From positions 263,150-327,149 of the forward strand of contig NZ_LN831197.1 of NCBI RefSeq assembly GCF_001375535.1: a stretch of DNA of 64,000 nt. Reading direction: 5' to 3'. This DNA is from Bacillus niameyensis (GTDB lineage Bacteria > Bacillota > Bacilli > Bacillales > Bacillaceae_C). Below are positions 1 to 64,000 of this stretch, piece after piece. Below the pieces are notes generated by a model. That model did not search any database and had not been told where the DNA came from. It saw nothing but the letters and a program-made list of their open reading frames with translations. A program made the translations under genes and the position numbers. Positions within the stretch are counted from its first letter, which is position 1; each line of letters starts with the position of its first letter.

Positions 1-3
1 AGA

Positions 4-879
4 GTGGATCAAAAAAACTTCGGATCGAAATTGTTTGACTCGGTTAATATTATCATCTTGATTGTCATTGCTTTTGCGATGATCTTCCCTTTTTTCTATA
101 TTTTCGCCGTGTCTTTTTCTTCTATAAGTGATTTCTTAAATAATGATTTTTTACTCTGGCCCAAAAAGTGGGTAACGGATGCCTATTCTTATATTTTGAG
201 TTCGGATCGATTTATTCGCTCTATTCTTGTAACGATTTATATTACAGTAGTGGGAACATTAGTGAATTTATTTTTTACAGCGACGATGGCTTATTCGCTA
301 TCAAGAGCGATGATTGGTCAGCGCGCGATTCTACTGTTGGTCTTATTCACAATGTTATTTTCTGCGGGAATGATTCCAACTTATATGGTAGTGAAAGAAA
401 CAGGACTCATTAATAGTATATGGGCTTTAATTATTCCGGTTGCAGTTAGTCCCTTCAATTTGATTATATTACGGCAATTTTTCTTAGGGATACCGGATGA
501 TCTAAAGGAGGCGGCATTAATCGATGGAGCGCAGGAGCTGCAAATCTTTTGGAAGATTATTTTGCCACTGTCGAAACCAGCGCTAGCCGCATTTGGCCTC
601 TTCTATGCTGTGGGTCATTGGAATAGTTATTTTTCGGGAGTTTTGTATTTAAGTAGTCCGGAAAAGTGGCCGATCCAAGTCATCTTGCGCCAAATTGTCA
701 TTGTCAACGAACCGAATGCTGCACTTGGTGCCAATGAAATGGTGATGGAAGCCTTGCCGCCACCTGAAACAGTGCAAATGGCCGCCATCTTACTGGCTAC
801 GCTTCCTATTTTAGTAGTCTATCCATTCTTACAAAAACATTTTGCTAAAGGGGTGATGCTCGGGTCTGTTAAAGGGTGA
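4..879 (+). CDS. Carbohydrate ABC transporter permease, LplC/YtcP type
   Basis: Inner-membrane permease of a CUT1-type sugar importer. The protein has about six hydrophobic helices, beginning with one at residues 13-38. The cytoplasmic loop that docks the ATPase (EAA loop) is visible around residues 168-190, where EAALIDGAQELQIFWKIILP fits the family pattern. The C-terminus FAKGVMLGSVKG is the usual ending of LplC-like proteins. The length of 291 aa is normal. A GTG at position 4 is the first possible start in the window. The true start could lie just upstream, because the operon continues off the left edge. No ATPase gene follows; an insertion sequence does. The sugar cannot be told from sequence. 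Confidence 0.9.
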   Translation: MDQKNFGSKLFDSVNIIILIVIAFAMIFPFFYIFAVSFSSISDFLNNDFLLWPKKWVTDAYSYILSSDRFIRSILVTIYITVVGTLVNLFFTATMAYSLSRAMIGQRAILLLVLFTMLFSAGMIPTYMVVKETGLINSIWALIIPVAVSPFNLIILRQFFLGIPDDLKEAALIDGAQELQIFWKIILPLSKPALAAFGLFYAVGHWNSYFSGVLYLSSPEKWPIQVILRQIVIVNEPNAALGANEMVMEALPPPETVQMAAILLATLPILVVYPFLQKHFAKGVMLGSVKG

Positions 880-987
880 AATGGTGTGTTCTCTAGTCAA
901 AGGCAATCGAAAAGGTATTGTAAAAAGTTCTATGAAAACTAAAGCCTAATTTTAGTGATTCATCCCGAAACGGAGTGGAAACCCGTC

Positions 988-1137
988 GCAATCGCTCTTG
1001 ACAAACACGCCAATGGTTTGAATTCAGAGTAACAAGGGCGAAGGGGACAAAAGAAGGCAGGCCAAATAAGCCCTTGGTTTTTCCAATTTTAAACCATTGG
1101 CAAGTTCGGTTTGTCAAGAGTTCGCTACGCCGATTGC
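988..1137. repeat. Nested imperfect palindrome downstream of the transposase
   Basis: The left arm 988-1019 contains GCAATCG, CTTGACAAAC and CCAATGGTTT. These blocks recur in reverse complement at 1091-1137 (AAACCATTGG, GTTTGTCAAG, CGATTGC). Inside, CAAGGGC (1033-1039) pairs with GCCCTTG (1070-1076). The right arm is longer by small insertions. It could form a long hairpin in RNA or a cruciform in DNA. It may be a transposon end or a terminator-like shield against read-through. Confidence 0.6.
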
Positions 1138-1178
1138 TGAACAGATCCAAAAACACAAGGGCTCAGCTAAACAAAAAG

Positions 1179-2663
1179 TTAGGCTAACCGCTGTTGAACA
1201 ATCCAATGCTGAGCTAAATCGATCAATTTCGTCCACCGTGCTGGCATGGTAGGAAGACCCGATAACGCTGTGTTCACAACAGGTACCTTTCCTTCTAAAG
1301 AGGCATGTGGCCGCAGAAAATTAAAATAAGCGACAAACAAAGTGACATAGGAAACAGAACCATGTTCTGAACCAAAGCCATGCGTGGAACGATAGTTCCC
1401 CTTGAAAGTACGATTCAATCTCTCGATGATTTGTTTTAGCGGTCTGTATTCAGTTGAAATAGGATCCTCATTGGTAAGCCCAATCACTTGTTTCACATCA
1501 AATTTGATGTCGTTCTGGGCAAAAAAGTGTTGAGCTAAAAGATAGATGGGATTTCCATCCACTACGAAGGTAAGATCTTTAGGGATATCTTGCATTTTAA
1601 CTAACACTTCATCAATGGCACGAATAGCCGTTACCGTGTCGCGATTTGGAGACACTGGATAAGAGAGAATGATCTTCTTTACTGCATCAAAAAAGAAAAA
1701 TAAATAGTGCCACTTTCCATTGACTCGGATATAGGTTTCATCGCCACAGAATTGATCAGAAAGCTCATAGGGATAATGATCCACATACGGTTTAAGCAAT
1801 AGAGCCACACTGTTTTCGTAATTCAAAATGGTTTGGTGGGAAATTGCAACACCATGGACATCTTGCATAATGGCTGCTGTCTTACGGGCTGAAAGCCCAT
1901 AATTCACATGATAGGTTAAGATCAGACCCAAAACGTGTGGCGAAGCATAAATCCTAGATAAATCGACTTTTGGTAACTCGAATGATCTCTTAGATAAAGG
2001 TCTAAAATCAATGTGAAACTGACGAAAGATATACCTCAATTTAAATGCTTGAGGATCTTTCTTAAACCGCTTTTTCTCTTTTTTAGACATGGTCTTCAGT
2101 TTCTTTCGATAATAAGAACAGTCATTATTTCTACATTTGTAGACAGAGAAATCTTTTCTTTCTTTAATCTTATCAAGGGTCTTTGCACAGTGAGGGCACT
2201 TAAGAATGGCCTCTTTAGAAAAGCGATTCTTATCACTGAAAAGGCAAGAACAAACCTTGCATTGAAACTGCCCTTTATCACCATTATTGGCGTACAGATA
2301 ATCTGATGGAGCTCCACACTGTGGACAGTTCATTGTTTTTGGTACAGTGGCCTTTGCGTTAGAACGTCTTTGAACAGGTTTGAGGACCTTTCCATGTTCC
2401 TCAAGATACTCGTTTAAAAGTAATTTGTAATCAAATTTTTTTACGGTTTCGATGATCGGAAGGTCATCTACCTGCAGTTTTCGATAAGGCTTATTAACTG
2501 GCTCTTCTAAAGGTTTCTCAAACATGTTTTTACCAATGAGAAGAGTTTGTAAAGTACGGATCATTTGATCTTGGTACTTGATAAATTGAAGTAAATAGGT
2601 TAATAATTGAGGGTACAACTTGTCACTTCCTAATCTTGGTTGTTGGTGGTCTGGTAACCTCAA
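1179..2663 (-). CDS. DDE transposase with N-terminal zinc ribbons (IS6/IS240-like catalytic core)
   Basis: Transposase of 494 aa that catalyses movement of the element. Two zinc-ribbon-like cysteine sets come first: C113xxC116 with C135xxC138, and C156xxC159 with C177 and C182. A helical DNA-binding stretch follows at about 240-285. The catalytic core shows D308 in CGDETYIRVNGKWHY, D369 in FVVDGNP and E414 in QIIERLNRTFKG, the DDE order of the IS6/IS240-type fold. The frame is open throughout, so the enzyme is probably intact. The start used is TTG at 2663; its Shine-Dalgarno is weak and an internal Met is possible. The family assignment rests on the catalytic motifs only. Confidence 0.85.
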   Translation of the reverse strand: MRLPDHQQPRLGSDKLYPQLLTYLLQFIKYQDQMIRTLQTLLIGKNMFEKPLEEPVNKPYRKLQVDDLPIIETVKKFDYKLLLNEYLEEHGKVLKPVQRRSNAKATVPKTMNCPQCGAPSDYLYANNGDKGQFQCKVCSCLFSDKNRFSKEAILKCPHCAKTLDKIKERKDFSVYKCRNNDCSYYRKKLKTMSKKEKKRFKKDPQAFKLRYIFRQFHIDFRPLSKRSFELPKVDLSRIYASPHVLGLILTYHVNYGLSARKTAAIMQDVHGVAISHQTILNYENSVALLLKPYVDHYPYELSDQFCGDETYIRVNGKWHYLFFFFDAVKKIILSYPVSPNRDTVTAIRAIDEVLVKMQDIPKDLTFVVDGNPIYLLAQHFFAQNDIKFDVKQVIGLTNEDPISTEYRPLKQIIERLNRTFKGNYRSTHGFGSEHGSVSYVTLFVAYFNFLRPHASLEGKVPVVNTALSGLPTMPARWTKLIDLAQHWIVQQRLA

Positions 2664-2784
2664 TTATCCAAAGATTTTAGGGGGTGGCAAGTTTTTTGTC
2701 TATAAACCCTTTTAAATCAAGGAATTATTAACTTTTTACTATAGATGTTTTGACAATACGGCTTAGTTGAAGGGGGGATATAAA

Positions 2785-3573
2785 TTGAGAACAGATTATC
2801 CGAAGGAAAAATGCCATGTATTGCTTGAAAATGTTCAGAAAACCTATTTGGAAAGACCAGTGCTACAAGGAATAAATTTAAGCATTCCAAAAGGAGAATT
2901 TATTGCTATTGTGGGAAAAAGCGGATGTGGAAAAAGTACCTTGCTTCGGTTAATAGCAGGGCTCGAAAGTTATGACAAAGGGTTCATTTACATGAATAAT
3001 CAACCTCTCACTGAATTAAATAAACAAGCGCGGATCATGTTTCAAGACGGAAGATTATTGCCTTGGAAACGAGTCATTGATAATGTATGTGTTGGTCTTT
3101 TAAACGAAAAAAAGGAAAAGGCATTAGAAGCCCTCCGTAATGTAGGGTTGGAAGAACGGCAGAATGATTGGCCTCAAAAACTTTCTGGCGGTCAAAGGCA
3201 GCGAGTAGCATTAGCACGAGCATTAGTTCATGACCCTGATCTTTTATTATTGGATGAACCACTAGGTGCGCTGGATGCCTTGACTCGAATAGAGATGCAA
3301 GACTTAATAGAATCACTTTGGAAAAAAAGAAAATTTACATCTATTCTTGTGACTCATGATGTGGAGGAAGCAGTTGCAATTGCAGACCGGGTTATTTTAA
3401 TAGAGGACGGGAAAATTTCTCTAAATCAAGAAATAAATTTGCCTAGGCCACGACAAAGATCTCATCCAGCGTTTGCGATCTACAGTGAAGAAATCTTAGA
3501 TCGTATTATGGGTCGAAAAGAAAAAACGCCGCTACGCCTTGTTTTAAAAGGTGCAACAACCTCCACTCCTTGA
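2785..3573 (+). CDS. ssuB: SsuB-type ABC transporter ATPase (aliphatic sulfonate/nitrate/taurine family)
   Basis: ATP-binding subunit of a SsuABC/TauABC-like importer. Walker [10 protein letters not shown] lies at about residues 44-52, the Q-loop in [10 protein letters not shown], the signature [15 protein letters not shown], Walker [14 protein letters not shown], and the switch histidine in [10 protein letters not shown]. The FQDGRLLPW stretch is typical of the sulfonate/nitrate group. The TTG at 2785 is chosen as start because a strong AGGGGGG lies 8 bases upstream; a TTG at 2767 would place this Shine-Dalgarno inside the gene. Length is 262 aa. The usual partners, a binding protein and permease, are absent on both sides and an insertion sequence lies immediately upstream. 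It may be a surviving fragment of an operon. Confidence 0.8.
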
Positions 3574-3598
3574 TGAATCATTAAAGATAACGTTAATA

Positions 3599-3871
3599 TT
3601 AACTTTTGACACCATAGACAATGAAACCGAACCCAATAAAGATCCAAATAAACTTTGCTAGTGAAATTTTATCGGCAATTCCAATAAGTCCTACCGTTGT
3701 AGCAAGCATAAATACGATAGGTCCAACAAGAGCAAGAGAACTATTAAGGATAAGTGCTTTTTCAATATCATTGAATCTAAGCATTAGAAATGCTGCAATT
3801 ATATCGATACTTCCCGATAAAATTCTTAATAGAGCCATAGCAATGATTGCCTTTTCTAAGAAAATAAACAT
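3599..3871 (-). CDS. yqhV: YqhV-like small membrane protein (DUF2619)
   Basis: A 90-residue protein with three hydrophobic helices, recognisable as YqhV-like from the N-terminal LEKAIIAMALLRILSGSIDI stretch and the NDIEKALILNSSLALVGPIV segment. In Bacillus subtilis YqhV lies next to the spoIIIA locus; its function is not established. The ATG at 3871 is preceded on the minus strand by a strong AGGAGG. It is convergent with the ssuB-like gene and here sits away from any spoIIIA genes. Confidence 0.75.
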   Translation of the reverse strand: MFIFLEKAIIAMALLRILSGSIDIIAAFLMLRFNDIEKALILNSSLALVGPIVFMLATTVGLIGIADKISLAKFIWIFIGFGFIVYGVKS

Positions 3872-3979
3872 GGTTTCCTCCTGATTAGTTATTTTACTTT
3901 TCCATTATATGCACGGTGTGGACAGTTAAGGACAAGGTACATTAAGTTTTTAAAAATAGGCAATTTGTTATTACGATTG

Positions 3980-4010
3980 AAACCAGCTTCCGATATGTGG
4001 GCTGGTTTTA
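3980..4010 (+). terminator. Probable intrinsic terminator
   Basis: AAACCAGC (3980-3987) pairs with GCTGGTTT (4001-4008), followed by a T-rich run on the plus strand. It lies upstream of the Nudix gene and could stop read-through from the left. Confidence 0.55.
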
Positions 4011-4109
4011 TTTTGAGTATGATCTATCCTATTTTCAGATTAAATATAATTTTCCGCGTATTGTTTGTTATAATTTGATTATAGATGAATTAGTGATGGA
4101 GGGAGTATT

Positions 4110-4568
4110 TTGTCAATCTTAACTCATAGTAAGGGACATATTTTCTTGGATTTTTTAAAAATAGCGGAAAAAGATATGTTTAAAAATACAGTTGATGCTC
4201 CGTTAACTCATGCATTAGTAGTAGCGAGATATCAAGGGAAATACCTTTTAATGTTTAATAACTGGAGGCAGCATTGGGAATTACCAGGAGGAATTATTGA
4301 TCCAGGAGAAACGGCTCGAGAATGTGCGGAACGAGAATTAATGGAGGAAACAAATCAAACGGTTCCAGCTCTCACATTCAAAGGGTTAATGAAATTTCGA
4401 TTGAAGCCAGATGACCGACTGGAATATGGTGCATTATATAGTGGAGAATTAACGAATTTACAACTATTTAGTAAAAATGATGAAGCTGAGCAGATTATTT
4501 TATGGGACACAAAAACAAATATTGGTTACATTGATGAAATAGACGAAAAACTCATAGAGTATTATTAA
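4110..4568 (+). CDS. Nudix hydrolase
   Basis: A cytoplasmic hydrolase of nucleoside-diphosphate-linked compounds, 152 aa. The Nudix box is visible at residues 61-83: G61, E67, then R75-E76 and the metal-binding E79-E80. The box departs from consensus by having Asn at position 82 where Gly is usual. The region just before it, HWELPGG, is typical of MutT-like proteins. The TTG start at 4110 follows a GGAGGG Shine-Dalgarno with normal spacing. The substrate cannot be inferred. The stop codon overlaps the Shine-Dalgarno of the next, broken, lipoprotein gene, so the two are translationally adjacent. Confidence 0.85.
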   Translation: MSILTHSKGHIFLDFLKIAEKDMFKNTVDAPLTHALVVARYQGKYLLMFNNWRQHWELPGGIIDPGETARECAERELMEETNQTVPALTFKGLMKFRLKPDDRLEYGALYSGELTNLQLFSKNDEAEQIILWDTKTNIGYIDEIDEKLIEYY

Positions 4569-4580
4569 GGTGAGCCACTC

Positions 4581-4976
4581 ATGAAGCTTCAATACTTGCT
4601 GCTGATCTGTGTTTTATTTATTAGCGGATGTGGTGCTGAATAAATAAATGAGAAACAACTTAAAAGGGAATTTGAGGTTGAAGGGATTATATTAGAGAAA
4701 ATAGATAGTCACGATTCTGTATTCAATCAAAGATTAAAGAAGAAGCAACCCAAAGTGTATGAGTTTTATGAAGACATTTATTATTTTTATTTTTTTAATG
4801 ACGAAGAGAATGTGGAAGAGGCAAGAACGGAATTCAGGAATAGAACAGCTAATTTTAACGTTGTTAGCTATCAGTTTTATTCGCTAAAAAACGTTCTTAT
4901 TCTTCATCATTATCCTGGGGAGCTAAGATCTAAGTCTGATCCTCTTATCGAAAAGATCATGTCGAAATTCGATTAG
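4581..4976 (+). pseudogene. Small lipoprotein gene interrupted by an in-frame TAA
   Basis: ATG at 4581 follows AAGGTGA and encodes a lipoprotein signal peptide ending FISGCGAE, with the lipobox cysteine at codon 17. A TAA at 4641-4643 (codon 21) stops translation four codons after the processed N-terminus. The same frame then stays open to 4976, giving about 110 further residues rich in acidic and aromatic amino acids (for example YEFYEDIYYFYFF). The intact product would have been about 131 aa. I do not recognise the family. The simplest reading is a recent nonsense mutation; a sequencing error or readthrough is possible. The downstream part alone has an ATG at 4755 but no clear ribosome binding site. 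Confidence 0.7.
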
Positions 4977-4992
4977 TTAAAAGAGTTAGTTC

Positions 4993-5637
4993 TTAATCAT
5001 ATTTTACTTTCAAACCGAATAATTCAATAAAACTGAGAGCCTGTTCAGGGGCAATGATTGCTCCGCGAAGATCCCTTTCATCAGCATGGATGTAATCAAA
5101 CTGACAAAGACTCAAATCAATATTCCTTAAAGAGGTGCCCGTAAATTGAACATCTTGGATATTGGAATTATGAAACTGTACGTTATTGAAGTGAGCATCA
5201 ATAAAGTTGGCCCCTTTTAATAGGGAGGCATTAAAAAGAACATCTTGAACTTCGGCTAAATTAAATAAAGCATAGGGTGCTTCACAATGAGAAAATTGTA
5301 CATCGCGCATCATTGCTTGATCGAAATTGGTTCCTGCCAGTTTGCATTTTCTAAATTCAACCCGTGTGAATTGGGCTTTTTTTAAATCAATATTTGAGAG
5401 ATCACAATTTTCAAAGATAACATCTACCCACGAGGAAAAGGGGAGTTGGCATTGTTCAAATGAAACTCCATTGAAGTGTATTTCGATAAAATGGACATGT
5501 TCCGCATGGACAGGGCCGATGTTTGATTCTATTTTTCCAAACTCATGGGAGCTTCTGTCTGTTACTTCGTCTAATAATCGTATTTTCATGTTTTCAGAAA
5601 GATCTGGGCGATGAATTTCTCGCATTTTCTTTTTCAA
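4993..5637 (-). CDS. Pentapeptide-repeat protein (YjbI/Qnr-like)
   Basis: A 214-residue protein built of pentapeptide repeats with the A(D/N)LXX or xxFxx pattern over about residues 40-190 (for example FENCDLSNIDLKKAQF and LLKGANFIDAHFNNVQF). Such repeats fold as a right-handed square beta-helix. The ending DLRGAIIAPEQALSFIELFG resembles the C-terminal helix of Qnr-like proteins, whose length is similar. Qnr and MfpA proteins mimic DNA and protect gyrase, but many relatives have unknown roles, so quinolone protection is not claimed. The TTG start at 5637 is supported by AGAGGTG upstream. It is a single-gene unit. Confidence 0.8.
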   Translation of the reverse strand: MKKKMREIHRPDLSENMKIRLLDEVTDRSSHEFGKIESNIGPVHAEHVHFIEIHFNGVSFEQCQLPFSSWVDVIFENCDLSNIDLKKAQFTRVEFRKCKLAGTNFDQAMMRDVQFSHCEAPYALFNLAEVQDVLFNASLLKGANFIDAHFNNVQFHNSNIQDVQFTGTSLRNIDLSLCQFDYIHADERDLRGAIIAPEQALSFIELFGLKVKYD

Positions 5638-5733
5638 AATAATACACCTCTGCTCATATACTTGGATTCATTATATCTAATTACGTATTGGATAAATAGC
5701 TTTTAGGCTTGAGGTGGATATAAAGTGAAAAAT

Positions 5734-5761
5734 AAAAAAACAGGGAATTCATCTCCCTGTT
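5734..5761 (-). terminator. Terminator of the TRAP operon
   Basis: ACAGGGA pairs with TCCCTGT (stem about 5740-5760). A run of A on the plus strand at 5734-5740 gives a U-run on the minus-strand transcript. It directly follows the stop of the TAXI receptor gene. Confidence 0.8.
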
Positions 5762-6733
5762 TTATTCGTTAATCAAACCTTGTTCTTTATAATACTTTTT
5801 GGCACCTTCATGTAATGGAATACCAGCAAGGTCAGTTACAGCTTCTTCAAGTTTCATTTGTTTTACGATAGGGTGGGATTTTTCAAGTTCTGGTAAGTTT
5901 TCCCAAAACACTTTCGTCATTTCATAAATGACTTCATCATCCACTGAAGCATCAGCCATTAACATCATTTTAATTGCAAGTGTTTCGACATCTTCATCTT
6001 GCCCATCATATGTGCCAGCTGGAATCACCATTTCAGAATACCAAGGATATTCTTCTTTTAATTGTTTACGTATTTCTGGTTCAATGCCAATCAGTTGCCC
6101 ATCTGCTGTTGCAGTCATTTCTGAAACAGCTGCTGTTGGCAGACCAGCTTGGATTAAGGCACCGTCAATTTGCTTATTTCTCATTAAATCAATGGCCTCT
6201 GTAAAACCGACATAGTTTGTTTTTATATCATCTGGGTAATTGATTCCGTAGGCTGGGAGAATGATCTGGGATTCAACTTCAGGCGTACTACCTGTAGTAC
6301 CAGGAGCAAATTTTTTCCCTTTAATATCGGCGATTGATTCAATTCCTGCATCTTGCCTAACAACTACTTGATTTGGATTTAAGTAAAGACCAGCAACTAT
6401 GCGAACATTATCATATTTACGATCTTTAAAACCTCTTTCTCCATTATAAGCTTCCCATATAATTCCTGCAGTCGCAAAAGAAATATGAGCTTCGCCTTCT
6501 TTCATGAGATTTAAGTTCTCGACGCCACCTTTGGATGCTTGAGCATTCACACGTAAATCATCAATTTCATTATTCCAAAGGTTCGCCATTGCAGAACCTA
6601 AAGGATAAATCGTTCCAGTATTGGAAGCCGTCGGGAAATTCAAGTTATTCCCTTGGTCATTCCCGCAAGCACTTAAAACGAGAATGAAAGATAATAAACT
6701 AGTAAAGATTAGACCTTTTGATATTTTTTTCAT
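5762..6733 (-). CDS. TAXI-family TRAP transporter solute receptor (lipoprotein)
   Basis: Extracytoplasmic binding protein of a TRAP-TAXI uptake system. A lipoprotein signal peptide ends LVLSACGNDQG, so the protein is anchored outside the membrane. TAXI features include FPTASNTGTIYPLGSAMA at about residues 33-50, followed by KGGVENLNLM and the KKFAPGTTGSTPEVE segment. Length 323 aa is usual for the family. It follows the fused permease gene by 30 bases and shares its promoter. The ATG at 6733 has GAAAGG upstream. TAXI substrates are often glutamate or other dicarboxylates, but the ligand here is not predictable. These systems use an ion gradient rather than ATP. Confidence 0.92.
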   Translation of the reverse strand: MKKISKGLIFTSLLSFILVLSACGNDQGNNLNFPTASNTGTIYPLGSAMANLWNNEIDDLRVNAQASKGGVENLNLMKEGEAHISFATAGIIWEAYNGERGFKDRKYDNVRIVAGLYLNPNQVVVRQDAGIESIADIKGKKFAPGTTGSTPEVESQIILPAYGINYPDDIKTNYVGFTEAIDLMRNKQIDGALIQAGLPTAAVSEMTATADGQLIGIEPEIRKQLKEEYPWYSEMVIPAGTYDGQDEDVETLAIKMMLMADASVDDEVIYEMTKVFWENLPELEKSHPIVKQMKLEEAVTDLAGIPLHEGAKKYYKEQGLINE

Positions 6734-6763
6734 TTTGTAATCCTTTCTAAAACTAATTTTATA

Positions 6764-8701
6764 CTAACGGATAACTTCCGAAGTATCCACCTGTTTTCTA
6801 TTGGCTACTTGTAGGACAAACATTCCTACTAATAATCCGATACCGATAATATCTGTTATATGATCAGGAGAAATCATCAATAAACCGACTGCGATTAAAA
6901 TTAATCTATGAAACCATGAAGCTCTTCCAAAAAACCATCCTTGAAGTCCTGCAGCAAGTGAAACAACACCAACAGACGCAGTCAATGTAGGAAGAATACT
7001 GGATGAGAAATCAGCTCCACCTATCAGTAGTGCTGGTTCGTAGATAAAAAAGAAAGGTAAAATAAACCCAGTTATTCCTAATTTCACAGCAGTCATTGAC
7101 ACTTGATGTTGATTTGTATTAGCAATTCCTGCGGCGACAAACGATGAAAGTGCCACAGGTGGTGTTATATTGGATAAACATGCATAAATCAATACAAACA
7201 TATGAGCTGCAAGAGGGGTAATCCCTAAATCGATCAACACAGGAGCACCTACTGTTGCAACAATAATATAGGCAGCCACACCAGGTACACCCATCCCTAA
7301 AATAATACTCATTAGCATGACAAGGAAGGCAGCAATGAATATACTATCGTTTGTATAATTCATGACACTATAACCAAAATTCAAACCAAGGCCTGTTAAA
7401 GAAACAGTTCCTATAATGAAACCGATAACCGCACAGGCAACTGCTACACCTATTGCTCCTTTTGCACCTTCTTCAAGGGCACCGATTATATCTTTTAATC
7501 CCATTCGTGTTTCTTTTCTAAACCAACTTGCGATTACACAGGCTAGAATAGAAAAAACAGCAGCATATAAAGGTGTATAACCCATAAACATAAGACCCAT
7601 TAAAACAATTAGAGGCAAAGAAAGATGACCTTGTTTTTTTAATACTTCCCAAGCTTTCGGAATGTTTTCTTTCGAAAGTCCTTTTAAACCTAAACGCTTT
7701 GCTTCAAAATGAACAACCATGATAAGTGCTAGATAATATAGAAAAGCAGGTATAATCGCAGCAATCATTACAACGGTATAGGAGACTCCTAAATATTCCG
7801 CCATGACAAAACCAGCAGCTCCCATGATAGGTGGAGCGAATTGACCACCTGTAGAAGCAACTGCCTCAACTGCTGCTGCAAATCGTGCTTTATAGCCATT
7901 TTTTTTCATTAATGGGATCGTTAATGTACCGGTTGTTGCCACATTAGCAATGGCACTTCCATTAATCATTCCCATTAAGGCACTGGCGATGACTGCTACC
8001 TTTGCTGGGCCACCAGGAGAACGACCAGCGATTGTTAAAGCTAAATCATTGATAAATTGGCTAAAACCACTACGATTTAAAAAAGCACCAAATAAAATAA
8101 ATAAAAATACAAACGTTGCTGAGACTCCTATAGCGATGCCGAAAATGCCTTCGCTTCCCCAAAACATATAATCAATAATCCGTTTCACAGTGAACCCATT
8201 ATGACCAAATATCCCTGGTATATAAGAACCGAGGAAGTTATATAACAAGAAAATAAGAGCTAAAATTGCTAGATTTCCGACAACTCTACGGGCTGCTTCG
8301 AAAATAAGAAGTAGACCAATCGCTCCAAATATGTAATCTGGGGTAAGTAAGAAACCTCCCCGAAGGACAACGGTATCATATTTAAGTAATAAGTATCCTA
8401 CGGAAATAATGGACAGTAATATACAAATGATATCTATCACATGCGGAAACTTAACGTGTCGTTTGCTCTTTTTTGAAATGGGATACATTAAAAATGTCAT
8501 AATTAATAGAAATAATAAATGCCAAGCCCTTAAAGTAATAGCATCAAAAATTCCAGAGCCTGCTGAAAAAATTTGAAATACTGACCAAACTACAGCTACA
8601 CCTGTGACAAATTTGGCAGATTTGCCAATATAGGTTTTAACCCTAGATTCACTATCGACCTTTTCTATTAAATCTTTTGCATTTTCGATTTGATTCTCCA
8701 A
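6764..8701 (-). CDS. TRAP transporter permease, fused small and large subunits (TAXI type)
   Basis: Integral membrane transporter of about 645 aa, combining the DctQ-like small and DctM-like large subunits in one chain, as is usual for TRAP-TAXI systems. Many hydrophobic helices are visible. Conserved DctM-like stretches include GSAIANVATTGTLTIPLMKK, ASTGGQFAPPIMGAAGFVMAE and MGVPGVAAYI. It would use an ion gradient to import the ligand delivered by the TAXI receptor. The longest frame starts at ATG 8722, but an AAGGGAG lies inside that extension 8-9 bases before a TTG at 8701, so the TTG is chosen. A clear sigma-A promoter lies upstream. Confidence 0.9.
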   Translation of the reverse strand: MENQIENAKDLIEKVDSESRVKTYIGKSAKFVTGVAVVWSVFQIFSAGSGIFDAITLRAWHLLFLLIMTFLMYPISKKSKRHVKFPHVIDIICILLSIISVGYLLLKYDTVVLRGGFLLTPDYIFGAIGLLLIFEAARRVVGNLAILALIFLLYNFLGSYIPGIFGHNGFTVKRIIDYMFWGSEGIFGIAIGVSATFVFLFILFGAFLNRSGFSQFINDLALTIAGRSPGGPAKVAVIASALMGMINGSAIANVATTGTLTIPLMKKNGYKARFAAAVEAVASTGGQFAPPIMGAAGFVMAEYLGVSYTVVMIAAIIPAFLYYLALIMVVHFEAKRLGLKGLSKENIPKAWEVLKKQGHLSLPLIVLMGLMFMGYTPLYAAVFSILACVIASWFRKETRMGLKDIIGALEEGAKGAIGVAVACAVIGFIIGTVSLTGLGLNFGYSVMNYTNDSIFIAAFLVMLMSIILGMGVPGVAAYIIVATVGAPVLIDLGITPLAAHMFVLIYACLSNITPPVALSSFVAAGIANTNQHQVSMTAVKLGITGFILPFFFIYEPALLIGGADFSSSILPTLTASVGVVSLAAGLQGWFFGRASWFHRLILIAVGLLMISPDHITDIIGIGLLVGMFVLQVANRKQVDTSEVIR

Positions 8702-8758
8702 TAAACAGTCACTCCCTTTCATTGATGGGTATAAAGATTTTTAATATTATAAGAAATT

Positions 8759-8787
8759 ATAATAGTATAGGAAATTCTTTCTGTCAA
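8759..8787 (-). promoter_or_regulatory. Sigma-A promoter of the TRAP-TAXI operon
   Basis: Read on the minus strand, a perfect -35 TTGACA (8787-8782) is followed after 17 bases by TATTAT (8764-8759). It points at the permease start about 55 bases downstream. Confidence 0.7.
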
Positions 8788-8802
8788 TATTGCTCCTTAT
8801 TT

Positions 8803-8821
8803 GAAACTTTACGCAAGTTTC
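8803..8821. promoter_or_regulatory. Perfect inverted repeat upstream of the TRAP promoter, operator candidate
   Basis: GAAACTT-tacgc-AAGTTTC, seven-base arms around a five-base centre. It lies about 16 bases upstream of the TRAP -35 box, a position typical of an activator site, in the region shared with the divergent MFS gene. No regulator gene lies next to it. Confidence 0.45.
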
Positions 8822-8980
8822 TTATGTTGAAGTCTAAGATTATTTGGGTTGTATTGCTAGTTTCCGACACAATCTATTATATTACCATTATACTTCACTA
8901 CAAAAAAGCATAAAAGCGTTAAAATACAAAAGCAATCTTTAATAATAGTTCTAATGTTGCTCCCACGAAAAAACAATATC

Positions 8981-9008
8981 TTGACGAAAAAAGTTGGTCG
9001 TGTATGAT
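8981..9008 (+). promoter_or_regulatory. Sigma-A promoter of the MFS gene
   Basis: TTGACG (8981-8986) and TATGAT (9003-9008) are separated by 16 bases. The MFS start codon is about 50 bases downstream. Confidence 0.55.
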
Positions 9009-9060
9009 TGTCATTAGTTAAAAATCTGTTAGTCTGGAAAATAGAATGGGAGTTACATGT

Positions 9061-10311
9061 ATGCAACAGGCACAAAAACTTAGTTTTTTCCAAAAATATT
9101 TACCGGCATCGTATTTAGTAATTTTTGTTGGTTTTTTAATATTTGGTTTTTCTGAAAATATAAAAGGACCTGCAATTCCAAGAATTCAGTCTGATTTTGG
9201 TGCGACTGAACTTCAAGTTGGGACTTTGCTAGCTTATAATTCAATTGGTTATTTGTTAGCTTGTACGTTTACTGGAATTGTCACTTCGAAACTAGGAGTA
9301 AAAATATCCTCTTTAATAGCCTTCGGAGCAATGGCTTTATCAGGGGTATTTATCTATATATCTAGTACTTATTTTACATTTTCATTGTCCTACTTTTTTA
9401 TGTATGTAGGTAATGGGATGTTGGAGATTGTTTTAGCCATTTTTGCGGCAAAAATCTTCATCCGCAACACGGGATTTATGATGAATTTATCACACTTTTT
9501 CTATGGATTAAGTTCAACTGTAGCCCCAATCATTGCAGCTAGTATGATGAAATGGTACGTATTTGGAGCGGAGTTAGGCTGGCAAGGCATGTATTTGATT
9601 ATGTTATTATTATCGATCATTCCGATGATTCCAACTGTCTTTGCTAAAGTTCCTAAAAACGAAGTTGCCATTGAGGATCGTATATCTATAAAGGTATTTA
9701 TAAAGGATCCGGCTGCATGGATGATTGTTTCTATTCTATCCTTTGGAGTCATTGCAGAAATGGCATTTGGTGGTTGGCTTGTAAACTTTCTTGAAAAAGC
9801 CTATGATTGGTCAACAGCATCAGCGTCAACAATGTTGTCCGTTTTTTTCTTGTGTTTTATGTTAGCGAGATTACTGTTAGGTCCCGTTACTGACCGAATC
9901 GGCTTTATCAAATCTTTAATTATTTTTTCAGGATTAGCAGGGATTAGTACATTATTAGCTGTTTTCTTTGGAGCACCAGGTGTATTTCTGTTTGCTTTTG
10001 CGGGAATAGGTGTAGCTCCAATTTATCCAACAGTCATGGCTCTACTTGCAAAGCGTTATCCCAATGGGACTGAAACAGCCATTACGTTCACTGTGACACT
10101 CATGGGAATTGCACTCGTAATGGGGAATTTTTTAATAGGGATCATTATCGACCTATTCAAACAATGGTTTAGTCAAATAAATGGCTCCGAAATAGGGTTG
10201 ATTAGGGGATTGCAATCCGGGTTTATATTTGTAGGGCTCTGTGCAATTATTTGTTCCTTATCAGGTATAGTTCTGTATCGCTATTTACATAAAAAGCAAG
10301 AGATTATGTGA
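9061..10311 (+). CDS. Major facilitator superfamily transporter, probable sugar carrier
   Basis: A 416-residue membrane carrier with about 12 hydrophobic helices in two halves. FSENIKGPAIPRIQSDFGAT at the start of the first half and GVAPIYPTVMALLAKRYPNG in the second resemble FucP-like and related sugar carriers. ATG 9061 is preferred over ATG 9046 because GGGAG at 9048-9052 gives correct spacing. A terminator follows, and the ROK/NagA operon starts just after it, so import of the sugar handled by those enzymes is a reasonable guess. It is divergent from the TRAP operon. The substrate is inferred only from position. Confidence 0.8.
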   Translation: MQQAQKLSFFQKYLPASYLVIFVGFLIFGFSENIKGPAIPRIQSDFGATELQVGTLLAYNSIGYLLACTFTGIVTSKLGVKISSLIAFGAMALSGVFIYISSTYFTFSLSYFFMYVGNGMLEIVLAIFAAKIFIRNTGFMMNLSHFFYGLSSTVAPIIAASMMKWYVFGAELGWQGMYLIMLLLSIIPMIPTVFAKVPKNEVAIEDRISIKVFIKDPAAWMIVSILSFGVIAEMAFGGWLVNFLEKAYDWSTASASTMLSVFFLCFMLARLLLGPVTDRIGFIKSLIIFSGLAGISTLLAVFFGAPGVFLFAFAGIGVAPIYPTVMALLAKRYPNGTETAITFTVTLMGIALVMGNFLIGIIIDLFKQWFSQINGSEIGLIRGLQSGFIFVGLCAIICSLSGIVLYRYLHKKQEIM

Positions 10312-10355
10312 AAATTCTACATTTCTATTGAATGCCAAGTTGGATATTATCACTA

Positions 10356-10398
10356 AAATGAGTATGTCCGCAAAATATCGGATCATACTCATTTTTTT
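10356..10398 (+). terminator. Strong intrinsic terminator after the MFS gene
   Basis: ATGAGTATG-TCCG pairs with CGGA-T-CATACTCAT with one bulged base, followed by seven T. It separates the MFS gene from the ROK operon. Confidence 0.85.
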
Positions 10399-10414
10399 AT
10401 TCTTAAAATAATAG

Positions 10415-10444
10415 TATAATAGGATAGGAATGGAAGCGGTTTAC
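10415..10444 (+). promoter_or_regulatory. -10 box with downstream cre-like site before the ROK kinase operon
   Basis: A perfect TATAAT lies at 10415-10420; no good -35 is visible. At 10431-10444 TGGAAGCGGTTTAC matches the core of CcpA/LacI-type operators (AAGCGNTT). Arms GGATAG (10422-10427) and CTATCC (10444-10449) flank it symmetrically. The position just downstream of -10 suits repression. Confidence 0.45.
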
Positions 10445-10476
10445 TATCCACTAACTTACTTAAAAAGGAGCGTCCT

Positions 10477-11433
10477 ATGGAAAAAGCTATTATTGGTATC
10501 GATATAGGTGGAACAAATACTGTTATTGGAATTTTTGACAGAGATTTAGCATTACTTGAAAAGGTTAGTATTCCAACATTAAAACCAAACTTTCCCGCTA
10601 TAACTAATAATCCAAAGGAATATTTTGATTTATTGACTTATGAAATTACGAAACTAGCGGATAAAAATGGCTATCAAGATCGTATTCAGTGCGTGGGGAT
10701 TGGTGTTCCTGGGAAAATTAATCCTAAGAAAGGAATTGCGATAAGAGCAGTTAACCTCGGTTATAGGGATGTCCCGTTTGCTGACGAGATGAAGAACAGG
10801 CTACAAGTTCCGGTTTTCATAGATAATGATGTTCGTACATATACACGTGGCGAAGCTCAGGCTGGAGCAGGTAAAGGATATAACAATTTGATTAGTATAA
10901 CTATTGGGACTGGAATGGCAGCATCCGTTATGATAGATGGAAATATGGTAGTAGGTTCGGATTTCTTTGCTGGTGAAATTGGCCACGATCCCGTTCAAGG
11001 CGTTGAAACCCTTTGTAATTGCGGAAAAAAAGGCTGCTTAGAAACAATTGCTTCTGCAACAGGGATTAGCAGGTTGGCAACTGAAGCAATTCAAACAAAT
11101 CAGTCTACCATTTTAAAAGAGATTGAACGCCCTATTACTTCAAAAGATGTATACGAAGCGGCCTTGAAAGGGGACAAGGTTGCACTTGAAGTTTTTGATT
11201 ATGTTGGAAAAACATTAGGCTATAAGTTATTATCGGCAATTTATCTTGTCAATCCAGATGTGATTATTATTGGTGGAGGTGGAGCTCAAGCTGGTAAATT
11301 AATAACTAATCCAGTTGAGGAGATTATTAAAGAAAATTATCTTAATGACAAGCTTCCACAGGTAAAGATAGGGCAGTTAGGGGATTCAGCAGGGTTAATA
11401 GGAGCTGCTTCTTTGGCCATCGCCAATAAGTAG
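10477..11433 (+). CDS. ROK-family sugar kinase
   Basis: Cytoplasmic ATP-dependent kinase of 318 aa that would phosphorylate a hexose or N-acetylhexosamine. The phosphate-binding motif DIGGTN is at residues 9-14, the catalytic aspartate in FIDNDVR, and the second phosphate motif in TIGTGMAASV. The ROK zinc signature is present as GHDPV followed by CNCGKKGCLE. No N-terminal helix-turn-helix is present, so it is a kinase rather than a ROK repressor. ATG 10477 follows AAAGGAG. It leads an operon with a NagA-like deacetylase, which points to an N-acetylated amino sugar such as GlcNAc or ManNAc; the exact sugar is inferred. Confidence 0.88.
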   Translation: MEKAIIGIDIGGTNTVIGIFDRDLALLEKVSIPTLKPNFPAITNNPKEYFDLLTYEITKLADKNGYQDRIQCVGIGVPGKINPKKGIAIRAVNLGYRDVPFADEMKNRLQVPVFIDNDVRTYTRGEAQAGAGKGYNNLISITIGTGMAASVMIDGNMVVGSDFFAGEIGHDPVQGVETLCNCGKKGCLETIASATGISRLATEAIQTNQSTILKEIERPITSKDVYEAALKGDKVALEVFDYVGKTLGYKLLSAIYLVNPDVIIIGGGGAQAGKLITNPVEEIIKENYLNDKLPQVKIGQLGDSAGLIGAASLAIANK

Positions 11434-11452
11434 AGGAAGGCGGAGAATAATT

Positions 11453-12631
11453 GTGGAAGCAGACAAGTTGTTTGTTGTAAACGCGCAAATTTTCACTCCG
11501 GAAAAAATAATTATGAATGGCTGGCTAATAATCGATCAGACTGGCAAAATAGAATCAATTGGAGAAGGGTCTCTAGATGATTGTTCGAATGGAAGAGTCT
11601 ACGATGCCGGTGGCTGCATGCTTCTTCCAGGTCTCATCGATATACATATTCATGGTGGAGCAGGCTATAGTGTTATGGATGCTACATATGAATCGCTAGC
11701 TGAAATTAGTAAATTTCATGTTGCTCATGGTACTACCTCATTTCTAGCGACAACAAACACACAATCGAAAGAGCGGATTGTTAGTACATTGAAAAGTGCG
11801 TCAAAAGCGATGGAACTTGGGGTGCCAGGCTCTGATTTAATAGGTATTCACCTTGAAGGTCCTTTTATTGATGAGGAAAAAAGGGGGGCGCAAAGTAGAG
11901 AGCATATTCGCGTACCAAATTCAATGGATATCGATGAGTTTCTCAAAGCAGCTAACAATCAAATTAAATTAGTAACGCTTGCCCCAGAAGTTAAGAATGG
12001 CCTTGCAGCAGTAAGACAATTTAAAGAGCAAAACGTGACTGTGTCCATTGGCCATTCCAATGCGACATTACAAGATGTAAAAGAAGCGATAAAAGCTGGT
12101 GCTAATCATACTACTCATCATTTTAATGGAATGAGTGCTTTCCACCATCGAGAGCCTGGAGTGGCAGGAGCCGGATTAATTTTTCCTGAATTAACGGTGG
12201 AGATTATTGCGGATGGTTTTCATGTTCATCCAGAATTAGTGAAATGGCTTTTTGATGTGAAGGGTGTGTGGAAGATATGTGCCATTACGGATGCTGTTTT
12301 CTGTGCAGGGCTTCCGGATGGTGAGTATCATGGAGTATTCGTTGAAAATGGACAAGTGTTTTTAAAAGATGGGCATAATCTTGCAGGCAGCACATTAACT
12401 ATGATTCAGGCGTTCAAAAATGTGTTGAATTTTACAGGTTGTACCATTGAACAAATATTGCCAGCCTTTACATTGGTTCCTGCTCAAGAAATTAAAATAG
12501 ATCACTTGAAAGGTTCATTAGAAATAGGGAAAGACGCCGATTTCTTAATCGTGGATAAAGAACTATCCATTATTTCCACTTTCGTAAGAGGTAAAGAGGT
12601 ATATAAAGCAACTTCTAAACAAGATCTTTAA
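11453..12631 (+). CDS. nagA: N-acetylglucosamine-6-phosphate deacetylase-like amidohydrolase
   Basis: Removes acetate from an N-acetylhexosamine 6-phosphate. The amidohydrolase metal motif appears as PGLIDIHIHGG. HLEGPFI carries the metal-binding Glu. SIGHSNAT and THHFNGMSAFHHREPG give further histidines, and AITDAVFCAG carries the catalytic Asp. All features of functional NagA proteins are present and the length of 392 aa is normal. GTG 11453 follows GGCGGAG with proper spacing, 20 bases after the kinase stop. No nagB deaminase is next to it; two TIM-barrel isomerase-like genes are instead. The fate of the deacetylated product may therefore differ from standard GlcNAc catabolism. Confidence 0.88.
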   Translation: MEADKLFVVNAQIFTPEKIIMNGWLIIDQTGKIESIGEGSLDDCSNGRVYDAGGCMLLPGLIDIHIHGGAGYSVMDATYESLAEISKFHVAHGTTSFLATTNTQSKERIVSTLKSASKAMELGVPGSDLIGIHLEGPFIDEEKRGAQSREHIRVPNSMDIDEFLKAANNQIKLVTLAPEVKNGLAAVRQFKEQNVTVSIGHSNATLQDVKEAIKAGANHTTHHFNGMSAFHHREPGVAGAGLIFPELTVEIIADGFHVHPELVKWLFDVKGVWKICAITDAVFCAGLPDGEYHGVFVENGQVFLKDGHNLAGSTLTMIQAFKNVLNFTGCTIEQILPAFTLVPAQEIKIDHLKGSLEIGKDADFLIVDKELSIISTFVRGKEVYKATSKQDL

Positions 12632-12656
12632 AATTTATATTTTAGGAGGACTTATA

Positions 12657-13424
12657 ATGAAACAAATACCAGTGGCTCTTCAAATGTATACACTAAGAGA
12701 GGAAAGTGCACTTGATTTTGCTGGGACTCTGAAAAAAGTAGCGGAGCTCGGGTTTAATGGAGTTGAATTTGCTGGCTATGGCGGCTTGCCTGTTAGTGAG
12801 GTAAGGGAATTATTAGACGGACTCGGATTAAAGGCAGCTTCAAGTCATGTGCCAATTGAGGAACTGCAAAATAATTTAGAAAAGGTAATAGAAGAACAAA
12901 AAATACTTGGTTCAAAGTTCATCGTCTGCCCATATCTTATGCCTGATCAAAGAACAGAAGAAAGTTTTAAAACATTAATTCCCTTTTTAAACGAGGTTGG
13001 CAAAAGGTGCAAAGAGGAAGGAATAATGCTTTGCTATCATAACCATGATTTTGAATTGGAACGCTTATCAGATGGGAGAACAGCATTAGAGACTATTTTT
13101 ACTGATGTAGATCCGGATAACTTGGAAACGGAACTTGATATTTATTGGCTGACTAAGGCTGGAGAGAACCCCGTTGAATGGATCAAGCAATATAAAGGTA
13201 GAACTCCGCTTGTTCATTTGAAAGATATGACAACAGATGAAGAACAATTTTTTGCGGAACTGGGAACTGGTGGAGTAAATATAGAGGAAGTACTTCATTT
13301 AGGTGAAGAAGCTGATATCAAATGGTGGATTGTTGAGCAGGATGTATCGCGTAAAACACCTTTGGAAAGTATTGAAATCAGTATAAACTATCTGAAGAAA
13401 AAACTGCCTTACTTAGCAAATTAG
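12657..13424 (+). CDS. Sugar phosphate isomerase/epimerase-like TIM barrel
   Basis: A 255-residue xylose-isomerase-like TIM-barrel (AP endonuclease 2 superfamily) protein. Typical strands are seen: VALQMYTLR at the start, GFNGVEFAG, LCYHNHDFELE with metal-binding Glu and His, ETELDIYWL with Asp, and PLVHLKDM with His. Such enzymes isomerise, epimerise, dehydrate or cleave sugars and inositol derivatives. ATG 12657 has TAGGAGG upstream. It is co-transcribed with the ROK kinase and NagA-like genes, so it probably acts on the sugar they produce. The exact reaction is unknown. Confidence 0.8.
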   Translation: MKQIPVALQMYTLREESALDFAGTLKKVAELGFNGVEFAGYGGLPVSEVRELLDGLGLKAASSHVPIEELQNNLEKVIEEQKILGSKFIVCPYLMPDQRTEESFKTLIPFLNEVGKRCKEEGIMLCYHNHDFELERLSDGRTALETIFTDVDPDNLETELDIYWLTKAGENPVEWIKQYKGRTPLVHLKDMTTDEEQFFAELGTGGVNIEEVLHLGEEADIKWWIVEQDVSRKTPLESIEISINYLKKKLPYLAN

Positions 13425-13446
13425 ATATAACTGCCGGACCGCATCA

Positions 13447-13503
13447 AGACTATCCATTACCATAATTGGTATGTTAATAGAGAGTGGATGATAGTCTCTT
13501 TCT
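13447..13503 (+). terminator. Hairpin after the ROK/NagA/TIM-barrel operon
   Basis: AGACTATC (13447-13454) pairs with GATAGTCT (13490-13497) around a long loop, then CTTTCTT. It could be a weak terminator. The next TIM-barrel gene follows 55 bases later. Confidence 0.45.
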
Positions 13504-13551
13504 TGACATTAGGAATTTTGATGCTGAAATTATTTTGTTGGAGGGGTATGA

Positions 13552-14391
13552 ATGATTAAGGGATTGAGTTCAGCAGGCCTTGGTAAAGTGAAAAACTTAG
13601 AAGAACTAGTTTTACTTGCGTCTAAAAATGGTTTTGAGGCAGTAGAAACTTCAGGGAAAGACTTGCGAGATCTTATTGAAGCTAAGGGTGTACAAGGGGC
13701 AAAGGATTTTCTAAATGAACATAATATAAAAGTTGGTTCGATTGGGTTGCCGGTAGAATGGAGAAGTTCAGAAGAACAGTTTCAAAACGGCTTAACAACC
13801 CTTATCGTAGATGCAAAAGTAGCAGCCGAATTTAATTGTACAAGCTGTTGCACCTATGTACTTCCTTCTACTGACTATAATGCGGCCCATTTTATGGCTC
13901 TAGCAACGAAACGGCTTCGATTGTGTGCTCAAATTTTAAAGGAATATGGTATTAATCTTGGTTTAGAATTCGTAGGTCCTCACCATCTTAGAACAGCATG
14001 GAAAAATCCATTTATATGGACAATAGAAGAAACACTCGATTGGATTGATGCTATTGGTGAACCAAATGTTGGCTTGTTACTAGATTGTTATCATTGGTAT
14101 ACTACCGAGGGAACAATTGATGACATACTTTCTTTACAGCCAAGTCAAATTACTCATGTTCATCTAAATGATGCAAAGGATGTTCCAGTTGCGGAAGCCC
14201 TTGATAATGATCGTGTTTACCCAGGTGAAGGCGTCATTGATTTGGTAGGTTTTTTAAAGGCTTTAAATCAGATCGGATACAAGGGCGTTGTGGCACAGGA
14301 AATATTAACGATAGAATCGCCCCTTGAATCTACTGATGAGTTGGCCCAAAGATCCGGGGATGCATTTAAAAAGGTATTTAGTGAAATTTAG
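13552..14391 (+). CDS. Second sugar phosphate isomerase/epimerase-like TIM barrel
   Basis: A 279-residue TIM-barrel protein of the xylose-isomerase-like superfamily. GFEAVETSGKDL, LGLEFVGPHHLR (Glu), VGLLLDCYHWY (Asp, His), THVHLNDAKDVP (His) and GVVAQEIL (Glu) give the metal-binding pattern. It differs from the barrel encoded just upstream, so the two probably catalyse different steps. ATG 13552 follows GGAGGGG. Its position after a weak hairpin suggests it is the last gene of the amino-sugar operon or a partly separate unit. A terminator follows. The substrate is not known. Confidence 0.8.
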   Translation: MIKGLSSAGLGKVKNLEELVLLASKNGFEAVETSGKDLRDLIEAKGVQGAKDFLNEHNIKVGSIGLPVEWRSSEEQFQNGLTTLIVDAKVAAEFNCTSCCTYVLPSTDYNAAHFMALATKRLRLCAQILKEYGINLGLEFVGPHHLRTAWKNPFIWTIEETLDWIDAIGEPNVGLLLDCYHWYTTEGTIDDILSLQPSQITHVHLNDAKDVPVAEALDNDRVYPGEGVIDLVGFLKALNQIGYKGVVAQEILTIESPLESTDELAQRSGDAFKKVFSEI

Positions 14392-14408
14392 AAAATATTA
14401 ATAAAGAC

Positions 14409-14438
14409 AAAAGCAGGAGGGAGACTTCTTGCTTTTTT
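14409..14438 (+). terminator. Intrinsic terminator after the second TIM-barrel gene
   Basis: AAAAGCA (14409-14415) pairs with TGCTTTT (14430-14436), with partial pairing inside, followed by TT. Confidence 0.6.
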
Positions 14439-14533
14439 GATTTGCGAAATTACCCACCCATTGAAAATTGAGCGGTTCTATTTTCCTTTACGTGGTACTA
14501 TAGGGATAGGTGCAAAGCAGAGGAGGTCGCATA

Positions 14534-15427
14534 TTGGAGCTTAGACAATTATATTATTTCAAGGAAGTGGCGAAGTACCAGAGTATTACGAGGGCAGCAG
14601 AGCAACTCCATATATCTCAGCCGGCTTTGAGTAAGTCCATTATGGCATTGGAGGAGGAGCTAGGGACAAAATTGCTAATTCGGACGAATAAGACAACCCA
14701 TATTACGGATGCCGGCGACGTGGTGAAGGATTACGCACAAAAAATGCTAGGCTTGGTAGATGATATGAGAATGAAGCTGAGTGATTTAACGAATCTTTCG
14801 GTGGGACAGTTGTATATAGGCCTTCCACCTATTATTGGGAGTTTATTTTTCCCGAGCGTCATGGCGAAATTTCATCACGCTTATCCGAATATCAAGCTAG
14901 ATATAACGGAGTATGGCGGGGCACGGGTTGTCAAAAGTGTGGAGGAGGGTGAGTTTGAGCTTGGGGTGGCGGTATTGCCTGTCAATGAAGAAGTATTGAA
15001 CGTTTATCCGATTGTAGAGGAGGAGATGATGCTTCTTGTCCATAAAAGTCATCCACTGGCAGATCGAAAAGAAGTAGATATAAAGGATTTGAAGGATGAG
15101 GAGTTTATTTTTTATCATGAGGAATTTGCATTAAATAAGATCATCCGCAACCACTTTTTTATTACGGCTGGTTTTGAGCCGAAGATTTTGTTTAAAAGCT
15201 CGCAGTGGGATTTAATGTCTGAGATGGTTGCAACTAATTTAGGATTATCGATTTTACCTCAGTCTATTTGTAACCGTCTCTTTACGAATGATATTGAAAT
15301 AATCAAACTTAGACCAACTATTATGTGGAGATTGGCCGTTATTACAAAAAAAGGCCGTTATATCTCAAATGCTGGTAGAACCTTCATTGATTTTATTTTA
15401 AAGGCCCATCATAACCAAAAGTTATGA
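14534..15427 (+). CDS. cidR: LysR-type regulator, CidR/YwbI-like
   Basis: DNA-binding regulator of 297 aa. The N-terminal winged helix-turn-helix reads SITRAAEQLHISQPALSKSI, followed by a linker helix and a periplasmic-binding-protein-like effector domain. It lies directly upstream of cidA/cidB genes in the same orientation. This matches the YwbI/CidR regulators of holin-like operons, which respond to acetate or overflow metabolism in relatives. TTG 14534 is chosen because AGGAGG at 14521-14526 precedes it by 7 bases; an upstream ATG at 14510 would have no ribosome binding site. The name is inferred from neighbours. Confidence 0.8.
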   Translation: MELRQLYYFKEVAKYQSITRAAEQLHISQPALSKSIMALEEELGTKLLIRTNKTTHITDAGDVVKDYAQKMLGLVDDMRMKLSDLTNLSVGQLYIGLPPIIGSLFFPSVMAKFHHAYPNIKLDITEYGGARVVKSVEEGEFELGVAVLPVNEEVLNVYPIVEEEMMLLVHKSHPLADRKEVDIKDLKDEEFIFYHEEFALNKIIRNHFFITAGFEPKILFKSSQWDLMSEMVATNLGLSILPQSICNRLFTNDIEIIKLRPTIMWRLAVITKKGRYISNAGRTFIDFILKAHHNQKL

Positions 15428-15481
15428 AAACTATTATAAATATGTATTTTACGAATGACGATAAAAAACGTATTATGACTC

Positions 15482-15498
15482 TTAGTGCATGACACTAA
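15482..15498. promoter_or_regulatory. Inverted repeat before cidA
   Basis: TTAGTG-catga-CACTAA, six-base perfect arms, lies about 20 bases before the cidA start. It may bind the adjacent LysR regulator or form a small leader hairpin. Evidence is the symmetry and position only. Confidence 0.35.
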
Positions 15499-15519
15499 CA
15501 TACAAAGGAAGTTTTTAAT

Positions 15520-15891
15520 GTGAAAAAACTAGGAGTCATTTTACTGCAAATCTTATTTTTGCATGTGTTTCTATTTTTAGGCATGGCATTGAAGCAGATC
15601 GTTCCGCTGCCAATCCCTAGTTCAATGATTGGACTAGGCTTACTGTTTCTCGCACTTTGTTTACGCCTCATTAAACTCGAATGGGTAGAGCAAGGTTCGG
15701 GTTGGTTAATGGCAGAACTGTTGCTATTTTTTGTACCGTCCGCAGTCGGAATTGTAAATTATGAGCAGATCATTAGTATCCAAGGCTTACAAATTGTATT
15801 ACTGATTACGATCAGTACGATAATCGTAATGGGGATGACGGCACTAACCGCGGATAAAATAGCCGCTAGGAGAAGGAGTGAATCACAGTGA
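15520..15891 (+). CDS. cidA: CidA/LrgA holin-like membrane protein
   Basis: A 123-residue membrane protein with four hydrophobic segments. VPLPIPSSMIGLGLLFLAL and ELLLFFVPSAVGIVNY are hallmark stretches of the CidA/LrgA family. The family is linked to control of murein hydrolase activity, programmed cell death and transport of pyruvate or other overflow metabolites. GTG 15520 follows AAAGGAAG. The gene overlaps cidB by 4 bases, so the two are translated together. CidA and LrgA cannot be told apart from sequence; the neighbouring LysR regulator favours Cid. Confidence 0.88.
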   Translation: MKKLGVILLQILFLHVFLFLGMALKQIVPLPIPSSMIGLGLLFLALCLRLIKLEWVEQGSGWLMAELLLFFVPSAVGIVNYEQIISIQGLQIVLLITISTIIVMGMTALTADKIAARRRSESQ

Positions 15892-16571
15892 TGATGGTTG
15901 TATTTACAGTTGCTACTTATTTTATCTACATCTTCTCAAAAAAAGTGTATGGGAAAGTAAACATTCCATTTTTCCATCCATTATTGCTTGCCCCACTTTT
16001 ATTAATTATCCTCATTTCATTGTCGCATGTATCTGCGAATGAGTATATGCAAGATTCCAAGTTGCTTTCACATATGTTGGGACCTGCGACTGTTGCATTT
16101 GCAGTGCCGATTTATAAGAACTTTTCCCTTGTTAAAAAGTATATAGGGACGATCATGATCAGCATCACAACAGGAACACTCGTAGCGATATTTTCAACTT
16201 TAGCATTATCTAAACTTATTCATTTAAATTATGATTTTATTATTTCAATTTTGCCGCGATCGATTACTACTCCGATTGCTATTGAAGTATCTAAAGAAAT
16301 TGGCGGTCTGCCTACATTAACGACTGTGTTTGTCATTATCACAGGAGTTGCCGGCGGTGTTGTCGGACCGAGTGTACTCAAATGGCTGTCGATTAAAACA
16401 CCAATTGCCAAAGGCCTTGCTCTAGGAATGGGTGCACACGGAGTTGGCACAAATAAGGCGATCGAATATGGAAAACAAGAGGCTGCATTTTCCTCGTTGG
16501 CGATGATTTTTGCCGCTTTAATAACGCTTGTTTGGAGCGTTCTGCTTATTCCGTATTTAATGAATATCTAG
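15888..16571 (+). CDS. cidB: CidB/LrgB family membrane protein
   Basis: A 227-residue membrane protein with about seven hydrophobic helices. The conserved LrgB core is seen in LGPATVAFAVPIYKN, LPRSITTPIAIEVSKEIGG and GLALGMGAHGVGTNKA. It acts with CidA; family members are proposed to move pyruvate or to modulate autolysis. Translation starts at GTG 15888 (followed by two ATG codons) within the end of cidA. A hairpin follows the gene. Confidence 0.88.
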   Translation: MMMVVFTVATYFIYIFSKKVYGKVNIPFFHPLLLAPLLLIILISLSHVSANEYMQDSKLLSHMLGPATVAFAVPIYKNFSLVKKYIGTIMISITTGTLVAIFSTLALSKLIHLNYDFIISILPRSITTPIAIEVSKEIGGLPTLTTVFVIITGVAGGVVGPSVLKWLSIKTPIAKGLALGMGAHGVGTNKAIEYGKQEAAFSSLAMIFAALITLVWSVLLIPYLMNI

Positions 16572-16875
16572 TGTTGAGAGTAGGGCTTAGCTACGCTTAG
16601 TGTTCTTCTACCAACTTCACTTATTAAAAATACTCAATCCCTCATGATTAAAAGGGCTACAGAACTAGCCGCTTTTGCAGAATTTATCGTTCGGTGTCAA
16701 AAGGATTATAAAATTATCCGAGGTTTCCTCTTAGAAATGAATTTTTTATCAAATCATAGCGGGACATAAGACCTAATGCTGAAAAAATAAAAGGAGGAGT
16801 AGCCTTTATAGGCGAATTATAGTATAAAGTAAAATAGATAGTGGGAATTTTTAGAAAGTGGGGGCGATGATTAAG
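16572..16875. other. Intergenic region between cidB and the membrane AraC regulator
   Basis: No coding region was recognised. A terminator-like hairpin lies at 16650-16676: AAAAGGGCTA pairs with TAGCC-GCTTTT with one bulge. Further on are an isolated AAGGAGGAG with no start codon after it and the short palindrome GCCTTTATAGGC near 16802-16813. The remainder probably holds the promoter of the regulator gene; I could not place its boxes with confidence. Confidence 0.4.
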
Positions 16876-19194
16876 ATGAAGAACTATAACCGAAAAAGCG
16901 TATTTGTAACTTTATTAATTTCATTTATTATCATTTTACTATTTCCGATTACAGTAGAAATTTTACTATACAATAAAATGGAATCAATCATTAAAGATAA
17001 CGCCAATCGCTCCAATGTAGCTATGCTTAGACAAGCAAGTGATGCAATTGATAATGAAATATATCGAGTCAATCATCTATCTGCCCAAATTTCATTTAAT
17101 CCCCGATTACATTTCATTTTGAGCCAAAAAAATGAGAATGAGAAGTTTATTAACTATTATAACTTTATGAAGGATATAAAAAATTATAATATATCTAATT
17201 CCTTTATTTACGATTATTACATTTATTTCCCAAAAGAAGATGTAATTATTACCCCAGCGATTAAAACAAATTCTAACTTTTTTTATCAACATTATTATAA
17301 TTATGAAAATATGAATTACGAAGACTGGAAAGATAAGATGCTCCAAACAAACAGTATGAATACATATATTCCTTCTACAACGGTTTATGAGGGGATTTCA
17401 AAAAGTCCTTTGAGAATGATTACATTTTTGCAACCGCTTCCTTATCAGGAAATTAAAAATCCTAAGGCATATCTTGCGATCTTAATAAATGAACGCAAAA
17501 TTAAGTCTATACTTCAAAATTTGGAATGGGCGAATCAAGGAGATATTTACATTCTCGATCAACAGGATAATAAAATTATGACGACTGCAAACGATGAGCA
17601 ACTTTTCAAAAATATTGATTTGAATTTAGAAGATCAAAATGGAGTATTTGAAGTTAAAGTAAATAATGAGAAGATGATCGTTTCTTATGTTATTTCCAAA
17701 CAGTCAAATTGGAAGTATATTTCTATCGTCCCAAAATCGACTGTTATGGCGAAAGTAAAAACAGTTAAAGGTCTAGCTCTATCATCATTAATTTTTTGCT
17801 TAGTAGGAGGTTTCATAGCTTCTTATTATCTAGCCTATCGTCATTATGTACCTGTTAAAGAGTTAGTCGGTTCAATAGTAAAAAGAGTAAACAGAAACGG
17901 TCAATTTCAATTTAATGAATATCACATTATAAAAGAAACTCTAAATAAGAGCTGGGAGGAAGGGCTAGAATTAAGAAATAAATTAACGGAACATGCCCCC
18001 CAGATAAAGGCAAATTTTCTAACAAGATTGATCAATGGTTTTGTAGATGAATCGACTATCACTATGGAATCTCTATCATTTATGAATTTGTCATTTTCGA
18101 ATGACCATTATATTGTATTAGTTATTGATGCGGAAGAACGTGGACATCTCATCTATGAGGACTCCGAGAAACAATGGGCGATTATCAGATTTATTATCGG
18201 TAACATTTCCGAGGAATTAATGAATGAAGATCATCATGGATATATTGTAGAACTTGACCAAAGGCGGGTAGGCGTTATATTGAATGTTGAAGAAAAACGT
18301 CCAAAGTCTATTGAGCATTTGGCCTATCGTCTAAAGGAAATTATGAATGACCGCTTTGATGTCGTCATTTCGATTGGAATTGGACAAGTTCATACTGGAA
18401 TGAGAAATATTGTAACGACTTATAGAGAAGCCCTTCAAGCGCTGAATTATCGGATGATCAAGGGGAATGGCAAAATTATTCATTATCGAGATACAAAAGA
18501 AGCGGAAGACCATTACTATTATCCAGAGGGCATTGAATCACAGTTAATGAATGTTATAAAAATAGCAGACTTTGAGAATGCAGAAAAAATTCTTGAGGCA
18601 ATATATGAAGAGAACTTTAAATCACGTAATATCTCTTTTCAAATTGGGAAATGCCTATTTTTTAACATTATGAACACCCATTTGAAAATACTCAATGATA
18701 TAAACATTAAGTATGATAGTATTTTTTCATCAGAAGAAAATCCAGTTAAGTTATTACTTGAATGCGAGACGGCCGAAGAAATGCATAATAAAATAAAAAG
18801 TATCTATAAGAGACTCTGCGACTATATTAATGAAAATCGGAATAATCAGAGTGATCGATTAATCAGTGCAACTATGAATTTTATACAAAACAATTATTCG
18901 AATAATATGTTAAGTTTGACGTTGATAGCAGAAGAAATGAAGATAACACCTCAATATCTCTCTTCAGTCTTTAAAAAACAAACTGGCGAGAACATTACTG
19001 ATTATATAGCTAAATTAAGATTGGAACGTGCAAAAGAATTGCTAATTAAAGAAGAACTAACTATTTTAGAAATTGCTAAACAAATTGGTTATTCGAATGA
19101 TGTGGGCTTGATTCGATTATTTAAAAAGTATGAAAAGATTACACCGGGTAGTTACAGAGCTAGTTTCAAAGATGGAAAGGTTTCTAACGAATAA
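16876..19194 (+). CDS. Membrane-bound AraC-family regulator (YesS/YtdP-like)
   Basis: A one-component sensor-regulator of about 772 aa. TM1 at about residues 8-31 is followed by a large extracellular Cache-like domain, TM2 at about 297-317 (LALSSLIFCLVGGFIASYYLAY), a cytoplasmic middle domain and a C-terminal AraC double helix-turn-helix (NMLSLTLIAEEMKITPQYLS, then ILEIAKQIGYSNDVGLIRLF). B. subtilis YesS and YtdP share this layout and control polysaccharide-derived sugar uptake. ATG 16876 is preferred because GGGGG lies 11-12 bases upstream; GTG 16858 is the alternative. It lies just before an Lpl-type ABC operon, its likely target. Confidence 0.88.
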   Translation: MKNYNRKSVFVTLLISFIIILLFPITVEILLYNKMESIIKDNANRSNVAMLRQASDAIDNEIYRVNHLSAQISFNPRLHFILSQKNENEKFINYYNFMKDIKNYNISNSFIYDYYIYFPKEDVIITPAIKTNSNFFYQHYYNYENMNYEDWKDKMLQTNSMNTYIPSTTVYEGISKSPLRMITFLQPLPYQEIKNPKAYLAILINERKIKSILQNLEWANQGDIYILDQQDNKIMTTANDEQLFKNIDLNLEDQNGVFEVKVNNEKMIVSYVISKQSNWKYISIVPKSTVMAKVKTVKGLALSSLIFCLVGGFIASYYLAYRHYVPVKELVGSIVKRVNRNGQFQFNEYHIIKETLNKSWEEGLELRNKLTEHAPQIKANFLTRLINGFVDESTITMESLSFMNLSFSNDHYIVLVIDAEERGHLIYEDSEKQWAIIRFIIGNISEELMNEDHHGYIVELDQRRVGVILNVEEKRPKSIEHLAYRLKEIMNDRFDVVISIGIGQVHTGMRNIVTTYREALQALNYRMIKGNGKIIHYRDTKEAEDHYYYPEGIESQLMNVIKIADFENAEKILEAIYEENFKSRNISFQIGKCLFFNIMNTHLKILNDINIKYDSIFSSEENPVKLLLECETAEEMHNKIKSIYKRLCDYINENRNNQSDRLISATMNFIQNNYSNNMLSLTLIAEEMKITPQYLSSVFKKQTGENITDYIAKLRLERAKELLIKEELTILEIAKQIGYSNDVGLIRLFKKYEKITPGSYRASFKDGKVSNE

Positions 19195-19212
19195 ACGTTG
19201 GTATCAATAGTC

Positions 19213-19264
19213 TGACTATCTTGAAGGTTTAAAAATGTAAGTCAATATTAATTAAAGATAGTCA
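19213..19264. promoter_or_regulatory. Inverted repeat between the regulator and the ABC operon
   Basis: TGACTATCTT (19213-19222) and AAGATAGTCA (19255-19264) are perfect 10-base inverted arms with 32 bases between. GATAG-containing words recur further on (near 19278 and 19296). It may be a pair of half-sites for the AraC regulator, or a long-loop hairpin. Confidence 0.4.
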
Positions 19265-19439
19265 CTTATTTTAAAAATGGATAGTGGATTTTAAAGATAG
19301 ATTATACTCAGATTTCATAGTATATGCCATTATGAATGCTAAGACCTTAGGGTCATCCTGTAAATTGTAAAAGGGAGGGAAGATCGTTAGCATTTATGTT
19401 TGGCATTTATTATGAAATTAATAAGGGAGGTCAACTAAA

Positions 19440-21047
19440 TTGAGACAGAAGGCTTTTAGAAAAACATCAGTATTTCTATTATTACTAATTTTAGTAATTG
19501 TAACCGCTTTATCAGGGTGTAAAAGTTCTGATGAAACAAATCAATCAGGGCAGCAGGGGAATGAAGGCAATGAGGAGGCAGCTCCACTTAAGGAACTATC
19601 CTATTGGGTTTCAAATAACCGGCCTGATACACTGAAAGATTATAACGAGATGGGTGCCTATAAAAAGTTAGAGGAAATTACTGACGTTCATGTTAAGTTT
19701 GATCACCCAGCATCTGGTGAAGCTGACCAACAATTCAACTTAATGATGGCATCTGGTGAACTGCCAGATGTAATCGAGCGTATTTGGACATCTGTTCCTG
19801 GTGGACCGGAAAAATATATTAAAGATAATAAGATTGTTAAATTGAATGACTATATTGATGAACATGCTCCAAACTTTAAAAGAGTTTTAGACGAGCATCC
19901 AGAATGGAGAAAAATGATTTCTACAGATGATGGTAGTATTTATTCTTTTCCGTTCTTAAGGCAAGATGAATTAAACCTGACTTTCTATGGACCTGTCTTG
20001 CGTAAAGACTGGTTAGAAAAACTGAATTTGGATGTGCCTGAAACACTTGATGAGTGGCACACTGTTTTGAAAGCGTTTAAGGAAAAGGATCCAAACGGTA
20101 ATGGGGAAGCAGATGAAATTCCTTTATTAATCGGTACAGACGGATTAACTGGTAATGCATTCGTAGGCGCATTCGGTATTACCAACGGCTTTTACCAAGT
20201 GGACGGTAAGGTGAACTATGGACCTATCCAACCGGAGTATAAGCAATTTTTGCAACTCTTCCAGGACTGGTATAAAGAGGGCTTAATTGATCCGGAATAT
20301 GTTGCAACAGATGATGCATTGAAAGATGCAAAAGTAACAAATGACCAACTTGGATCCTTAATGGGTTACTCGGGTAGTAGTATCTTGCGTTATATGCAAC
20401 TTAAGGATGATGATCCTGATTTCTATCTAACGGGTGCTCCATATCCGGTTATCAATAAAGGCGATGTTCCCAATTTCAACCTAGGTGAAAACAACTATAA
20501 TGGTGTTGGTGCTGCTATTACAACTTCTAATAAAAATATTGTGGAAACAGTGAAATGGCTTGATTATAAGTATGGTGAAGATGGATTTAAGCTGTTTAAC
20601 TTTGGGATTGAAGGCGAAAGCTATGAAATGATTGATGGCTATCCAACGTATACAGAGGTTATTACGAATAATCCGGATGGTAAATCGATGTCAGAAGGAT
20701 TGGCTATGTTTGTTCCGGCTGGTTGGAGTGGACCTTTTGTCCAAGCAAAGGAATATGCTGAACAGTATACATCCATGCCTGCACAGCAAGAAGCTCTTGA
20801 ACAATGGAAAAAAGGATCTAATGAGCGGATTATGCCAATGGTGACTCCTACTCAAGATGAGAGTTCCAAATATGCATCGATCATGAGTGATATCAACACA
20901 TACCGTTCTGAAATGATTAACAAATTTATCATGGGAGAAGTATCTCTTGATAAATTTGACGAATTTACAGAAACAATTAAGTCTATGGGAATAGACGAAG
21001 CGATTGAAATTCAACAAGCAGCTCTGGAGCGTTATAATAATCGCTAA
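19440..21047 (+). CDS. Extracellular sugar-binding lipoprotein, LplA type
   Basis: Substrate receptor of a CUT1 ABC importer, 535 aa. The lipoprotein signal peptide ends VTALSGCKSSDE. A type 1 periplasmic-binding fold follows, with family markers LPDVIERIW, VLRKDWLEKLNLDVPETLDEW and the calcium-binding-like DPNGNGEADEIP. Proteins of this size and class usually bind oligosaccharides from plant polysaccharides. TTG 19440 follows AAGGGAGG. A strong hairpin separates it from the permease genes, fitting higher expression of the binding protein. The glycan is not predictable. Confidence 0.9.
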   Translation: MRQKAFRKTSVFLLLLILVIVTALSGCKSSDETNQSGQQGNEGNEEAAPLKELSYWVSNNRPDTLKDYNEMGAYKKLEEITDVHVKFDHPASGEADQQFNLMMASGELPDVIERIWTSVPGGPEKYIKDNKIVKLNDYIDEHAPNFKRVLDEHPEWRKMISTDDGSIYSFPFLRQDELNLTFYGPVLRKDWLEKLNLDVPETLDEWHTVLKAFKEKDPNGNGEADEIPLLIGTDGLTGNAFVGAFGITNGFYQVDGKVNYGPIQPEYKQFLQLFQDWYKEGLIDPEYVATDDALKDAKVTNDQLGSLMGYSGSSILRYMQLKDDDPDFYLTGAPYPVINKGDVPNFNLGENNYNGVGAAITTSNKNIVETVKWLDYKYGEDGFKLFNFGIEGESYEMIDGYPTYTEVITNNPDGKSMSEGLAMFVPAGWSGPFVQAKEYAEQYTSMPAQQEALEQWKKGSNERIMPMVTPTQDESSKYASIMSDINTYRSEMINKFIMGEVSLDKFDEFTETIKSMGIDEAIEIQQAALERYNNR

Positions 21048-21055
21048 ATATTAAC

Positions 21056-21092
21056 GATAAGCGCTTACGTCATTTTTGACGAGGCGCTTATC
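21056..21092 (+). terminator. Strong intra-operon hairpin between binding protein and permease genes
   Basis: GATAAGCGC (21056-21064) pairs with GCGCTTATC (21084-21092), and CGTCA pairs with TGACG inside. No T-run follows, so partial termination or 3'-end stabilisation of the binding-protein mRNA is more likely than complete termination. Confidence 0.7.
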
Positions 21093-21157
21093 ATTTCAAT
21101 ATATTTAATATTTTCCCTGACTGGTTACATAAATTGTTTGAAGTGAGGTATCAAAAT

Positions 21158-22129
21158 ATGGAGACAGTTAGACCGCAGACGAATAATCTGAATAGTCCTC
21201 CCATAATCGGGAAAAAGGAAGGGTTCTGGAAGAGATTAGGTAAAGACCTCAATCGAAATAAATATATTTACATTATGGTTTTACCAGTAGTTCTCTATTA
21301 TTTAATTTTCCATTATGGTCCGATGTATGGGGTGCAAATTGCCTTTAAAGATTACAATATTTCAGAAGGTATATGGAATAGTGACTGGATTGGCTTTGCC
21401 CATTTTGCTGAGTTTTTTCAGAGCTTTCATTTTTGGCGTTTAATTCGTAACACCTTTTTAATCAATTTTTATGAATTGTTGTTTGCCTTTCCGGCACCAA
21501 TTCTTTTAGCGTTATTATTAAACGAGCTTAGAAAAATGTGGTTTAAACGTGTTGTTCAAACAGTTAGTTATTTACCCCATTTTATATCTGTCGTTATTGT
21601 TGTAGGTATGTTAGTAGACTTCACCTCACTAAACGGCCTAGTTAACCAGTTTCTTGGTTTATTTGGAATAGAACCTATTGGTTTCCTACAAAAATCAAGC
21701 TGGTTTCGAACACTCTATGTTGGGTCTGGTATTTGGCAAGGAATTGGGTGGGGCTCCATTATTTACCTGGCTGCTATGTCCAATATTAATCCTGAACTTT
21801 ATGAAGCTGCAAAAATCGATGGTGCAAGTCGTTTCAAACAAGCTCTATATGTAACGATTCCTGGAATTGCTCCAATCATTATTATCCTGCTGATTCTCCA
21901 AATAGGTTCCATGATGAGTGTTGGTTTTGAAAAAATTATCTTGATGTATAATCCCTTAACATATGAAACAGCGGATGTTATTTCTACCTATGTTTATCGA
22001 AAAGGTATTTTGGAAGCAAGTTTTAGTTTCAGTGCAGCAGTCGGTTTGTTTAATGCTATTATCAACCTGACATTACTCGTGTTGGCGAATCGAATTAGTG
22101 CAAAGGTTAGTGAAACCAGTCTCTGGTAA
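21158..22129 (+). CDS. Carbohydrate ABC transporter permease, LplB type
   Basis: First membrane subunit of the importer, 323 aa, with about six helices. IMVLPVVLYYLIFHYGPMYGVQIAFKDY is cut from the typical LplB N-terminus, VVQTVSYLPHFISVVI is a family hallmark, and YEAAKIDGASRFKQALYVTIP is the ATPase-docking EAA loop. The C-terminus reads RISAKVSETSLW. ATG 21158 is chosen because GTGAGG lies 9 bases upstream; a TTG at 21134 is in the same frame but lacks a Shine-Dalgarno. It pairs with the next permease. No ATPase gene is in the operon. Confidence 0.9.
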   Translation: METVRPQTNNLNSPPIIGKKEGFWKRLGKDLNRNKYIYIMVLPVVLYYLIFHYGPMYGVQIAFKDYNISEGIWNSDWIGFAHFAEFFQSFHFWRLIRNTFLINFYELLFAFPAPILLALLLNELRKMWFKRVVQTVSYLPHFISVVIVVGMLVDFTSLNGLVNQFLGLFGIEPIGFLQKSSWFRTLYVGSGIWQGIGWGSIIYLAAMSNINPELYEAAKIDGASRFKQALYVTIPGIAPIIIILLILQIGSMMSVGFEKIILMYNPLTYETADVISTYVYRKGILEASFSFSAAVGLFNAIINLTLLVLANRISAKVSETSLW

Positions 22130-22143
22130 GGAGTGTGATACTT

Positions 22144-23025
22144 ATGAAAATTAAACAAAGCCTAGGTGAAAGATTATTCGATTTCTGTAATGTGTTATTC
22201 ATGATTGTTTTAATTCTTGTTACTTTATATCCTTTTTTATATGTATTATTTTCTTCAATCAGTGATCCAGGTCTTTTAGCCCAAAACACTGGCATTCTTT
22301 ATAAGCCTTTAGGTTTTACATTTAAAGCTTATAAATTAGTCTTTGAAAATCCGATGATTATGATTGGATATATGAACACGATCTTTTATGTTGTTGTAGG
22401 AACAGCTGTCAATATATTACTTACGAGTATCGGGGCCTATGCACTCTCACGTAAAAATGTAATGTTAGCGAAACCAATAATGATGATGATCGTTTTCACA
22501 ATGTTTTTCAGTGGAGGATTGATCCCTACTTATCTATTGATAAATGAACTTGGGATGATGAATACAAGATGGTCGCTGATTATTCCGAATGCAATCAGTG
22601 TATGGAATTTGATCATTATGAGAACATCCTTTAAAGGAATACCCGAGAGTTTGGAAGAATCGGCTAGAATCGATGGAGCCAATGATTTTACAATTCTATT
22701 TAAAATTATTTTACCGCTTTCATTACCAGTTATAGCGGTTATGATTCTCTTTTATGGTGTAGGACATTGGAATTCCTATTTTAGTGCAATGATTTATTTA
22801 CGCGATAATAGTTTATGGCCATTGCAACTTGTTTTGCGTGAAATCCTCATTACGAACAGTACGGATGGCTTTATTACCGGGGTTGGTGGTGGAGATCGAT
22901 ATCCAATCGGGGAAACCGTTAAATATGCTACGATTATTGTGGCAACGTTACCTATTCTCTTTATGTACCCATTCCTGCAAAAGTACTTTGTGAAAGGTGT
23001 TATGATCGGTTCGATAAAAGAATAG
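22144..23025 (+). CDS. Carbohydrate ABC transporter permease, LplC type
   Basis: Second membrane subunit of the importer, 293 aa, similar in layout to the permease at the left edge of the window. The EAA loop reads EESARIDGANDFTILFKIIL, and the ending FVKGVMIGSIKE is typical. ATG 22144 follows AAGGAG with 9 bases of spacing; a GTG at 22135 in frame overlaps that Shine-Dalgarno and is rejected. It lies 14 bases after the LplB-like gene, so the pair is co-translated. A shared MsmX-like ATPase encoded elsewhere is expected to power it. Confidence 0.9.
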   Translation: MKIKQSLGERLFDFCNVLFMIVLILVTLYPFLYVLFSSISDPGLLAQNTGILYKPLGFTFKAYKLVFENPMIMIGYMNTIFYVVVGTAVNILLTSIGAYALSRKNVMLAKPIMMMIVFTMFFSGGLIPTYLLINELGMMNTRWSLIIPNAISVWNLIIMRTSFKGIPESLEESARIDGANDFTILFKIILPLSLPVIAVMILFYGVGHWNSYFSAMIYLRDNSLWPLQLVLREILITNSTDGFITGVGGGDRYPIGETVKYATIIVATLPILFMYPFLQKYFVKGVMIGSIKE

Positions 23026-23053
23026 TAGTTGCAAATACATGAGGGGGGATAGA

Positions 23054-23884
23054 GTGAAGCTCGCATTTACTACATTAGGTTGTCCCAATTGGAATATGGA
23101 AACCATTATTTCTAAGGCTGTTGAGTGCGGTTATGACGGTGTGGACTTTCGGGGCTATTTAGGGGAAATGGAAATATATAAATTACCCGAATTTTCTTCT
23201 GAACTCGAAAAAACGAAAAAGCAATTTGAAGAAGCATCGCTTGAAATTCCGTGTTTTTCAAGTTCTGTACGATTGTTTACAAATTCGGAGGCTGAACTTG
23301 ATAATTACTTGGCTGAATTAAGAGAGTACGGAAGATTGTGTAGAGAGTTTAATACTCCTTACGTTCGTGTTTTTGGCGGGGGGATTGGCGAGACTTCCCG
23401 TGAGGAAGCAATTCAAATTGTAAAGCATAATTTGAATCAGCTACTTAAAGTGGCAGAGGAATATAATGTCACATTACTGTTGGAAACCCATGATAGTTGG
23501 ACAAATTGTGAATATGTTCGTGATGTATTACATCTAACGGATTCAAACTATCTTCAAGTGTTGTGGGATGTTCATCATCCCTATCGTATGGTGGGGGAGA
23601 ATCCGGAAACGACATGGAATGTTCTAGGTGAGCGGATTAAATATACTCATTGGAAGGATTCTTATCTAAAAGAGGGAACCCCGCGCGGCTACCAGCTTTG
23701 CTTGACGGGTGAAGGAGATATCCCTTTAAAGCAAATCTATCAGTTATTAGAAGAAAAGAAATATGATGGATATTATACACTAGAATGGGAGAAAGTCTGG
23801 TGGCCAAATATTGAGGAACCTGAAATTGCCATTCCGCAGTATGCAGACTATATGAGAACCCTTGTTGAGTCCAATTCTGTTTAA
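23054..23884 (+). CDS. Sugar phosphate isomerase/epimerase-like TIM barrel
   Basis: A 276-residue xylose-isomerase-like TIM barrel. The N-terminus LAFTTLGCPNWNMETII is typical, followed by GYDGVDFRGY, LLLETHDSW (Glu), LQVLWDVHHPYR (Asp, His), YTHWKDSY (His) and YYTLEWEKVW (Glu). These give the usual metal-site pattern. GTG 23054 follows AGGGGGGA; the ATG at 23039 would put the Shine-Dalgarno inside the gene. It is the last gene of the ABC importer operon and is followed by a terminator, so it probably acts on the imported sugar. The reaction is unknown. Confidence 0.82.
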   Translation: MKLAFTTLGCPNWNMETIISKAVECGYDGVDFRGYLGEMEIYKLPEFSSELEKTKKQFEEASLEIPCFSSSVRLFTNSEAELDNYLAELREYGRLCREFNTPYVRVFGGGIGETSREEAIQIVKHNLNQLLKVAEEYNVTLLLETHDSWTNCEYVRDVLHLTDSNYLQVLWDVHHPYRMVGENPETTWNVLGERIKYTHWKDSYLKEGTPRGYQLCLTGEGDIPLKQIYQLLEEKKYDGYYTLEWEKVWWPNIEEPEIAIPQYADYMRTLVESNSV

Positions 23885-23890
23885 GTATAG

Positions 23891-23916
23891 AGGCTGCCAT
23901 TATTAGGCAGCCTTTC
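23891..23916 (+). terminator. Intrinsic terminator, shared by convergent genes
   Basis: AGGCTGCC (23891-23898) pairs with GGCAGCCT (23906-23913), followed by TTTC. It lies between the TIM-barrel gene and the convergent AraC gene. Confidence 0.7.
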
Positions 23917-23918
23917 GT

Positions 23919-24731
23919 CTACGGATTATTCATATTGCGATATTGATTTGGAGACATGTTCAATGTATTTTTGAACGCTCGATAAAAAGTTGAAATCGTC
24001 TCATAGCCAACTTCAAAACAGATTGTGATTATTTCTTTATCCGTATCTAATAATAGTTTTTTTGCTTTTTCAATACGAACTTCTGTTAAATATTGCATAG
24101 GAGTCTTATGGTAATTGTCTTTGAAAATAGTATTGATATAACGGGAACTAATCCCGAGTTTTACAGCAATATCCTTTGATGTTAATGGTTCGTAATAATG
24201 GGTATCAATATAGTTTTTTATCTTTTCCGTCCGCAAACTGTTCGCATCCTGGACTTGAGTTCTTTCTGCCAGCCGGGTCATTGTAAGTAAAACATGAAGC
24301 AAGTGGATTTTTAAAGCCCATTTTGAAAAGGGATTTTCACTAGATTGTTCGTAAAGCATTTTTCTCAAATGCTGTCGCAATTCACTGCTGGCGATTACAT
24401 CTGGTTGGAAAAATTGTGATTGCTGAAAAAATGGATTCTTCAACTCATTTCCATCGAAGAACTCTAATGTTTCTATGTCAAACGCAAGGACGAGCAATGT
24501 AAGACTAGAATGAGAGTAAATAGAATGTTGAGAATGAGGGGCAATAAAGGCAACCTCGTCTTGAGATATGTCATATTCACGCCCATCAATCGATATTTTC
24601 CCCACACCTTCAATTGCATATAGGATTTGATGAATGGAGTGGTGGTGAATATGAATGACATCATCTTCTTTATGCCTGCTTTCATATAAAAAAGCACCAT
24701 ATAAAGGTAGTTGTATATTCTTAAGTGTCAT
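23919..24731 (-). CDS. AraC-family regulator with N-terminal cupin domain
   Basis: Soluble one-component transcription regulator of 270 aa. The N-terminal cupin (HIHHHSIHQILYAIEGVGKI, then DEVAFIAPHSQHSIY) would bind the effector sugar. The C-terminal AraC domain shows PLTSKDIAVKLGISSRYINT and EIITICFEVGYETISTFYRA. The ATG at 24731 is selected because AGGAGAG lies just upstream on the minus strand; an in-frame upstream ATG at 24797 lacks one. It is divergent from the Gfo/Idh operon, and a palindrome sits between them, which suggests control of that operon and of itself. Confidence 0.85.
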   Translation of the reverse strand: MTLKNIQLPLYGAFLYESRHKEDDVIHIHHHSIHQILYAIEGVGKISIDGREYDISQDEVAFIAPHSQHSIYSHSSLTLLVLAFDIETLEFFDGNELKNPFFQQSQFFQPDVIASSELRQHLRKMLYEQSSENPFSKWALKIHLLHVLLTMTRLAERTQVQDANSLRTEKIKNYIDTHYYEPLTSKDIAVKLGISSRYINTIFKDNYHKTPMQYLTEVRIEKAKKLLLDTDKEIITICFEVGYETISTFYRAFKNTLNMSPNQYRNMNNP

Positions 24732-24795
24732 CTTTTTCTCTCCTGTAACAATCGCTTCATATACATAGAGTTTATCAGAAATAAAAACGAGTTCC

Positions 24796-24821
24796 AATAT
24801 TGAGAATAGAATTCTAATATT
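24796..24821. promoter_or_regulatory. Palindrome between the AraC gene and the Gfo/Idh operon, operator candidate
   Basis: AATATT-g-AGAAT, three bases, then ATTCT-AATATT. The two halves are reverse complements except for one extra G. It lies 65 bases before the AraC start and 68 bases before the dehydrogenase start. It is the most symmetrical element in this divergent region. Confidence 0.5.
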
Positions 24822-24888
24822 CGTAAGACTGAAGTTTTATTAACTTATAAAATACTAGTAACGACAGATGAAGAAAGAGGGGTTTAGA

Positions 24889-26037
24889 ATGAAACATAGA
24901 GTTGGCATAATTATGAATGGTGTAACAGGTAGAATGGGGACAAATCAACATCTTATTCGTTCAATTGTAGCTATTAGAGAACAAGGTGGAGTGCAACTCG
25001 CTAATGGCGATACAATTTGGCCTGATCCCATTTTAGTAGGACGAAACGCGGAAAAATTACAAGCTTTAGCAAATGCTCACAATATTGAGCGCTGGAGTAC
25101 AAATTTAGAAGAGTGTTTAGCAAATCCAGATGATGAAGTATACTTTGATGCACAAACGACAGTTCGCCGTGCCGAAAGTATTAAGAAGGCAATTGCGGCT
25201 GGAAAGCATATTTATTGTGAAAAACCGACAGCAACTGGTCTAGAAGAATCATTGGAATTAGCTAAGTTAGCAAAAGATGCTGGAGTGAAAAACGGCGTTG
25301 TTCAAGACAAATTATTTTTACCTGGTCTATTGAAATTAAAAAGATTAATAGATTCCGGCTTTTTTGGAAAGATTTTATCGATTCGTATGGAATTTGGCTA
25401 TTGGGTATTTGAAGGCGATTGGCAAGAAGCACAACGTCCTTCATGGAACTATCGAAAAGAAGATGGCGGCGGTATGATTGTTGATATGTTTGCTCATTGG
25501 CGCTATGTTTTGGATAATCTTTTCGGTGAAGTGAAAGCGGTATCGTGTTTGGCTACAACACATATTCCAAAACGAGTCGACGAGCAAGGAAATGAATACG
25601 AATGTACAGCAGATGATGCTGCTTACGCAACTTTTGAATTAGAAGGAGGAATTATCGCTCAAGTCAACTCATCATGGGCGGTTAGAGTGAATCGTGATGA
25701 TTTGTTGACTGTACAAGTTGACGGTACGGAAGGAAGTGCTGTTGCAGGCTTACGTGATTGCAAAGTTCAACATCGTGTTAATACGCCAAAGCCAGTCTGG
25801 AATCCAGACATTGAGAACCCATTTAATTTTACAGAACAATGGTCGGAAGTACCGAATAATCAAGTGTTTGAAAATGCCTTTAAAATCCAATGGGAGTACT
25901 TTCTGAAACATTTAGTAGCAGATGAGCCGTTCCCTTGGGATTTACTAGAAGGAGCCAAAGGAACTCAGTTATCTGACCTGGGAATTCAATCTGCAGCAGA
26001 ACGACGTTGGATTGAAGTGCCAGATTTAACGATTTAA
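24889..26037 (+). CDS. Gfo/Idh/MocA-family oxidoreductase
   Basis: NAD(P)-dependent sugar or polyol dehydrogenase of 382 aa. The Rossmann N-terminus contains VGIIMNGVTGRMG in place of the classic GxGxxG. The EKP motif appears as HIYCEKPTATGLEES and holds the conserved Lys that binds the substrate. The C-terminal alpha/beta domain includes DGGGMIVDMFAHWRYVLDNLFG with the catalytic-region Asp and His. ATG 24889 follows AAGAGGGG; the ATG at 24868 precedes that site and is rejected. It opens an operon with DUF993, TIM-barrel, D-2-hydroxyacid dehydrogenase and DUF2264 genes, so it probably carries out the first oxidation. Confidence 0.85.
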   Translation: MKHRVGIIMNGVTGRMGTNQHLIRSIVAIREQGGVQLANGDTIWPDPILVGRNAEKLQALANAHNIERWSTNLEECLANPDDEVYFDAQTTVRRAESIKKAIAAGKHIYCEKPTATGLEESLELAKLAKDAGVKNGVVQDKLFLPGLLKLKRLIDSGFFGKILSIRMEFGYWVFEGDWQEAQRPSWNYRKEDGGGMIVDMFAHWRYVLDNLFGEVKAVSCLATTHIPKRVDEQGNEYECTADDAAYATFELEGGIIAQVNSSWAVRVNRDDLLTVQVDGTEGSAVAGLRDCKVQHRVNTPKPVWNPDIENPFNFTEQWSEVPNNQVFENAFKIQWEYFLKHLVADEPFPWDLLEGAKGTQLSDLGIQSAAERRWIEVPDLTI

Positions 26038-26050
26038 GGAGGAGAAGAAA

Positions 26051-27211
26051 ATGGTTTCTATAAATTTACCGAGAGCGGACCGTTCTCTTTTCGCTTACGA
26101 GTTAAGCTCAGCTCCTACCTTTGAGTTGTCAAAAGCACCCTTCAAAAGTAGAGTAGCGTTTTCGGCAGCTCATGTAGTTGCCGATCCGTTGGCTAACACG
26201 GATCCCCTTTCGTCCGCTCAAATCGACTGGGAAGACACTTTGGCTTACAGAAGACATCTCTGGTCTCTAGGGATGTCTGTTGCAGAAGCAATGGATACGG
26301 CCCAAAGAGGTATGGGCTTAAGTTGGGAAACGGCGAAAGAGCTAATTTTAAGATCAGTTGCAGAAGCAAGAGCTGTTGGTGGTAAAATTGCGTGTGGAGC
26401 GGGTACTGACCATTTATTACCTGGAAAAGACGTGACAATTGAAGATGTAATAGCTGCTTATGAGGAACAATGTGAATTTGTTGAGTCTGCGGGTGGTCAA
26501 ATTATTTTAATGGCGAGTAGGGCACTTGCAGCTGTTGCGCAGGGGCCAGAAGATTATGAACGAGTTTATGGACATATATTACAGAGCGTATCACGACCGG
26601 TGATTTTACATTGGCTAGGGTGTATGTTTGATCCTGCTTTAACAGGATATTGGGGTCATCAGGATTTAGACAAGGCGATGGATGTTTGTCTTCGCATTAT
26701 CGAAAACAATGCGGATAAAATTGATGGTATAAAAATCTCTCTCTTAGATGCGCAGAAAGAAATAGCGATGCGCAGGAAATTACCTGAGGGCGTTCGAATG
26801 TATACAGGTGATGATTTTAACTATGCAGAACTGATCCAAGGTGATGAATACGGCTATAGTGATGCACTGCTTGGAATATTTGATGCGATTGCACCTGCAG
26901 CATCAACTGCTCTTCATGCACTTGATAAAGGAAATTTCGAAAAATATCATTCTATTTTGGAAAAGACTGTTCCTCTCTCTCGGCATATTTTCCAGGCTCC
27001 AACTTATTCCTATAAAACAGGGATTGTCTTTATGGCTTATTTAAACGGCCATCAATCCCATTTCCGAATGATTGGGGGGGCAGAAGGTTCGCGTTCATTG
27101 ATTCATCTGTCCGAACTATTCGTATTGGCTGATGAGGCCGGATTATTAGTAGATCCGGAACTTGCTGCAAAAAGAATGAAGCTTGTTACGGAACTATCTG
27201 GAATCGTTTAG
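26051..27211 (+). CDS. DUF993 protein, dihydrodipicolinate-synthase-like TIM barrel
   Basis: A 386-residue protein of the DUF993 family, which is distantly related to class I aldolases of the DHDPS/NAL type. The stretch KIDGIKISLLD carries K228 at the place where such aldolases have their Schiff-base lysine (GIKxS). GKIACGAGTDHL and PVILHWLG are other conserved segments. The function is not established in the literature I know. In this operon it follows a dehydrogenase by 13 bases and precedes an isomerase, so retro-aldol cleavage of an oxidised sugar is a fair inference. ATG 26051 follows AAGGAGGAG. Confidence 0.8.
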   Translation: MVSINLPRADRSLFAYELSSAPTFELSKAPFKSRVAFSAAHVVADPLANTDPLSSAQIDWEDTLAYRRHLWSLGMSVAEAMDTAQRGMGLSWETAKELILRSVAEARAVGGKIACGAGTDHLLPGKDVTIEDVIAAYEEQCEFVESAGGQIILMASRALAAVAQGPEDYERVYGHILQSVSRPVILHWLGCMFDPALTGYWGHQDLDKAMDVCLRIIENNADKIDGIKISLLDAQKEIAMRRKLPEGVRMYTGDDFNYAELIQGDEYGYSDALLGIFDAIAPAASTALHALDKGNFEKYHSILEKTVPLSRHIFQAPTYSYKTGIVFMAYLNGHQSHFRMIGGAEGSRSLIHLSELFVLADEAGLLVDPELAAKRMKLVTELSGIV

Positions 27212-27220
27212 GGGGAAAGA

Positions 27221-28045
27221 ATGTTGAGTCAATTACAAACAATTAATCGATTAAGTTTGAATCAAATTACAACAGATAAATGGAGTTTAAAAGAAGCTGT
27301 TGATGGGTGTCTTCGGGCTGAAGTACCTGGGATTGCTATTTGGCGCCATAAAATTGAAGAAATTGGTTTGAAAGAGAGTAAAAGGATTGTTCAAGATGCC
27401 GGCATTAAGGTTTCGAGTATCTGTCGTGGAGGGATGTTTCCGGCTGCCACAGAATTGGAACGCCAAAAACGTATAGATGATAACCGTAGGGCTGTTGATG
27501 AGGCAGCAGAACTTGGTGCAGATGTTTTAGTTTTGGTATGCGGTCCGGCGCCTGACAAAGATTTAGTAGCTGCCAGAAAAATGGTAGCGGATGGCATTGA
27601 ACAACTTGTTCCGTATGCGAAAGAACGCGGAGTGAAATTGGGAATTGAACCTCTACATCCGATGTATGCCGCAGAAAGATCTGTGATTGTTTCTTTGGCT
27701 CATGCGAATGATCTTGCTGAACAATATGCACCAGATGAAGTGGGAGTTATCGTTGATGTTTTCCATGTTTGGTGGGACCCAGATTTATTCCGACAAATTT
27801 CGCGTGCAACAGGTCGAATCCTCGGCTATCATGTATCGGACTGGATTGTGCCAACTCCTAATCTATTAATGGGACGCGGAATGATGGGAGATGGGGTTAT
27901 TAATCTACGTCCGATCCGCTTGGCTGTAGAAGAAGCTGGTTACAACGGCCCGATCGAGGTTGAAATTTTCAACCAAAAGATTTGGGATACTCCCGGTGAC
28001 GAAGTTCTCAGTTTAATGAAAGAACGTTATCTTGAACATGTATAA
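27221..28045 (+). CDS. Sugar phosphate isomerase/epimerase-like TIM barrel
   Basis: A 274-residue xylose-isomerase-like TIM barrel. Metal-site residues appear in KLGIEPLHPMYA (Glu), GVIVDVFHVWWDP (Asp, His), GYHVSDWI (His) and PIEVEIFN (Glu). ATG 27221 follows GGGGGAAAG, nine bases after the DUF993 stop, so the genes are tightly coupled. In similar operons such proteins act as isomerases or lyases on keto-sugars made by Gfo/Idh enzymes. A hairpin after the gene may modulate expression of the downstream genes. The reaction is inferred only. Confidence 0.82.
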   Translation: MLSQLQTINRLSLNQITTDKWSLKEAVDGCLRAEVPGIAIWRHKIEEIGLKESKRIVQDAGIKVSSICRGGMFPAATELERQKRIDDNRRAVDEAAELGADVLVLVCGPAPDKDLVAARKMVADGIEQLVPYAKERGVKLGIEPLHPMYAAERSVIVSLAHANDLAEQYAPDEVGVIVDVFHVWWDPDLFRQISRATGRILGYHVSDWIVPTPNLLMGRGMMGDGVINLRPIRLAVEEAGYNGPIEVEIFNQKIWDTPGDEVLSLMKERYLEHV

Positions 28046-28051
28046 TGAGGT

Positions 28052-28078
28052 GGGAGAGGAATCATTCCTTCTCCCTTA
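28052..28078 (+). terminator. Intra-operon hairpin
   Basis: GGGAGAGGAAT pairs with ATTCCTTCTCCC with one bulge, then TTATTT. It is probably a partial terminator between the TIM-barrel and dehydrogenase genes. Confidence 0.6.
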
Positions 28079-28108
28079 TTTCCATTCATCAAAAAGGAGG
28101 GATTCAGA

Positions 28109-29092
28109 ATGCTGCAAGGCTTATATATTTTAGATGATTTTGAACTGATTTATGGAAGTACATATGAGGAAATCGGAAAGTTAGTTAATATATACGCTCC
28201 TCCGCAAACGAGGCAAACAATCAGAGAGAACTTAGATTTGTTAGAAAATGCTGATGTTATTTTTACTAGTTGGGGAGGACCAAAATTCGACAAAGACCTA
28301 TTAGATGCTGCTCCCAATTTAAAAGCTGTTTTTTATGGGGCGGGAACCATTAAATACATCGTTACGGATGAATTTTGGGATCGCCAGATTAAAATTACAA
28401 GTGCTTACGCTGCTAATGCTGAGCCTGTGGTGGAATTCACCCTCTCGCAAATTTTATTTTCATTAAAACGTGGCTGGTATTACGTTGTTCAATCGAAGAC
28501 ACAAGAGAAGTACATTCAAAAGGTAGATGTTCCAGGCGCATATGGTTCAACAGTTGGCATCGTCTCTCTTGGAATGATTGGGAGAAGAGTTTGCGAATTA
28601 TTGAAGCAATTTGATGTTCGAGTTATTGCGTATGACCCTTTTGTTTCGCAGGAAGAGGCGGACAAACTGAATGTGGAATTATGTTCCCTTGAGGAAGTTT
28701 TCAGCAGATCAGATGTTGTTTCGCTACATACGCCATGGCTAAAAGAAACAGAAGGTCTTGTTACTGGGCAGCATTTCTCTTCTATGAAGAAAAATGCAAC
28801 GTTTATTAACACATCAAGAGGTGCGATTGTGAATGAAGCAGAAATGATCGAAGTGCTTAAGGTTAGGCCTGATCTCTTTGCTGTCCTAGATGTTACATAC
28901 CCAGAGCCACCGCTGGAAGGGTCGCCTCTCTACTCATTAGAAAATGTGATTTTAACACCACATATTGCGGGATCCTTATCTGGTGAATGTCAACGGATGG
29001 GGGCGTATATGTTAGAGGAATTGAAGCGCTTTGTTACTGGGCAAGAGTTAAAATGGGAGATTACAAAAGAAAAAGCAATAATTATGGCTTAA
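28109..29092 (+). CDS. D-isomer-specific 2-hydroxyacid dehydrogenase
   Basis: NAD-dependent reductase or dehydrogenase of 2-hydroxy/2-keto acids, 327 aa. The NAD site reads VGIVSLGMIGRRV, with Ser in the place of the middle Gly. Catalytic Arg is in NTSRGAIVNE, Glu in VTYPEPPLEGSPLY and His in LTPHIAGSLSGEC. The length is normal. It could process a 2-keto acid formed by the preceding enzymes, such as a hydroxypyruvate-like fragment. ATG 28109 follows AAAGGAGGG. It is the fourth gene of the Gfo/Idh operon, past a hairpin. Confidence 0.85.
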   Translation: MLQGLYILDDFELIYGSTYEEIGKLVNIYAPPQTRQTIRENLDLLENADVIFTSWGGPKFDKDLLDAAPNLKAVFYGAGTIKYIVTDEFWDRQIKITSAYAANAEPVVEFTLSQILFSLKRGWYYVVQSKTQEKYIQKVDVPGAYGSTVGIVSLGMIGRRVCELLKQFDVRVIAYDPFVSQEEADKLNVELCSLEEVFSRSDVVSLHTPWLKETEGLVTGQHFSSMKKNATFINTSRGAIVNEAEMIEVLKVRPDLFAVLDVTYPEPPLEGSPLYSLENVILTPHIAGSLSGECQRMGAYMLEELKRFVTGQELKWEITKEKAIIMA

Positions 29093-29116
29093 GTCTTTTT
29101 TAAAGGGTGGTTAACG

Positions 29117-30265
29117 ATGACGAAGGCAAAAACTGATCGTGAGTATTGGCTTCAAACAATGTGTAAAATTGCCGATCCTGTTCTACGATCCCTTGCTAAC
29201 CGAGAATTAAAACAAAAAATGCTGATAGAAGGAAAGCTTTTAGACCGAGACCAGTATAGTCATTTGGAGGCATTTGCTAGATTGTTATGTGGAATGGCAC
29301 CGTGGTTGGAGACGGGTCCTGAAGGCGGAGAGGAAGGTCAATTACGTACTCAATATGCGAAACTTGCGAGAGAAGGATTAGACGCAGCTACGGATCCTAA
29401 TTCGCCAGATTACATGAATTTTTCCGAAGGCCATCAACCAATTGTTGATACAGCCTTTCTGGCACATGCCATTTTGAGAGCTCCGAATGAGTTATATGAA
29501 AAGTTGGATGCTAGAATTCAACAAAACGTAATAACGGCACTGAGGGCTACAAGGACTCGAAAGCCATATTTTAATAATTGGTTGCTTTTCTCCGCCATGA
29601 TCGAAACAGCTTTATATAAAATGGGAGAAACGTGGGACCCAATGAGAATCGATTTTGCTTTAAAACAACATGAACAATGGTATGTTGGTGACGGCATTTA
29701 TGGAGATGGACCACAGTTCCATGCAGATTACTATAATAGCTATGTCATTCAGCCCATGTTAGTGGATATCATTGAAACTGTTTGTAAGCAATCCCCAGAT
29801 TGGCAAGCGATGAAAGAAAGGATTATGGAAAGAGCGAAAAGGTTTGCGGTTCTTCAAGAGAGAAGCATTTCTCCTGAAGGAACATTCCCAGTCATAGGGA
29901 GATCGATTGCCTATCGTTTTGGAGCTTTTCAACATCTTGCGCAAATGGCATTGCAACAAAGGCTTGGGAGTAATCTTGAACCAGCACAAGTAAGGTGTGC
30001 ACTAACAGCAGTCATTCGCAGAGTAATCGAAATGCCTGAAACATTTGATGAAGATGGATGGCTCCAAATCGGGCTTTGCGGTCATCAACCTGAATTGGGG
30101 GAAGGTTATATTTCCACGGGCAGTCTTTATCTCTGCTCAACTGTATTCCTTCCGCTTGGCCTATCATACGAAGATGCGTTTTGGCAAGGAGAAGCAGAAT
30201 GGACGGCAAAAAAAGTATGGTCAGGTGGAACCATTCCGATTGACTATTCGTATACCGAATCATAA
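29117..30265 (+). CDS. DUF2264-domain protein
   Basis: A 382-residue protein matching the DUF2264 family: an all-helical barrel-like protein often found with glycoside hydrolases and uronic-acid catabolic genes. Conserved stretches are LEAFARLLCGMAPWLE, NNWLLFSAMIETALY and YGDGPQFHADYYNSYVIQPM, plus FPVIGRSIAYRFGAFQ. No signal peptide is seen, so it acts in the cytoplasm. The fold suggests a relation to (alpha/alpha)6 glycosidases or lyases, and a hydrolase role on a short glycoside is plausible but unproved. ATG 29117 follows AAAGGGTGG. It ends the operon at a strong bidirectional terminator. Confidence 0.8.
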   Translation: MTKAKTDREYWLQTMCKIADPVLRSLANRELKQKMLIEGKLLDRDQYSHLEAFARLLCGMAPWLETGPEGGEEGQLRTQYAKLAREGLDAATDPNSPDYMNFSEGHQPIVDTAFLAHAILRAPNELYEKLDARIQQNVITALRATRTRKPYFNNWLLFSAMIETALYKMGETWDPMRIDFALKQHEQWYVGDGIYGDGPQFHADYYNSYVIQPMLVDIIETVCKQSPDWQAMKERIMERAKRFAVLQERSISPEGTFPVIGRSIAYRFGAFQHLAQMALQQRLGSNLEPAQVRCALTAVIRRVIEMPETFDEDGWLQIGLCGHQPELGEGYISTGSLYLCSTVFLPLGLSYEDAFWQGEAEWTAKKVWSGGTIPIDYSYTES

Positions 30266-30298
30266 AATGGCTCTATTTAATAAGACCTTTTTTTTGTA

Positions 30299-30345
30299 AG
30301 TAAAAACACTTGGATTTTCATACGAATCCAAGTGTTTTTACTAAT
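30299..30345. terminator. Bidirectional terminator between convergent genes
   Basis: An 18-base perfect stem, AGTAAAAACACTTGGATT at 30299-30316 against its complement at 30325-30342, with A/T flanks on both sides. It serves both the DUF2264 gene and the convergent AraC gene. Confidence 0.9.
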
Positions 30346-30363
30346 TCTTTTAACCTCGCAATT

Positions 30364-31233
30364 CTACTTACCTATATACTGCTGCCTAAATTCACTAGGT
30401 GAAAGCCCAGCTCTCTTCTTGAAAAATCTACAAAAATATGCAGTTTGCAAAAAACCACAATTTTCAGCGACTTTTTCAATGCTCATATTTGTTGAAACTA
30501 ATTGAATTTTTGCTTGTTCCAATCGTATGCCATTTAGATAATCAATCGGTGAACAGCCGAATGTATTCATCATGCAACGTGCAATATGATTAGGATGATA
30601 TCGTAATACCTTTCCAAGCTCTTTATAGGTTACCTTTCGAAAATAATGTTTCCTCAAGTAGGCCGCAGCCCGTTCTGCTATTGCAAGCGAAGGTAAATGA
30701 TGTTCCAACTGAGCAGTATTAGCAATTTCTTGTAACAATTGATGAAATAGAATCTGCCTTTTCCATTCCCATGAGTTGGTAGATTCATGTTCACTTGAAA
30801 GAATTTGTTTACAGAGGAGTTCAGCAGTATTCCAATTCTGGATTTCACAAAGTTTCGGAAGCCGTATTGAAAATGGATGTTCAATGAACGGATTTTGATT
30901 ATCGCTCATCTCATATTCTTGCGCCCGTTTCTGCAATGGCTCCTTTAATTCTATCCATGAATTTGCCGTTGTAAAATGGAACCAATAAAAATGGGTTGTA
31001 GCTGTGCAAGGATTCAAAGTGAAATGGTGGCGATCCGGATAAAGAATGAAAGCGCATTTTTCCTGTATCTGATATTCTTGTTGATTTTCACCCATTGTTA
31101 AACAACCTCGGGTAACTATTAGCAAATCAAAAACGCCAATCTGATTACGATCTGGATGTGATTGACCGGTATTGTATGTATCTTCACCTGCTCCTAATAG
31201 TGTAGGTAAAGGTGGAGCGGTTAATTGTAGCAT
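30364..31233 (-). CDS. AraC-family regulator
   Basis: Transcription regulator of 289 aa with an N-terminal AraC-type ligand-binding region (FDLLIVTRGCLTMGE, ILYPDRHHFTLNP) and a C-terminal double helix-turn-helix: TYKELGKVLRYHPNHIARCM and IEKVAENCGFLQTAYFCRFF. It is divergent from the GH127-type gene and probably controls it. On the minus strand GGAGG precedes two in-frame ATGs; the one at 31233 has better spacing than that at 31239. It is the third AraC-type regulator in this catabolic region, and its effector is probably a sugar released from the same glycan. Confidence 0.85.
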   Translation of the reverse strand: MLQLTAPPLPTLLGAGEDTYNTGQSHPDRNQIGVFDLLIVTRGCLTMGENQQEYQIQEKCAFILYPDRHHFTLNPCTATTHFYWFHFTTANSWIELKEPLQKRAQEYEMSDNQNPFIEHPFSIRLPKLCEIQNWNTAELLCKQILSSEHESTNSWEWKRQILFHQLLQEIANTAQLEHHLPSLAIAERAAAYLRKHYFRKVTYKELGKVLRYHPNHIARCMMNTFGCSPIDYLNGIRLEQAKIQLVSTNMSIEKVAENCGFLQTAYFCRFFKKRAGLSPSEFRQQYIGK

Positions 31234-31368
31234 AAACATTACCTCCGATGGATGTTACGATAATGCAATTTATTGTTCACTTCATGTATTATCTCCCTTT
31301 TATAATAACAATATAATAGATTCGTAGAAGTAAATATAGTGATAATTTTGAAGAAAGGATGTGTGTTT

Positions 31369-33249
31369 ATGGCAAATGGTAAAAAATTAAAATTGACAGA
31401 AACTGAATTTTATCCTCTGCCACTTGGAAGTATTAAGCCTAGAGGATGGCTTAGAGATCAATTACAAATTCAAGCAAATGGTTTTACAGGACACTTGGAT
31501 GAGCAATGGGAAGATCTTGGTCCCAATAGTGGTTGGTTAGGAGGAACGGGGGAAAGCTGGGAGAGAGGGCCTTATTATTTAGATGGATTGCTCCCGTTGG
31601 CTTACCTATTGGATGATAAACATTTGATAGAAAAAGTCATACCTTGGATAGAATGGACCCTTTCTAGTCAACGTGACGATGGATCATTTGGTCCGACCGA
31701 TTCAGCATCAGCTAAGAAGCCAGGAGTGGATGAGCAGGAATGGTGGCAAGACTTCATTATGTTAAAAGTACTTACACAATATCAGGAAGTGACAAATGAT
31801 CAAAGAGTGATCCCTTTTATGGAGAAGTATTTGATATATTTGAAGAAATTTCTTCCAGACTTCCCGTTGCGTGAATGGCATCAAGCCCGTGGAGCCGATT
31901 TACTGTTATCGATTCATTGGCTTTATGAAAGGAGGGGAAACATTGAACTCCTTGAACTTGCAGAGATTGTTCGGAAACAAACGATTGAATGGAGTAATAT
32001 TTTTGACGAATTTCCGTATCGGCGAAAACAAACAGAATGGAATCATCGTATTCATGTTGTCAATGTGGCAATGGGAATTAAAGCACCGGCTGTTTTCTAT
32101 CGTCAAACGGGGAATGAATGGGAGAAAGAAGCTGTTTATAAGGGGATTGAGCAATTAATGACTTATCATGGTCAAGCTCATGGAATGTTCTCTGGAGACG
32201 AATGGCTTTCAGGGACGCATCCAAGCCAAGGTGTTGAATTATGTGCTGTCGTGGAATATATGTTTAGTATGGAAAATCTTATTCGAATTCTGGGCGATGG
32301 CATGTTCGGAGATATTCTTGAAAAAGTTGCTTTCAATGCACTTCCCGCTACTATTTCACCAGAATGGGATTCTCATCAGTATGATCAACAGGTGAATCAA
32401 GTCGTTTGCAATCTTGCCAAACGGCCATGGTCAAACGGACCAGAAGCTAATATGTTTGGCTTGGAGCCGCATTTTGGTTGTTGTACGTCGAATATGCATC
32501 AAGGGTGGCCGAAATTGACATCAAGCTTATGGATGGCTACACGTGATGGAGGATTAACGGCGGTTTCCTATGCGCCCTGTCATGTGAAAACGAGCGTTTC
32601 AGAGAATGTAGAAGTAGAATTGGCAGTCGAAAGTCATTATCCATTCCGTGAACAAGTAATGATTCATATAAATATTTCTGAAAAGGCAACCTTCCCTATT
32701 TTATTGCGTATTCCTGAGTGGTGTAGCAATCCGCAAATTACCGTAAATGGGGCGTCTCACAAGTTTCATGTTGAAAAAGGGTTTGCCCGATTTGAGCGAG
32801 AATGGGAAAACGATGATCAGATTGAATTGGTTTTTCCGATGGAAGTAAAATTGGAAGAACGTAATAATAATGCGGTAAGTGTCAATCGCGGCCCACTTGT
32901 GTATGTATTGCCAATTGGTGAAAATTGGATTTGTGTCCATGAACGTGAGCAATTTCATGATTGGGAAGTCTACCCGACAACAGCATGGCGGTATGCCTTA
33001 GTTAATAATCCGGAATTTGAAGTTGAATTAGGTGAATGCTCTCAGCAACCATACCAGCAAAATACTGCTCCAATAAAGTTAAAGACAAAAGGAAAAGCTT
33101 TATCGAACTGGGTAATGAAGCAAAATTCAGCAGCGGCACCACCCCTCAATCCGAAGACATATCCAAATACACCAATAGAAACTATTGAGCTTGTTCCTTA
33201 CGGTTGTGCGCGATTACGAATCGGAGAAATTCCCGTTTTGGGGAAGTAA
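31369..33249 (+). CDS. GH127-type glycoside hydrolase (DUF1680, beta-L-arabinofuranosidase-like)
   Basis: A 626-residue (alpha/alpha)6-barrel glycosidase of the GH127/GH146 group. The zinc-cysteine catalytic site known from HypBA1 is visible: E290 and C292 in GVELCAVVE, C371-C372 in HFGCCTSNMHQGWPKL, and an acid/base candidate E278 in GDEW. No signal peptide is present, so the substrate is hydrolysed after import. Family members release beta-L-arabinofuranose from short oligosaccharides; other DUF1680 members act on different sugars. ATG 31369 follows GAAAGGA; the GTG at 31339 lies before this site. It has its own terminator and is divergent from an AraC gene. Confidence 0.87.
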   Translation: MANGKKLKLTETEFYPLPLGSIKPRGWLRDQLQIQANGFTGHLDEQWEDLGPNSGWLGGTGESWERGPYYLDGLLPLAYLLDDKHLIEKVIPWIEWTLSSQRDDGSFGPTDSASAKKPGVDEQEWWQDFIMLKVLTQYQEVTNDQRVIPFMEKYLIYLKKFLPDFPLREWHQARGADLLLSIHWLYERRGNIELLELAEIVRKQTIEWSNIFDEFPYRRKQTEWNHRIHVVNVAMGIKAPAVFYRQTGNEWEKEAVYKGIEQLMTYHGQAHGMFSGDEWLSGTHPSQGVELCAVVEYMFSMENLIRILGDGMFGDILEKVAFNALPATISPEWDSHQYDQQVNQVVCNLAKRPWSNGPEANMFGLEPHFGCCTSNMHQGWPKLTSSLWMATRDGGLTAVSYAPCHVKTSVSENVEVELAVESHYPFREQVMIHINISEKATFPILLRIPEWCSNPQITVNGASHKFHVEKGFARFEREWENDDQIELVFPMEVKLEERNNNAVSVNRGPLVYVLPIGENWICVHEREQFHDWEVYPTTAWRYALVNNPEFEVELGECSQQPYQQNTAPIKLKTKGKALSNWVMKQNSAAAPPLNPKTYPNTPIETIELVPYGCARLRIGEIPVLGK

Positions 33250-33267
33250 AGTAGTTCTGTTAATCAC

Positions 33268-33312
33268 AAAAAACACTTAGATAAGCTAAAAACTTATCTA
33301 AGTGTTTTTTTA
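33268..33312 (+). terminator. Strong terminator after the GH127-type gene
   Basis: An 18-base perfect stem at 33268-33285 and 33293-33310 (core CACTTAGATAAG) ending in a T-run. The A-run on the other side makes it bidirectional. Confidence 0.9.
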
Positions 33313-33362
33313 GGCTTATCAGCAAATTTATAAGGGGGAGTTATATAGTTTCTGGTGCCTTC

Positions 33363-33388
33363 TTTGTCGATTAGGATTAGTCGACAAA
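33363..33388. promoter_or_regulatory. Inverted repeat upstream of the redox cluster
   Basis: TTTGTCGA (33363-33370) and TCGACAAA (33381-33388) are perfect eight-base arms around ttaggattag. No T-run follows. It may be an operator for the redox operon. The downstream spacer to 33498 holds the likely promoter, which I could not place. Confidence 0.4.
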
Positions 33389-33498
33389 TCGCTTTCTCTA
33401 TTTTAAAACTAGTACTCCATCACTTTTTTATTTCTTCATCAAACCTTAACAAACGATGTTCAAAATAAAATGAGGACAGTTTTGGGAGGTTATGCTTT

Positions 33499-34134
33499 TT
33501 GCAATTTATCCAATTTGGCGCGTTGACGCTTCCACTTCAATGGCTATTAGCGCTTATATCACTTGTTGGAGGATGGGTGACTATCCGTATTTTCAAAAGA
33601 ATTCATCCAGAATTGAAGGAGAGTCTAGACATTACTGTCAATAGTCTCTTTATTTGGGGAGGGGTTTGGAAGTTCAGTGTCATCATTTTTGATTTTCCGA
33701 CTGTGAAAAGTCAGTTATTGGCTATTGTTTATTTTTCTGGCGGAACTAAGGGTTTTTTTCTAGGAATGATAATATCCGTTATTTACTTAATTATAAAAGC
33801 GAAAAAGAAAGATCTTTGGACCCCGCTGAGTGAAGTGATTTTACTTTGGGGGACTGTAGGAAATGGATTATATGTATTGCTAAACGGATATGTGAACGAA
33901 GAAAATATTCTTACGCTGATTGCATATGCTTTTGTTCTTATACTTTTTCTGATCTGGCTGTGGGAAAAAAATACGGAGAACTTACAAACAAAAGCCGGTA
34001 GCATATTGATTGTATATGCTTTCGTATTCCAAATCCCTAACAATTTTAACTTTAACGATTTGGTACTTCTTTTATTATTTCCTTTACTCTCCATTGTTTT
34101 TAATATGACTGCTATAAAGAAGGAGCAGCTATAA
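33499..34134 (+). CDS. Multi-spanning membrane protein of the thiol-disulfide cluster
   Basis: I do not recognise this 211-residue protein. It has about seven hydrophobic helices and few loops. The N-terminus (PLQWLLALISLVGGWVTIRI) and the GGTKGFFLGMII stretch recall the layout of prolipoprotein diacylglyceryl transferase, but no catalytic motif of that enzyme is present. There is no CxxC. TTG 33499 follows GGAGGT at 9 bases. It directly abuts the first TlpA-like gene (stop and ATG are adjacent), so it is the lead gene of the redox operon. It may be a partner of CcdA or of the thioredoxin-like proteins. Confidence 0.6.
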   Translation: MQFIQFGALTLPLQWLLALISLVGGWVTIRIFKRIHPELKESLDITVNSLFIWGGVWKFSVIIFDFPTVKSQLLAIVYFSGGTKGFFLGMIISVIYLIIKAKKKDLWTPLSEVILLWGTVGNGLYVLLNGYVNEENILTLIAYAFVLILFLIWLWEKNTENLQTKAGSILIVYAFVFQIPNNFNFNDLVLLLLFPLLSIVFNMTAIKKEQL

Positions 34135-34677
34135 ATGAAAGAAAAAATATTATATTTGTTGCTAGTTTTCTCGATAGGCGTCTTTTTCCTAGACCAATAT
34201 GTCATTGGTAAAGAAAGATCTAATGTAACTACTAATCAAGTGGATGTTGGGGTTCAATCTGGTCAAAAGGCTGTAGATTTTCAACTTGAAACGCGAAATG
34301 GAGCAAAAATCTCTTTATCGGATTATCGTAAAAAAATTGTTTTTATTAACTTCTGGGCAAGTTGGTGTCCACCATGTCGTGCTGAAATGCCGCATATTCA
34401 GGAATTCTACGAGGAATATCAGGATAAAGATTTCGAAGTTTTGTCTGTTAATTTAACTAATCTTGAAAGAAGTGTGGACCATGTTGAAAAATTTATCGAC
34501 CAATACGATATGACATTCCCAGTTATTTATGACCTTGAGGGTGAAGTGGATGAGATTTATAAGATACAGACAATCCCTACAAGCATTATCGTTGATAAAG
34601 ATGGAATAATTCGTTATCGACTAGTTGGTCCAGTGAGTAAAGAAAGATTAATGCAAATAATTACAAGTTTAGAATAA
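34135..34677 (+). CDS. Membrane-anchored thioredoxin-like protein, TlpA/ResA type
   Basis: A 180-residue extracytoplasmic thiol-disulfide oxidoreductase. An uncleaved N-terminal anchor covers about residues 4-20. The thioredoxin domain follows with FINFWASWCPPCRAEMPH holding the CPPC active site, and the cis-proline in QTIPTSIIVDKDG. ResA-like proteins with this motif reduce cysteines of apocytochrome c or other exported proteins, using electrons from CcdA. ATG 34135 follows AAGGAG. The next CcdA gene and a second TlpA-like protein support an electron relay at the outer membrane face. Confidence 0.88.
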   Translation: MKEKILYLLLVFSIGVFFLDQYVIGKERSNVTTNQVDVGVQSGQKAVDFQLETRNGAKISLSDYRKKIVFINFWASWCPPCRAEMPHIQEFYEEYQDKDFEVLSVNLTNLERSVDHVEKFIDQYDMTFPVIYDLEGEVDEIYKIQTIPTSIIVDKDGIIRYRLVGPVSKERLMQIITSLE

Positions 34678-34791
34678 CCAACTTAGTAAATAACAGATTT
34701 CATGAGAATACCGTTCTTAATAAAACTTTAACAAAACTTGATCACACTATATGTAATATCTGTTTTTAATATAAAAAGAGGAGGCTTGAAA

Positions 34792-35505
34792 ATGGAGATA
34801 TCATTTTTGCTTGCATTAGGAGCGGGCTTGCTGTCATTTTTCTCTCCATGCATTTTTCCTGTATTACCGGCTTATTTATCTCATTTAACAGGAGGAAGAA
34901 TTCAGAATCAAAAATTACAAGTAGATCAACATTTACTATTTCAACGATCTGTTGCTTTTGTCTTAGGTTTTAGTTTGGTATTTATAGTAATGGGTGCATC
35001 AGCCACTTTAGTAGGTCAACTTTTCCAAGCGAATAGAAAATTAATTGAACATATAAGTGGAATTTTTATTGTTGTGTTTGGTCTGCAAATGTTAGGAGTT
35101 TTTAAGTTTTCTTTTTTAATGAAGGATAAAAAATGGGAGCATAAGTTGGATAAACCGAAAAACTGGTTTTCTTCGCTGTTGATTGGGATTGCGTTCGGCA
35201 GCGGTTGGACTCCGTGTGTTGGTTTGACTTTGTCGTCGATTCTTCTGCTTGCAAGTGCAAGTACGACATTCACCCAGGGAATCTTGCTGTTAGGTGTTTA
35301 TTCACTAGGAATGGCTATACCATTTTTATTGATTTCTTTCATGATGACAAAATCGCTTCGCATTATTCGCTTAATTAATCGTTACTTAGGAAAGTTTTCA
35401 ATAGTCAACGGTTCAATCATGATTATACTGGGATTATTGATTTTTTCAGGTCAATTGACGAGGATTAGTGCCTATTTTGCTGGATTTACCATTTTTGACA
35501 TATAG
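34792..35505 (+). CDS. ccdA: CcdA-family thiol-disulfide electron transporter
   Basis: A 237-residue six-helix membrane protein of the CcdA/DsbD-beta type that carries reducing equivalents from cytoplasmic thioredoxin across the membrane. The redox cysteines lie in LLSFFSPCIFPVLPAYLSHL and in FGSGWTPCVGLTLSSILLLA, the two hallmark SPC and TPC sites. ATG 34792 follows GAGGAGG; the ATG at 34738 is upstream of that site and is rejected. It is flanked by two TlpA/ResA-like genes, which are its likely electron acceptors. It may be a paralogue of the housekeeping ccdA. Confidence 0.88.
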   Translation: MEISFLLALGAGLLSFFSPCIFPVLPAYLSHLTGGRIQNQKLQVDQHLLFQRSVAFVLGFSLVFIVMGASATLVGQLFQANRKLIEHISGIFIVVFGLQMLGVFKFSFLMKDKKWEHKLDKPKNWFSSLLIGIAFGSGWTPCVGLTLSSILLLASASTTFTQGILLLGVYSLGMAIPFLLISFMMTKSLRIIRLINRYLGKFSIVNGSIMIILGLLIFSGQLTRISAYFAGFTIFDI

Positions 35506-35523
35506 TACGAGGGGGGATAAACT

Positions 35524-36123
35524 GTGAAATGGAAAGTGACTCTTTTAATTGGTATTGCGGTTTTTATAGGAGTTTTTTTGTATAAGGAATACAACAAAGA
35601 AGCTGCTTACCCATTGCCTGATGAAGATCAGCTGAATAGTTTAATCAATTATGATAATATCGTTTTGAATGATAACGGGGACAACCAAGGTGAGGTCGGA
35701 CTTAATAAGGGACAAATACCACCCGATATCCAACTGCAAACATTGAGTGGTGATCTGTTCGATCTGAGAGAATATAAGGGGAAAACAGTTATTTTAAATT
35801 TTTGGGCGACGTGGTGTCCTCCATGTCGGGCAGAAATGCCAGATATGCAAAAACTTAACGAACGTTACAAAGATGATGTAGCAGTTGTTGCAGTTAATCT
35901 AACGTCTGCAGAGAAAAATAAAGATAATATTCAAAAATTTATTGATGAATTTAAAATTGATTTCACCATTCCATTAGATGAAAACGGCCAGGTCGGGAAT
36001 TCATTCGGAGCGTACGCGATCCCAACGAGCTATATTATCGATAAAGACGGCATTATCCAACAAAAGATAATTGGTCCAATGACATACGAATGGATGGAAA
36101 ATGAAGTAAATAAACTCCGCTAA
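35524..36123 (+). CDS. Second TlpA/ResA-type thiol-disulfide oxidoreductase
   Basis: A 199-residue thioredoxin-like protein with an N-terminal membrane anchor (residues 4-18) and an acidic stalk. The active site is in LNFWATWCPPCRAEMPDMQ (CPPC) and the cis-proline region reads YAIPTSYIIDKDG. The second of the pair in this cluster is more acidic and has a longer linker than the first, so the two could have different targets. GTG 35524 follows ACGAGGGGGG. It lies 18 bases after ccdA and 13 bases before the response regulator, indicating one operon. Confidence 0.87.
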   Translation: MKWKVTLLIGIAVFIGVFLYKEYNKEAAYPLPDEDQLNSLINYDNIVLNDNGDNQGEVGLNKGQIPPDIQLQTLSGDLFDLREYKGKTVILNFWATWCPPCRAEMPDMQKLNERYKDDVAVVAVNLTSAEKNKDNIQKFIDEFKIDFTIPLDENGQVGNSFGAYAIPTSYIIDKDGIIQQKIIGPMTYEWMENEVNKLR

Positions 36124-36136
36124 AAGGTGAATATAG

Positions 36137-36832
36137 ATGTCAAAGACAATTCTAGTCATTGAAGATGATCAAATGTTGCAAAACTTAATGGCGATATACT
36201 TGAAAAAAGCTGGTTTCCACGTAGTAACAGCATCTACCGGTAAACAAGCAATAGATAATTTTCATAAATTCTCTCCGTGCTTTATCATATTAGATTTAAT
36301 GATTCCTGAAATAACGGGGGAAGAGGTGTGCGGATACATTAGAAATACATGCAAAAGTGATGTTCCTATCATTATGGTTACTGCAAAAATCAATGAACAA
36401 GAGCGGATTAAAGGATTAAAGATGGGTGCGGATGATTATGTCACAAAACCATTTAGTCCGGAGGAACTTGTAACACGAATAAATACAGTGTTAAGACGAG
36501 CTAGCCATCATTGTCAGAAAATCCAGCGGGGAAACTTGACTCTTAAACCAAAAAAACATGAGATTTGGCAAGGTACAAATAGGCTTCACTTAACTCCTTC
36601 TGAATTTGCTATTTTAAAAGAATTTATGTACCATCCTAACCAAGTTCTTACACGGGATCAGCTTTTACAAACCTTATATCCTTTGCATGAAAAGGATATA
36701 TTTGAAAGAACGATTGACGTGCATGTAAAAAATATACGTGAGAAAATTAGAAACGAGATTGATTCCCCCATAATGATTCAAACTATTAGAGGGGTGGGGT
36801 ATAAGTTTGTCATCGAAAATGAGCCAACTTAA
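36137..36832 (+). CDS. OmpR-family response regulator
   Basis: A 231-residue DNA-binding response regulator. The receiver domain has acidic residues E9-D10-D11, the phosphoacceptor D53 in FIILDLMIP, and the lysine in DDYVTKPFSPEE. The C-terminal winged helix ends in DVHVKNIREKI and TIRGVGYKFV. ATG 36137 follows AAAGGTG. The gene overlaps the histidine kinase by 26 bases. It is encoded with the redox proteins and probably controls them in response to an envelope or redox signal. Confidence 0.9.
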   Translation: MSKTILVIEDDQMLQNLMAIYLKKAGFHVVTASTGKQAIDNFHKFSPCFIILDLMIPEITGEEVCGYIRNTCKSDVPIIMVTAKINEQERIKGLKMGADDYVTKPFSPEELVTRINTVLRRASHHCQKIQRGNLTLKPKKHEIWQGTNRLHLTPSEFAILKEFMYHPNQVLTRDQLLQTLYPLHEKDIFERTIDVHVKNIREKIRNEIDSPIMIQTIRGVGYKFVIENEPT

Positions 36833-37901
36833 ACATATATCGCGCACGAAGATTTTTTGGGAGTTAACGATCATTAATTTAGTAGTAATTGCACTTGTTA
36901 TTATTATAGCAGGTGTTTCCGTTAAGGAGTTCGCCTGTTTTTTAGCGGAGGAACTAGATGATTCAGGATCCTTTAAACAAGCTAATTTCGATAGTACTAT
37001 GGATTACTATTTAATTCGAGTAAGTTTGATAGCTTTCTTTGTCGCGGTTATCGTGCATTACCAATGGATAAAAAGGATTATCGTTCCTGTACAGCGCTTA
37101 TCTGATTTGACAAAAAGAATTAGTGAAGGGGAAGAAATGCAATATGTTCCCGTTGGAGCGAACAATGAGATTGGTGAACTTACAACAAATTTTAATCAAC
37201 TTATGGATAAGCTAAAACGGAGTGAGGATCTTCGCAATCAAATGACAGCTGACCTAGCTCATGAAGTTAGAACTCCTCTCTCCAATCTAACTGGGTATTT
37301 AGAGGCTCTAAAAAATGGGGTAATCGATGCAGATCCAAAGACAATTTCATCTCTGCATGGAGAAGCAGATAGATTAAAAGTATTAATTGAGCAATTATAT
37401 CATCTTTCTGAGCATGAATGGCAGAAGCGGATGACTGTTCACACGGATAAGAACACGGCTATTCACTTTCTTGTTGAACAACTTGTTGCTATATATAAAG
37501 TTAAACTAAAAGAACAAGATCTTACCCTCCATACTTCAATTGAAAAAGCTACTCTACCAATTTCTGAGCATGTTATAAAGCAAATTCTTGGAAATCTGAT
37601 TGATAATGCGATCGTATATGCAGTAGAGGACACGATCATAACTATATCTGGATACGTAAAAGTAGATCACTATGTACTAGCAGTCTCAGGTAAAGGGCAA
37701 ATTATTCCAGAAGAAGCGAGGAATCAGCTATTTGAGCGCTTTTACCGTGTTGATCAATCAAGAAATAGACAATATGGAGGCAGTGGGTTAGGGCTAGCGA
37801 TAGTTAAAGAGTTGGTCGAGTTACAAGGTGGAAAGGTCTGGCTTGAAACAGATAGCAGAAATCATAGATTTTTATTAGAGCTCCCTTTAAATTCAAAATA
37901 A
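36807..37901 (+). CDS. Sensor histidine kinase with altered ATP-lid G1 box
   Basis: A 364-residue membrane histidine kinase. TM1 is at about 17-36 and TM2 at about 68-84, separated by a short extracellular segment; a HAMP domain follows, then the H-box with H152 in ADLAHEVRTPLSN. The N-box (GNLIDNAIVYA, 262-272) and G2 box (GGSGLGLAIV, 324-333) are normal. The G1 box, usually DxGxG, reads S294-GKGQII, with Gly in place of the adenine-binding Asp. Autokinase activity may be weak or lost. TTG 36807 follows GGGGTGGGG; it overlaps the response regulator and forms one operon with it. Confidence 0.88.
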   Translation: MSSKMSQLKHISRTKIFWELTIINLVVIALVIIIAGVSVKEFACFLAEELDDSGSFKQANFDSTMDYYLIRVSLIAFFVAVIVHYQWIKRIIVPVQRLSDLTKRISEGEEMQYVPVGANNEIGELTTNFNQLMDKLKRSEDLRNQMTADLAHEVRTPLSNLTGYLEALKNGVIDADPKTISSLHGEADRLKVLIEQLYHLSEHEWQKRMTVHTDKNTAIHFLVEQLVAIYKVKLKEQDLTLHTSIEKATLPISEHVIKQILGNLIDNAIVYAVEDTIITISGYVKVDHYVLAVSGKGQIIPEEARNQLFERFYRVDQSRNRQYGGSGLGLAIVKELVELQGGKVWLETDSRNHRFLLELPLNSK

Positions 37902-38127
37902 AATTTTAGATGGATATATAGAACGTATTGCTTGGAACATAATTGATTCAAGCTTTTTCTGTGATTAAGCTGAAAACATCCCTGGACTTCAGCCCGCGGA
38001 GATTCATGAATAGTACAAATGCTTCAAAAGCGTTTAGGGTTGGTGACAAGGACTGTTTGAGAAACTGCTTGATATTTCACTGAAAAAAAGAGACAATTAA
38101 TTAAAAGGATAGAGGGAGTTGCTATTC

Positions 38128-38586
38128 ATGACGATAGATGATAGACTCCAACAGCACGATGAAGATGTAGTTGCGGGGTTGGAAAGACACCTTCGATATA
38201 TTTCTGGGATTATAAAACAGAAGGGTCGCGTTATATTAACTGATTTTTCAATTACTCCTCCTCAATTTATTGCGTTACAATGGTTGTCAGAAAGTGGGGA
38301 CATGACAATTGGGGAGTTATCGAATAAAATGTTTTTAGCATGCAGTACAACAACCGATTTGATTGATCGTATGGAGAAAAAAGAACTGGTTATGCGTGTC
38401 AGGGATCCTAATGATCGACGAGTTGTAAGGATTCATTTATTGGAAAAAGGAAAGAAAATTATTGGTGAAGTTATACGCCAGCGGAGAGCATATCTTAATG
38501 ATGTTCTTACAGGCTTTTCGCCTGACGAGGTGATAAAACTCAGTGGGCATTTGGCAAAACTTCATCAAGATATGAAAAAAAATTAG
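38128..38586 (+). CDS. ysmB: MarR-family regulator, YsmB-like
   Basis: A 152-residue winged-helix regulator. The DNA-binding part reads MTIGELSNKMFLACSTTTDLIDRMEKK (cited in part) and the wing follows in VRDPNDRRVVRIHLLEKG, the MarR signature. The position directly upstream of racE matches ysmB of Bacillus subtilis, which is the basis of the name. ATG 38128 follows AGAGGGAG; a TTG at 38119 is in frame but overlaps that site. It is the first gene of the conserved backbone block in the window. The regulon is not known. Confidence 0.85.
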   Translation: MTIDDRLQQHDEDVVAGLERHLRYISGIIKQKGRVILTDFSITPPQFIALQWLSESGDMTIGELSNKMFLACSTTTDLIDRMEKKELVMRVRDPNDRRVVRIHLLEKGKKIIGEVIRQRRAYLNDVLTGFSPDEVIKLSGHLAKLHQDMKKN

Positions 38587-38669
38587 AAAATAGTATGCTT
38601 CAATCGAGTTGATAAAGTCTAAAGCGATATAAGCAGCTAGATCCTATGTTAGACAAGAGGCGGGGAAAT

Positions 38670-39488
38670 TTGGAACAAGCAATAGGAGTCATAGATTCGG
38701 GAGTTGGCGGATTAACAGTCGCAAAAGAAATTATGAGGCAAATGCCTAATGAGATTATTTACTATGTAGGGGACACAGCCCGATGCCCATATGGACCGAG
38801 GCCAAAACATGAAGTGAGAAAGTTCACTTTACAAATGGCTGGATTTTTAATCAAGCAAAATATAAAAATGCTCGTAATAGCGTGTAATACGGCTACTGCA
38901 GTTGTCCTGGAGGAACTTCAGGAGCTGCTTGATATTCCGGTTGTAGGCGTTATTGCTCCTGGTTCAAGAGCGGCTTTAAAAGTAACAAAGGGTGGGAAAA
39001 TTGGAATCTTAGGAACGATCGGGACGATTAAGAGCGAGGCCTACATTCGTGAGTTAAAATTAATCAACCATCAAGTAGATGTTATCCAACTTGCATGTCC
39101 TAAGTTTGTTCCTATTGTGGAAAGCTTTGAATACCAAAGTAGTGTTGCAAGAAAAGTGGTTGCTGAAACTTTAGTACCAATAAAAGGAAGTAAAATTGAT
39201 ACGCTCGTTTTAGGTTGTACCCACTACCCATTGCTTGGACCAATTATTCAAGATGAAATGGGACCTGATGTTACAGTGATTAGTTCGGGAGAAGAAACGG
39301 CCCAAGAGGTTAGCACCATCCTCGATTATAAGGATAAGTTAAATTCTTCCATCACTAAACCACAACATCGTTTCTTTACAACAGGTTCAAGAGCTATTTT
39401 TAAAAGAATTGCTTCTGATTGGTTAAAAATCGAAAATCCAGAAATTGAATTTGCCCGTTTGTCGAACCAAGAAAAACGGTTATATTGA
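38670..39488 (+). CDS. racE: Glutamate racemase
   Basis: Converts L-glutamate to D-glutamate for peptidoglycan and is essential in most bacilli. The protein (272 aa, the same as B. subtilis RacE) shows the N-terminal [16 protein letters not shown]. The two catalytic cysteines are in [11 protein letters not shown] and [14 protein letters not shown] 38670 is preferred as it matches the usual N-terminus ([10 protein letters not shown]) and follows AAGAGGCGG; ATG 38646 is the alternative. The gene order marR-racE-gerM-rph matches other Bacillus genomes. A strong terminator follows. Confidence 0.95.
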
Positions 39489-39493
39489 AATGA

Positions 39494-39524
39494 AAAAACA
39501 GCTCACTAATGGAGCTGTTTTTTT
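39494..39524 (+). terminator. Intrinsic terminator after racE
   Basis: AAAAACAGCTC (39494-39504) pairs with GAGCTGTTTTT (39512-39522), followed by more T. Confidence 0.9.
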
Positions 39525-39894
39525 ATAACTAAAATTAAATCCTTTTTTAATCTTTCGACACTATGTGAAGAAAAAATAGCATTTGTGTATCCACGAAGAC
39601 TGGTCTTTTGGTAAATTGAACGGGCCTTTTTATTCGTATGAAATTGTTTTCCTTCCTAAACTGATTGAAGTTTGGCTGTACTATACGAATCCGATTAAGA
39701 ATGAGACGCCGTGCTAATTCTGACTGAACGTTGAAAGGCTATATATTTAACTAATCCCCTTTCACAAAGCGTCATAGTCGTGTTTGGATATTTCAACACT
39801 GATTTTTTTCAGAAAAACTTTTGTTAAAGACGGTCTATTCTATAATGGAGGCTCGTATACATGTAGTACAAACTGTCTTAGGAGGGGTACGAAC
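39525..39894. other. Long spacer between racE terminator and gerM
   Basis: About 370 bases with no recognised gene on either strand. A TATAAT lies at about 39838-39843 but has no well-spaced -35, and the gerM Shine-Dalgarno GGAGGGG is at 39881-39887. Because gerM is a sporulation gene in B. subtilis, a sporulation sigma-factor promoter is expected here; I could not assign one. A minus-strand frame of about 40 codons was translated and matches nothing I know. Confidence 0.4.
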
Positions 39895-40959
39895 ATGTCA
39901 AAACAGGCAAAATTAGCCTTGACACTAGCTGGAGTACTAACAGCAAGTATGTTTCTTACGGGCTGCGGTTTATTCGGCAAAGATAAAGAAAGTCTTGATC
40001 CGCCAGGAGAAGTAACGCATTTAAAAGAAGGGGAAAACCTTGAAACTTCTCCTGAAACAGAAACTACCGCTGAGGAAAATACGGACACAGTCATGAGAGA
40101 TATTTACCTAATTGACAAAAATGGTTACGTGGTTGCGCAATCTTTGCCATTACCACAAATTAAAGGTATCGCTAAAGAAGCTTTGATGCACCTAGTATCA
40201 GATGGACCGATATCTGATATGCTTCCAAATGGATTTAGAACTGCGATCCCAGCAGGGACTGAAGTAGATGTTGATATTCAAGATGGTGTTGCAACAGTTG
40301 ACTTTTCTGAAGAATTCACTTCCTATGAAGAGAAGGATGAACAAAATATTCTTGAGTCTATCACTTGGACGTTAACACAGTTTGATTCAGTTAATTCTGT
40401 TGTATTAAAAGTTAACGGGTATCCATTAACTGAAATGCCAAAAGGAGGAACCCCGATCAGTGATAAAGGACTTAGTCGTGCAGATGGAATAAATATAGAC
40501 TACGCAGATGTGGGAGATATTACGAACACTAGACCTGTTACTGTTTATTATTTAGGACAATCAGATGAAAAGCCTTATTATGTGCCTGTCACTAGAAGGG
40601 TTTCCAATAGTGAAAAGAATGATATTACGGCAGTCATCAATCAATTAGTTGAAGGGCCTGGTTTGCAAACTGAATTAGCGAGTGCTCTTCATAATGATGT
40701 ACAATTGATTGAAGAACCTTCAATCGGAGAAGGGAATGTTACCCTGAATTTTAACGAGTTTATACTTGGAAATAGTAATGAAGAAAAAATAATCTCCAAT
40801 GAAACCCTAGAGTCCATTGTTCTTTCTTTAACTGAGCAAGAAGGCATTGAAAGTGTGTCAATTGCTGTTGATGGTGCTGAAGAAATTGTTAACGAACAAG
40901 GTGAACCTTTAACAGCTCCAGTCACTCGCCCGGAAAAAGTGAATACAGGTAGTTTTTAA
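39895..40959 (+). CDS. gerM: Spore germination/sporulation lipoprotein GerM
   Basis: A 354-residue lipoprotein needed in B. subtilis for normal sporulation and germination. The signal peptide ends SMFLTGCGLFG. Two GerM domains follow, at about residues 75-190 and 215-330, each with the pattern VDFSEEF or LNFNEFI and a closing VDG-type turn (VVLKVNGYPL, VSIAVDGAEE). ATG 39895 follows TTAGGAGGGG; the longer frame upstream from 39784 is rejected. The position between racE and rph is the standard Bacillus arrangement. A terminator follows. Confidence 0.92.
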   Translation: MSKQAKLALTLAGVLTASMFLTGCGLFGKDKESLDPPGEVTHLKEGENLETSPETETTAEENTDTVMRDIYLIDKNGYVVAQSLPLPQIKGIAKEALMHLVSDGPISDMLPNGFRTAIPAGTEVDVDIQDGVATVDFSEEFTSYEEKDEQNILESITWTLTQFDSVNSVVLKVNGYPLTEMPKGGTPISDKGLSRADGINIDYADVGDITNTRPVTVYYLGQSDEKPYYVPVTRRVSNSEKNDITAVINQLVEGPGLQTELASALHNDVQLIEEPSIGEGNVTLNFNEFILGNSNEEKIISNETLESIVLSLTEQEGIESVSIAVDGAEEIVNEQGEPLTAPVTRPEKVNTGSF

Positions 40960-40993
40960 AACGTAGAGTTTGTTATACTATATAAATAAGTGA

Positions 40994-41025
40994 AAGAGGC
41001 TGGCATAACGCAGCCTCTTATATTT
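40994..41025 (+). terminator. Intrinsic terminator after gerM
   Basis: AAGAGGCTG (40994-41002) pairs with CAGCCTCTT (41011-41019), followed by ATATTTTG. Confidence 0.8.
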
Positions 41026-41135
41026 TGTTTATAGTTAAGTTAAATTCCCAAGGTTTATATAAAACCTTCAAAATAGCAACTACACTTTTGGGATAAACTA
41101 TACACAAATGCACATATTTAAAGGAGGAAATTTAT

Positions 41136-41897
41136 TTGCGTCCTGATGGAAGAAATCCAGATAATTTAAGAACTGTACATATTGAAAAGAATTACCTTAC
41201 ACATCCTGAGGGGTCTGTTTTAATTACAGTTGGTGATACAAAGGTAATTTGTGCGGCCAGCATAGAAGACCGTGTTCCTCCATTTATGCGTGGCGAAGGA
41301 AAAGGATGGATTACTGCAGAATATGCCATGTTACCAAGGGCAACTGAGACAAGAAATATCCGCGAATCGTCAAAAGGTAAAGTCTCTGGTAGAACGATGG
41401 AAATTCAAAGATTAATCGGAAGATCTCTACGGTCAATTGTAAATCTTGAGGCGATAGGTGAGAAGACTGTCTGGGTAGATTGTGATGTAATCCAGGCTGA
41501 TGGAGGAACGAGAACAGCTTCCATTACAGGTGCCTTTGTAGCGGTTGCACTAGCGTTATCCAAACTTTATGAGGAAAAAAGAATAAACACTTTTCCTATT
41601 ATCGATTTTCTTGCTGCGACAAGTGTCGGTATTAACCAAAATCAGGAAGTTATTTTAGATTTGAATTATGTAGAGGATAGCACTGCAGCTGTTGATATGA
41701 ATATTGTAATGACAGGAAATGGGGAGTTTGTTGAAATCCAAGGCACTGGGGAGGAAGCAACTTTTTCTGCTTCACAACTTCAAGAAATGCTTGCAACTGC
41801 GGAAGTAGGATTAAAACAATTAATGAGTATTCAAAGAGAAGTACTCGGGGATGTTGCGAATTTAATTGATGAGCAAGTGGAGAGAAAAAAAGGATGA
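41136..41897 (+). CDS. rph: Ribonuclease PH
   Basis: Phosphate-dependent exoribonuclease that trims tRNA 3' ends, 253 aa. [14 protein letters not shown] is the usual N-terminus. [30 protein letters not shown] and [19 protein letters not shown] carry RNA- and phosphate-binding residues. TTG 41136 follows AAAGGAGG. It overlaps the next gene by 4 bases (rph stop within the start of rdgB), as in other bacilli. The two enzymes form an RNA/nucleotide quality-control pair. Confidence 0.96.
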
Positions 41898-42496
41898 AAA
41901 AGATTATTATCGCTACAAAAAACAAGGGGAAAGCAGCGGAATTTAAAACCTTATTTTCTGAGTATGGAGTAGAAGTGTTGACTTTGTTAGACATTGAAAA
42001 TGCTCCAGATATCGAAGAAACGGGAAATAGTTTCGAGGAAAATGCGGCTCTTAAAGCAGAAGGAATTTCTAATTTGACCGATACAATCGTTATTGCCGAT
42101 GATTCAGGTCTGATTGTAGATGAATTAGATGGGATGCCCGGAATTTATTCTGCCAGATACGCGGGGTTAGAAAAAAATGATGAGGATAATATTAATAAGC
42201 TTCTATTCGAAATGAGAGAAGTTCCAGAAAATAAAAGAACTGCTCGTTTCTATTGTTCACTTGCTGTCGCGATTCCGGGAGAAAAAACGATTGTCGTTTC
42301 GGGTAAATGTGAAGGATTTATATTAAAAGAGAGACGAGGTCATAATGGATTTGGTTATGATCCCGTATTTTTTGTAACAGTGTCAGGTAAATCAATGGCT
42401 GAACTTTCTAATGAAGAGAAAAATAGGATTAGTCATCGTGCAGAAGCCCTGCAGAACTTAGTGCCTGTGCTAAAAGAGTTATTTAAGAGAAGGTAA
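41894..42496 (+). CDS. rdgB: XTP/dITP diphosphatase (YsnA/RdgB)
   Basis: Hydrolyses non-canonical purine triphosphates (dITP, XTP) to keep them out of DNA and RNA. The 200-residue HAM1/RdgB protein starts [17 protein letters not shown], the nucleotide-binding loop. It also carries [22 protein letters not shown] (cited in part) with the catalytic Asp, and [12 protein letters not shown]. The start overlaps the end of rph. In Bacillus subtilis ysnB follows at once; here a terminator overlaps the stop codon and ysnB is 12.5 kb away. Confidence 0.95.
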
Positions 42497-42528
42497 GATG
42501 TGTCGAGTCTTACCTTCTATTTTTTTTA
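42488..42528 (+). terminator. Intrinsic terminator overlapping the rdgB stop codon
   Basis: AGAAGGTAAGA (42488-42498) pairs with TCTTACCTTCT (42508-42518), followed by eight T. The rdgB stop TAA lies within the left arm. It marks the end of the conserved block before the sulfatase cluster. Confidence 0.92.
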
Positions 42529-42652
42529 TCACATTAAATAACTATTAGGCATTATTAAAAGTAGTGATGAAGTGTTCTAGTATTCACAGTAGCTGCTAGT
42601 TTTACAGTAACGAGAAGACTAACGACAAAATAATTCAAATTTGCGAAAAAGG

Positions 42653-42680
42653 TTGACAATAATGTAAGCGTTCATATAAA
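42653..42680 (+). promoter_or_regulatory. Sigma-A promoter with cre-like site in its spacer
   Basis: TTGACA (42653-42658) and TATAAA (42675-42680) are 16 bases apart. Within, TGTAAGCGTTCATA (42663-42676) matches 12 of 14 positions of the CcpA cre consensus TGWAARCGYTWNCW. A CcpA site here would block RNA polymerase, giving glucose repression of the first binding-protein and sulfatase genes. The leader to the ATG is about 130 bases. Confidence 0.65.
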
Positions 42681-42819
42681 TTTAAGATAGTTAGTTAAAT
42701 TAATTATCTTTTAGATTTTACTAGTTAAGAGGGGAGGAGCTATTTAAAACTCAAACACTATCGATAATTTAGGGGAATGTATGCGCTTTAATACTTAAAA
42801 AGACTAGGGGGTATACTTT

Positions 42820-44421
42820 ATGAAGAGTAAAATTTTATTAGTATTATTTTCTTTAGTTCTAATCTTTATGACAGCCTGCAGTGCAAAGAAGGAAGTAGAA
42901 GGACCAAATGATGGGGAGAAGGAGTTTTTAAACAAAACTGGTTTTCCAATTGTCAATGAGGAAATCAATCTAGAAATTTTTGCCGGACAAGCTCCAGCAA
43001 CGAATCCAGATTGGAATGATGTTATGATATTCAATGAGTATGAAAAGATGACTAATATGAATATTAAATGGAAAATGGTTCCTCATGCAGGACTTGCGGA
43101 ACAACGAAATCTTGCTCTTGGTAGCGGTAATTTACCAGACGCATTTCATAGTGCGTCCATGCCTGTATCTGATATTATGCGTTATGGAGAGCAAGGTGTA
43201 TTCATACCACTAAATGATTTAATTGATGAGTATGCACCTAACTTTAAAGCCTTGATGGAAAAATATCCTGAAATAAAAGCAGGAGTAACGATGCCAGACG
43301 GAAATATTTATGGCTTTCCACAAATGGCTGATCCAGAATTCCTTTCATATCGTATGGGGCCTAAACCATTTGTTCGAAAAGACTGGCTTGAAGTCCTTAA
43401 CATGGATATTCCCGAAACAACAGATGAGTATTATCAATATTTGAAAGCGGTTAAAGAGGATAGTCCCAGTGGTGGTAAAGTAGAGGAAATTCCATTTGGA
43501 GCTCCATATATTGACCCGTTATTTGCGTATTTGAGGGGCTCTTTTGGTTTAGCTAACAAAGGATCTGGTGGTGGATATTTGGACTTGGATCCAGAAACAG
43601 GTGATTATCGTTTTTGGCCAATTTCAGAACGATACAAAGAGCTGCTTGAATATATGCATAAATTGTATAGTGAAGGATTAATTGAACAAAATCTTTACTC
43701 AATTGAGCATACGCAATACTTAGCAAATCAAGATGAAGGAAAGTATGGTAGTATTATTTGGTATAGTCCTATGCAGATTATTAAAGATTATGGAACCCAG
43801 TATATTGGTTTGCCACAGCTTGCAGGACCACATGGGGATAAAATATGGACAACACTTTATGATGCTGTATTAAACCCTGGAGCATTTCTAATTACGAGCG
43901 AAAATAAATATCCTGAAGCTACTGTTAGATGGATTGATCATTTCTATGGCGATGAAGGATTAGAGTTATTCTTCATGGGAATAGAAGGCGAAACCTATGA
44001 GATAGATGAAAATGGTAAAGCCGTATACATGGATCATATTGTAAATAGTAAAGATGGATTGACAATAGAAAAAGAGTGGGCAAAATATTTGACATTCCCT
44101 GGTGGCGGCTTCCCATCGATGACAACACTAGATTATTTCCAAGGCGCAGAAAGTAAGCCAGATGAAATGGCAACTGCAGAGTTATTAGCACCGAATTTAG
44201 TAGAAGAACCATGGCTGTCTATAAGACATACAAATGAGGAAACTAATCAATTACAAGGTGTCGGTACGGATATCGAAAAGTATGTTGTTGAAATGAGGGA
44301 TAAATTTATTGTTGGAACTGAACCACTCTTGAATTTTGACGATTATGTTAAAACACTTGAGCGCATGGGCCTAGAAGAATATATGAATCTAAAAATTAAG
44401 GCGATTGAGAGGAAAAAATAG
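42820..44421 (+). CDS. Extracellular solute-binding lipoprotein (LplA-like), first of two in the sulfatase cluster
   Basis: A 533-residue ABC receptor lipoprotein; the signal peptide ends LIFMTACSAKKE. Type 1 binding-protein features include EYEKMTNMNIKWKMVPH, SGNLPDAFHSA and FVRKDWLEVLNMDIPETTDEY. ATG 42820 follows CTAGGGGG. It is followed by a sulfatase gene rather than by permeases, and a palindrome plus terminator lie after it. It presumably delivers its ligand to the permease pair encoded at 49.0-50.8 kb, which has its own receptor as well. Carbon repression is suggested by the promoter. The ligand is unknown. Confidence 0.9.
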   Translation: MKSKILLVLFSLVLIFMTACSAKKEVEGPNDGEKEFLNKTGFPIVNEEINLEIFAGQAPATNPDWNDVMIFNEYEKMTNMNIKWKMVPHAGLAEQRNLALGSGNLPDAFHSASMPVSDIMRYGEQGVFIPLNDLIDEYAPNFKALMEKYPEIKAGVTMPDGNIYGFPQMADPEFLSYRMGPKPFVRKDWLEVLNMDIPETTDEYYQYLKAVKEDSPSGGKVEEIPFGAPYIDPLFAYLRGSFGLANKGSGGGYLDLDPETGDYRFWPISERYKELLEYMHKLYSEGLIEQNLYSIEHTQYLANQDEGKYGSIIWYSPMQIIKDYGTQYIGLPQLAGPHGDKIWTTLYDAVLNPGAFLITSENKYPEATVRWIDHFYGDEGLELFFMGIEGETYEIDENGKAVYMDHIVNSKDGLTIEKEWAKYLTFPGGGFPSMTTLDYFQGAESKPDEMATAELLAPNLVEEPWLSIRHTNEETNQLQGVGTDIEKYVVEMRDKFIVGTEPLLNFDDYVKTLERMGLEEYMNLKIKAIERKK

Positions 44422-44433
44422 TAATTTGGTAAG

Positions 44434-44495
44434 CTTTCAACCTTTAATTAAAGATTGAAGAGGATTAAGAGTAGGCAATTTTTAATCCTCTTTAT
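44434..44495 (+). terminator. Palindrome plus terminator after the first binding-protein gene
   Basis: The near-perfect palindrome at 44434-44460 has CTTTCAA and TTGAAG arms around CTTTAATTAAAG. It is followed by AAGAGGATTAA (44458-44468) pairing with TTAATCCTCTT (44482-44492), then TATTTC. The second hairpin is probably a partial terminator that leaves the sulfatase at lower expression. Confidence 0.65.
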
Positions 44496-44542
44496 TTCTA
44501 ATTCTGGTTATCGTTGATGAAATTGAAAGGAGACCTTTTCCC

Positions 44543-46054
44543 TTGAAGAAACCAAATATTCTATTAATCACGAGTGATCAACAGCACTGGGATACGATAG
44601 GGGCTTTTAATAAGGAAATTTCAACCCCAAACCTAGATCGTCTTGTTAAAGAGGGGACAACCTTTAATCGGGCCTATTGTCCTAATCCAACATGTACTCC
44701 ATCAAGAGCTTCAATTATAACTGGAATGTACCCAAGTCAACATGGTGCTTATAGTATTGGAACGAAGTTATCAGAGGAAAAAACGACGATTGGTGAACTA
44801 CTGCAAAAAAATGATTATAAAACAGCATTAGTTGGAAAAGCACATTTTCAACCGCTTGCTTCGACTGAGGAGTATCCGTCTTTGGAAGCTTATCCTCTAT
44901 TACAGGATCTCGAATTTTGGAAACACTTTGATGAAGAATTCTATGGATTTCAAGATGTTGATTTAGCGCGCAATCATACGAACGAAGCCCATGTTGGTCA
45001 GCATTATGCGCTCTGGTTAGAAGAAAATGGCTGTGATAATTGGCGTGATTATTATTTGCCGCCAACAGGAACAATGGATCGTTCAGAAAAATACAACTGG
45101 AAAATTCCAGAAAAATATCATTATAATACTTGGATAGCAGAGCGCACAAATGCTAGGATGACAGAGTACAGTGAAAAGGATGAACCATTTTTCGTCTGGG
45201 CAAGCTTTTTTGACCCACATCCGCCATATCTCGTACCGGAACCTTGGGATACAATGTATGATCCAGAAAAACTAACACTTCCGACACTTGTTCCTGGTGA
45301 ACATGCGAAGAATCCACCACATTTTCAATTGTCACAAGAAAAAAATCCTGACTTTTCTTCATATATGGAGACGAATATAGGAAATATTGGTTTTCATTCG
45401 CACGCACATGTAACTGAAGAAGAAGCTAGGAAAAATATGGCGGTTTACTATGGCATGATCAGTATGATGGACAAGTATATCGGGAAAATCCTCGATCGTT
45501 TAGATGAACTCGGTATTGCAGATGAAACAATTGTTGTCTTTACGACAGATCACGGTCACTTTTTTGGGCAGCATGGCTTACATGATAAAGGTGGCTTTCA
45601 TTACGAGGATGTGTTGAAATTACCATTTTTAGTTCGTTATCCTAATCATGTAGCCTCAGGACAGATGTCTACTGCTATGCAATCTCTTGTTGATTTAGCT
45701 CCGACATTACTAAGTTTTTCAGGTGGAAATATTCCTTCAACAATGACCGGAGTAGATCAGAGGGAAGTGTGGTGTGGTAAAAAGGAGAGTGCGAGAGACC
45801 ATGTTATATGTGAGTACCGCACTCAGCCGACAGCTGTTCATATGAAAACATTTATTGACGAGCGCTATAAACTCACCATTTATTATAATCGTGAATTTGG
45901 CGAAATATTTGACTTGCAAGAAGATCCACAAGAACTAAATAATCTGTGGGATGATCCTTCCTGTCTAGAATTAAAAGCAAGATTACTACTAAAATATGCT
46001 TGGGCAGAATTGGGGAAAGAACCATTAGTAATGCCAAGGATTTCGGGAGCGTAA
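44543..46054 (+). CDS. Cysteine-type sulfatase, cytoplasmic
   Basis: A 503-residue formylglycine-dependent sulfatase. The maturation motif is C51-TPSR in NPTCTPSRASIITG; C51 would be oxidised to formylglycine. Metal-site residues are D12 and Q13 at the N-terminus (SDQQH) and D and H in VVFTTDHGHFFGQHGLHDK. No signal peptide is present, so it acts inside the cell on an imported sulfated sugar, unlike the exported sulfatases of many polysaccharide degraders. TTG 44543 follows GAAAGGAGA. A formylglycine-generating enzyme is encoded at 55.7 kb. Phosphonate or phosphodiester hydrolysis is a possible side activity in the family. Confidence 0.9.
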   Translation: MKKPNILLITSDQQHWDTIGAFNKEISTPNLDRLVKEGTTFNRAYCPNPTCTPSRASIITGMYPSQHGAYSIGTKLSEEKTTIGELLQKNDYKTALVGKAHFQPLASTEEYPSLEAYPLLQDLEFWKHFDEEFYGFQDVDLARNHTNEAHVGQHYALWLEENGCDNWRDYYLPPTGTMDRSEKYNWKIPEKYHYNTWIAERTNARMTEYSEKDEPFFVWASFFDPHPPYLVPEPWDTMYDPEKLTLPTLVPGEHAKNPPHFQLSQEKNPDFSSYMETNIGNIGFHSHAHVTEEEARKNMAVYYGMISMMDKYIGKILDRLDELGIADETIVVFTTDHGHFFGQHGLHDKGGFHYEDVLKLPFLVRYPNHVASGQMSTAMQSLVDLAPTLLSFSGGNIPSTMTGVDQREVWCGKKESARDHVICEYRTQPTAVHMKTFIDERYKLTIYYNREFGEIFDLQEDPQELNNLWDDPSCLELKARLLLKYAWAELGKEPLVMPRISGA

Positions 46055-46155
46055 TATCTTTATCTCGTAATGCTCTTACTGAAATAAATATCACTTCTGT
46101 GACCGTTTGAGATTAATGTTCTATCCTAATCCAGAATATAAACACTTTAAACACT

Positions 46156-46204
46156 GAGGTATTTTATTAGCTTTTATAGTTAATAAAATATCTCTTTTTT
46201 TCTA
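46156..46204 (+). terminator. Intrinsic terminator after the first sulfatase gene
   Basis: GAGGTATTTTATTA (46156-46169) pairs with TAATAAAATATCTC (46181-46194) with one G-T pair, followed by a run of T. Confidence 0.85.
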
Positions 46205-46288
46205 TCAGAGCTAAATACGATCCAATATTAAGTCCTATTTCCAATATACTAATTATTTAGTTAAGTTTTAATATTTAATCAAATAGGA

Positions 46289-46317
46289 TTGACATATCTA
46301 TTATGTTTATTTATTAT
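46289..46317 (+). promoter_or_regulatory. Sigma-A promoter of the dehydrogenase/permease operon
   Basis: TTGACA (46289-46294), 17 bases, TATTAT (46312-46317). The gene start is about 300 bases downstream, so the transcript has an unusually long leader with no recognised gene. Confidence 0.65.
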
Positions 46318-46566
46318 TGTTTTAAGTATAGAGACCGATTACTATTCATACTATTTAATAACAATGGATATAAGAAATACCGAAGCATCAGTAAATTTTT
46401 GATACGTTTGGTGTAGGGAAATATTGGGAAAGAAGCTCGAATGCCAAAAATATGTAAATCATTTAAGCAATATGAATAAACTCTTCTGCTGAATTAACTA
46501 AACATTCTGATATATCTGCGAGCCATTTATTGTTTGATCTAGATTATTCTTTTTGTTTACTATTTT

Positions 46567-46580
46567 AGTAATCGTTTACT
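46567..46580. promoter_or_regulatory. cre-like dyad in the leader
   Basis: AGTAATCGTTTACT has perfect AGTAA/TTACT arms and matches 12 of 14 positions of the CcpA cre consensus. It lies about 250 bases downstream of the promoter and 45 bases before the start codon, where bound CcpA could block elongation. Confidence 0.5.
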
Positions 46581-46624
46581 ACCTAGTGAAGAACTATCTA
46601 TTAAGTATAAAGGAGTTGGAGGAA

Positions 46625-47752
46625 TTGGTTAAAAGGCGTTTTGGAGTAGCCATTATTGGTTGTGGCATTATTTCGTTAGAACATGTTAAAGCTTATCAAG
46701 CGTTTAGTGAACAATGTGAAATAAAGGCAGTATGTGATCTTTTACCAGAAAAGGCTAGTAAACTAGCTAACTTTATTGGGGGAAATGTAAGGGTATATAC
46801 AGATTTTAAGGAAGTTATTTCCCGTGAAGATATCGATATTGTATCTATATGCACTCCACCTTTTGCTCATAAAGAGGCTGTAATTGCTGCGTTTACAGCT
46901 GGTAAACATGTACTTTGCGAAAAACCACTTGCTGCATCTTTAGCAGATTGCGATGAAATGATTGAAGTCGCTACGAAGAATAATAGAAAGTTAGCGGTTA
47001 GTTTTCAATATCGTTATCGCCAAGATTTTAACAAGATGAAACACATTTTAAATAGAGGAAGTTTGGAACGAGTTACTTTTGGCCAATTAAATGGCCTATA
47101 TTGGCGTGGAAAATCTTACTATGAAGTTGACTGGCGGGGGAAATGGAATACCGAGTGTGGCGGAGTCACTATTAATCACGAAATACATATGTTAGATATC
47201 TTTTTATGGTTAATGGGTGAAGTTGAATCTGTTTCAGCCGAAATAGAAACTGTCCTACATGACATTGAAGTGGAAGATGTTTCAATGGCAGTCTTAAGAT
47301 TCTCCAATGGGGCGATTGGACAGGTAAACGGAACTGTAAGCTCAGTGATTGGTGATGTTTCAATGAGTATATCTGGTGAAAATAAAGGGGTTAGTTTCCC
47401 GCTCAAATACCATGCTCTTATTGAAAATGATGGTGGATTCCCAATTCAGGATCAACAAGGAATAGAGGAACTGGAAAAGGTCGCGAATGAAATCGAAGTA
47501 GGAACATCCGATCATAGAGGACCGGTTGGGGATTTATTACAAGCCATTATAAGTGATGAGGATCCAATAGTGAATGGAATAGAAGCTCGTAAAGTAATTG
47601 AGGTAATCACAGCAATCTATAAATCTGCAACACAAGGGAAACGAGTCTATTTACCAATCGATAAAAATGATCCTTGGTATTCAACAACTGGGTTACAAAG
47701 GCTAGTAAAAAAGGGAAAGCAAAACAGTCTCCCCACAGAACAGTCCGGGTAA
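46625..47752 (+). CDS. Gfo/Idh/MocA-family oxidoreductase of the sulfatase cluster
   Basis: NAD(P)-dependent sugar dehydrogenase of 375 aa. The dinucleotide-binding loop reads VAIIGCGIISLEHVKAY and the Lys-containing motif is HVLCEKPLAASLADC. C-terminal domain landmarks are ECGGVTINHEIHMLDIFLWL. TTG 46625 follows AAAGGAG at 9 bases; the longer frame from 46553 is rejected. The next gene encodes an enolase-superfamily enzyme, a pairing typical of oxidative sugar-acid pathways: dehydrogenation to a lactone or acid, then dehydration. It is the first gene of the transcript starting near 46.3 kb. Confidence 0.85.
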   Translation: MVKRRFGVAIIGCGIISLEHVKAYQAFSEQCEIKAVCDLLPEKASKLANFIGGNVRVYTDFKEVISREDIDIVSICTPPFAHKEAVIAAFTAGKHVLCEKPLAASLADCDEMIEVATKNNRKLAVSFQYRYRQDFNKMKHILNRGSLERVTFGQLNGLYWRGKSYYEVDWRGKWNTECGGVTINHEIHMLDIFLWLMGEVESVSAEIETVLHDIEVEDVSMAVLRFSNGAIGQVNGTVSSVIGDVSMSISGENKGVSFPLKYHALIENDGGFPIQDQQGIEELEKVANEIEVGTSDHRGPVGDLLQAIISDEDPIVNGIEARKVIEVITAIYKSATQGKRVYLPIDKNDPWYSTTGLQRLVKKGKQNSLPTEQSG

Positions 47753-47868
47753 ATAATGAACTGTAAAAATCAACTTATTTTTTATCTCAGAGGATTTTTC
47801 TGTAAGGCCTTTAATGGTAGCAGCTTTATGTTAATGAATTTTAGAATACTAAACGAAAGGGATACTTT

Positions 47869-49008
47869 ATGAAAATTGTAAAGGTTGAGATATTCCCACT
47901 ACTCATCCCATATAAAAGTAATTTTAGTATTGCTCGTGGAAAAGTAGGGGGAGGTGACATGAAACGAACAGTTATGATGGTAAAACTAACAGATGAAGAT
48001 GGATTTGTAGGATGGGGTGAAGGATCACCAAGTTATTTATGGTCATCCGAAACAATCGAAACCGTAATTGCCACGCTGGAAAACTATTTTATTCCATCAA
48101 TCATTGATGCTGATATCTACGATATTGATGAGTTTCATTCGCGAATGGAAAAAGCTATTGGACCTGCTTTTTCTACAAGTCATCCTATAGCAAAGTGTGC
48201 ATTAGATACGGCAATTCATGATTTAAAAGCGCATAGGTTAGGTGTAAATATCTCTGAGATGTGGGGATTATGTCGAAACAAAGAGGTGACATTAAGCTGG
48301 ACAGTTTCTGCTGATAATCTTCAGCAAGCAAAATTGATTGTTGAGGAAGGTTTAAGTCAAGGCTATCAAAATTTTAATGTCAAACTGGGAGCTGATCCAA
48401 TACTCGATGTTCAACTATGTCATTACATAAAAAAAATGGTTCCTAATGGTTTTCTCTGGGGTGATGCTAATGGTGGGTACACATTTAATGAAGCAACTAA
48501 GTATATATCGTCTTTAGAAGATGCAGGTTTAGATTTATTGGAGCAACCCTTTTCTTCTAATGATTGGAGTAACTGGAAAAGGTTCAAGAATTTTGCGAGT
48601 ATTCCCATTGCAGTTGATGAAGCAATCGTTTCACCTAAAGACTTAATGGAATGGATTAAACAAGATTTAATTACTGCTTTTACTACAAAAGTAACGAGAA
48701 ATGGAGGGTTATATCCTTCGTTTCAATGTGCGATTATTGCGCAACAGGCAAATTTGCTTATTCTCTCAAGCGGACTTACAGAAACTGGTTTGGGATTAGC
48801 AACCAATCTTCATCTTGCGTGTGCATTTGGAATAGATTTACCGTGCGCTTGGAACGGACCACAATTTTTGGGTGACGATATTCTTACAAAACCATTAAAT
48901 ATAGAAGCGGGACGAATTCAGTTACCGAGTGGACCAGGTATCGGAGTAGAAGTAGATGAAGAAAAAGTAAGGTTTTTATCAAGAGATTTTTGGGATAATG
49001 GGAGGTAA
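47869..49008 (+). CDS. Enolase-superfamily sugar-acid dehydratase or racemase (MR/MLE type)
   Basis: A 379-residue mandelate racemase/muconate lactonizing enzyme-like protein. The capping domain comes first, then a barrel with metal ligands D199 (WGDANGG), E225 (LEQPF) and D250 (AVDEA). Acid/base lysines are K172 (NVKLG) and K274 (TTKVTRNGG), the MLE-subgroup arrangement, although the first Lys of KxK is Asn. Possible reactions are dehydration or epimerisation of a sugar acid, or cycloisomerisation. ATG 47869 follows GAAAGGG. It sits between a Gfo/Idh enzyme and ABC permeases, so an acid sugar is the likely substrate. Confidence 0.85.
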   Translation: MKIVKVEIFPLLIPYKSNFSIARGKVGGGDMKRTVMMVKLTDEDGFVGWGEGSPSYLWSSETIETVIATLENYFIPSIIDADIYDIDEFHSRMEKAIGPAFSTSHPIAKCALDTAIHDLKAHRLGVNISEMWGLCRNKEVTLSWTVSADNLQQAKLIVEEGLSQGYQNFNVKLGADPILDVQLCHYIKKMVPNGFLWGDANGGYTFNEATKYISSLEDAGLDLLEQPFSSNDWSNWKRFKNFASIPIAVDEAIVSPKDLMEWIKQDLITAFTTKVTRNGGLYPSFQCAIIAQQANLLILSSGLTETGLGLATNLHLACAFGIDLPCAWNGPQFLGDDILTKPLNIEAGRIQLPSGPGIGVEVDEEKVRFLSRDFWDNGR

Positions 49009-49012
49009 GTAT

Positions 49013-49972
49013 ATGAGTAGTTTTCAAAAAGTTGAAACGAATATGGAAGCGCTTCCTGTAACTAAGAGGAAAAACCCTTTTTTAAAAAGATTAAATGACA
49101 GTAAGTATCTATTGATTTTATTTGCTCCTTGTTTAATCTATTATCTGCTTTTTCACTATGCACCAATGTTTGGGATTATTATTTCTTTTAAAGATTATAA
49201 TTTGTTCAAAGGATTATTAGAAAGTGATTGGGTTGGACTAAAATATTACAAAATGTTTGTAGAAAGTCCTGACTTTTTCATATTACTGCGAAACACATTC
49301 TTATTAGGGTTATATAAATTTATCTTTGGGTTTCCAATTCCAATCATATTCGCTCTATTGTTAAATGAAGTGAAAAATATGTACTTTAAACGTTTTGTCC
49401 AAACAGTCAGTTACCTCCCGCACTTTATTTCCAACGTAATTGTCGCTAGCATGATCGTCATGTTCCTATCGCCCGATGGGATCGTGAATCGACTAATTGG
49501 CTTCTTAGGTGTTGAGCCATTGAACTGGATGATTATGCCAGAAATGTTTCGTACCATCTTCGTTTCTTCTGAAATATGGCAGCATATGGGATGGGAAACG
49601 ATCATATTCTTAGCTGCTCTAACAGGAATTGACCCCCAACTTTATGAAGCTGCAGAAATTGATGGAGCCGGTCGTTTCGCGAAACTGATTCATATTACGA
49701 TTCCGGGTATTTTACCAGCAATCTTTATTGTTGGAATTCTCAATATTGGTAAGATTTTGGAGATTGGCTTTGAAAAGGTTTTCTTACTCTATAATCCAGT
49801 AACCTATGAGACTGCAGATATTATTTCTACATATGTTTATAGGGTAGGTCTTGTACAGGGGAACTATAGTTATGCTACAGCAATTGGGATCTTTCTTGGA
49901 ATAATCAGTTTTATTTTCTTATTTGCAGCCAATTATTTTGCTAAAAAGTCTGGGCAAGAAAGCCTATGGTAA
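49013..49972 (+). CDS. Carbohydrate ABC transporter permease, LplB type
   Basis: A 319-residue inner-membrane subunit of an importer, with about six helices. Family segments are LFAPCLIYYLLFHYAPMFGI, FVQTVSYLPHFISNVI and the EAA loop YEAAEIDGAGRFAKLIHITI. The C-terminus is GQESLW. ATG 49013 is chosen because GGGAGGT, which overlaps the end of the preceding gene, lies just upstream; the ATG at 48998 is before this site. It overlaps in control with the enolase-superfamily gene and pairs with the next permease. Confidence 0.9.
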   Translation: MSSFQKVETNMEALPVTKRKNPFLKRLNDSKYLLILFAPCLIYYLLFHYAPMFGIIISFKDYNLFKGLLESDWVGLKYYKMFVESPDFFILLRNTFLLGLYKFIFGFPIPIIFALLLNEVKNMYFKRFVQTVSYLPHFISNVIVASMIVMFLSPDGIVNRLIGFLGVEPLNWMIMPEMFRTIFVSSEIWQHMGWETIIFLAALTGIDPQLYEAAEIDGAGRFAKLIHITIPGILPAIFIVGILNIGKILEIGFEKVFLLYNPVTYETADIISTYVYRVGLVQGNYSYATAIGIFLGIISFIFLFAANYFAKKSGQESLW

Positions 49973-49985
49973 GGAGGAAATGCTG

Positions 49986-50843
49986 ATGTGGAGAAGGAAG
50001 ATAACCCCTTTTACTATTGTTAATACTATTATTTTGCTAATTGTAGCCTTTGTTACAGTTTATCCATTTGTATATATGATAGCGGTTTCTTTAAGCTCAG
50101 ATATTTATGTTATGAAGGGACAGGTGAATTTCTGGCCAAAAGAATTCACTCTTAAAAACTATGAACATGTATTAAGTGATTCCCGTATTGGAAGAGGATA
50201 CCTTAACACTTTGCTCTATGTTTCTCTTGGAACATTCGTATCTTTGCTCGTAACAGCAATGGGAGCCTATGCTCTCTCAAAAAGTAGATTAATATTTCGT
50301 AAAGCTTTCATGCTATTAATAGTCTTCACGATTCTTTTCAGTGGCGGTATGATCCCGACCTTTTTAGTTGTTAAAAATTTGGGATTAGTTGACACTATTT
50401 GGGCAATGATTCTACCAACAGCAGTAAGTACATGGAATTTAATTATTATGAGAACATTTTTTTCTAGTATTCCAACAGAGTTAGAGGAAGCCGGGAAAAT
50501 GGATGGTCTTAATGATATTGGGATATTTACTCGAATTGTGTTACCCCTTTCAAAACCTGTTCTAGCTACTATTGGTTTATTTTACGCAGTGGGGATTTGG
50601 AATAACTTTATGTCGCCATTGCTCTACCTAAGGAATGATGCTCTTTACCCATTGCAGGTTGTTTTAAGGAATATGGTTCTCGTGGAACAGATGGCGGATG
50701 TTTCATCAGGTGACGCTATTATTGTAGCAGAATCATTAAAATACGCTACGATCATGGCCTCAACGATCCCGATTTTACTGCTTTATCCGTTCCTTCAAAA
50801 ATACTTTGTTAAGGGGGTGATGATTGGATCGATGAAGGGATAG
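49986..50843 (+). CDS. Carbohydrate ABC transporter permease, LplC type
   Basis: A 285-residue inner-membrane subunit with about six helices. The EAA loop reads ELEEAGKMDGLNDIGIFTRI and the ending FVKGVMIGSMKG is typical. Of the in-frame starts, ATG 49986 is 8 bases from AAGGAGG, while ATG 49980 is only 2 bases from it and the longer frame from 49923 overlaps the previous permease. It forms a heterodimer with the LplB-type subunit. The ATPase is not encoded in the cluster. Confidence 0.9.
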   Translation: MWRRKITPFTIVNTIILLIVAFVTVYPFVYMIAVSLSSDIYVMKGQVNFWPKEFTLKNYEHVLSDSRIGRGYLNTLLYVSLGTFVSLLVTAMGAYALSKSRLIFRKAFMLLIVFTILFSGGMIPTFLVVKNLGLVDTIWAMILPTAVSTWNLIIMRTFFSSIPTELEEAGKMDGLNDIGIFTRIVLPLSKPVLATIGLFYAVGIWNNFMSPLLYLRNDALYPLQVVLRNMVLVEQMADVSSGDAIIVAESLKYATIMASTIPILLLYPFLQKYFVKGVMIGSMKG

Positions 50844-50888
50844 TTGAAGCAGATAATCATTATAGAAAAATATGAAAGGGGTTATGGA

Positions 50889-52442
50889 ATGAAAAAGCTC
50901 ATTTTTAACTTATTCATGACGATGCTCGTATTAACTGTAATTGTTGGTTGCTCCAATGGAACATCATCACCAAATAATTCAACTCCTGACGATACAACAT
51001 CAAGTAATTCTAAGGGGAAAGAACAAGCTGAAACGAATGGTGACAGACCAACAATAGTATTTTATACAAATGAACATCCTAGTTGGCCTACGAACAAAGA
51101 ATGGCTCGTGTGGGATCTTATGGAAGAGGGAGGAAACATTAACCTTGACATTAAAATTGCACCAGATCCTTGGGCAGAATCATTGAACCTTACAATAGCT
51201 TCCGGAGATCTCCCTGATTTATTGCGCATGACATATCAACTTGGAAATAAATATGGGCAAGATGGTGCATTAATCAATCTTTTGGATCATATTGATCAAA
51301 TGCCCAACTTAAAAGCATGGATGGAAGAATATCCTCTTGATGCTAGAAGGGCCATTTCTCATGATGGGAAAATGTATACATCCCCTAACGTAGGAATAGG
51401 TGAAACGAATCGAATGCTCTGGCTTTATCGGAAGGATATTTTTGATAAACACGGATTGGAAGCACCGAAAAATTGGGATGAATTATATACTGTATTAACT
51501 GAACTTAAAAAGCAGTATCCTGAGTCATATCCATTTGGGTTTCGAAACGGAACAGATAAATTAGTTAACTTTGCGCCGAATTTTGAAACGAGTTGGAATT
51601 ATTACTATGACTATGATAAAGATGAATGGCGTTATGGTCCAATTGAAGATAATTATCGAGTAATGATTGAGTATATGAATAAATTTTACGAAGAGAAATT
51701 AATTCCGCCAGACTTTCTATCAACAGATACGGAACAATGGCAGCAGCTTATGTCAACGGACACGTCTTTTATAACTCAAGATTATATTGGTCGAATCGAT
51801 ATGTTCAATGCACCAAATCGTGAGACAAATCCTGATTATACTATTATTAATATGCCTCCTCCAGCAGGTTTTACGAATGGGAAACAACTAGATTACTATG
51901 CACATATAAATGATGCTGGTTATTCCGTTGCTGTTACTACTAAAAACTTGGAAGCAGTACTAGGATTTATTGATTGGACATTCTCTGAGGAAGGAAGAGA
52001 CACTTTAAGTTGGGGTGTTGAAGGGGAAACATATGAGGTAGAAAACGGCGAGAAAAAATGGATTCAGGAATATCCAAGTCCGTCCGAACTTCGTACCGAT
52101 ACAGGGTTATCCTTATTTGGTACTTATTCATGGTTTGATTATGATGCTCATATGGCTTTATTTAGTGATGAGGTAAAGAAGGCGTATGAAGATGATCCCC
52201 AATATGATGCTCCAGTAGTCCCAGTGCCTGCTTTTACGGACGAGGAGCAAGAGATTATTGCGATTAAAGGTGAAGCGATTGCAAAACATAGAGATGAAGA
52301 GATTGCTAAATTTATTATTGGCAAGCGAGATTTCAGTGAGTGGGATGCCTATGTTGAAGAGATTAAGAAGTTAGGTATTGATGAAATGCTTGAGATTCAT
52401 ACAAAAGCCTATAAGCGAATGCTGGAAGTAGAATTAAATTAG
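50889..52442 (+). CDS. Extracellular solute-binding lipoprotein, second receptor of the sulfatase cluster
   Basis: A 517-residue LplA-like lipoprotein with signal peptide ending LTVIVGCSNGTSS and a Ser/Thr-rich linker. Binding-fold markers are ASGDLPDLLRM, LWLYRKDIFDKHGLEAPKNWDEL and the YDYDKDEWRYGPI stretch. ATG 50889 follows AAAGGGG; the frame from 50844 has no ribosome binding site. It directly follows the permease pair, so it is the cognate receptor. The first receptor at 42.8 kb would be an alternative for a related ligand. A hairpin without a T-run follows. Confidence 0.9.
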   Translation: MKKLIFNLFMTMLVLTVIVGCSNGTSSPNNSTPDDTTSSNSKGKEQAETNGDRPTIVFYTNEHPSWPTNKEWLVWDLMEEGGNINLDIKIAPDPWAESLNLTIASGDLPDLLRMTYQLGNKYGQDGALINLLDHIDQMPNLKAWMEEYPLDARRAISHDGKMYTSPNVGIGETNRMLWLYRKDIFDKHGLEAPKNWDELYTVLTELKKQYPESYPFGFRNGTDKLVNFAPNFETSWNYYYDYDKDEWRYGPIEDNYRVMIEYMNKFYEEKLIPPDFLSTDTEQWQQLMSTDTSFITQDYIGRIDMFNAPNRETNPDYTIINMPPPAGFTNGKQLDYYAHINDAGYSVAVTTKNLEAVLGFIDWTFSEEGRDTLSWGVEGETYEVENGEKKWIQEYPSPSELRTDTGLSLFGTYSWFDYDAHMALFSDEVKKAYEDDPQYDAPVVPVPAFTDEEQEIIAIKGEAIAKHRDEEIAKFIIGKRDFSEWDAYVEEIKKLGIDEMLEIHTKAYKRMLEVELN

Positions 52443-52449
52443 CATTATA

Positions 52450-52480
52450 GAGGTGCTTCTAGTTTATTAAGAAGCACCTC
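52450..52480 (+). terminator. Intra-operon hairpin after the second binding-protein gene
   Basis: GAGGTGCTTCT (52450-52460) pairs perfectly with AGAAGCACCTC (52470-52480). There is no T-run, so mRNA stabilisation or partial termination is likely. Confidence 0.7.
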
Positions 52481-52512
52481 AAATATTAATATCGGGAAAT
52501 GGGGTTTCTTCT

Positions 52513-53292
52513 ATGAAGTTTGGCGTTTGTGCAGGAATTGATAAGGCCCACATTGCTTACCGAGCAGGATATGATTTTATGGAATGCCAGATAGGTCATC
52601 TTGCTCCAGAGAAAAGTGATAAAGAAGTGAAAGAAATCATGAAGCAGATGATAGAAAGTCCTATTCCGATAGATGCTTTTAATATATTTTTGCCAGCAGA
52701 ATTAAAAGTGACAGGTGCAAATGTTGATTATCATCGAATTCATCGATATATTGAAAAAGCTCTTCATAGAGTTAAACAAGTTGGAGGTAAAATTATCGTA
52801 TTCGGAAGTGGCGGTTCTAGAAGTATTCCTGATGGATACTCGAAGAAGAAGGGACAAGAGCAGATCGTTTATTTCCTTAACCTAGTTGCAGATTATGCTG
52901 ATAAACAAGGTTTAACTATTGTGATTGAGCCTTTATATAAAAAGGCATCAAATATAATTCATACAATTCCAGAAGCTGTAGAAATTTGTAGGAAGGTTAA
53001 TAGGAGTTCTATAAAAGTTTTAGCAGATATTTTTCATATGATGGAAGAAAACGATTCGTTTGAGAATATTGTAAATTTTAGCGACTGTATTCGTCATATT
53101 CATATTTCGGATAATTATTCTCCACCAGGAACTGGAAACTACCCATTTGAGTTATTTGTAAATAATCTGCAAAAAACTCGTTATGATGGCAGGGTTTCTA
53201 TTGAATGTATATGGGATGATTTTGATGAACAAGTTAATGAGGCTCTGAAATTTACAAAGAAATATTTTAAGGAATCATCACAATCTAATTAG
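52513..53292 (+). CDS. Sugar phosphate isomerase/epimerase-like TIM barrel
   Basis: A 259-residue xylose-isomerase-like TIM barrel. Metal-site residues are seen in LTIVIEPLYKK (Glu), IKVLADIFHMMEE (Asp, His), IRHIHISDNY (His) and GRVSIECIW (Glu). The N-terminus MKFGVCAGIDKAH is short and cytoplasmic. ATG 52513 follows GAAATGGGG, 70 bases after the receptor stop, past a hairpin. As the last gene before a terminator, it belongs to the operon that begins at 46.3 kb. It probably acts on the oxidised or desulfated sugar; the reaction is unknown. Confidence 0.82.
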   Translation: MKFGVCAGIDKAHIAYRAGYDFMECQIGHLAPEKSDKEVKEIMKQMIESPIPIDAFNIFLPAELKVTGANVDYHRIHRYIEKALHRVKQVGGKIIVFGSGGSRSIPDGYSKKKGQEQIVYFLNLVADYADKQGLTIVIEPLYKKASNIIHTIPEAVEICRKVNRSSIKVLADIFHMMEENDSFENIVNFSDCIRHIHISDNYSPPGTGNYPFELFVNNLQKTRYDGRVSIECIWDDFDEQVNEALKFTKKYFKESSQSN

Positions 53293-53302
53293 ATCAATAA
53301 CG

Positions 53303-53347
53303 AAAAAAACGCCAAATGCTGATTATTATCAGATGGCGTTTTTTTAT
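53303..53347 (+). terminator. Intrinsic terminator after the TIM-barrel gene
   Basis: AACGCCA (53308-53314) pairs with TGGCGTT (53334-53340), with an inner CTGAT/ATCAG stem, followed by six or more T. Confidence 0.85.
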
Positions 53348-53392
53348 TTAAATGAATGTCGCAATTTTACAGATTGATATAATAACAGTGTG

Positions 53393-53441
53393 TTTACGAA
53401 TGAAATCGTTCTGATATAATTACTTAATATAAGCGGTTAAA
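53393..53441 (+). promoter_or_regulatory. Promoter and cre-like site of the second sulfatase gene
   Basis: TTTACG (53393-53398), 16 bases, perfect TATAAT (53415-53420). TATAAGCGGTTAAA at 53428-53441 matches 11 of 14 cre consensus positions and lies just downstream of -10, similar to the ROK operon site. The leader to the TTG start is about 130 bases. Confidence 0.5.
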
Positions 53442-53556
53442 ACTTCCAATAGATTAATTACAAATGATACCGTTCTCAAATATTCTACCATCACTAAAGA
53501 AATGTCTATGCCTGTTTACAGGTGACAGACACAATAAAAAAGGATAGGTGATATAA

Positions 53557-54954
53557 TTGGGCGAAATTAAACAACCGAACATTATTTTTATTATGAGTGA
53601 TGACCATGCGGCACATGCTATTAGTGCGTACGGAAGCCGCATTAATGAAACACCAAATCTTGATAGGATTGCTAACGAGGGAATGAGATTGGATAATTGC
53701 TTCTGTACCAATTCTATTTGTGCGCCAAGTCGTGCTTCTATTTTGACTGGTAAGTATAACCATATCAACGGTGTTAAAACACTTTATCAAGATTTTGATG
53801 CCCGTCAACAGCATGTAGGTAAGATATTGCAAGTGAATGGCTATCAAACAGCCATGATTGGAAAATGGCATTTAGGTCATGGAGGAAACAGTGATCCAAC
53901 TGGCTTTGATTATTGGAATATTTTCCCTGGACAAGGTGCCTATCATGATCCGGAAATGATTGAGATGGGGGAAAAGAAGAAAATCCCGGGGTACGCAACA
54001 GATATAACAATAGATTTATGCTTGGATTGGCTTGAAAAAAGAGATGAAGAACAGCCATTCTTCCTAATGTGTCACCATAAAGCACCACATCGTCCGTGGG
54101 ATCCAGATGAAAAACATCAGCATTTATATGAAGATATTGATATTCCCGAGCCAGAAACTTTCAATGATGATTACGACACTCGTACATATGCTGCTTTTGA
54201 AGCTGAAATGAGGATTGACCGCGATTTACGGAAGCGCGATGTGAAAGGGGAACCGCCAGAAGGCCTATCTGCCTCTGAATTGAAAAGTTGGTATTATCAG
54301 AGGTATATTAAAGATTATTTAAGGTGTATAGCTTCTATCGATGATAATGTGGGGAGATTGCTAGATTACTTGGATGAAAAAGGACTCACTGACGATACAA
54401 TGATTATTTACACTTCAGATCAAGGCTTTTTCCTCGGTGACCATGGGTGGTATGATAAGCGCTTTATGTATGAGGAATCTTTAAGAATGCCATTTTTAAT
54501 TCGCTATCCTCGTTCAATTAAAGCAGGCAGTGCAACGGATGCATTTGCATTAAATGTGGATTTTGCTCAAACTTTCCTCGATTATGCGGGAATTCAGTCT
54601 CCAGAAGATATGCAAGGGACTAGCTTAAGACCAATATTTGAAGGGGCAACGCCTAATGATTGGCAAAGTTCTATGTATTATCGTTATTGGGAACATCTAG
54701 ATCCAGAACATAATGTTGCGGCTCATTATGGAATTAGAACACATAGATATAAATTAATTTGCTACTATGGTGAAGGATTTGGCTTGCCCGGTACAAGTGA
54801 TAAGAAATTAGAACCGGTATGGGAACTTTTTGACCTTGAACAAGATCCACATGAACTAAAAAATGTTTATGATCATCCAAATTATCAAGATGCAGTTAAG
54901 GAGTTAAAAGAGCAATTATATGGTTTAAAAGAAAAAGTAAAAGACTTTGATTAA
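53557..54954 (+). CDS. Second cysteine-type sulfatase, cytoplasmic
   Basis: A 465-residue sulfatase. The formylglycine motif is C55-APSR in NSICAPSRASILTG. N-terminal D15-D16 (FIMSDDH) and the later YTSDQGFFLGDHGWYDKR hold metal ligands; GKWHLG carries Lys and His of the active site. It lacks a signal peptide, like the other sulfatase. The two differ substantially in length and sequence, which suggests different sulfate positions or sugars. TTG 53557 follows AGGATAGGTG. It has its own promoter. Maturation probably depends on the enzyme encoded at 55.7 kb. Confidence 0.9.
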   Translation: MGEIKQPNIIFIMSDDHAAHAISAYGSRINETPNLDRIANEGMRLDNCFCTNSICAPSRASILTGKYNHINGVKTLYQDFDARQQHVGKILQVNGYQTAMIGKWHLGHGGNSDPTGFDYWNIFPGQGAYHDPEMIEMGEKKKIPGYATDITIDLCLDWLEKRDEEQPFFLMCHHKAPHRPWDPDEKHQHLYEDIDIPEPETFNDDYDTRTYAAFEAEMRIDRDLRKRDVKGEPPEGLSASELKSWYYQRYIKDYLRCIASIDDNVGRLLDYLDEKGLTDDTMIIYTSDQGFFLGDHGWYDKRFMYEESLRMPFLIRYPRSIKAGSATDAFALNVDFAQTFLDYAGIQSPEDMQGTSLRPIFEGATPNDWQSSMYYRYWEHLDPEHNVAAHYGIRTHRYKLICYYGEGFGLPGTSDKKLEPVWELFDLEQDPHELKNVYDHPNYQDAVKELKEQLYGLKEKVKDFD

Positions 54955-55077
54955 GTAGATCAATCTTAATGTCATTAAAAAAGATCGTTGCACTTAAGCA
55001 ATAGATTTTCTTTTATCCCTTCAAATTTGTTAAAATAAAAAAAGTTCTCCAAATTATTAGTATGGGGGTGCAACGAT

Positions 55078-55584
55078 TTGAAATTACTTATTGTCAGTGA
55101 TAGCCATGGAGATAGAGTGATATTAAAAGAACTACGAGAAAAATACCAATACGATGTAGATTTGATGATTCATTGTGGCGATTCTGAACTTCGCGCTGTG
55201 GATCCGGCTCTAAAGGGATATTCCATTGTTAAAGGTAATTGTGATTATGATGAAAAATTCTCAAATGAACTTTTGTTAGGTGTGAAAGGGAATAAAATAT
55301 ATGTTACGCATGGCCATTTATTCCAAATAAAATCATCTCTATTAAAGATGTCATATCGTGCTAAAGAGCTTGAGGCTGACTTTGTATTTTTTGGTCACTC
55401 CCATTTGTTAAAGGCCGAAATGATAGAAGGCACTTTGTTTCTAAACCCAGGAAGTATTTTACTTCCGAGAGGCGGGAATGAAAAAACTTATGCTATTGTC
55501 GAAAAAGAAAAACTTGTCTGCACCGTTCGTTTTTATAATGAAAAACATGAAGAACTTACGGAGTTAGGAGTTGTATATAGCTAG
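55078..55584 (+). CDS. ysnB: YsnB-like metallophosphoesterase (YfcE/MJ0936 family)
   Basis: A 168-residue phosphodiesterase with the calcineurin-like metal motifs: DSHGD (D8, H10), MIHCGDSE, GNCDYD, THGHLF and FGHSHL. The family hydrolyses phosphodiesters in vitro; the cellular role of YsnB is unclear. TTG 55078 follows GGGGGTG. In other bacilli the gene directly follows rdgB (ysnA); here the sulfatase cluster separates them. It appears intact. A hairpin follows, then the formylglycine-generating enzyme. Confidence 0.93.
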   Translation: MKLLIVSDSHGDRVILKELREKYQYDVDLMIHCGDSELRAVDPALKGYSIVKGNCDYDEKFSNELLLGVKGNKIYVTHGHLFQIKSSLLKMSYRAKELEADFVFFGHSHLLKAEMIEGTLFLNPGSILLPRGGNEKTYAIVEKEKLVCTVRFYNEKHEELTELGVVYS

Positions 55585-55646
55585 TAGAGGGAAAGAGATA
55601 TAATTGGAAAGCTTATTATCTCTTTACTATACGTTTAAATCAACAA

Positions 55647-55680
55647 CAAGAATCTCGATATAAATGGGATTCTTGATTAT
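55647..55680 (+). terminator. Intrinsic terminator after ysnB
   Basis: CAAGAATC (55647-55654) pairs with GATTCTTG (55668-55675), followed by ATTATTTAT. Confidence 0.65.
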
Positions 55681-55703
55681 TTATAATAATGGGGTTTTAT
55701 ATA

Positions 55704-56660
55704 ATGGAAGAAACACAGAGGAAATCATGTTGTACAACTAGTCGTCCTAACGGTAATAAATCTGCTTTAGCAAAGGAACAACTAATATTTGCCAAAGATG
55801 ATTTGAAAACTGGGATGATTGAAATCCCCGGTGGTGAATTTATTATGGGAACTTCTAGTAAAGAAGGGTTTCCCGCAGACGGAGAAGGGCCTGCACGAAA
55901 AATTAAAGTTGACTCATTTTTAATGGATTCGACAACTGTTACGAATGCCCAATTTTCTGAGTTTGTTAAGGAGACAGGGTATAAAACAGAAGCTGAACAA
56001 TTTGGCTGGTCTTTTGTTTTTTACAGTTTATTGTCTCCAAACATGATTAGAAAGGTTAGACAAGTTGTCCGTGAAACTCCGTGGTGGTACACAGTTGAGG
56101 GAGCGTATTGGTATCAACCAGAGGGGCCGGACTCTAATATAGAAAGTCGAATGGATCACCCTGTTATTCATGTTTCCTGGAATGATGCTAATGCCTATTG
56201 CCAATGGGCAGGAAAAAGATTACCAACGGAAGCAGAGTGGGAATACGCCGCCCGAGGTGGTTTGGAGCAATTGAGGTATCCATGGGGCGATGAGCTAATG
56301 ATGAACGATCAGCATAATTGTAATATTTGGCAAGGAGTTTTCCCGAAACATAATACTAAGGAAGATGGATATGAAGGGACAGCACCTGCTAAGTCCTTTC
56401 CGCCGAATGGATATGGGTTATATAATGTATCCGGAAATGTGTGGGAGTGGTGCTCCGACTGGTTTACAAGAAGTATTCACAATCGAGGGGGCCGGGAAAA
56501 TCCGAAAGGTCCTGACTCTGGAAAAGCAAAGGTGATGCGAGGCGGATCCTATCTTTGTCATGAGTCTTATTGCAATCGCTATCGGGTAGCAGCACGGAGT
56601 TCGAATACTCTAGATAGTTCTTCAGGTAATATCGGATTTCGATGTGTAGCAGATATTTAG
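55704..56660 (+). CDS. Formylglycine-generating enzyme (SUMF1/FGE family)
   Basis: Converts the cysteine of CxPxR motifs in sulfatases to formylglycine, using oxygen and copper. The 318-residue protein shows the family start IPGGEFIMGTSS, then TTVTNAQFSEFV, HVSWNDANAYCQWAGKRLPT, GNVWEWCSDW and the active-site pair C285 and C290 in GGSYLCHESYCNRYR, with the same five-residue spacing as human FGE C336/C341. FRCVAD ends it. It is therefore a true FGE rather than an EgtB/PvdO relative. ATG 55704 is chosen over ATG 55689 because GGGG lies 9 bases upstream. The N-terminus has CCTTSR, which resembles a sulfatase motif. Its substrates are likely the two sulfatases nearby. Confidence 0.92.
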   Translation: MEETQRKSCCTTSRPNGNKSALAKEQLIFAKDDLKTGMIEIPGGEFIMGTSSKEGFPADGEGPARKIKVDSFLMDSTTVTNAQFSEFVKETGYKTEAEQFGWSFVFYSLLSPNMIRKVRQVVRETPWWYTVEGAYWYQPEGPDSNIESRMDHPVIHVSWNDANAYCQWAGKRLPTEAEWEYAARGGLEQLRYPWGDELMMNDQHNCNIWQGVFPKHNTKEDGYEGTAPAKSFPPNGYGLYNVSGNVWEWCSDWFTRSIHNRGGRENPKGPDSGKAKVMRGGSYLCHESYCNRYRVAARSSNTLDSSSGNIGFRCVADI

Positions 56661-56666
56661 ATCAAA

Positions 56667-56700
56667 AAAGTCACCCTATGATCAAAGGGTGACTTTGCTA
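56667..56700 (+). terminator. Intrinsic terminator after the FGE gene
   Basis: AAAGTCACCCT (56667-56677) pairs perfectly with AGGGTGACTTT (56686-56696). Confidence 0.85.
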
Positions 56701-56805
56701 TTTGCAATTAGAGAAGAAGTTCTTTGGATTAATCCTAATGGTGCACAACATGGATTCGTTCATGATTTATTATTCAGTTAATGCACAGTCGATTATAAAG
56801 TTAAT

Positions 56806-56830
56806 AAGAGCGCCAAGCGGAAGCGCTCTT
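56806..56830. repeat. GC-rich hairpin AAGAGCGC/GCGCTCTT
   Basis: AAGAGCGC (56806-56813) and GCGCTCTT (56823-56830) form a perfect stem with a nine-base loop. Its core resembles the AAGCGnAAGCGC word of the repeat elements near 62.0 kb. It may be a fragment of such an element. The surrounding 200 bases show no recognised gene. Confidence 0.4.
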
Positions 56831-56897
56831 AGCAAGAGTGATGAAAGTATCGACATTTCGGATACAGCTTATATAAGTGGCGGAGGATAAAAAATAA

Positions 56898-57029
56898 TTA
56901 AAGAATCGTAGCCCCTATGATAATTAGCAGAATGAAAAGAACAACAATTAAAGCGAAGCCACTACCAAAGCCACGACCACCATAGCTTTCGCCAGCATAA
57001 CCTCCGCCGTATCCACCGAAACAACTCAC
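56898..57029 (-). CDS. YjcZ-family sporulation micropeptide
   Basis: A 43-residue protein. It has a glycine- and tyrosine-rich N-terminal half starting [13 protein letters not shown], and a single C-terminal membrane helix ([19 protein letters not shown]). This layout is typical of YjcZ-family sporulation proteins in Bacillaceae. GTG 57029 is preceded on the minus strand by AAAGGTGGTGA with good spacing, and the stop is TAA at 56898-56900. The role of the family is not well known; members are found in spores. A sporulation promoter is expected upstream but was not identified. Confidence 0.85.
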
Positions 57030-57165
57030 TTAGTTCACCACCTTTCTAATTCAATTTAGTCTATGTCAGTTGTATTCGATTGAACTAGTGATAAGCGGAA
57101 TTAATGGAAAACAGGCGATTACTCGACAGGAACGAATTAATAGCGTTGAAAGGAGTGGATATAAA

Positions 57166-57216
57166 ATGGTAGAAAAAAGTGTTGTGGTTAGTGGGTTGTG
57201 CATCCCATCGAAGTGA
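57166..57216 (+). CDS. Possible 16-residue peptide with strong ribosome binding site
   Basis: AAAGGAGTGG at 57149-57158 is followed after 7 bases by ATG 57166 and a 16-codon frame (MVEKSVVVSGLCIPSK) ending at TGA 57216. It points toward the convergent zinc-finger gene. The Shine-Dalgarno is as good as those of real genes nearby. It may be a micropeptide, or the remnant start of a lost gene. Translation is not proven. Confidence 0.25.
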   Translation: MVEKSVVVSGLCIPSK

Positions 57217-57244
57217 TGTACTTAATGAGAGGTTTGTGGTCACA

Positions 57245-57463
57245 CTACTCAATCTGTTGCAGAGTGGTCTCAGCCCAGTCCGAAAATGAGCCGGTGCCGT
57301 TGCAACTAAGACATGTCGGATCGATAAATGCTTCCGTGGCAAAAAAACCTCTGCCGGAACAGTCGGGGCACGTACCCTTGCGGCGGTTGATATTTATTTT
57401 CTTTTTAGTTTGAATAGCGCTCCATTCAGATATTCTGTTATTTATTTTGTTAAAAATCTCCAT
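57245..57463 (-). CDS. Small DnaJ-type zinc-finger protein
   Basis: A 72-residue protein with two CxxCxGxG-type knuckles, CPDCSGRGF and CLSCNGTGSF, the zinc-binding pattern of the DnaJ cysteine-rich domain. The N-terminus is helical (FNKINNRISEWSAIQ) and basic before the first knuckle. ATG 57463 is preceded on the minus strand by GAGGTGA. There is no J-domain, so it is not a DnaJ co-chaperone; such small proteins are found in many bacilli without known function. Confidence 0.7.
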   Translation of the reverse strand: MEIFNKINNRISEWSAIQTKKKININRRKGTCPDCSGRGFFATEAFIDPTCLSCNGTGSFSDWAETTLQQIE

Positions 57464-57542
57464 ATTAATTCACCTCAGAATTTATTATGAGGAATTCTAA
57501 GGTATATTATTCATCTGTGAGTGTTCAGGTTCAATAAGACAA

Positions 57543-57713
57543 TCAGATCAACTTTGGCTTTAAAACAGTAGGTATGCGATCGTGGATGTCCTTTACAAGC
57601 TCATTGGGTTATCCTTACATGAGTGGGTTTCCAAGTTTCCCATAATCCAGGCATAGCAAAGCTTGATCCGAATAGGAGTTTTGGATCAACTGATTTAGGA
57701 ATCCAACACCATA
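57543..57713 (-). pseudogene. Decayed SRAP (YedK/YoqW/HMCES-like) gene remnant
   Basis: Two minus-strand pieces in different frames translate to parts of an SOS-response-associated peptidase. The first, at about 57713-57611, contains DPKLLFGSSFAMPGLWETWK, which matches the family's FAFAGLYEKW segment. The second, at 57608-57543, reads PNELVKDIHDRIPTVL, which matches the catalytic-histidine segment PNELMxDIHDRMPVIL. A frameshift near 57610 separates them, and both the start (with the catalytic Cys2) and the C-terminus are missing. Intact members form DNA-protein crosslinks at abasic sites. This is a relic; the region between the zinc-finger gene and the tRNA holds nothing else. Confidence 0.72.
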
Positions 57714-57751
57714 TGCTGATAAGCTTTATTACGATATATTGAAATTTGTAT

Positions 57752-57793
57752 AAAAAAAGCGCCAAACCCTTGTATAACACTAGGTTTGGCGCT
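57752..57793 (-). terminator. Terminator of the tRNA-Arg gene
   Basis: AGCGCCAAACC (57758-57768) pairs with GGTTTGGCGCT (57783-57793). The A-run at 57752-57758 becomes a U-run in the minus-strand transcript. Confidence 0.88.
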
Positions 57794-57803
57794 ACTTTAT
57801 TAA

Positions 57804-57877
57804 CGTCCCAGGAGGGATTCGAACCCCCGACCCACAGCTTAGAAGGCTGTTGCTCTATCCTGCTGAGCTACTGGGAC
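57804..57877 (-). tRNA. tRNA-Arg (anticodon TCT)
   Basis: A 74-base tRNA. Acceptor arm GTCCCAG pairs with CTGGGAC, the D-loop is in AGCTCAGCAGGATAGAGC, the anticodon loop reads CTTCTAA with anticodon TCT (decodes AGA), and the T-arm contains GGTTCGAATCC. CCA is not encoded and the discriminator base is G. It is a lone tRNA with its own terminator between ysnB and ysoA. Confidence 0.95.
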
Positions 57878-58107
57878 ACGTCATCGAACGACATTTTTAA
57901 TTATAGATGCGGTTTGTAGAAAAGTCAACACTCTTTTTTAAAAAAACTTGAAAAAAATTCCATTCAATTAAATTTAATCTATACTCTTATTTAATATGAG
58001 TGTATAGGACTTTGCAAGTAAATCGATTTTTTAGTGAGTTCTATTTGTCATCTATAATCTCTTTTGGTACACTATTTTTTAAACTTGAACGATGGGCGGT
58101 TCTAATT

Positions 58108-59112
58108 ATGGGAAGAGAGCATGGAGAGCGGGTGACCGGTAAAATCATACCTTTTCCAAAATTGAAACAAAGGTATTTTGAAAAGGGCTTAGCTTGTATG
58201 GATGAACATAATTTTAAAGAGGCAGTTATGTTATTAAAATCTGCTAGAGACTTGGATCCACAAGATCCGCAAATAGTAGCTGCTTATTTGGCAGCCTTAT
58301 ATGAGAATGGAGATTATGATGAGTCCAAACAAGTTGCTGAAGAACTACTTTATTCTGGAACTGGGCATTACTATGATATTCTTGATATTTATTTAATGAT
58401 TTTGATTCAATTAAATGAATTTGATCAAGTTGTGAATACGTTGGAACCATTATTTGAAGAAAATGAAGTTCCACCAGAAAAGGCAGAGCATTTTTTAACT
58501 CTCCTGCAGTTAAGTAAAAAAGCTACGGCTAATCGAACGACGATTGATGAGTCAAAAATTGATTACGTGTTTGACAAAAAGCTAGGGCTTCATGAACAAT
58601 TGTTGCAGCTTGGTACACTTACCGATAAAAACATTCGTCCATATTTACATTCGTTAATAGACTTGCTTTCTGACGATCATCTCCATCCAATATTAAAAAC
58701 TGTTATTCTAAATGTCATGCGTGAAAATCAAATAGAGCAACAAATAGTAGTAAAGAAGTTAAACAGACAAGGAACATTCACGCCCGCCAATCTTTTATTA
58801 GTACAGGACATGCCACTTTTTAAAGATATGATGAATATATTGGAGAAGGATTTAGGAGATCATAATCCAACTTTATTTAATCAAATTAGTGAAATGACGA
58901 ACCGGCATGCATTTATTTTATATCCATTCGAAGCTTCTCCGGAAATTCCCAATGTTTGGGCAGCAGCATATCGGGGAATGGGATATGAAATGTATGGAGA
59001 AGATTGGGAAAAAGAAGCTGTTGCGGAAAATTATGGAATTACTATGGATGAATTGGAAATAGCATTGGCTTTTATTGTACAATTGGAGCAAATTTCATCA
59101 ACTATTGTATAG
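58108..59112 (+). CDS. ysoA: Tetratricopeptide-repeat protein YsoA
   Basis: A 334-residue cytoplasmic protein with TPR-like helices: YFEKGLACMDEHNFKEAVML and the following LAALYENGDYDESKQVAEEL. The C-terminal half is helical and acidic. The order ysoA-tig-clpX-lonB matches Bacillus subtilis, which is the basis of the name; the role is unknown. The N-terminus GKIIPFPKLKQRY is typical. ATG 58108 is used since the 36-codon extension from 58000 looks non-coding; the Shine-Dalgarno GGGCGG is weak. Confidence 0.85.
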   Translation: MGREHGERVTGKIIPFPKLKQRYFEKGLACMDEHNFKEAVMLLKSARDLDPQDPQIVAAYLAALYENGDYDESKQVAEELLYSGTGHYYDILDIYLMILIQLNEFDQVVNTLEPLFEENEVPPEKAEHFLTLLQLSKKATANRTTIDESKIDYVFDKKLGLHEQLLQLGTLTDKNIRPYLHSLIDLLSDDHLHPILKTVILNVMRENQIEQQIVVKKLNRQGTFTPANLLLVQDMPLFKDMMNILEKDLGDHNPTLFNQISEMTNRHAFILYPFEASPEIPNVWAAAYRGMGYEMYGEDWEKEAVAENYGITMDELEIALAFIVQLEQISSTIV

Positions 59113-59121
59113 TTTCAATAG

Positions 59122-59149
59122 TTGAAAGGTAAGTAACCTGTGTTATAAT
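59122..59149 (+). promoter_or_regulatory. Sigma-A promoter of tig
   Basis: TTGAAA (59122-59127), 16 bases, perfect TATAAT (59144-59149). The leader of about 100 bases contains a small CCGCT/AGCGG hairpin before the tig Shine-Dalgarno. Confidence 0.7.
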
Positions 59150-59260
59150 GTAATGGTTATGCAAGGATTTTGTATCCGAAGTGTATATTACATACTTGAG
59201 CAAAAAAACCGCTCAATCTATAGCGGGAAACTGAAGTATATATAGTTGGAGGTATTAGTT

Positions 59261-60550
59261 ATGTCAGCAAAATGGGAAAAACTAGAGGGAAATCAAGGTG
59301 TCCTGACAGTAGAAGTAAATGTTGAAACTGTTAATGAAGGATTAAATAAAGCCTTTCAAAAGGTTTCAAAACAAGTGAATATTCCTGGTTTCCGTAAAGG
59401 GAAAATCCCTCGTCCATTGTTTGAAAAACGTTTTGGAGTAGAAAGCTTATTCCAAGAGGCTCTTGATTTCATTCTGCCAGATGCCTATGCAAAAGCAGTT
59501 GATGAAGCAGGAATCGTTCCTGTAGATCGTCCTGAAATTGATATTGAGCAAATGGAAAAAGGGAAAGAATTGATCTTTAAAGCAACTGTTACAGTGAAGC
59601 CAGAAGTGAAACTTGGTGAATACAAAGGTCTTGAAGTTGAAAAGCTAGATGATACTGTTACAGACGAAGATGTTAATGAAGAAATAAAAACTCTTCAAGA
59701 ACGACAAGCAGAACTAGTTGTCAAAGAAGATGGCGAAGTTGAAAATGGCGATACTGTTGTCATTGATTTCGAAGGATTTGTTGATGGTGAAGCATTTGAA
59801 GGTGGAAAATCGGAGAACTATTCACTTGAAATTGGATCGAATTCCTTCATTCCAGGATTTGAGGAACAATTAATCGGTGCGAAATCTGGTGAAGAGAAAG
59901 ACATCGAAGTTGCATTCCCAGATGAATATCATGCTGAGGAATTGGCAGGAAAACCAGCTGTTTTCAAAGTGAAAATTCATGAAATTAAAGCAAAAGAACT
60001 TCCAGAATTAGATGATGAATTTGCTAAAGATGTTGATGATAAAGTTGAAACTCTTGAAGAATTAAAAACATCTATTAAAGATCGTTTAACAGAGAGTAAA
60101 AAGAATGAAGCAGACCAAAAACTAAGAAATGACCTTGTTGAAAAAGCAGCTGCAAATGCAGAAATCGATCTTCCAGAAATTATGGTTGACAATGAAATAG
60201 ATCGTATGATGCAAGAATTTGAGCAACGCTTGCAAATGCAAGGAATGAACTTAGAACTATACTTCCAATTCTCTGGTCAAGATGAAGCTGCACTTCGTGA
60301 ACAAATGAAAACTGACGGTGAACAGCGCGTTAGAACATCCCTTACTCTTGAAGCTATTGCAAAAGCTGAAAATTTAGAAGCAGATGAAGAAGCTGTTGAT
60401 GAAGAAATTAAAAAAATGGCTGAAATGTATAAAATGGATGTTGAAGAAGTGAAAAACATTATGGCAGCAAATATGGATGGATTAAAAGCTGATTTAAAAC
60501 TTCAAAAAGCAGTTGAATTTCTTGTTGAAAACAGCAAAACTGGTGCATAA
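59261..60550 (+). CDS. tig: Trigger factor
   Basis: Ribosome-associated chaperone and peptidyl-prolyl isomerase, 429 aa. The ribosome-binding signature is in [21 protein letters not shown] (cited in part). The FKBP-type domain runs from about residue 160 to 245 with [17 protein letters not shown]. The C-terminal chaperone arms are long acidic helices. ATG 59261 follows TTGGAGGT, 15 bases after the TTG that opens the frame. Gene order tig-clpX-lonB is conserved in bacilli. It ends at a strong terminator. Confidence 0.97.
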
Positions 60551-60588
60551 TAAGTAACAACACTCACATAAGATATAAGACTCAAGTT

Positions 60589-60623
60589 AAAACAAGGCAC
60601 GGTTACTTCGTGCCTTGTTTTAT
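60589..60623 (+). terminator. Intrinsic terminator after tig
   Basis: AAAACAAGGCACG (60589-60601) pairs perfectly with CGTGCCTTGTTTT (60609-60621). Confidence 0.92.
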
Positions 60624-60754
60624 CCAAATGAATACATAATAGTGACACCGAGATTAAAAAATGGTTATTGCTTTCTCAAGTATGTTACAATGCAATACAT
60701 AGTTATTGCGCATTGTTATTGATGCTCTTCTAGCTTATTAAAGGGGTGAACATA

Positions 60755-62020
60755 ATGTTTAAATTTAACGAGGAAAAGGGGCAACTCAAATGTTCTTTTT
60801 GTGGGAAAACACAAGAACAAGTTCGTAAGTTAGTTGCTGGTCCTGGTGTATATATATGTGATGAATGTATAGAGCTTTGTACAGAAATTGTTGAAGAAGA
60901 ACTTGGTACTGAAGAAGAAGTAGAATTTAAGGATGTACCAAAGCCAAAAGAAATACGGGAAATTCTTGATGAGTACGTTATTGGTCAAGACCAAGCGAAA
61001 AAGTCACTTGCTGTAGCAGTGTACAATCATTACAAGCGAATTAATACAAACAGTAAAATTGACGATGTAGAATTAGCAAAAAGTAACATTTGTCTAATTG
61101 GTCCTACAGGAAGTGGAAAAACCCTACTTGCACAGACGTTAGCTAGAATTTTAAATGTTCCATTTGCGATTGCTGACGCAACATCTTTAACTGAGGCAGG
61201 TTATGTAGGGGAAGATGTAGAAAATATTTTGCTTAAACTGATTCAATCTGCTGATTATGATGTGGAGAAAGCCGAACGTGGCATCATTTATATTGATGAA
61301 ATAGATAAAATTGCCAGAAAGTCGGAAAACCCTTCCATTACAAGAGATGTATCAGGAGAAGGGGTCCAACAAGCCTTGCTTAAAATTTTAGAAGGCTCTG
61401 TAGCAAGTGTCCCTCCTCAAGGTGGACGTAAACATCCACATCAGGAATTTATTCAGATTGATACAACAAACATCCTGTTTATTTGTGGCGGTGCTTTTGA
61501 TGGAGTAGAGCAAATCATTAAGCGCCGATTGGGTCAAAAAGTAATCGGATTTGGTTCTGATGTAAAACCAGAAGAAATTGAAGATAAGGGATTACTAACG
61601 AAAGTTCTTCCTGAAGATTTGCTTCGTTTTGGTCTTATTCCAGAATTTATCGGTCGATTGCCGGTCATTGCAAGTCTTGAGCAACTTGACGAAGATGCTT
61701 TGATTGAAATTTTGACCAAACCAAAAAATGCTTTAGTCAAACAATATACAAAAATGTTAGAAATCGATGATGTCGAATTAGAATTTGAAGAAGATGCACT
61801 TCACGAAATTGCTAAGAAAGCGATCGAGAGAAAAACAGGTGCACGCGGACTCCGTTCGATTATTGAAACGATTATGCTTGATGTTATGTTTGATTTGCCG
61901 TCCCGTGAAGATATTAAAAAATGTATCATTACGAAAGAAGCTGTTCTTTACGATAACCCACCAAAACTTGTACTAGAAGACGGTACTATTATTAAGGGGA
62001 CAGAAAGAACATCTGCTTAA
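60755..62020 (+). CDS. clpX: ATP-dependent Clp protease ATP-binding subunit ClpX
   Basis: AAA+ unfoldase that feeds substrates to ClpP, 421 aa, nearly the same length as B. subtilis ClpX. An N-terminal zinc-binding domain ([11 protein letters not shown], then CDECIELC) precedes Walker [16 protein letters not shown] and Walker [12 protein letters not shown]. The ClpP-docking IGF-type loop (KVIGFGSD) and arginine finger region RLPVIASL are present. ATG 60755 follows AAAGGGGTG; the GTG at 60746 overlaps that site. It has its own transcript start and a terminator beyond the repeats. Confidence 0.97.
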
Positions 62021-62023
62021 TAA

Positions 62024-62236
62024 GAAAAGCGAAAGCGCCCGTTTAGCGACGTAGAAACTTTAAGGGAAGGATGAATGGCTAAAGACGCGCCGTCCTGGCG
62101 CAACGCCATTCTGACCAACGTCCTGTTGGCCTGAGATAAAGGAAACACGAAGAGTCCGGCAGGACGAATCGATGTTGACTTATCGTAGGAAGGAGCGTAG
62201 AAGTTTCCTAGTCGCTGGGCGCTGTAGCTAGACAAA
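62024..62236. repeat. Structured intergenic repeat element, full-length copy
   Basis: The element runs from GAAAAGCGAAAGCGCCCG to CTAGACAAA. Its ends are inverted: AGCGCCC, AGCGAC and AAACTT on the left recur as complements in AAGTTTCCTAGTCGCTGGGCGCT on the right (cited in part). Internal hairpins include GAATGGC/GCCATTC around GCGCC/GGCGC, and CGTCCTG/CAGGACG. Elements with this AAGCGAAAGCGC start are common between genes in bacilli. It does not encode a protein. Confidence 0.75.
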
Positions 62237-62328
62237 GAAAAGCGAAAGCGCCCGTTCAGTGACGTAGAAACTTTAAGGTAAGGATGAATGGCTAAAGACG
62301 CGCCGTCCTGGCGCAACGCCATTCTGAC
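62237..62328. repeat. Partial second copy of the repeat element
   Basis: The 92 bases match the first 92 bases of the copy at 62024-62115 with three differences. The right part is missing and the sequence continues as AGGAAATTTGTG. The two copies are in direct orientation and adjoin exactly. This suggests tandem insertion followed by deletion, or partial duplication. Confidence 0.8.
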
Positions 62329-62360
62329 AGGAAATTTGTGAGTAGTCGCACGGCTTGCAT

Positions 62361-62404
62361 AAAAAGGCTAGGTTTTCCTTTTGGGGATCCTAGTCTTTTT
62401 TTGT
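62361..62404 (+). terminator. Intrinsic terminator of clpX, beyond the repeats
   Basis: AAAAAGGCTAGG (62361-62372) pairs with CCTAGTCTTTTT (62389-62400) with one G-T pair, followed by TT. Confidence 0.85.
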
Positions 62405-62439
62405 TTCAATAATAATATATAAGAGACACAAAAATGGTG

Positions 62440-62468
62440 GTTTATTACCTTTCAGTGACGGAGATACT
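62440..62468 (+). promoter_or_regulatory. Sigma-F-like promoter of lonB
   Basis: GTTTA (62440-62444), 15 bases, GGAGATACT (62460-62468). The -10 element fits the forespore sigma-F/G pattern GGnnAnAnT and the spacing is standard for that class. B. subtilis lonB is known to be a sigma-F gene. The start codon is about 35 bases beyond the likely +1. Confidence 0.65.
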
Positions 62469-62508
62469 ATGATTAGCGAACGAAGGTCTTCGGGAGGGGT
62501 AATTAATT

Positions 62509-64000
62509 ATGAATTGGACAGTAATAGCATTAATGATTCAACTATTTTTTGGTATTGTCATTGGACTTTATTTTTTTAATCTATTAATGAATCAACGTTC
62601 TCAGAAAGTAACCATTGACAAAGAATCAAAAAAAGAAATGGAACAGCTTCGGAAAATGAGAGGGATTCGCTTAACGGAGCCATTAGCTGAAAGGGTAAGA
62701 CCTGCGAGCTTTTCCGACATTGTTGGTCAGGAAGATGGAATTAAAGCTTTAAAGGCGGCGCTTTGTGGTCCTAATCCACAGCATGTGATCATATATGGAC
62801 CACCGGGAGTTGGAAAAACAGCTGCAGCAAGGTTAGTTCTTGAAGAAGCGAAAAGAAATCAACGCTCCCCATTCCAGTCTGATTCTGTTTTTGTGGAATT
62901 AGATGCAACGACAGCAAGATTTGATGAAAGGGGAATTGCTGATCCGCTTATAGGATCTGTTCATGACCCTATTTATCAAGGTGCTGGTGCGATGGGGCAA
63001 GCTGGAATTCCTCAACCAAAACCAGGTGCTGTTTCTAATGCACACGGTGGTGTACTTTTCATTGATGAAATTGGGGAATTACACCCGATTCAAATGAATA
63101 AATTATTAAAAGTTTTAGAAGATCGTAAAGTATTTTTTGAGAGTGCTTATTATAGCTCGGAAAACTCACAAATTCCGGCTCATATTCACGATATTTTCAA
63201 ACGTGGTTTACCTGCGGATTTTCGAATGATTGGTGCAACAACAAGGACACCGAATGAGATTCCGCCTGCGATCCGTTCTCGCTGTCTAGAAGTATTTTTT
63301 AAGGAATTAGAGAAAGATGAAATTGAAATAGTGGGTAAAAAAGCAGTTGATAAAATCCAGTTTTCTATCAGTGATAACGGTCTATCGATTTTATCTTCCT
63401 ATGCAAGAAATGGCCGTGAAGCGGTTAATATGATTCAAACTGCCGCTGGTCTAGCTATTACAGAAAACAGAAGCTATGTTGAAGATAATGATATTGAATG
63501 GGTTATTAGGTCAAGCCAACTTGTTCCACGGCACGAAAAAATGATTCATGATAAATCAAAGCCAGGAGTTGTAAATGGATTAGCAGTAACTGGACCGAAT
63601 AGTGGGATGCTATTAGATATTGAAGTGATAGTTCTCCCAGCAGACAAGGGCTCAATCCAAATCACAGGTATCATTGAGGAAGAAAGCATTAATGGTCAAG
63701 GGAAATCGGTGAAAAGGAAAAGTATGGCGAAAGGGTCTGCGGAGAACGTCATTACAGTATTAAAAACAATGGGCGTTCCAGCCAGCCAATATGATATTCA
63801 TGTCAATTTTCCAGGTGGAATTCCAGCCGATGGTCCTTCAGCTGGAGTAGCAGTGGCCGTAGGGATTTATTCTGCTATTTATAAAATACCTATTTATCAT
63901 ACTGTAGCAATGACAGGAGAAATTGGTATTCATGGTGATGTTAAGCCTGTCGGAGGTGTATACACTAAAGTAAAAGCTGCAAGAAATGCAGGAGCAAAAA
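62509..64000 (+). CDS. lonB: Membrane-anchored ATP-dependent protease LonB (3' end outside the window)
   Basis: Forespore-type Lon protease; about 497 codons are in the window, and B. subtilis LonB has 552 aa. An N-terminal membrane helix (ALMIQLFFGIVIGLYFF) is followed by the AAA+ core with Walker A YGPPGVGKTAAARL and Walker B LFIDEIGELHP. The S16 protease domain has the catalytic Ser in PADGPSAGVAVAVG and the Lys region in GGVYTKVKAA just before the edge. ATG 62509 follows CGGGAGGGG. A sigma-F-like promoter upstream agrees with forespore expression. Confidence 0.95.
   Translation, partial: MNWTVIALMIQLFFGIVIGLYFFNLLMNQRSQKVTIDKESKKEMEQLRKMRGIRLTEPLAERVRPASFSDIVGQEDGIKALKAALCGPNPQHVIIYGPPGVGKTAAARLVLEEAKRNQRSPFQSDSVFVELDATTARFDERGIADPLIGSVHDPIYQGAGAMGQAGIPQPKPGAVSNAHGGVLFIDEIGELHPIQMNKLLKVLEDRKVFFESAYYSSENSQIPAHIHDIFKRGLPADFRMIGATTRTPNEIPPAIRSRCLEVFFKELEKDEIEIVGKKAVDKIQFSISDNGLSILSSYARNGREAVNMIQTAAGLAITENRSYVEDNDIEWVIRSSQLVPRHEKMIHDKSKPGVVNGLAVTGPNSGMLLDIEVIVLPADKGSIQITGIIEEESINGQGKSVKRKSMAKGSAENVITVLKTMGVPASQYDIHVNFPGGIPADGPSAGVAVAVGIYSAIYKIPIYHTVAMTGEIGIHGDVKPVGGVYTKVKAARNAGAK

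Follow-up and report, generated by a model that had tools for sequence, protein, structure and literature searches.

The locus lies in a window of 64,000 nucleotides of Bacillus niameyensis (contig NZ_LN831197.1, positions 263,150 to 327,149 of the forward strand), whose numbering is used throughout. It holds the following genes and features.

42820..44421, plus strand: SBP1, solute-binding protein with a lipoprotein-type leader (by eye); PF13416
44543..46054, plus strand: SulfA, S1 sulfatase, CTPSR with Cys51, without signal peptide; PF00884, 170.6 bits
46156..46194, plus strand: terminator-like hairpin 3' of SulfA
46289..46317, plus strand: promoter-like site 5' of the Gfo/Idh gene, 11/12 matches
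46619..47752, plus strand: Gfo/Idh/MocA dehydrogenase; PF01408, PF22725 (the ORF opens at 46553, and the start near 46619 is a guess)
47869..49008, plus strand: MLE-subgroup enolase-superfamily protein; PF13378, PF02746, invariant residues and fold matches
48998..49972, plus strand: PermA, ABC permease; PF00528 (BPD_transp_1)
49923..50843, plus strand: PermB, ABC permease; PF00528 (BPD_transp_1)
50844..52442, plus strand: SBP2, solute-binding protein; PF01547
52513..53292, plus strand: TIM barrel of ketose 3-epimerase / 3-keto-glucoside epimerase type; PF01261 (AP_endonuc_2), residues and fold matches
53557..54954, plus strand: SulfB, S1 sulfatase of S1_11 type, CAPSR with Cys55, without signal peptide; bit scores to 5g2v and 7lha
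55078..55584, plus strand: ysnB (yfcE-like), resident and outside the pathway; 63-68% orthologs in five congeners
55689..56660, plus strand: FGE, formylglycine-generating enzyme, probably resident and common to the sulfatases; PF03781

Open reading frames and profile matches agree with the gene positions and family calls of the first-pass annotation, and profiles bear out the Gfo/Idh and MR/MLE proteins, both permeases, both solute-binding proteins and the AP_endonuc_2 barrel. A correction to it is that ysnB sits between SulfB and FGE. The reported lack of glycoside hydrolases and sugar kinases was also found here, none of the 10 cluster proteins scanned matching such a family, and hexuronate genes are likewise absent from the cluster. 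Hairpins that follow SulfA and, by eye, the TIM barrel gene suggest three transcription units: SBP1-SulfA, a core operon Gfo-MLE-PermA-PermB-SBP2-TIM, and SulfB. A second terminator-like hairpin (44456-44494) lies between SBP1 and SulfA. Promoter-like sites are not enriched in the region (56, against 58.0 in shuffles), no strict cre match was found, the one loose match (49043) lying inside PermA, and Rfam models, applied to 40000-60000 with their gathering scores as threshold, matched only a tRNA. By eye only, a cre-like stretch, TGTAAGCGTTCA, is seen in the spacer of a promoter-like site 5' of SBP1.

The FGE carries the full FGE-sulfatase domain (PF03781, 296 bits, residues 41-320) and scores 412 and 407 bits against the two best solved FGEs. 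Its active-site cysteine pair, previously given as 285/290, is correctly numbered from the ATG at 55704 and corresponds to Cys290/Cys295 counted from the ORF start. PF03781 matches in the genome comprise only this one FGE, and an FGE is present in 14 of the 16 genomes of the genus. In five congeners it stands beside rph-rdgB-ysnB, with ysnB between rdgB and FGE, and no sulfatase cluster is found there; FGE can thus no longer be counted as a gene of the cluster. Therefore, FGE was probably already resident at this site when the cluster inserted beside it, and is probably the older of the two here. A mobile-element origin judged by composition was rejected: bins of the cluster have 33.7-37.7% GC, a range that overlaps with the values of the flanking bins (35.1-38.2%, and 41.7% in one).

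Both sulfatases carry the Cys-type motif C-x-[PA]-[ST]-R with the cysteine to be converted, at the residues read previously. In SulfA and SulfB the first core strand starts after 3 and 6 residues, respectively, leaving no room for a signal peptide. The proposed desulfation in the cytoplasm after import thus has support from the sequence, but the missing leader is no mark of this cluster, since all 17 sulfatase ORFs of the genome with a readable start lack one. SulfB scores 377-460 bits against its eight best solved chains, including the N-acetylglucosamine-6-sulfatase 5g2v (460 bits) and the exo-L-galactose-6-sulfatase 7lha (399 bits), and 165 bits against the next; with both of these it aligns over nearly its whole length. 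By this closeness SulfB is of S1_11 type, a group that includes BT4656, BT3177, an L-galactose enzyme and PbSulf2 and among whose members 5g2v and 7lj2 are listed (PMC13063451). The heparan enzymes of B. theta and P. heparinus and PbSulf2 are described as periplasmic, whereas SulfB is predicted to be cytoplasmic.

The first-pass annotation had also proposed dehydration by the enolase-superfamily protein. MLE-subgroup members are marked by metal ligands and a lysine on each of strands 2 and 6, whereas acid-sugar dehydratases of the MR subgroup have His on strand 7 and Asp on strand 6. In the MLE protein Lys172, Asp199, Glu225, Asp250 and Lys274 are invariant in seven aligned sequences, which gives the metal ligands and both lysines of the MLE subgroup, and the dehydratase positions are occupied by SSGL and Lys, with no strand-7 His. 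The protein thus has Lys/Lys, as in the muconate cycloisomerase subgroup, where acid-sugar dehydratases have His/Asp, and dehydration is therefore unsupported. The best NCBIfam match is a muconate cycloisomerase family (195 bits, below the cut-off of 335), sugar-acid dehydratase profiles match weakly (60-73 bits, far under their cut-offs), and fold and sequence neighbours include N-acylamino acid and dipeptide racemases or epimerases. The protein shares fold, metal ligands and the Lys/Lys pair with the muconate cycloisomerase / N-acylamino acid racemase / dipeptide epimerase subgroup; it differs in that it and both its orthologs have Asn for the first Lys of KxK, and in that its gene sits in a sugar operon.

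Those orthologs come from two Paenibacillus genomes. Of the cluster's genes, MLE and Gfo/Idh are the only ones found together outside the source genome: in all three genomes with an orthologous MLE the dehydrogenase is kept, adjacent in the window and in P. sabuli and one gene off in P. koleovorans, the two Paenibacillus Gfo/Idh orthologs being 52% and 49% identical. Co-occurrence of both sulfatases with the enolase-superfamily protein, proposed as a test, was seen in neither orthologous locus, the 14.6 and 21.1 kb covered being without a sulfatase. In P. koleovorans the locus also encodes a PL8 enzyme whose closest relatives are xanthan lyases; these cleave beside glucuronate, which fits a uronate-bearing substrate. 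A search of 72,556 plasmid records for MLE relatives gave none at 1e-40. It is rare for this dehydrogenase to be paired with this enolase-type enzyme.

Sugar oxidation by the Gfo/Idh protein, suggested previously, is likely. Its nearest solved relatives are 3q2k/3q2i (139 and 136 bits), structures of the UDP-GlcNAc uronate 3-dehydrogenase WlbA, and then DgpA (125 bits). The structure 8tdi, named glucuronide-3-dehydrogenase, scores 88 bits. From these relatives, oxidation would probably take place at C3. Loci of relatives at 38-42% contain a GH67 alpha-glucuronidase in three of seven cases, once together with UxaC, and show no uronate link in the other four.

Epimerases of the DTE/YcjR type are AP_endonuc_2 barrels that bind their metal through Glu/Asp/His/Glu. 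The TIM barrel protein has this site, its Glu139, Asp172, His197 and Glu231 being invariant in four aligned sequences, and the fold matches of its model (pLDDT 87.9) agree: most of the best 50 are named epimerases, with E. coli YcjR, a 3-keto-D-glucoside 4-epimerase, at rank 22. Four loci of relatives (28-30%) were compared. One has altronate-dehydratase-like, mannitol-dehydrogenase-type and PfkB genes, in one a Gfo/Idh gene adjoins, and two lack a uronate link.

On the protein families, the active-site residues, the leaderless sulfatases, the gene order and the joint occurrence of MLE and Gfo/Idh in three genomes, we infer a substrate, an oxidised position, an order of steps, an MLE reaction and a cooperation of the sulfatases with the core operon. 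A small sulfated acidic oligosaccharide or glycoside, most likely uronate-bearing, would enter via SBP1/SBP2 and PermA/PermB, powered by an ATPase whose gene presumably lies elsewhere. Its sulfates would be stripped in the cytoplasm by SulfA and SulfB, both of which the resident FGE would mature; described S1_11 substrates, to which that of SulfB might conform, are 6-O-sulfated hexoses. The Gfo/Idh protein would then use NAD(P) to oxidise a hydroxyl of the ring, probably the one on C3, and the MLE enzyme, with a divalent metal and its Lys/Lys pair, could abstract the proton beside the carboxylate, leading to epimerisation or to elimination/cycloisomerisation. The metal-dependent TIM barrel may epimerise or isomerise the keto sugar, like YcjR beside its E. 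coli dehydrogenases. We give this reading as a whole, in which a uronate-bearing sugar is imported, desulfated inside the cell and finally oxidised and isomerised, a probability of about 0.4. Counting against it are the hairpins that lie between the core operon and either sulfatase gene, the close paralog each sulfatase has elsewhere, the Paenibacillus loci without sulfatases and the cluster without hexuronate genes. Moreover, the best 50 fold matches of the MLE protein include no enzyme named as acting on a sugar, and the sugar-acid enzyme 5olc scores 75 bits by sequence, against 144 for the best match. The uronate itself is suggested by the distant Gfo/Idh and TIM relatives described above, which also weakens it. 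Glycosaminoglycan-lyase products are less likely substrates, because in a search of the genome confined to PF07470 (GH88/GH105) the best matches (24.1 and 20.5 bits) stayed below the 26.6 cut-off.

A close rival, possible though somewhat doubtful, separates two functions: as stand-alone sulfatase genes, SBP1-SulfA and SulfB would serve several glycan pathways, while an unsulfated sugar would be the substrate of the Gfo-MLE-ABC-TIM operon, and the two would be neighbours only through having each inserted next to the resident FGE. Separate transcription units and the two sulfatase-free Paenibacillus loci fit such an arrangement, as do the wider relations of the sulfatase genes. SulfA has a 69% paralog in its own genome, at a locus that also has GH123, SIS and class II aldolase genes, and relatives of 68-72% identity in six other genomes sit in other gene contexts; SulfB has an 82% paralog elsewhere in the genome. 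SBP1 has four relatives among the genome's other solute-binding proteins (44-48% identity; loci L014, L019, L020 and L038), those of L019 and L020 adjoining sulfatases. Cassettes of a binding protein and a sulfatase without adjacent permeases occur at two places besides this cluster. On the other hand, all units lie on one strand within one insertion between rdgB and ysnB, and SBP1, having no adjacent permeases of its own, might use PermA/PermB.

The remaining alternatives concern single enzymes. Of seven loci with MLE relatives at 34-38%, two have genes resembling M55 D-aminopeptidases (by eye), and with racemases and epimerases among its neighbours the protein could act on a glycan-borne N-acylamino acid or dipeptide. 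We consider this improbable, as the MLE gene is paired with a sugar-type Gfo/Idh in all three genomes and the Asp motif expected on strand 8 of dipeptide epimerases is replaced by AWNGP. Little credence is given either to the originally suggested route, oxidation to a sugar acid followed by enolase-superfamily dehydration to a 2-keto-3-deoxy acid. It finds a precedent in carrageenan breakdown, in which a dehydrogenase and then a cycloisomerase of the enolase superfamily act, both from a locus with sulfatase genes (PMC5698469), and the dehydratase profiles do match, if weakly. The strand-6 Lys and missing strand-7 His, however, are unlike the Lys166 and His296 described for DauB/AtGCI (PMC5698469), the muconate cycloisomerase family gives the top match, and a dehydratase-type member of the same genome (P0001), beside another sulfatase, has Asp and His at these positions (by eye). 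Lastly, oxidation to a 3-keto-glycoside by the Gfo/Idh protein might be followed by beta-elimination of the aglycone by the TIM barrel, replacing the missing glycoside hydrolase. O- and C-glycosides are described as being cleaved in this way (PMC10628242), and DgpA is among the nearest solved relatives of the dehydrogenase. We regard this route as equally improbable here: the catalytic His134 of the eliminase AtOGE lies two residues past the strand-5 metal ligand His132 (PMC10628242), and the TIM barrel has Leu141 there, invariant in the four aligned sequences, besides matching mostly named epimerases.

Among known systems, the E. coli ycj genes (YcjNOPV importer, YcjS/YcjQ dehydrogenases, YcjR epimerase) resemble the cluster in combining a binding protein, two permeases, a sugar dehydrogenase and an epimerase/isomerase, and YcjR is among the TIM barrel's fold matches. 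They differ in that the 12 genes listed include neither a sulfatase nor an enolase-superfamily protein, and in the phosphorylases and beta-phosphoglucomutase described, which the cluster lacks (PMC11543891). The carrageenan D-AnG enzymes DauA and DauB share with it the succession of a dehydrogenase and an enolase-superfamily enzyme; DauB, however, is described as keeping the Lys166/His296 pair where the MLE protein has Lys/Lys, and DauA was first annotated as a lactaldehyde dehydrogenase (PMC5698469), whereas the cluster's enzyme is of the Gfo/Idh family. No publication with this gene set was found by title or abstract opening, in a search that left most subscription papers outside, so that novelty is unproven; a new variant of known oxidative sugar pathways, assembled from known enzyme families, is plausible. 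The favoured reading, with import first and sulfate removal in the cytoplasm, would differ in design from the sulfated-glycan systems compared, which are described from Bacteroidota with periplasmic or surface sulfatases. A fuller version, in which sulfated glycuronides are broken down in the cytoplasm without a glycoside hydrolase or lyase of the cluster's own and an enzyme of muconate cycloisomerase type has taken on sugar-acid chemistry beside a C3 dehydrogenase, is speculative and rather unlikely, and if true would extend the MLE subgroup by a new class of reaction. Named solved members of that subgroup act on aromatics, amino acids and dipeptides; should the MLE and Gfo/Idh pair act on a sugar acid, a sugar reaction would be added to it, and the pair forms a small testable unit.

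The window carries, between rdgB and ysnB and all on the + strand, the genes SBP1, SulfA, Gfo/Idh, MLE, PermA, PermB, SBP2, TIM and SulfB, encoding two solute-binding proteins (SBP1, SBP2), two S1 sulfatases, a dehydrogenase (Gfo/Idh), an enolase-superfamily protein of the MLE subgroup, two ABC permeases and a barrel protein; the gene for the formylglycine-generating enzyme (FGE) lies beyond ysnB. The names rdgB, ysnB and rph were assigned by eye.

41894-42496, rdgB
44543-46054, + strand, SulfA, S1 sulfatase
52513-53292, + strand, TIM, AP_endonuc_2-type barrel
53557-54954, + strand, SulfB, S1 sulfatase
55078-55584, ysnB

The genes are real and their families ordinary; their combination is uncommon. 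MLE overlaps PermA, PermA overlaps PermB, and PermB and SBP2 abut, with gaps of 116 bases from Gfo/Idh to MLE and 70 bases from SBP2 to TIM, so that Gfo/Idh, MLE, PermA, PermB, SBP2 and TIM were taken as a single operon. Terminator-like hairpins 3' of SulfA (hairpin scan) and 3' of TIM (by eye; absent from the scan list) accordingly suggest three transcription units, which could become four given a scanned hairpin between SBP1 and SulfA.

The B. niameyensis genome (4.68 Mb in six contigs) has 26 PF00884 matches, 24 of which exceed the cut-off. The stretches read contained 17 ORF rows matching SulfA or SulfB, among them one gene appearing twice (loci L001 and L015) and one ORF without its 5' part. 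Adding the pair from the window gives 17 ORFs whose start could be read, including four that are nearly identical copies. By a simple uncharged-run criterion, rather than SignalP, none of these 17 carries a hydrophobic leader, the uncharged run ahead of the sulfatase core reaching 8 residues at most. Outside this count are four matches that resemble LTA synthases in their length (620-672 residues); the one read, in locus L021, has a front that is hydrophobic by eye. Cassettes of a binding protein and a signal-less sulfatase without adjacent permeases occur three times (window 42820-46054; L019 7675-10853; L020 9357-12454), the L019 and L020 binding proteins being 47% and 44% identical to SBP1.

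A profile search with PF03781 gave a single match in this genome, so one FGE would serve all its sulfatases unless another maturase exists. Of the 16 genomes of the genus, 14 encode FGE, against none of the 18 from elsewhere in the family; the congener G015 carries two such genes, one by an AgaS-like gene and one by a sulfatase. Among the 14 FGE loci outside the own genome (13 genomes), five (L091, L097, L098, L099, L100) have consecutive rph, rdgB and ysnB genes, followed immediately on the ysnB side by FGE, which is oriented against ysnB (in the window, in the same direction); the rdgB-ysnB interval of these five contains no sulfatase. In the other nine, the three genes were not seen within about 1.5 kb on each side. 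On the simplest reading, FGE was probably there first and the cluster was inserted between rdgB and ysnB beside it.

The own genome has a 69% paralog of SulfA, neighboured by genes for GH123, SIS and class II aldolase proteins. Among the 397 further genomes sampled from the class, 6 contain a relative of SulfA at 68-72%. A PermA/PermB-type importer lies near the relative in five of these six (20 kb read each), once accompanied by genes for UxaC and a fucosidase-family protein. SulfB belongs to the S1_11 type, for which one source describes 6S-GlcNAc, 6S-GlcNS and L-galactose as substrates (PMC10154612) and another mannose-6-sulfate (PMC13063451). Since SulfB shares stretches with both GlcNAc and L-galactose enzymes, neither substrate was chosen. 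Loci L009-L014 of the same genome (contig 6, 1.662-1.782 Mb) are rich in fucosidases and sulfatases, with GH29, GH95, FucU and a dehydratase-type enolase member, and contain a near-identical binding protein-permease-sulfatase block four times, either a local amplification or an assembly effect. Locus L017 holds a three-gene block twice within about 5 kb (10849-12538 and 14332-16021).

Orthologs of MLE are rare. At E 1e-90 the own genome was the sole match among 397 genomes of the order; at 1e-75 there were 6 matching genomes among 398 of the class, the own one counted, and identity was 35-38% in the other five. Within the family (34 genomes) one congener matched (34%), and at 1e-95 only Paenibacillus koleovorans among 104 genomes of its family. 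Six exact peptide patterns, a scan blind to distant relatives, found two genomes in the GTDB collection (84,980 genomes): P. koleovorans (54%) and P. sabuli (52%). The Gfo/Idh ortholog (49%) adjoins MLE in P. sabuli; the P. koleovorans ortholog (52%) is separated from MLE by a further Gfo/Idh gene. Both loci contain importer genes and neither a sulfatase (the P. koleovorans locus, L040, being 14.6 kb out of a 17.3-kb contig); sulfatase matches elsewhere number at least 40 in each genome. L040 also encodes a GDSL esterase and a PL8 enzyme whose best matches are xanthan lyases (650 bits). CRISPR type III-like ORFs (by eye) lie beside the P. sabuli pair (L041 12473-21104).

In MLE, Lys172, Asp199, Glu225, Asp250 and Lys274 are identical in all seven aligned sequences; Lys172 sits in N-x-K, not K-x-K, and MLE has no strand-7 His. 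In contrast, P0001, a dehydratase-type superfamily member adjoining a sulfatase in the fucosidase-rich region, has KxK, Asp and His. The MLE model (pLDDT 90.6) is nearest in fold to muconate cycloisomerases, racemases and dipeptide epimerases. All four metal ligands of TIM are invariant, and it lacks the eliminase His; its nearest folds are D-psicose/D-allulose 3-epimerases and TM0416, with YcjR at rank 22. Gfo/Idh keeps EKP and the H-x-x-D motif (8/8 aligned sequences) and reads N-H where 3q2k reads N-Q.

Our best reading, with a probability of about 0.4, is that a uronate-bearing sugar may be imported, desulfated in the cytoplasm, then oxidized and isomerized. A near rival, only somewhat less probable, is that sulfatases and core operon serve separate functions; the location of all units on the + strand between rdgB and ysnB speaks against such a separation. 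As for the uronate, three lines, none strong alone, point to it. Enolase-superfamily chemistry requires a proton next to a carboxylate. Among four TIM-relative loci read (six weaker relatives left out), one (28% identity) has altronate-dehydratase-like, mannitol-dehydrogenase-type and PfkB genes and another (30%) a neighbouring Gfo/Idh gene; the remaining two, including the own 45% paralog, have neither. The 20 kb stretch read for that paralog (L130 13655-14425) gave no match to Gfo/Idh. Finally, relatives of Gfo/Idh (38-42%) have a GH67 alpha-glucuronidase 1 to 8 kb away in three of seven loci (L113, L115, L116), one of these three also containing UxaC; in L114 the stretch read ends directly after the gene. 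Five of the seven contain an additional Gfo/Idh gene that is of the same type in each, judged by its start and in one case checked in Pfam. This start, GMNYAPxGKP, occurs in L112, L113, L115, L116 and L118, in three of them with GH67.
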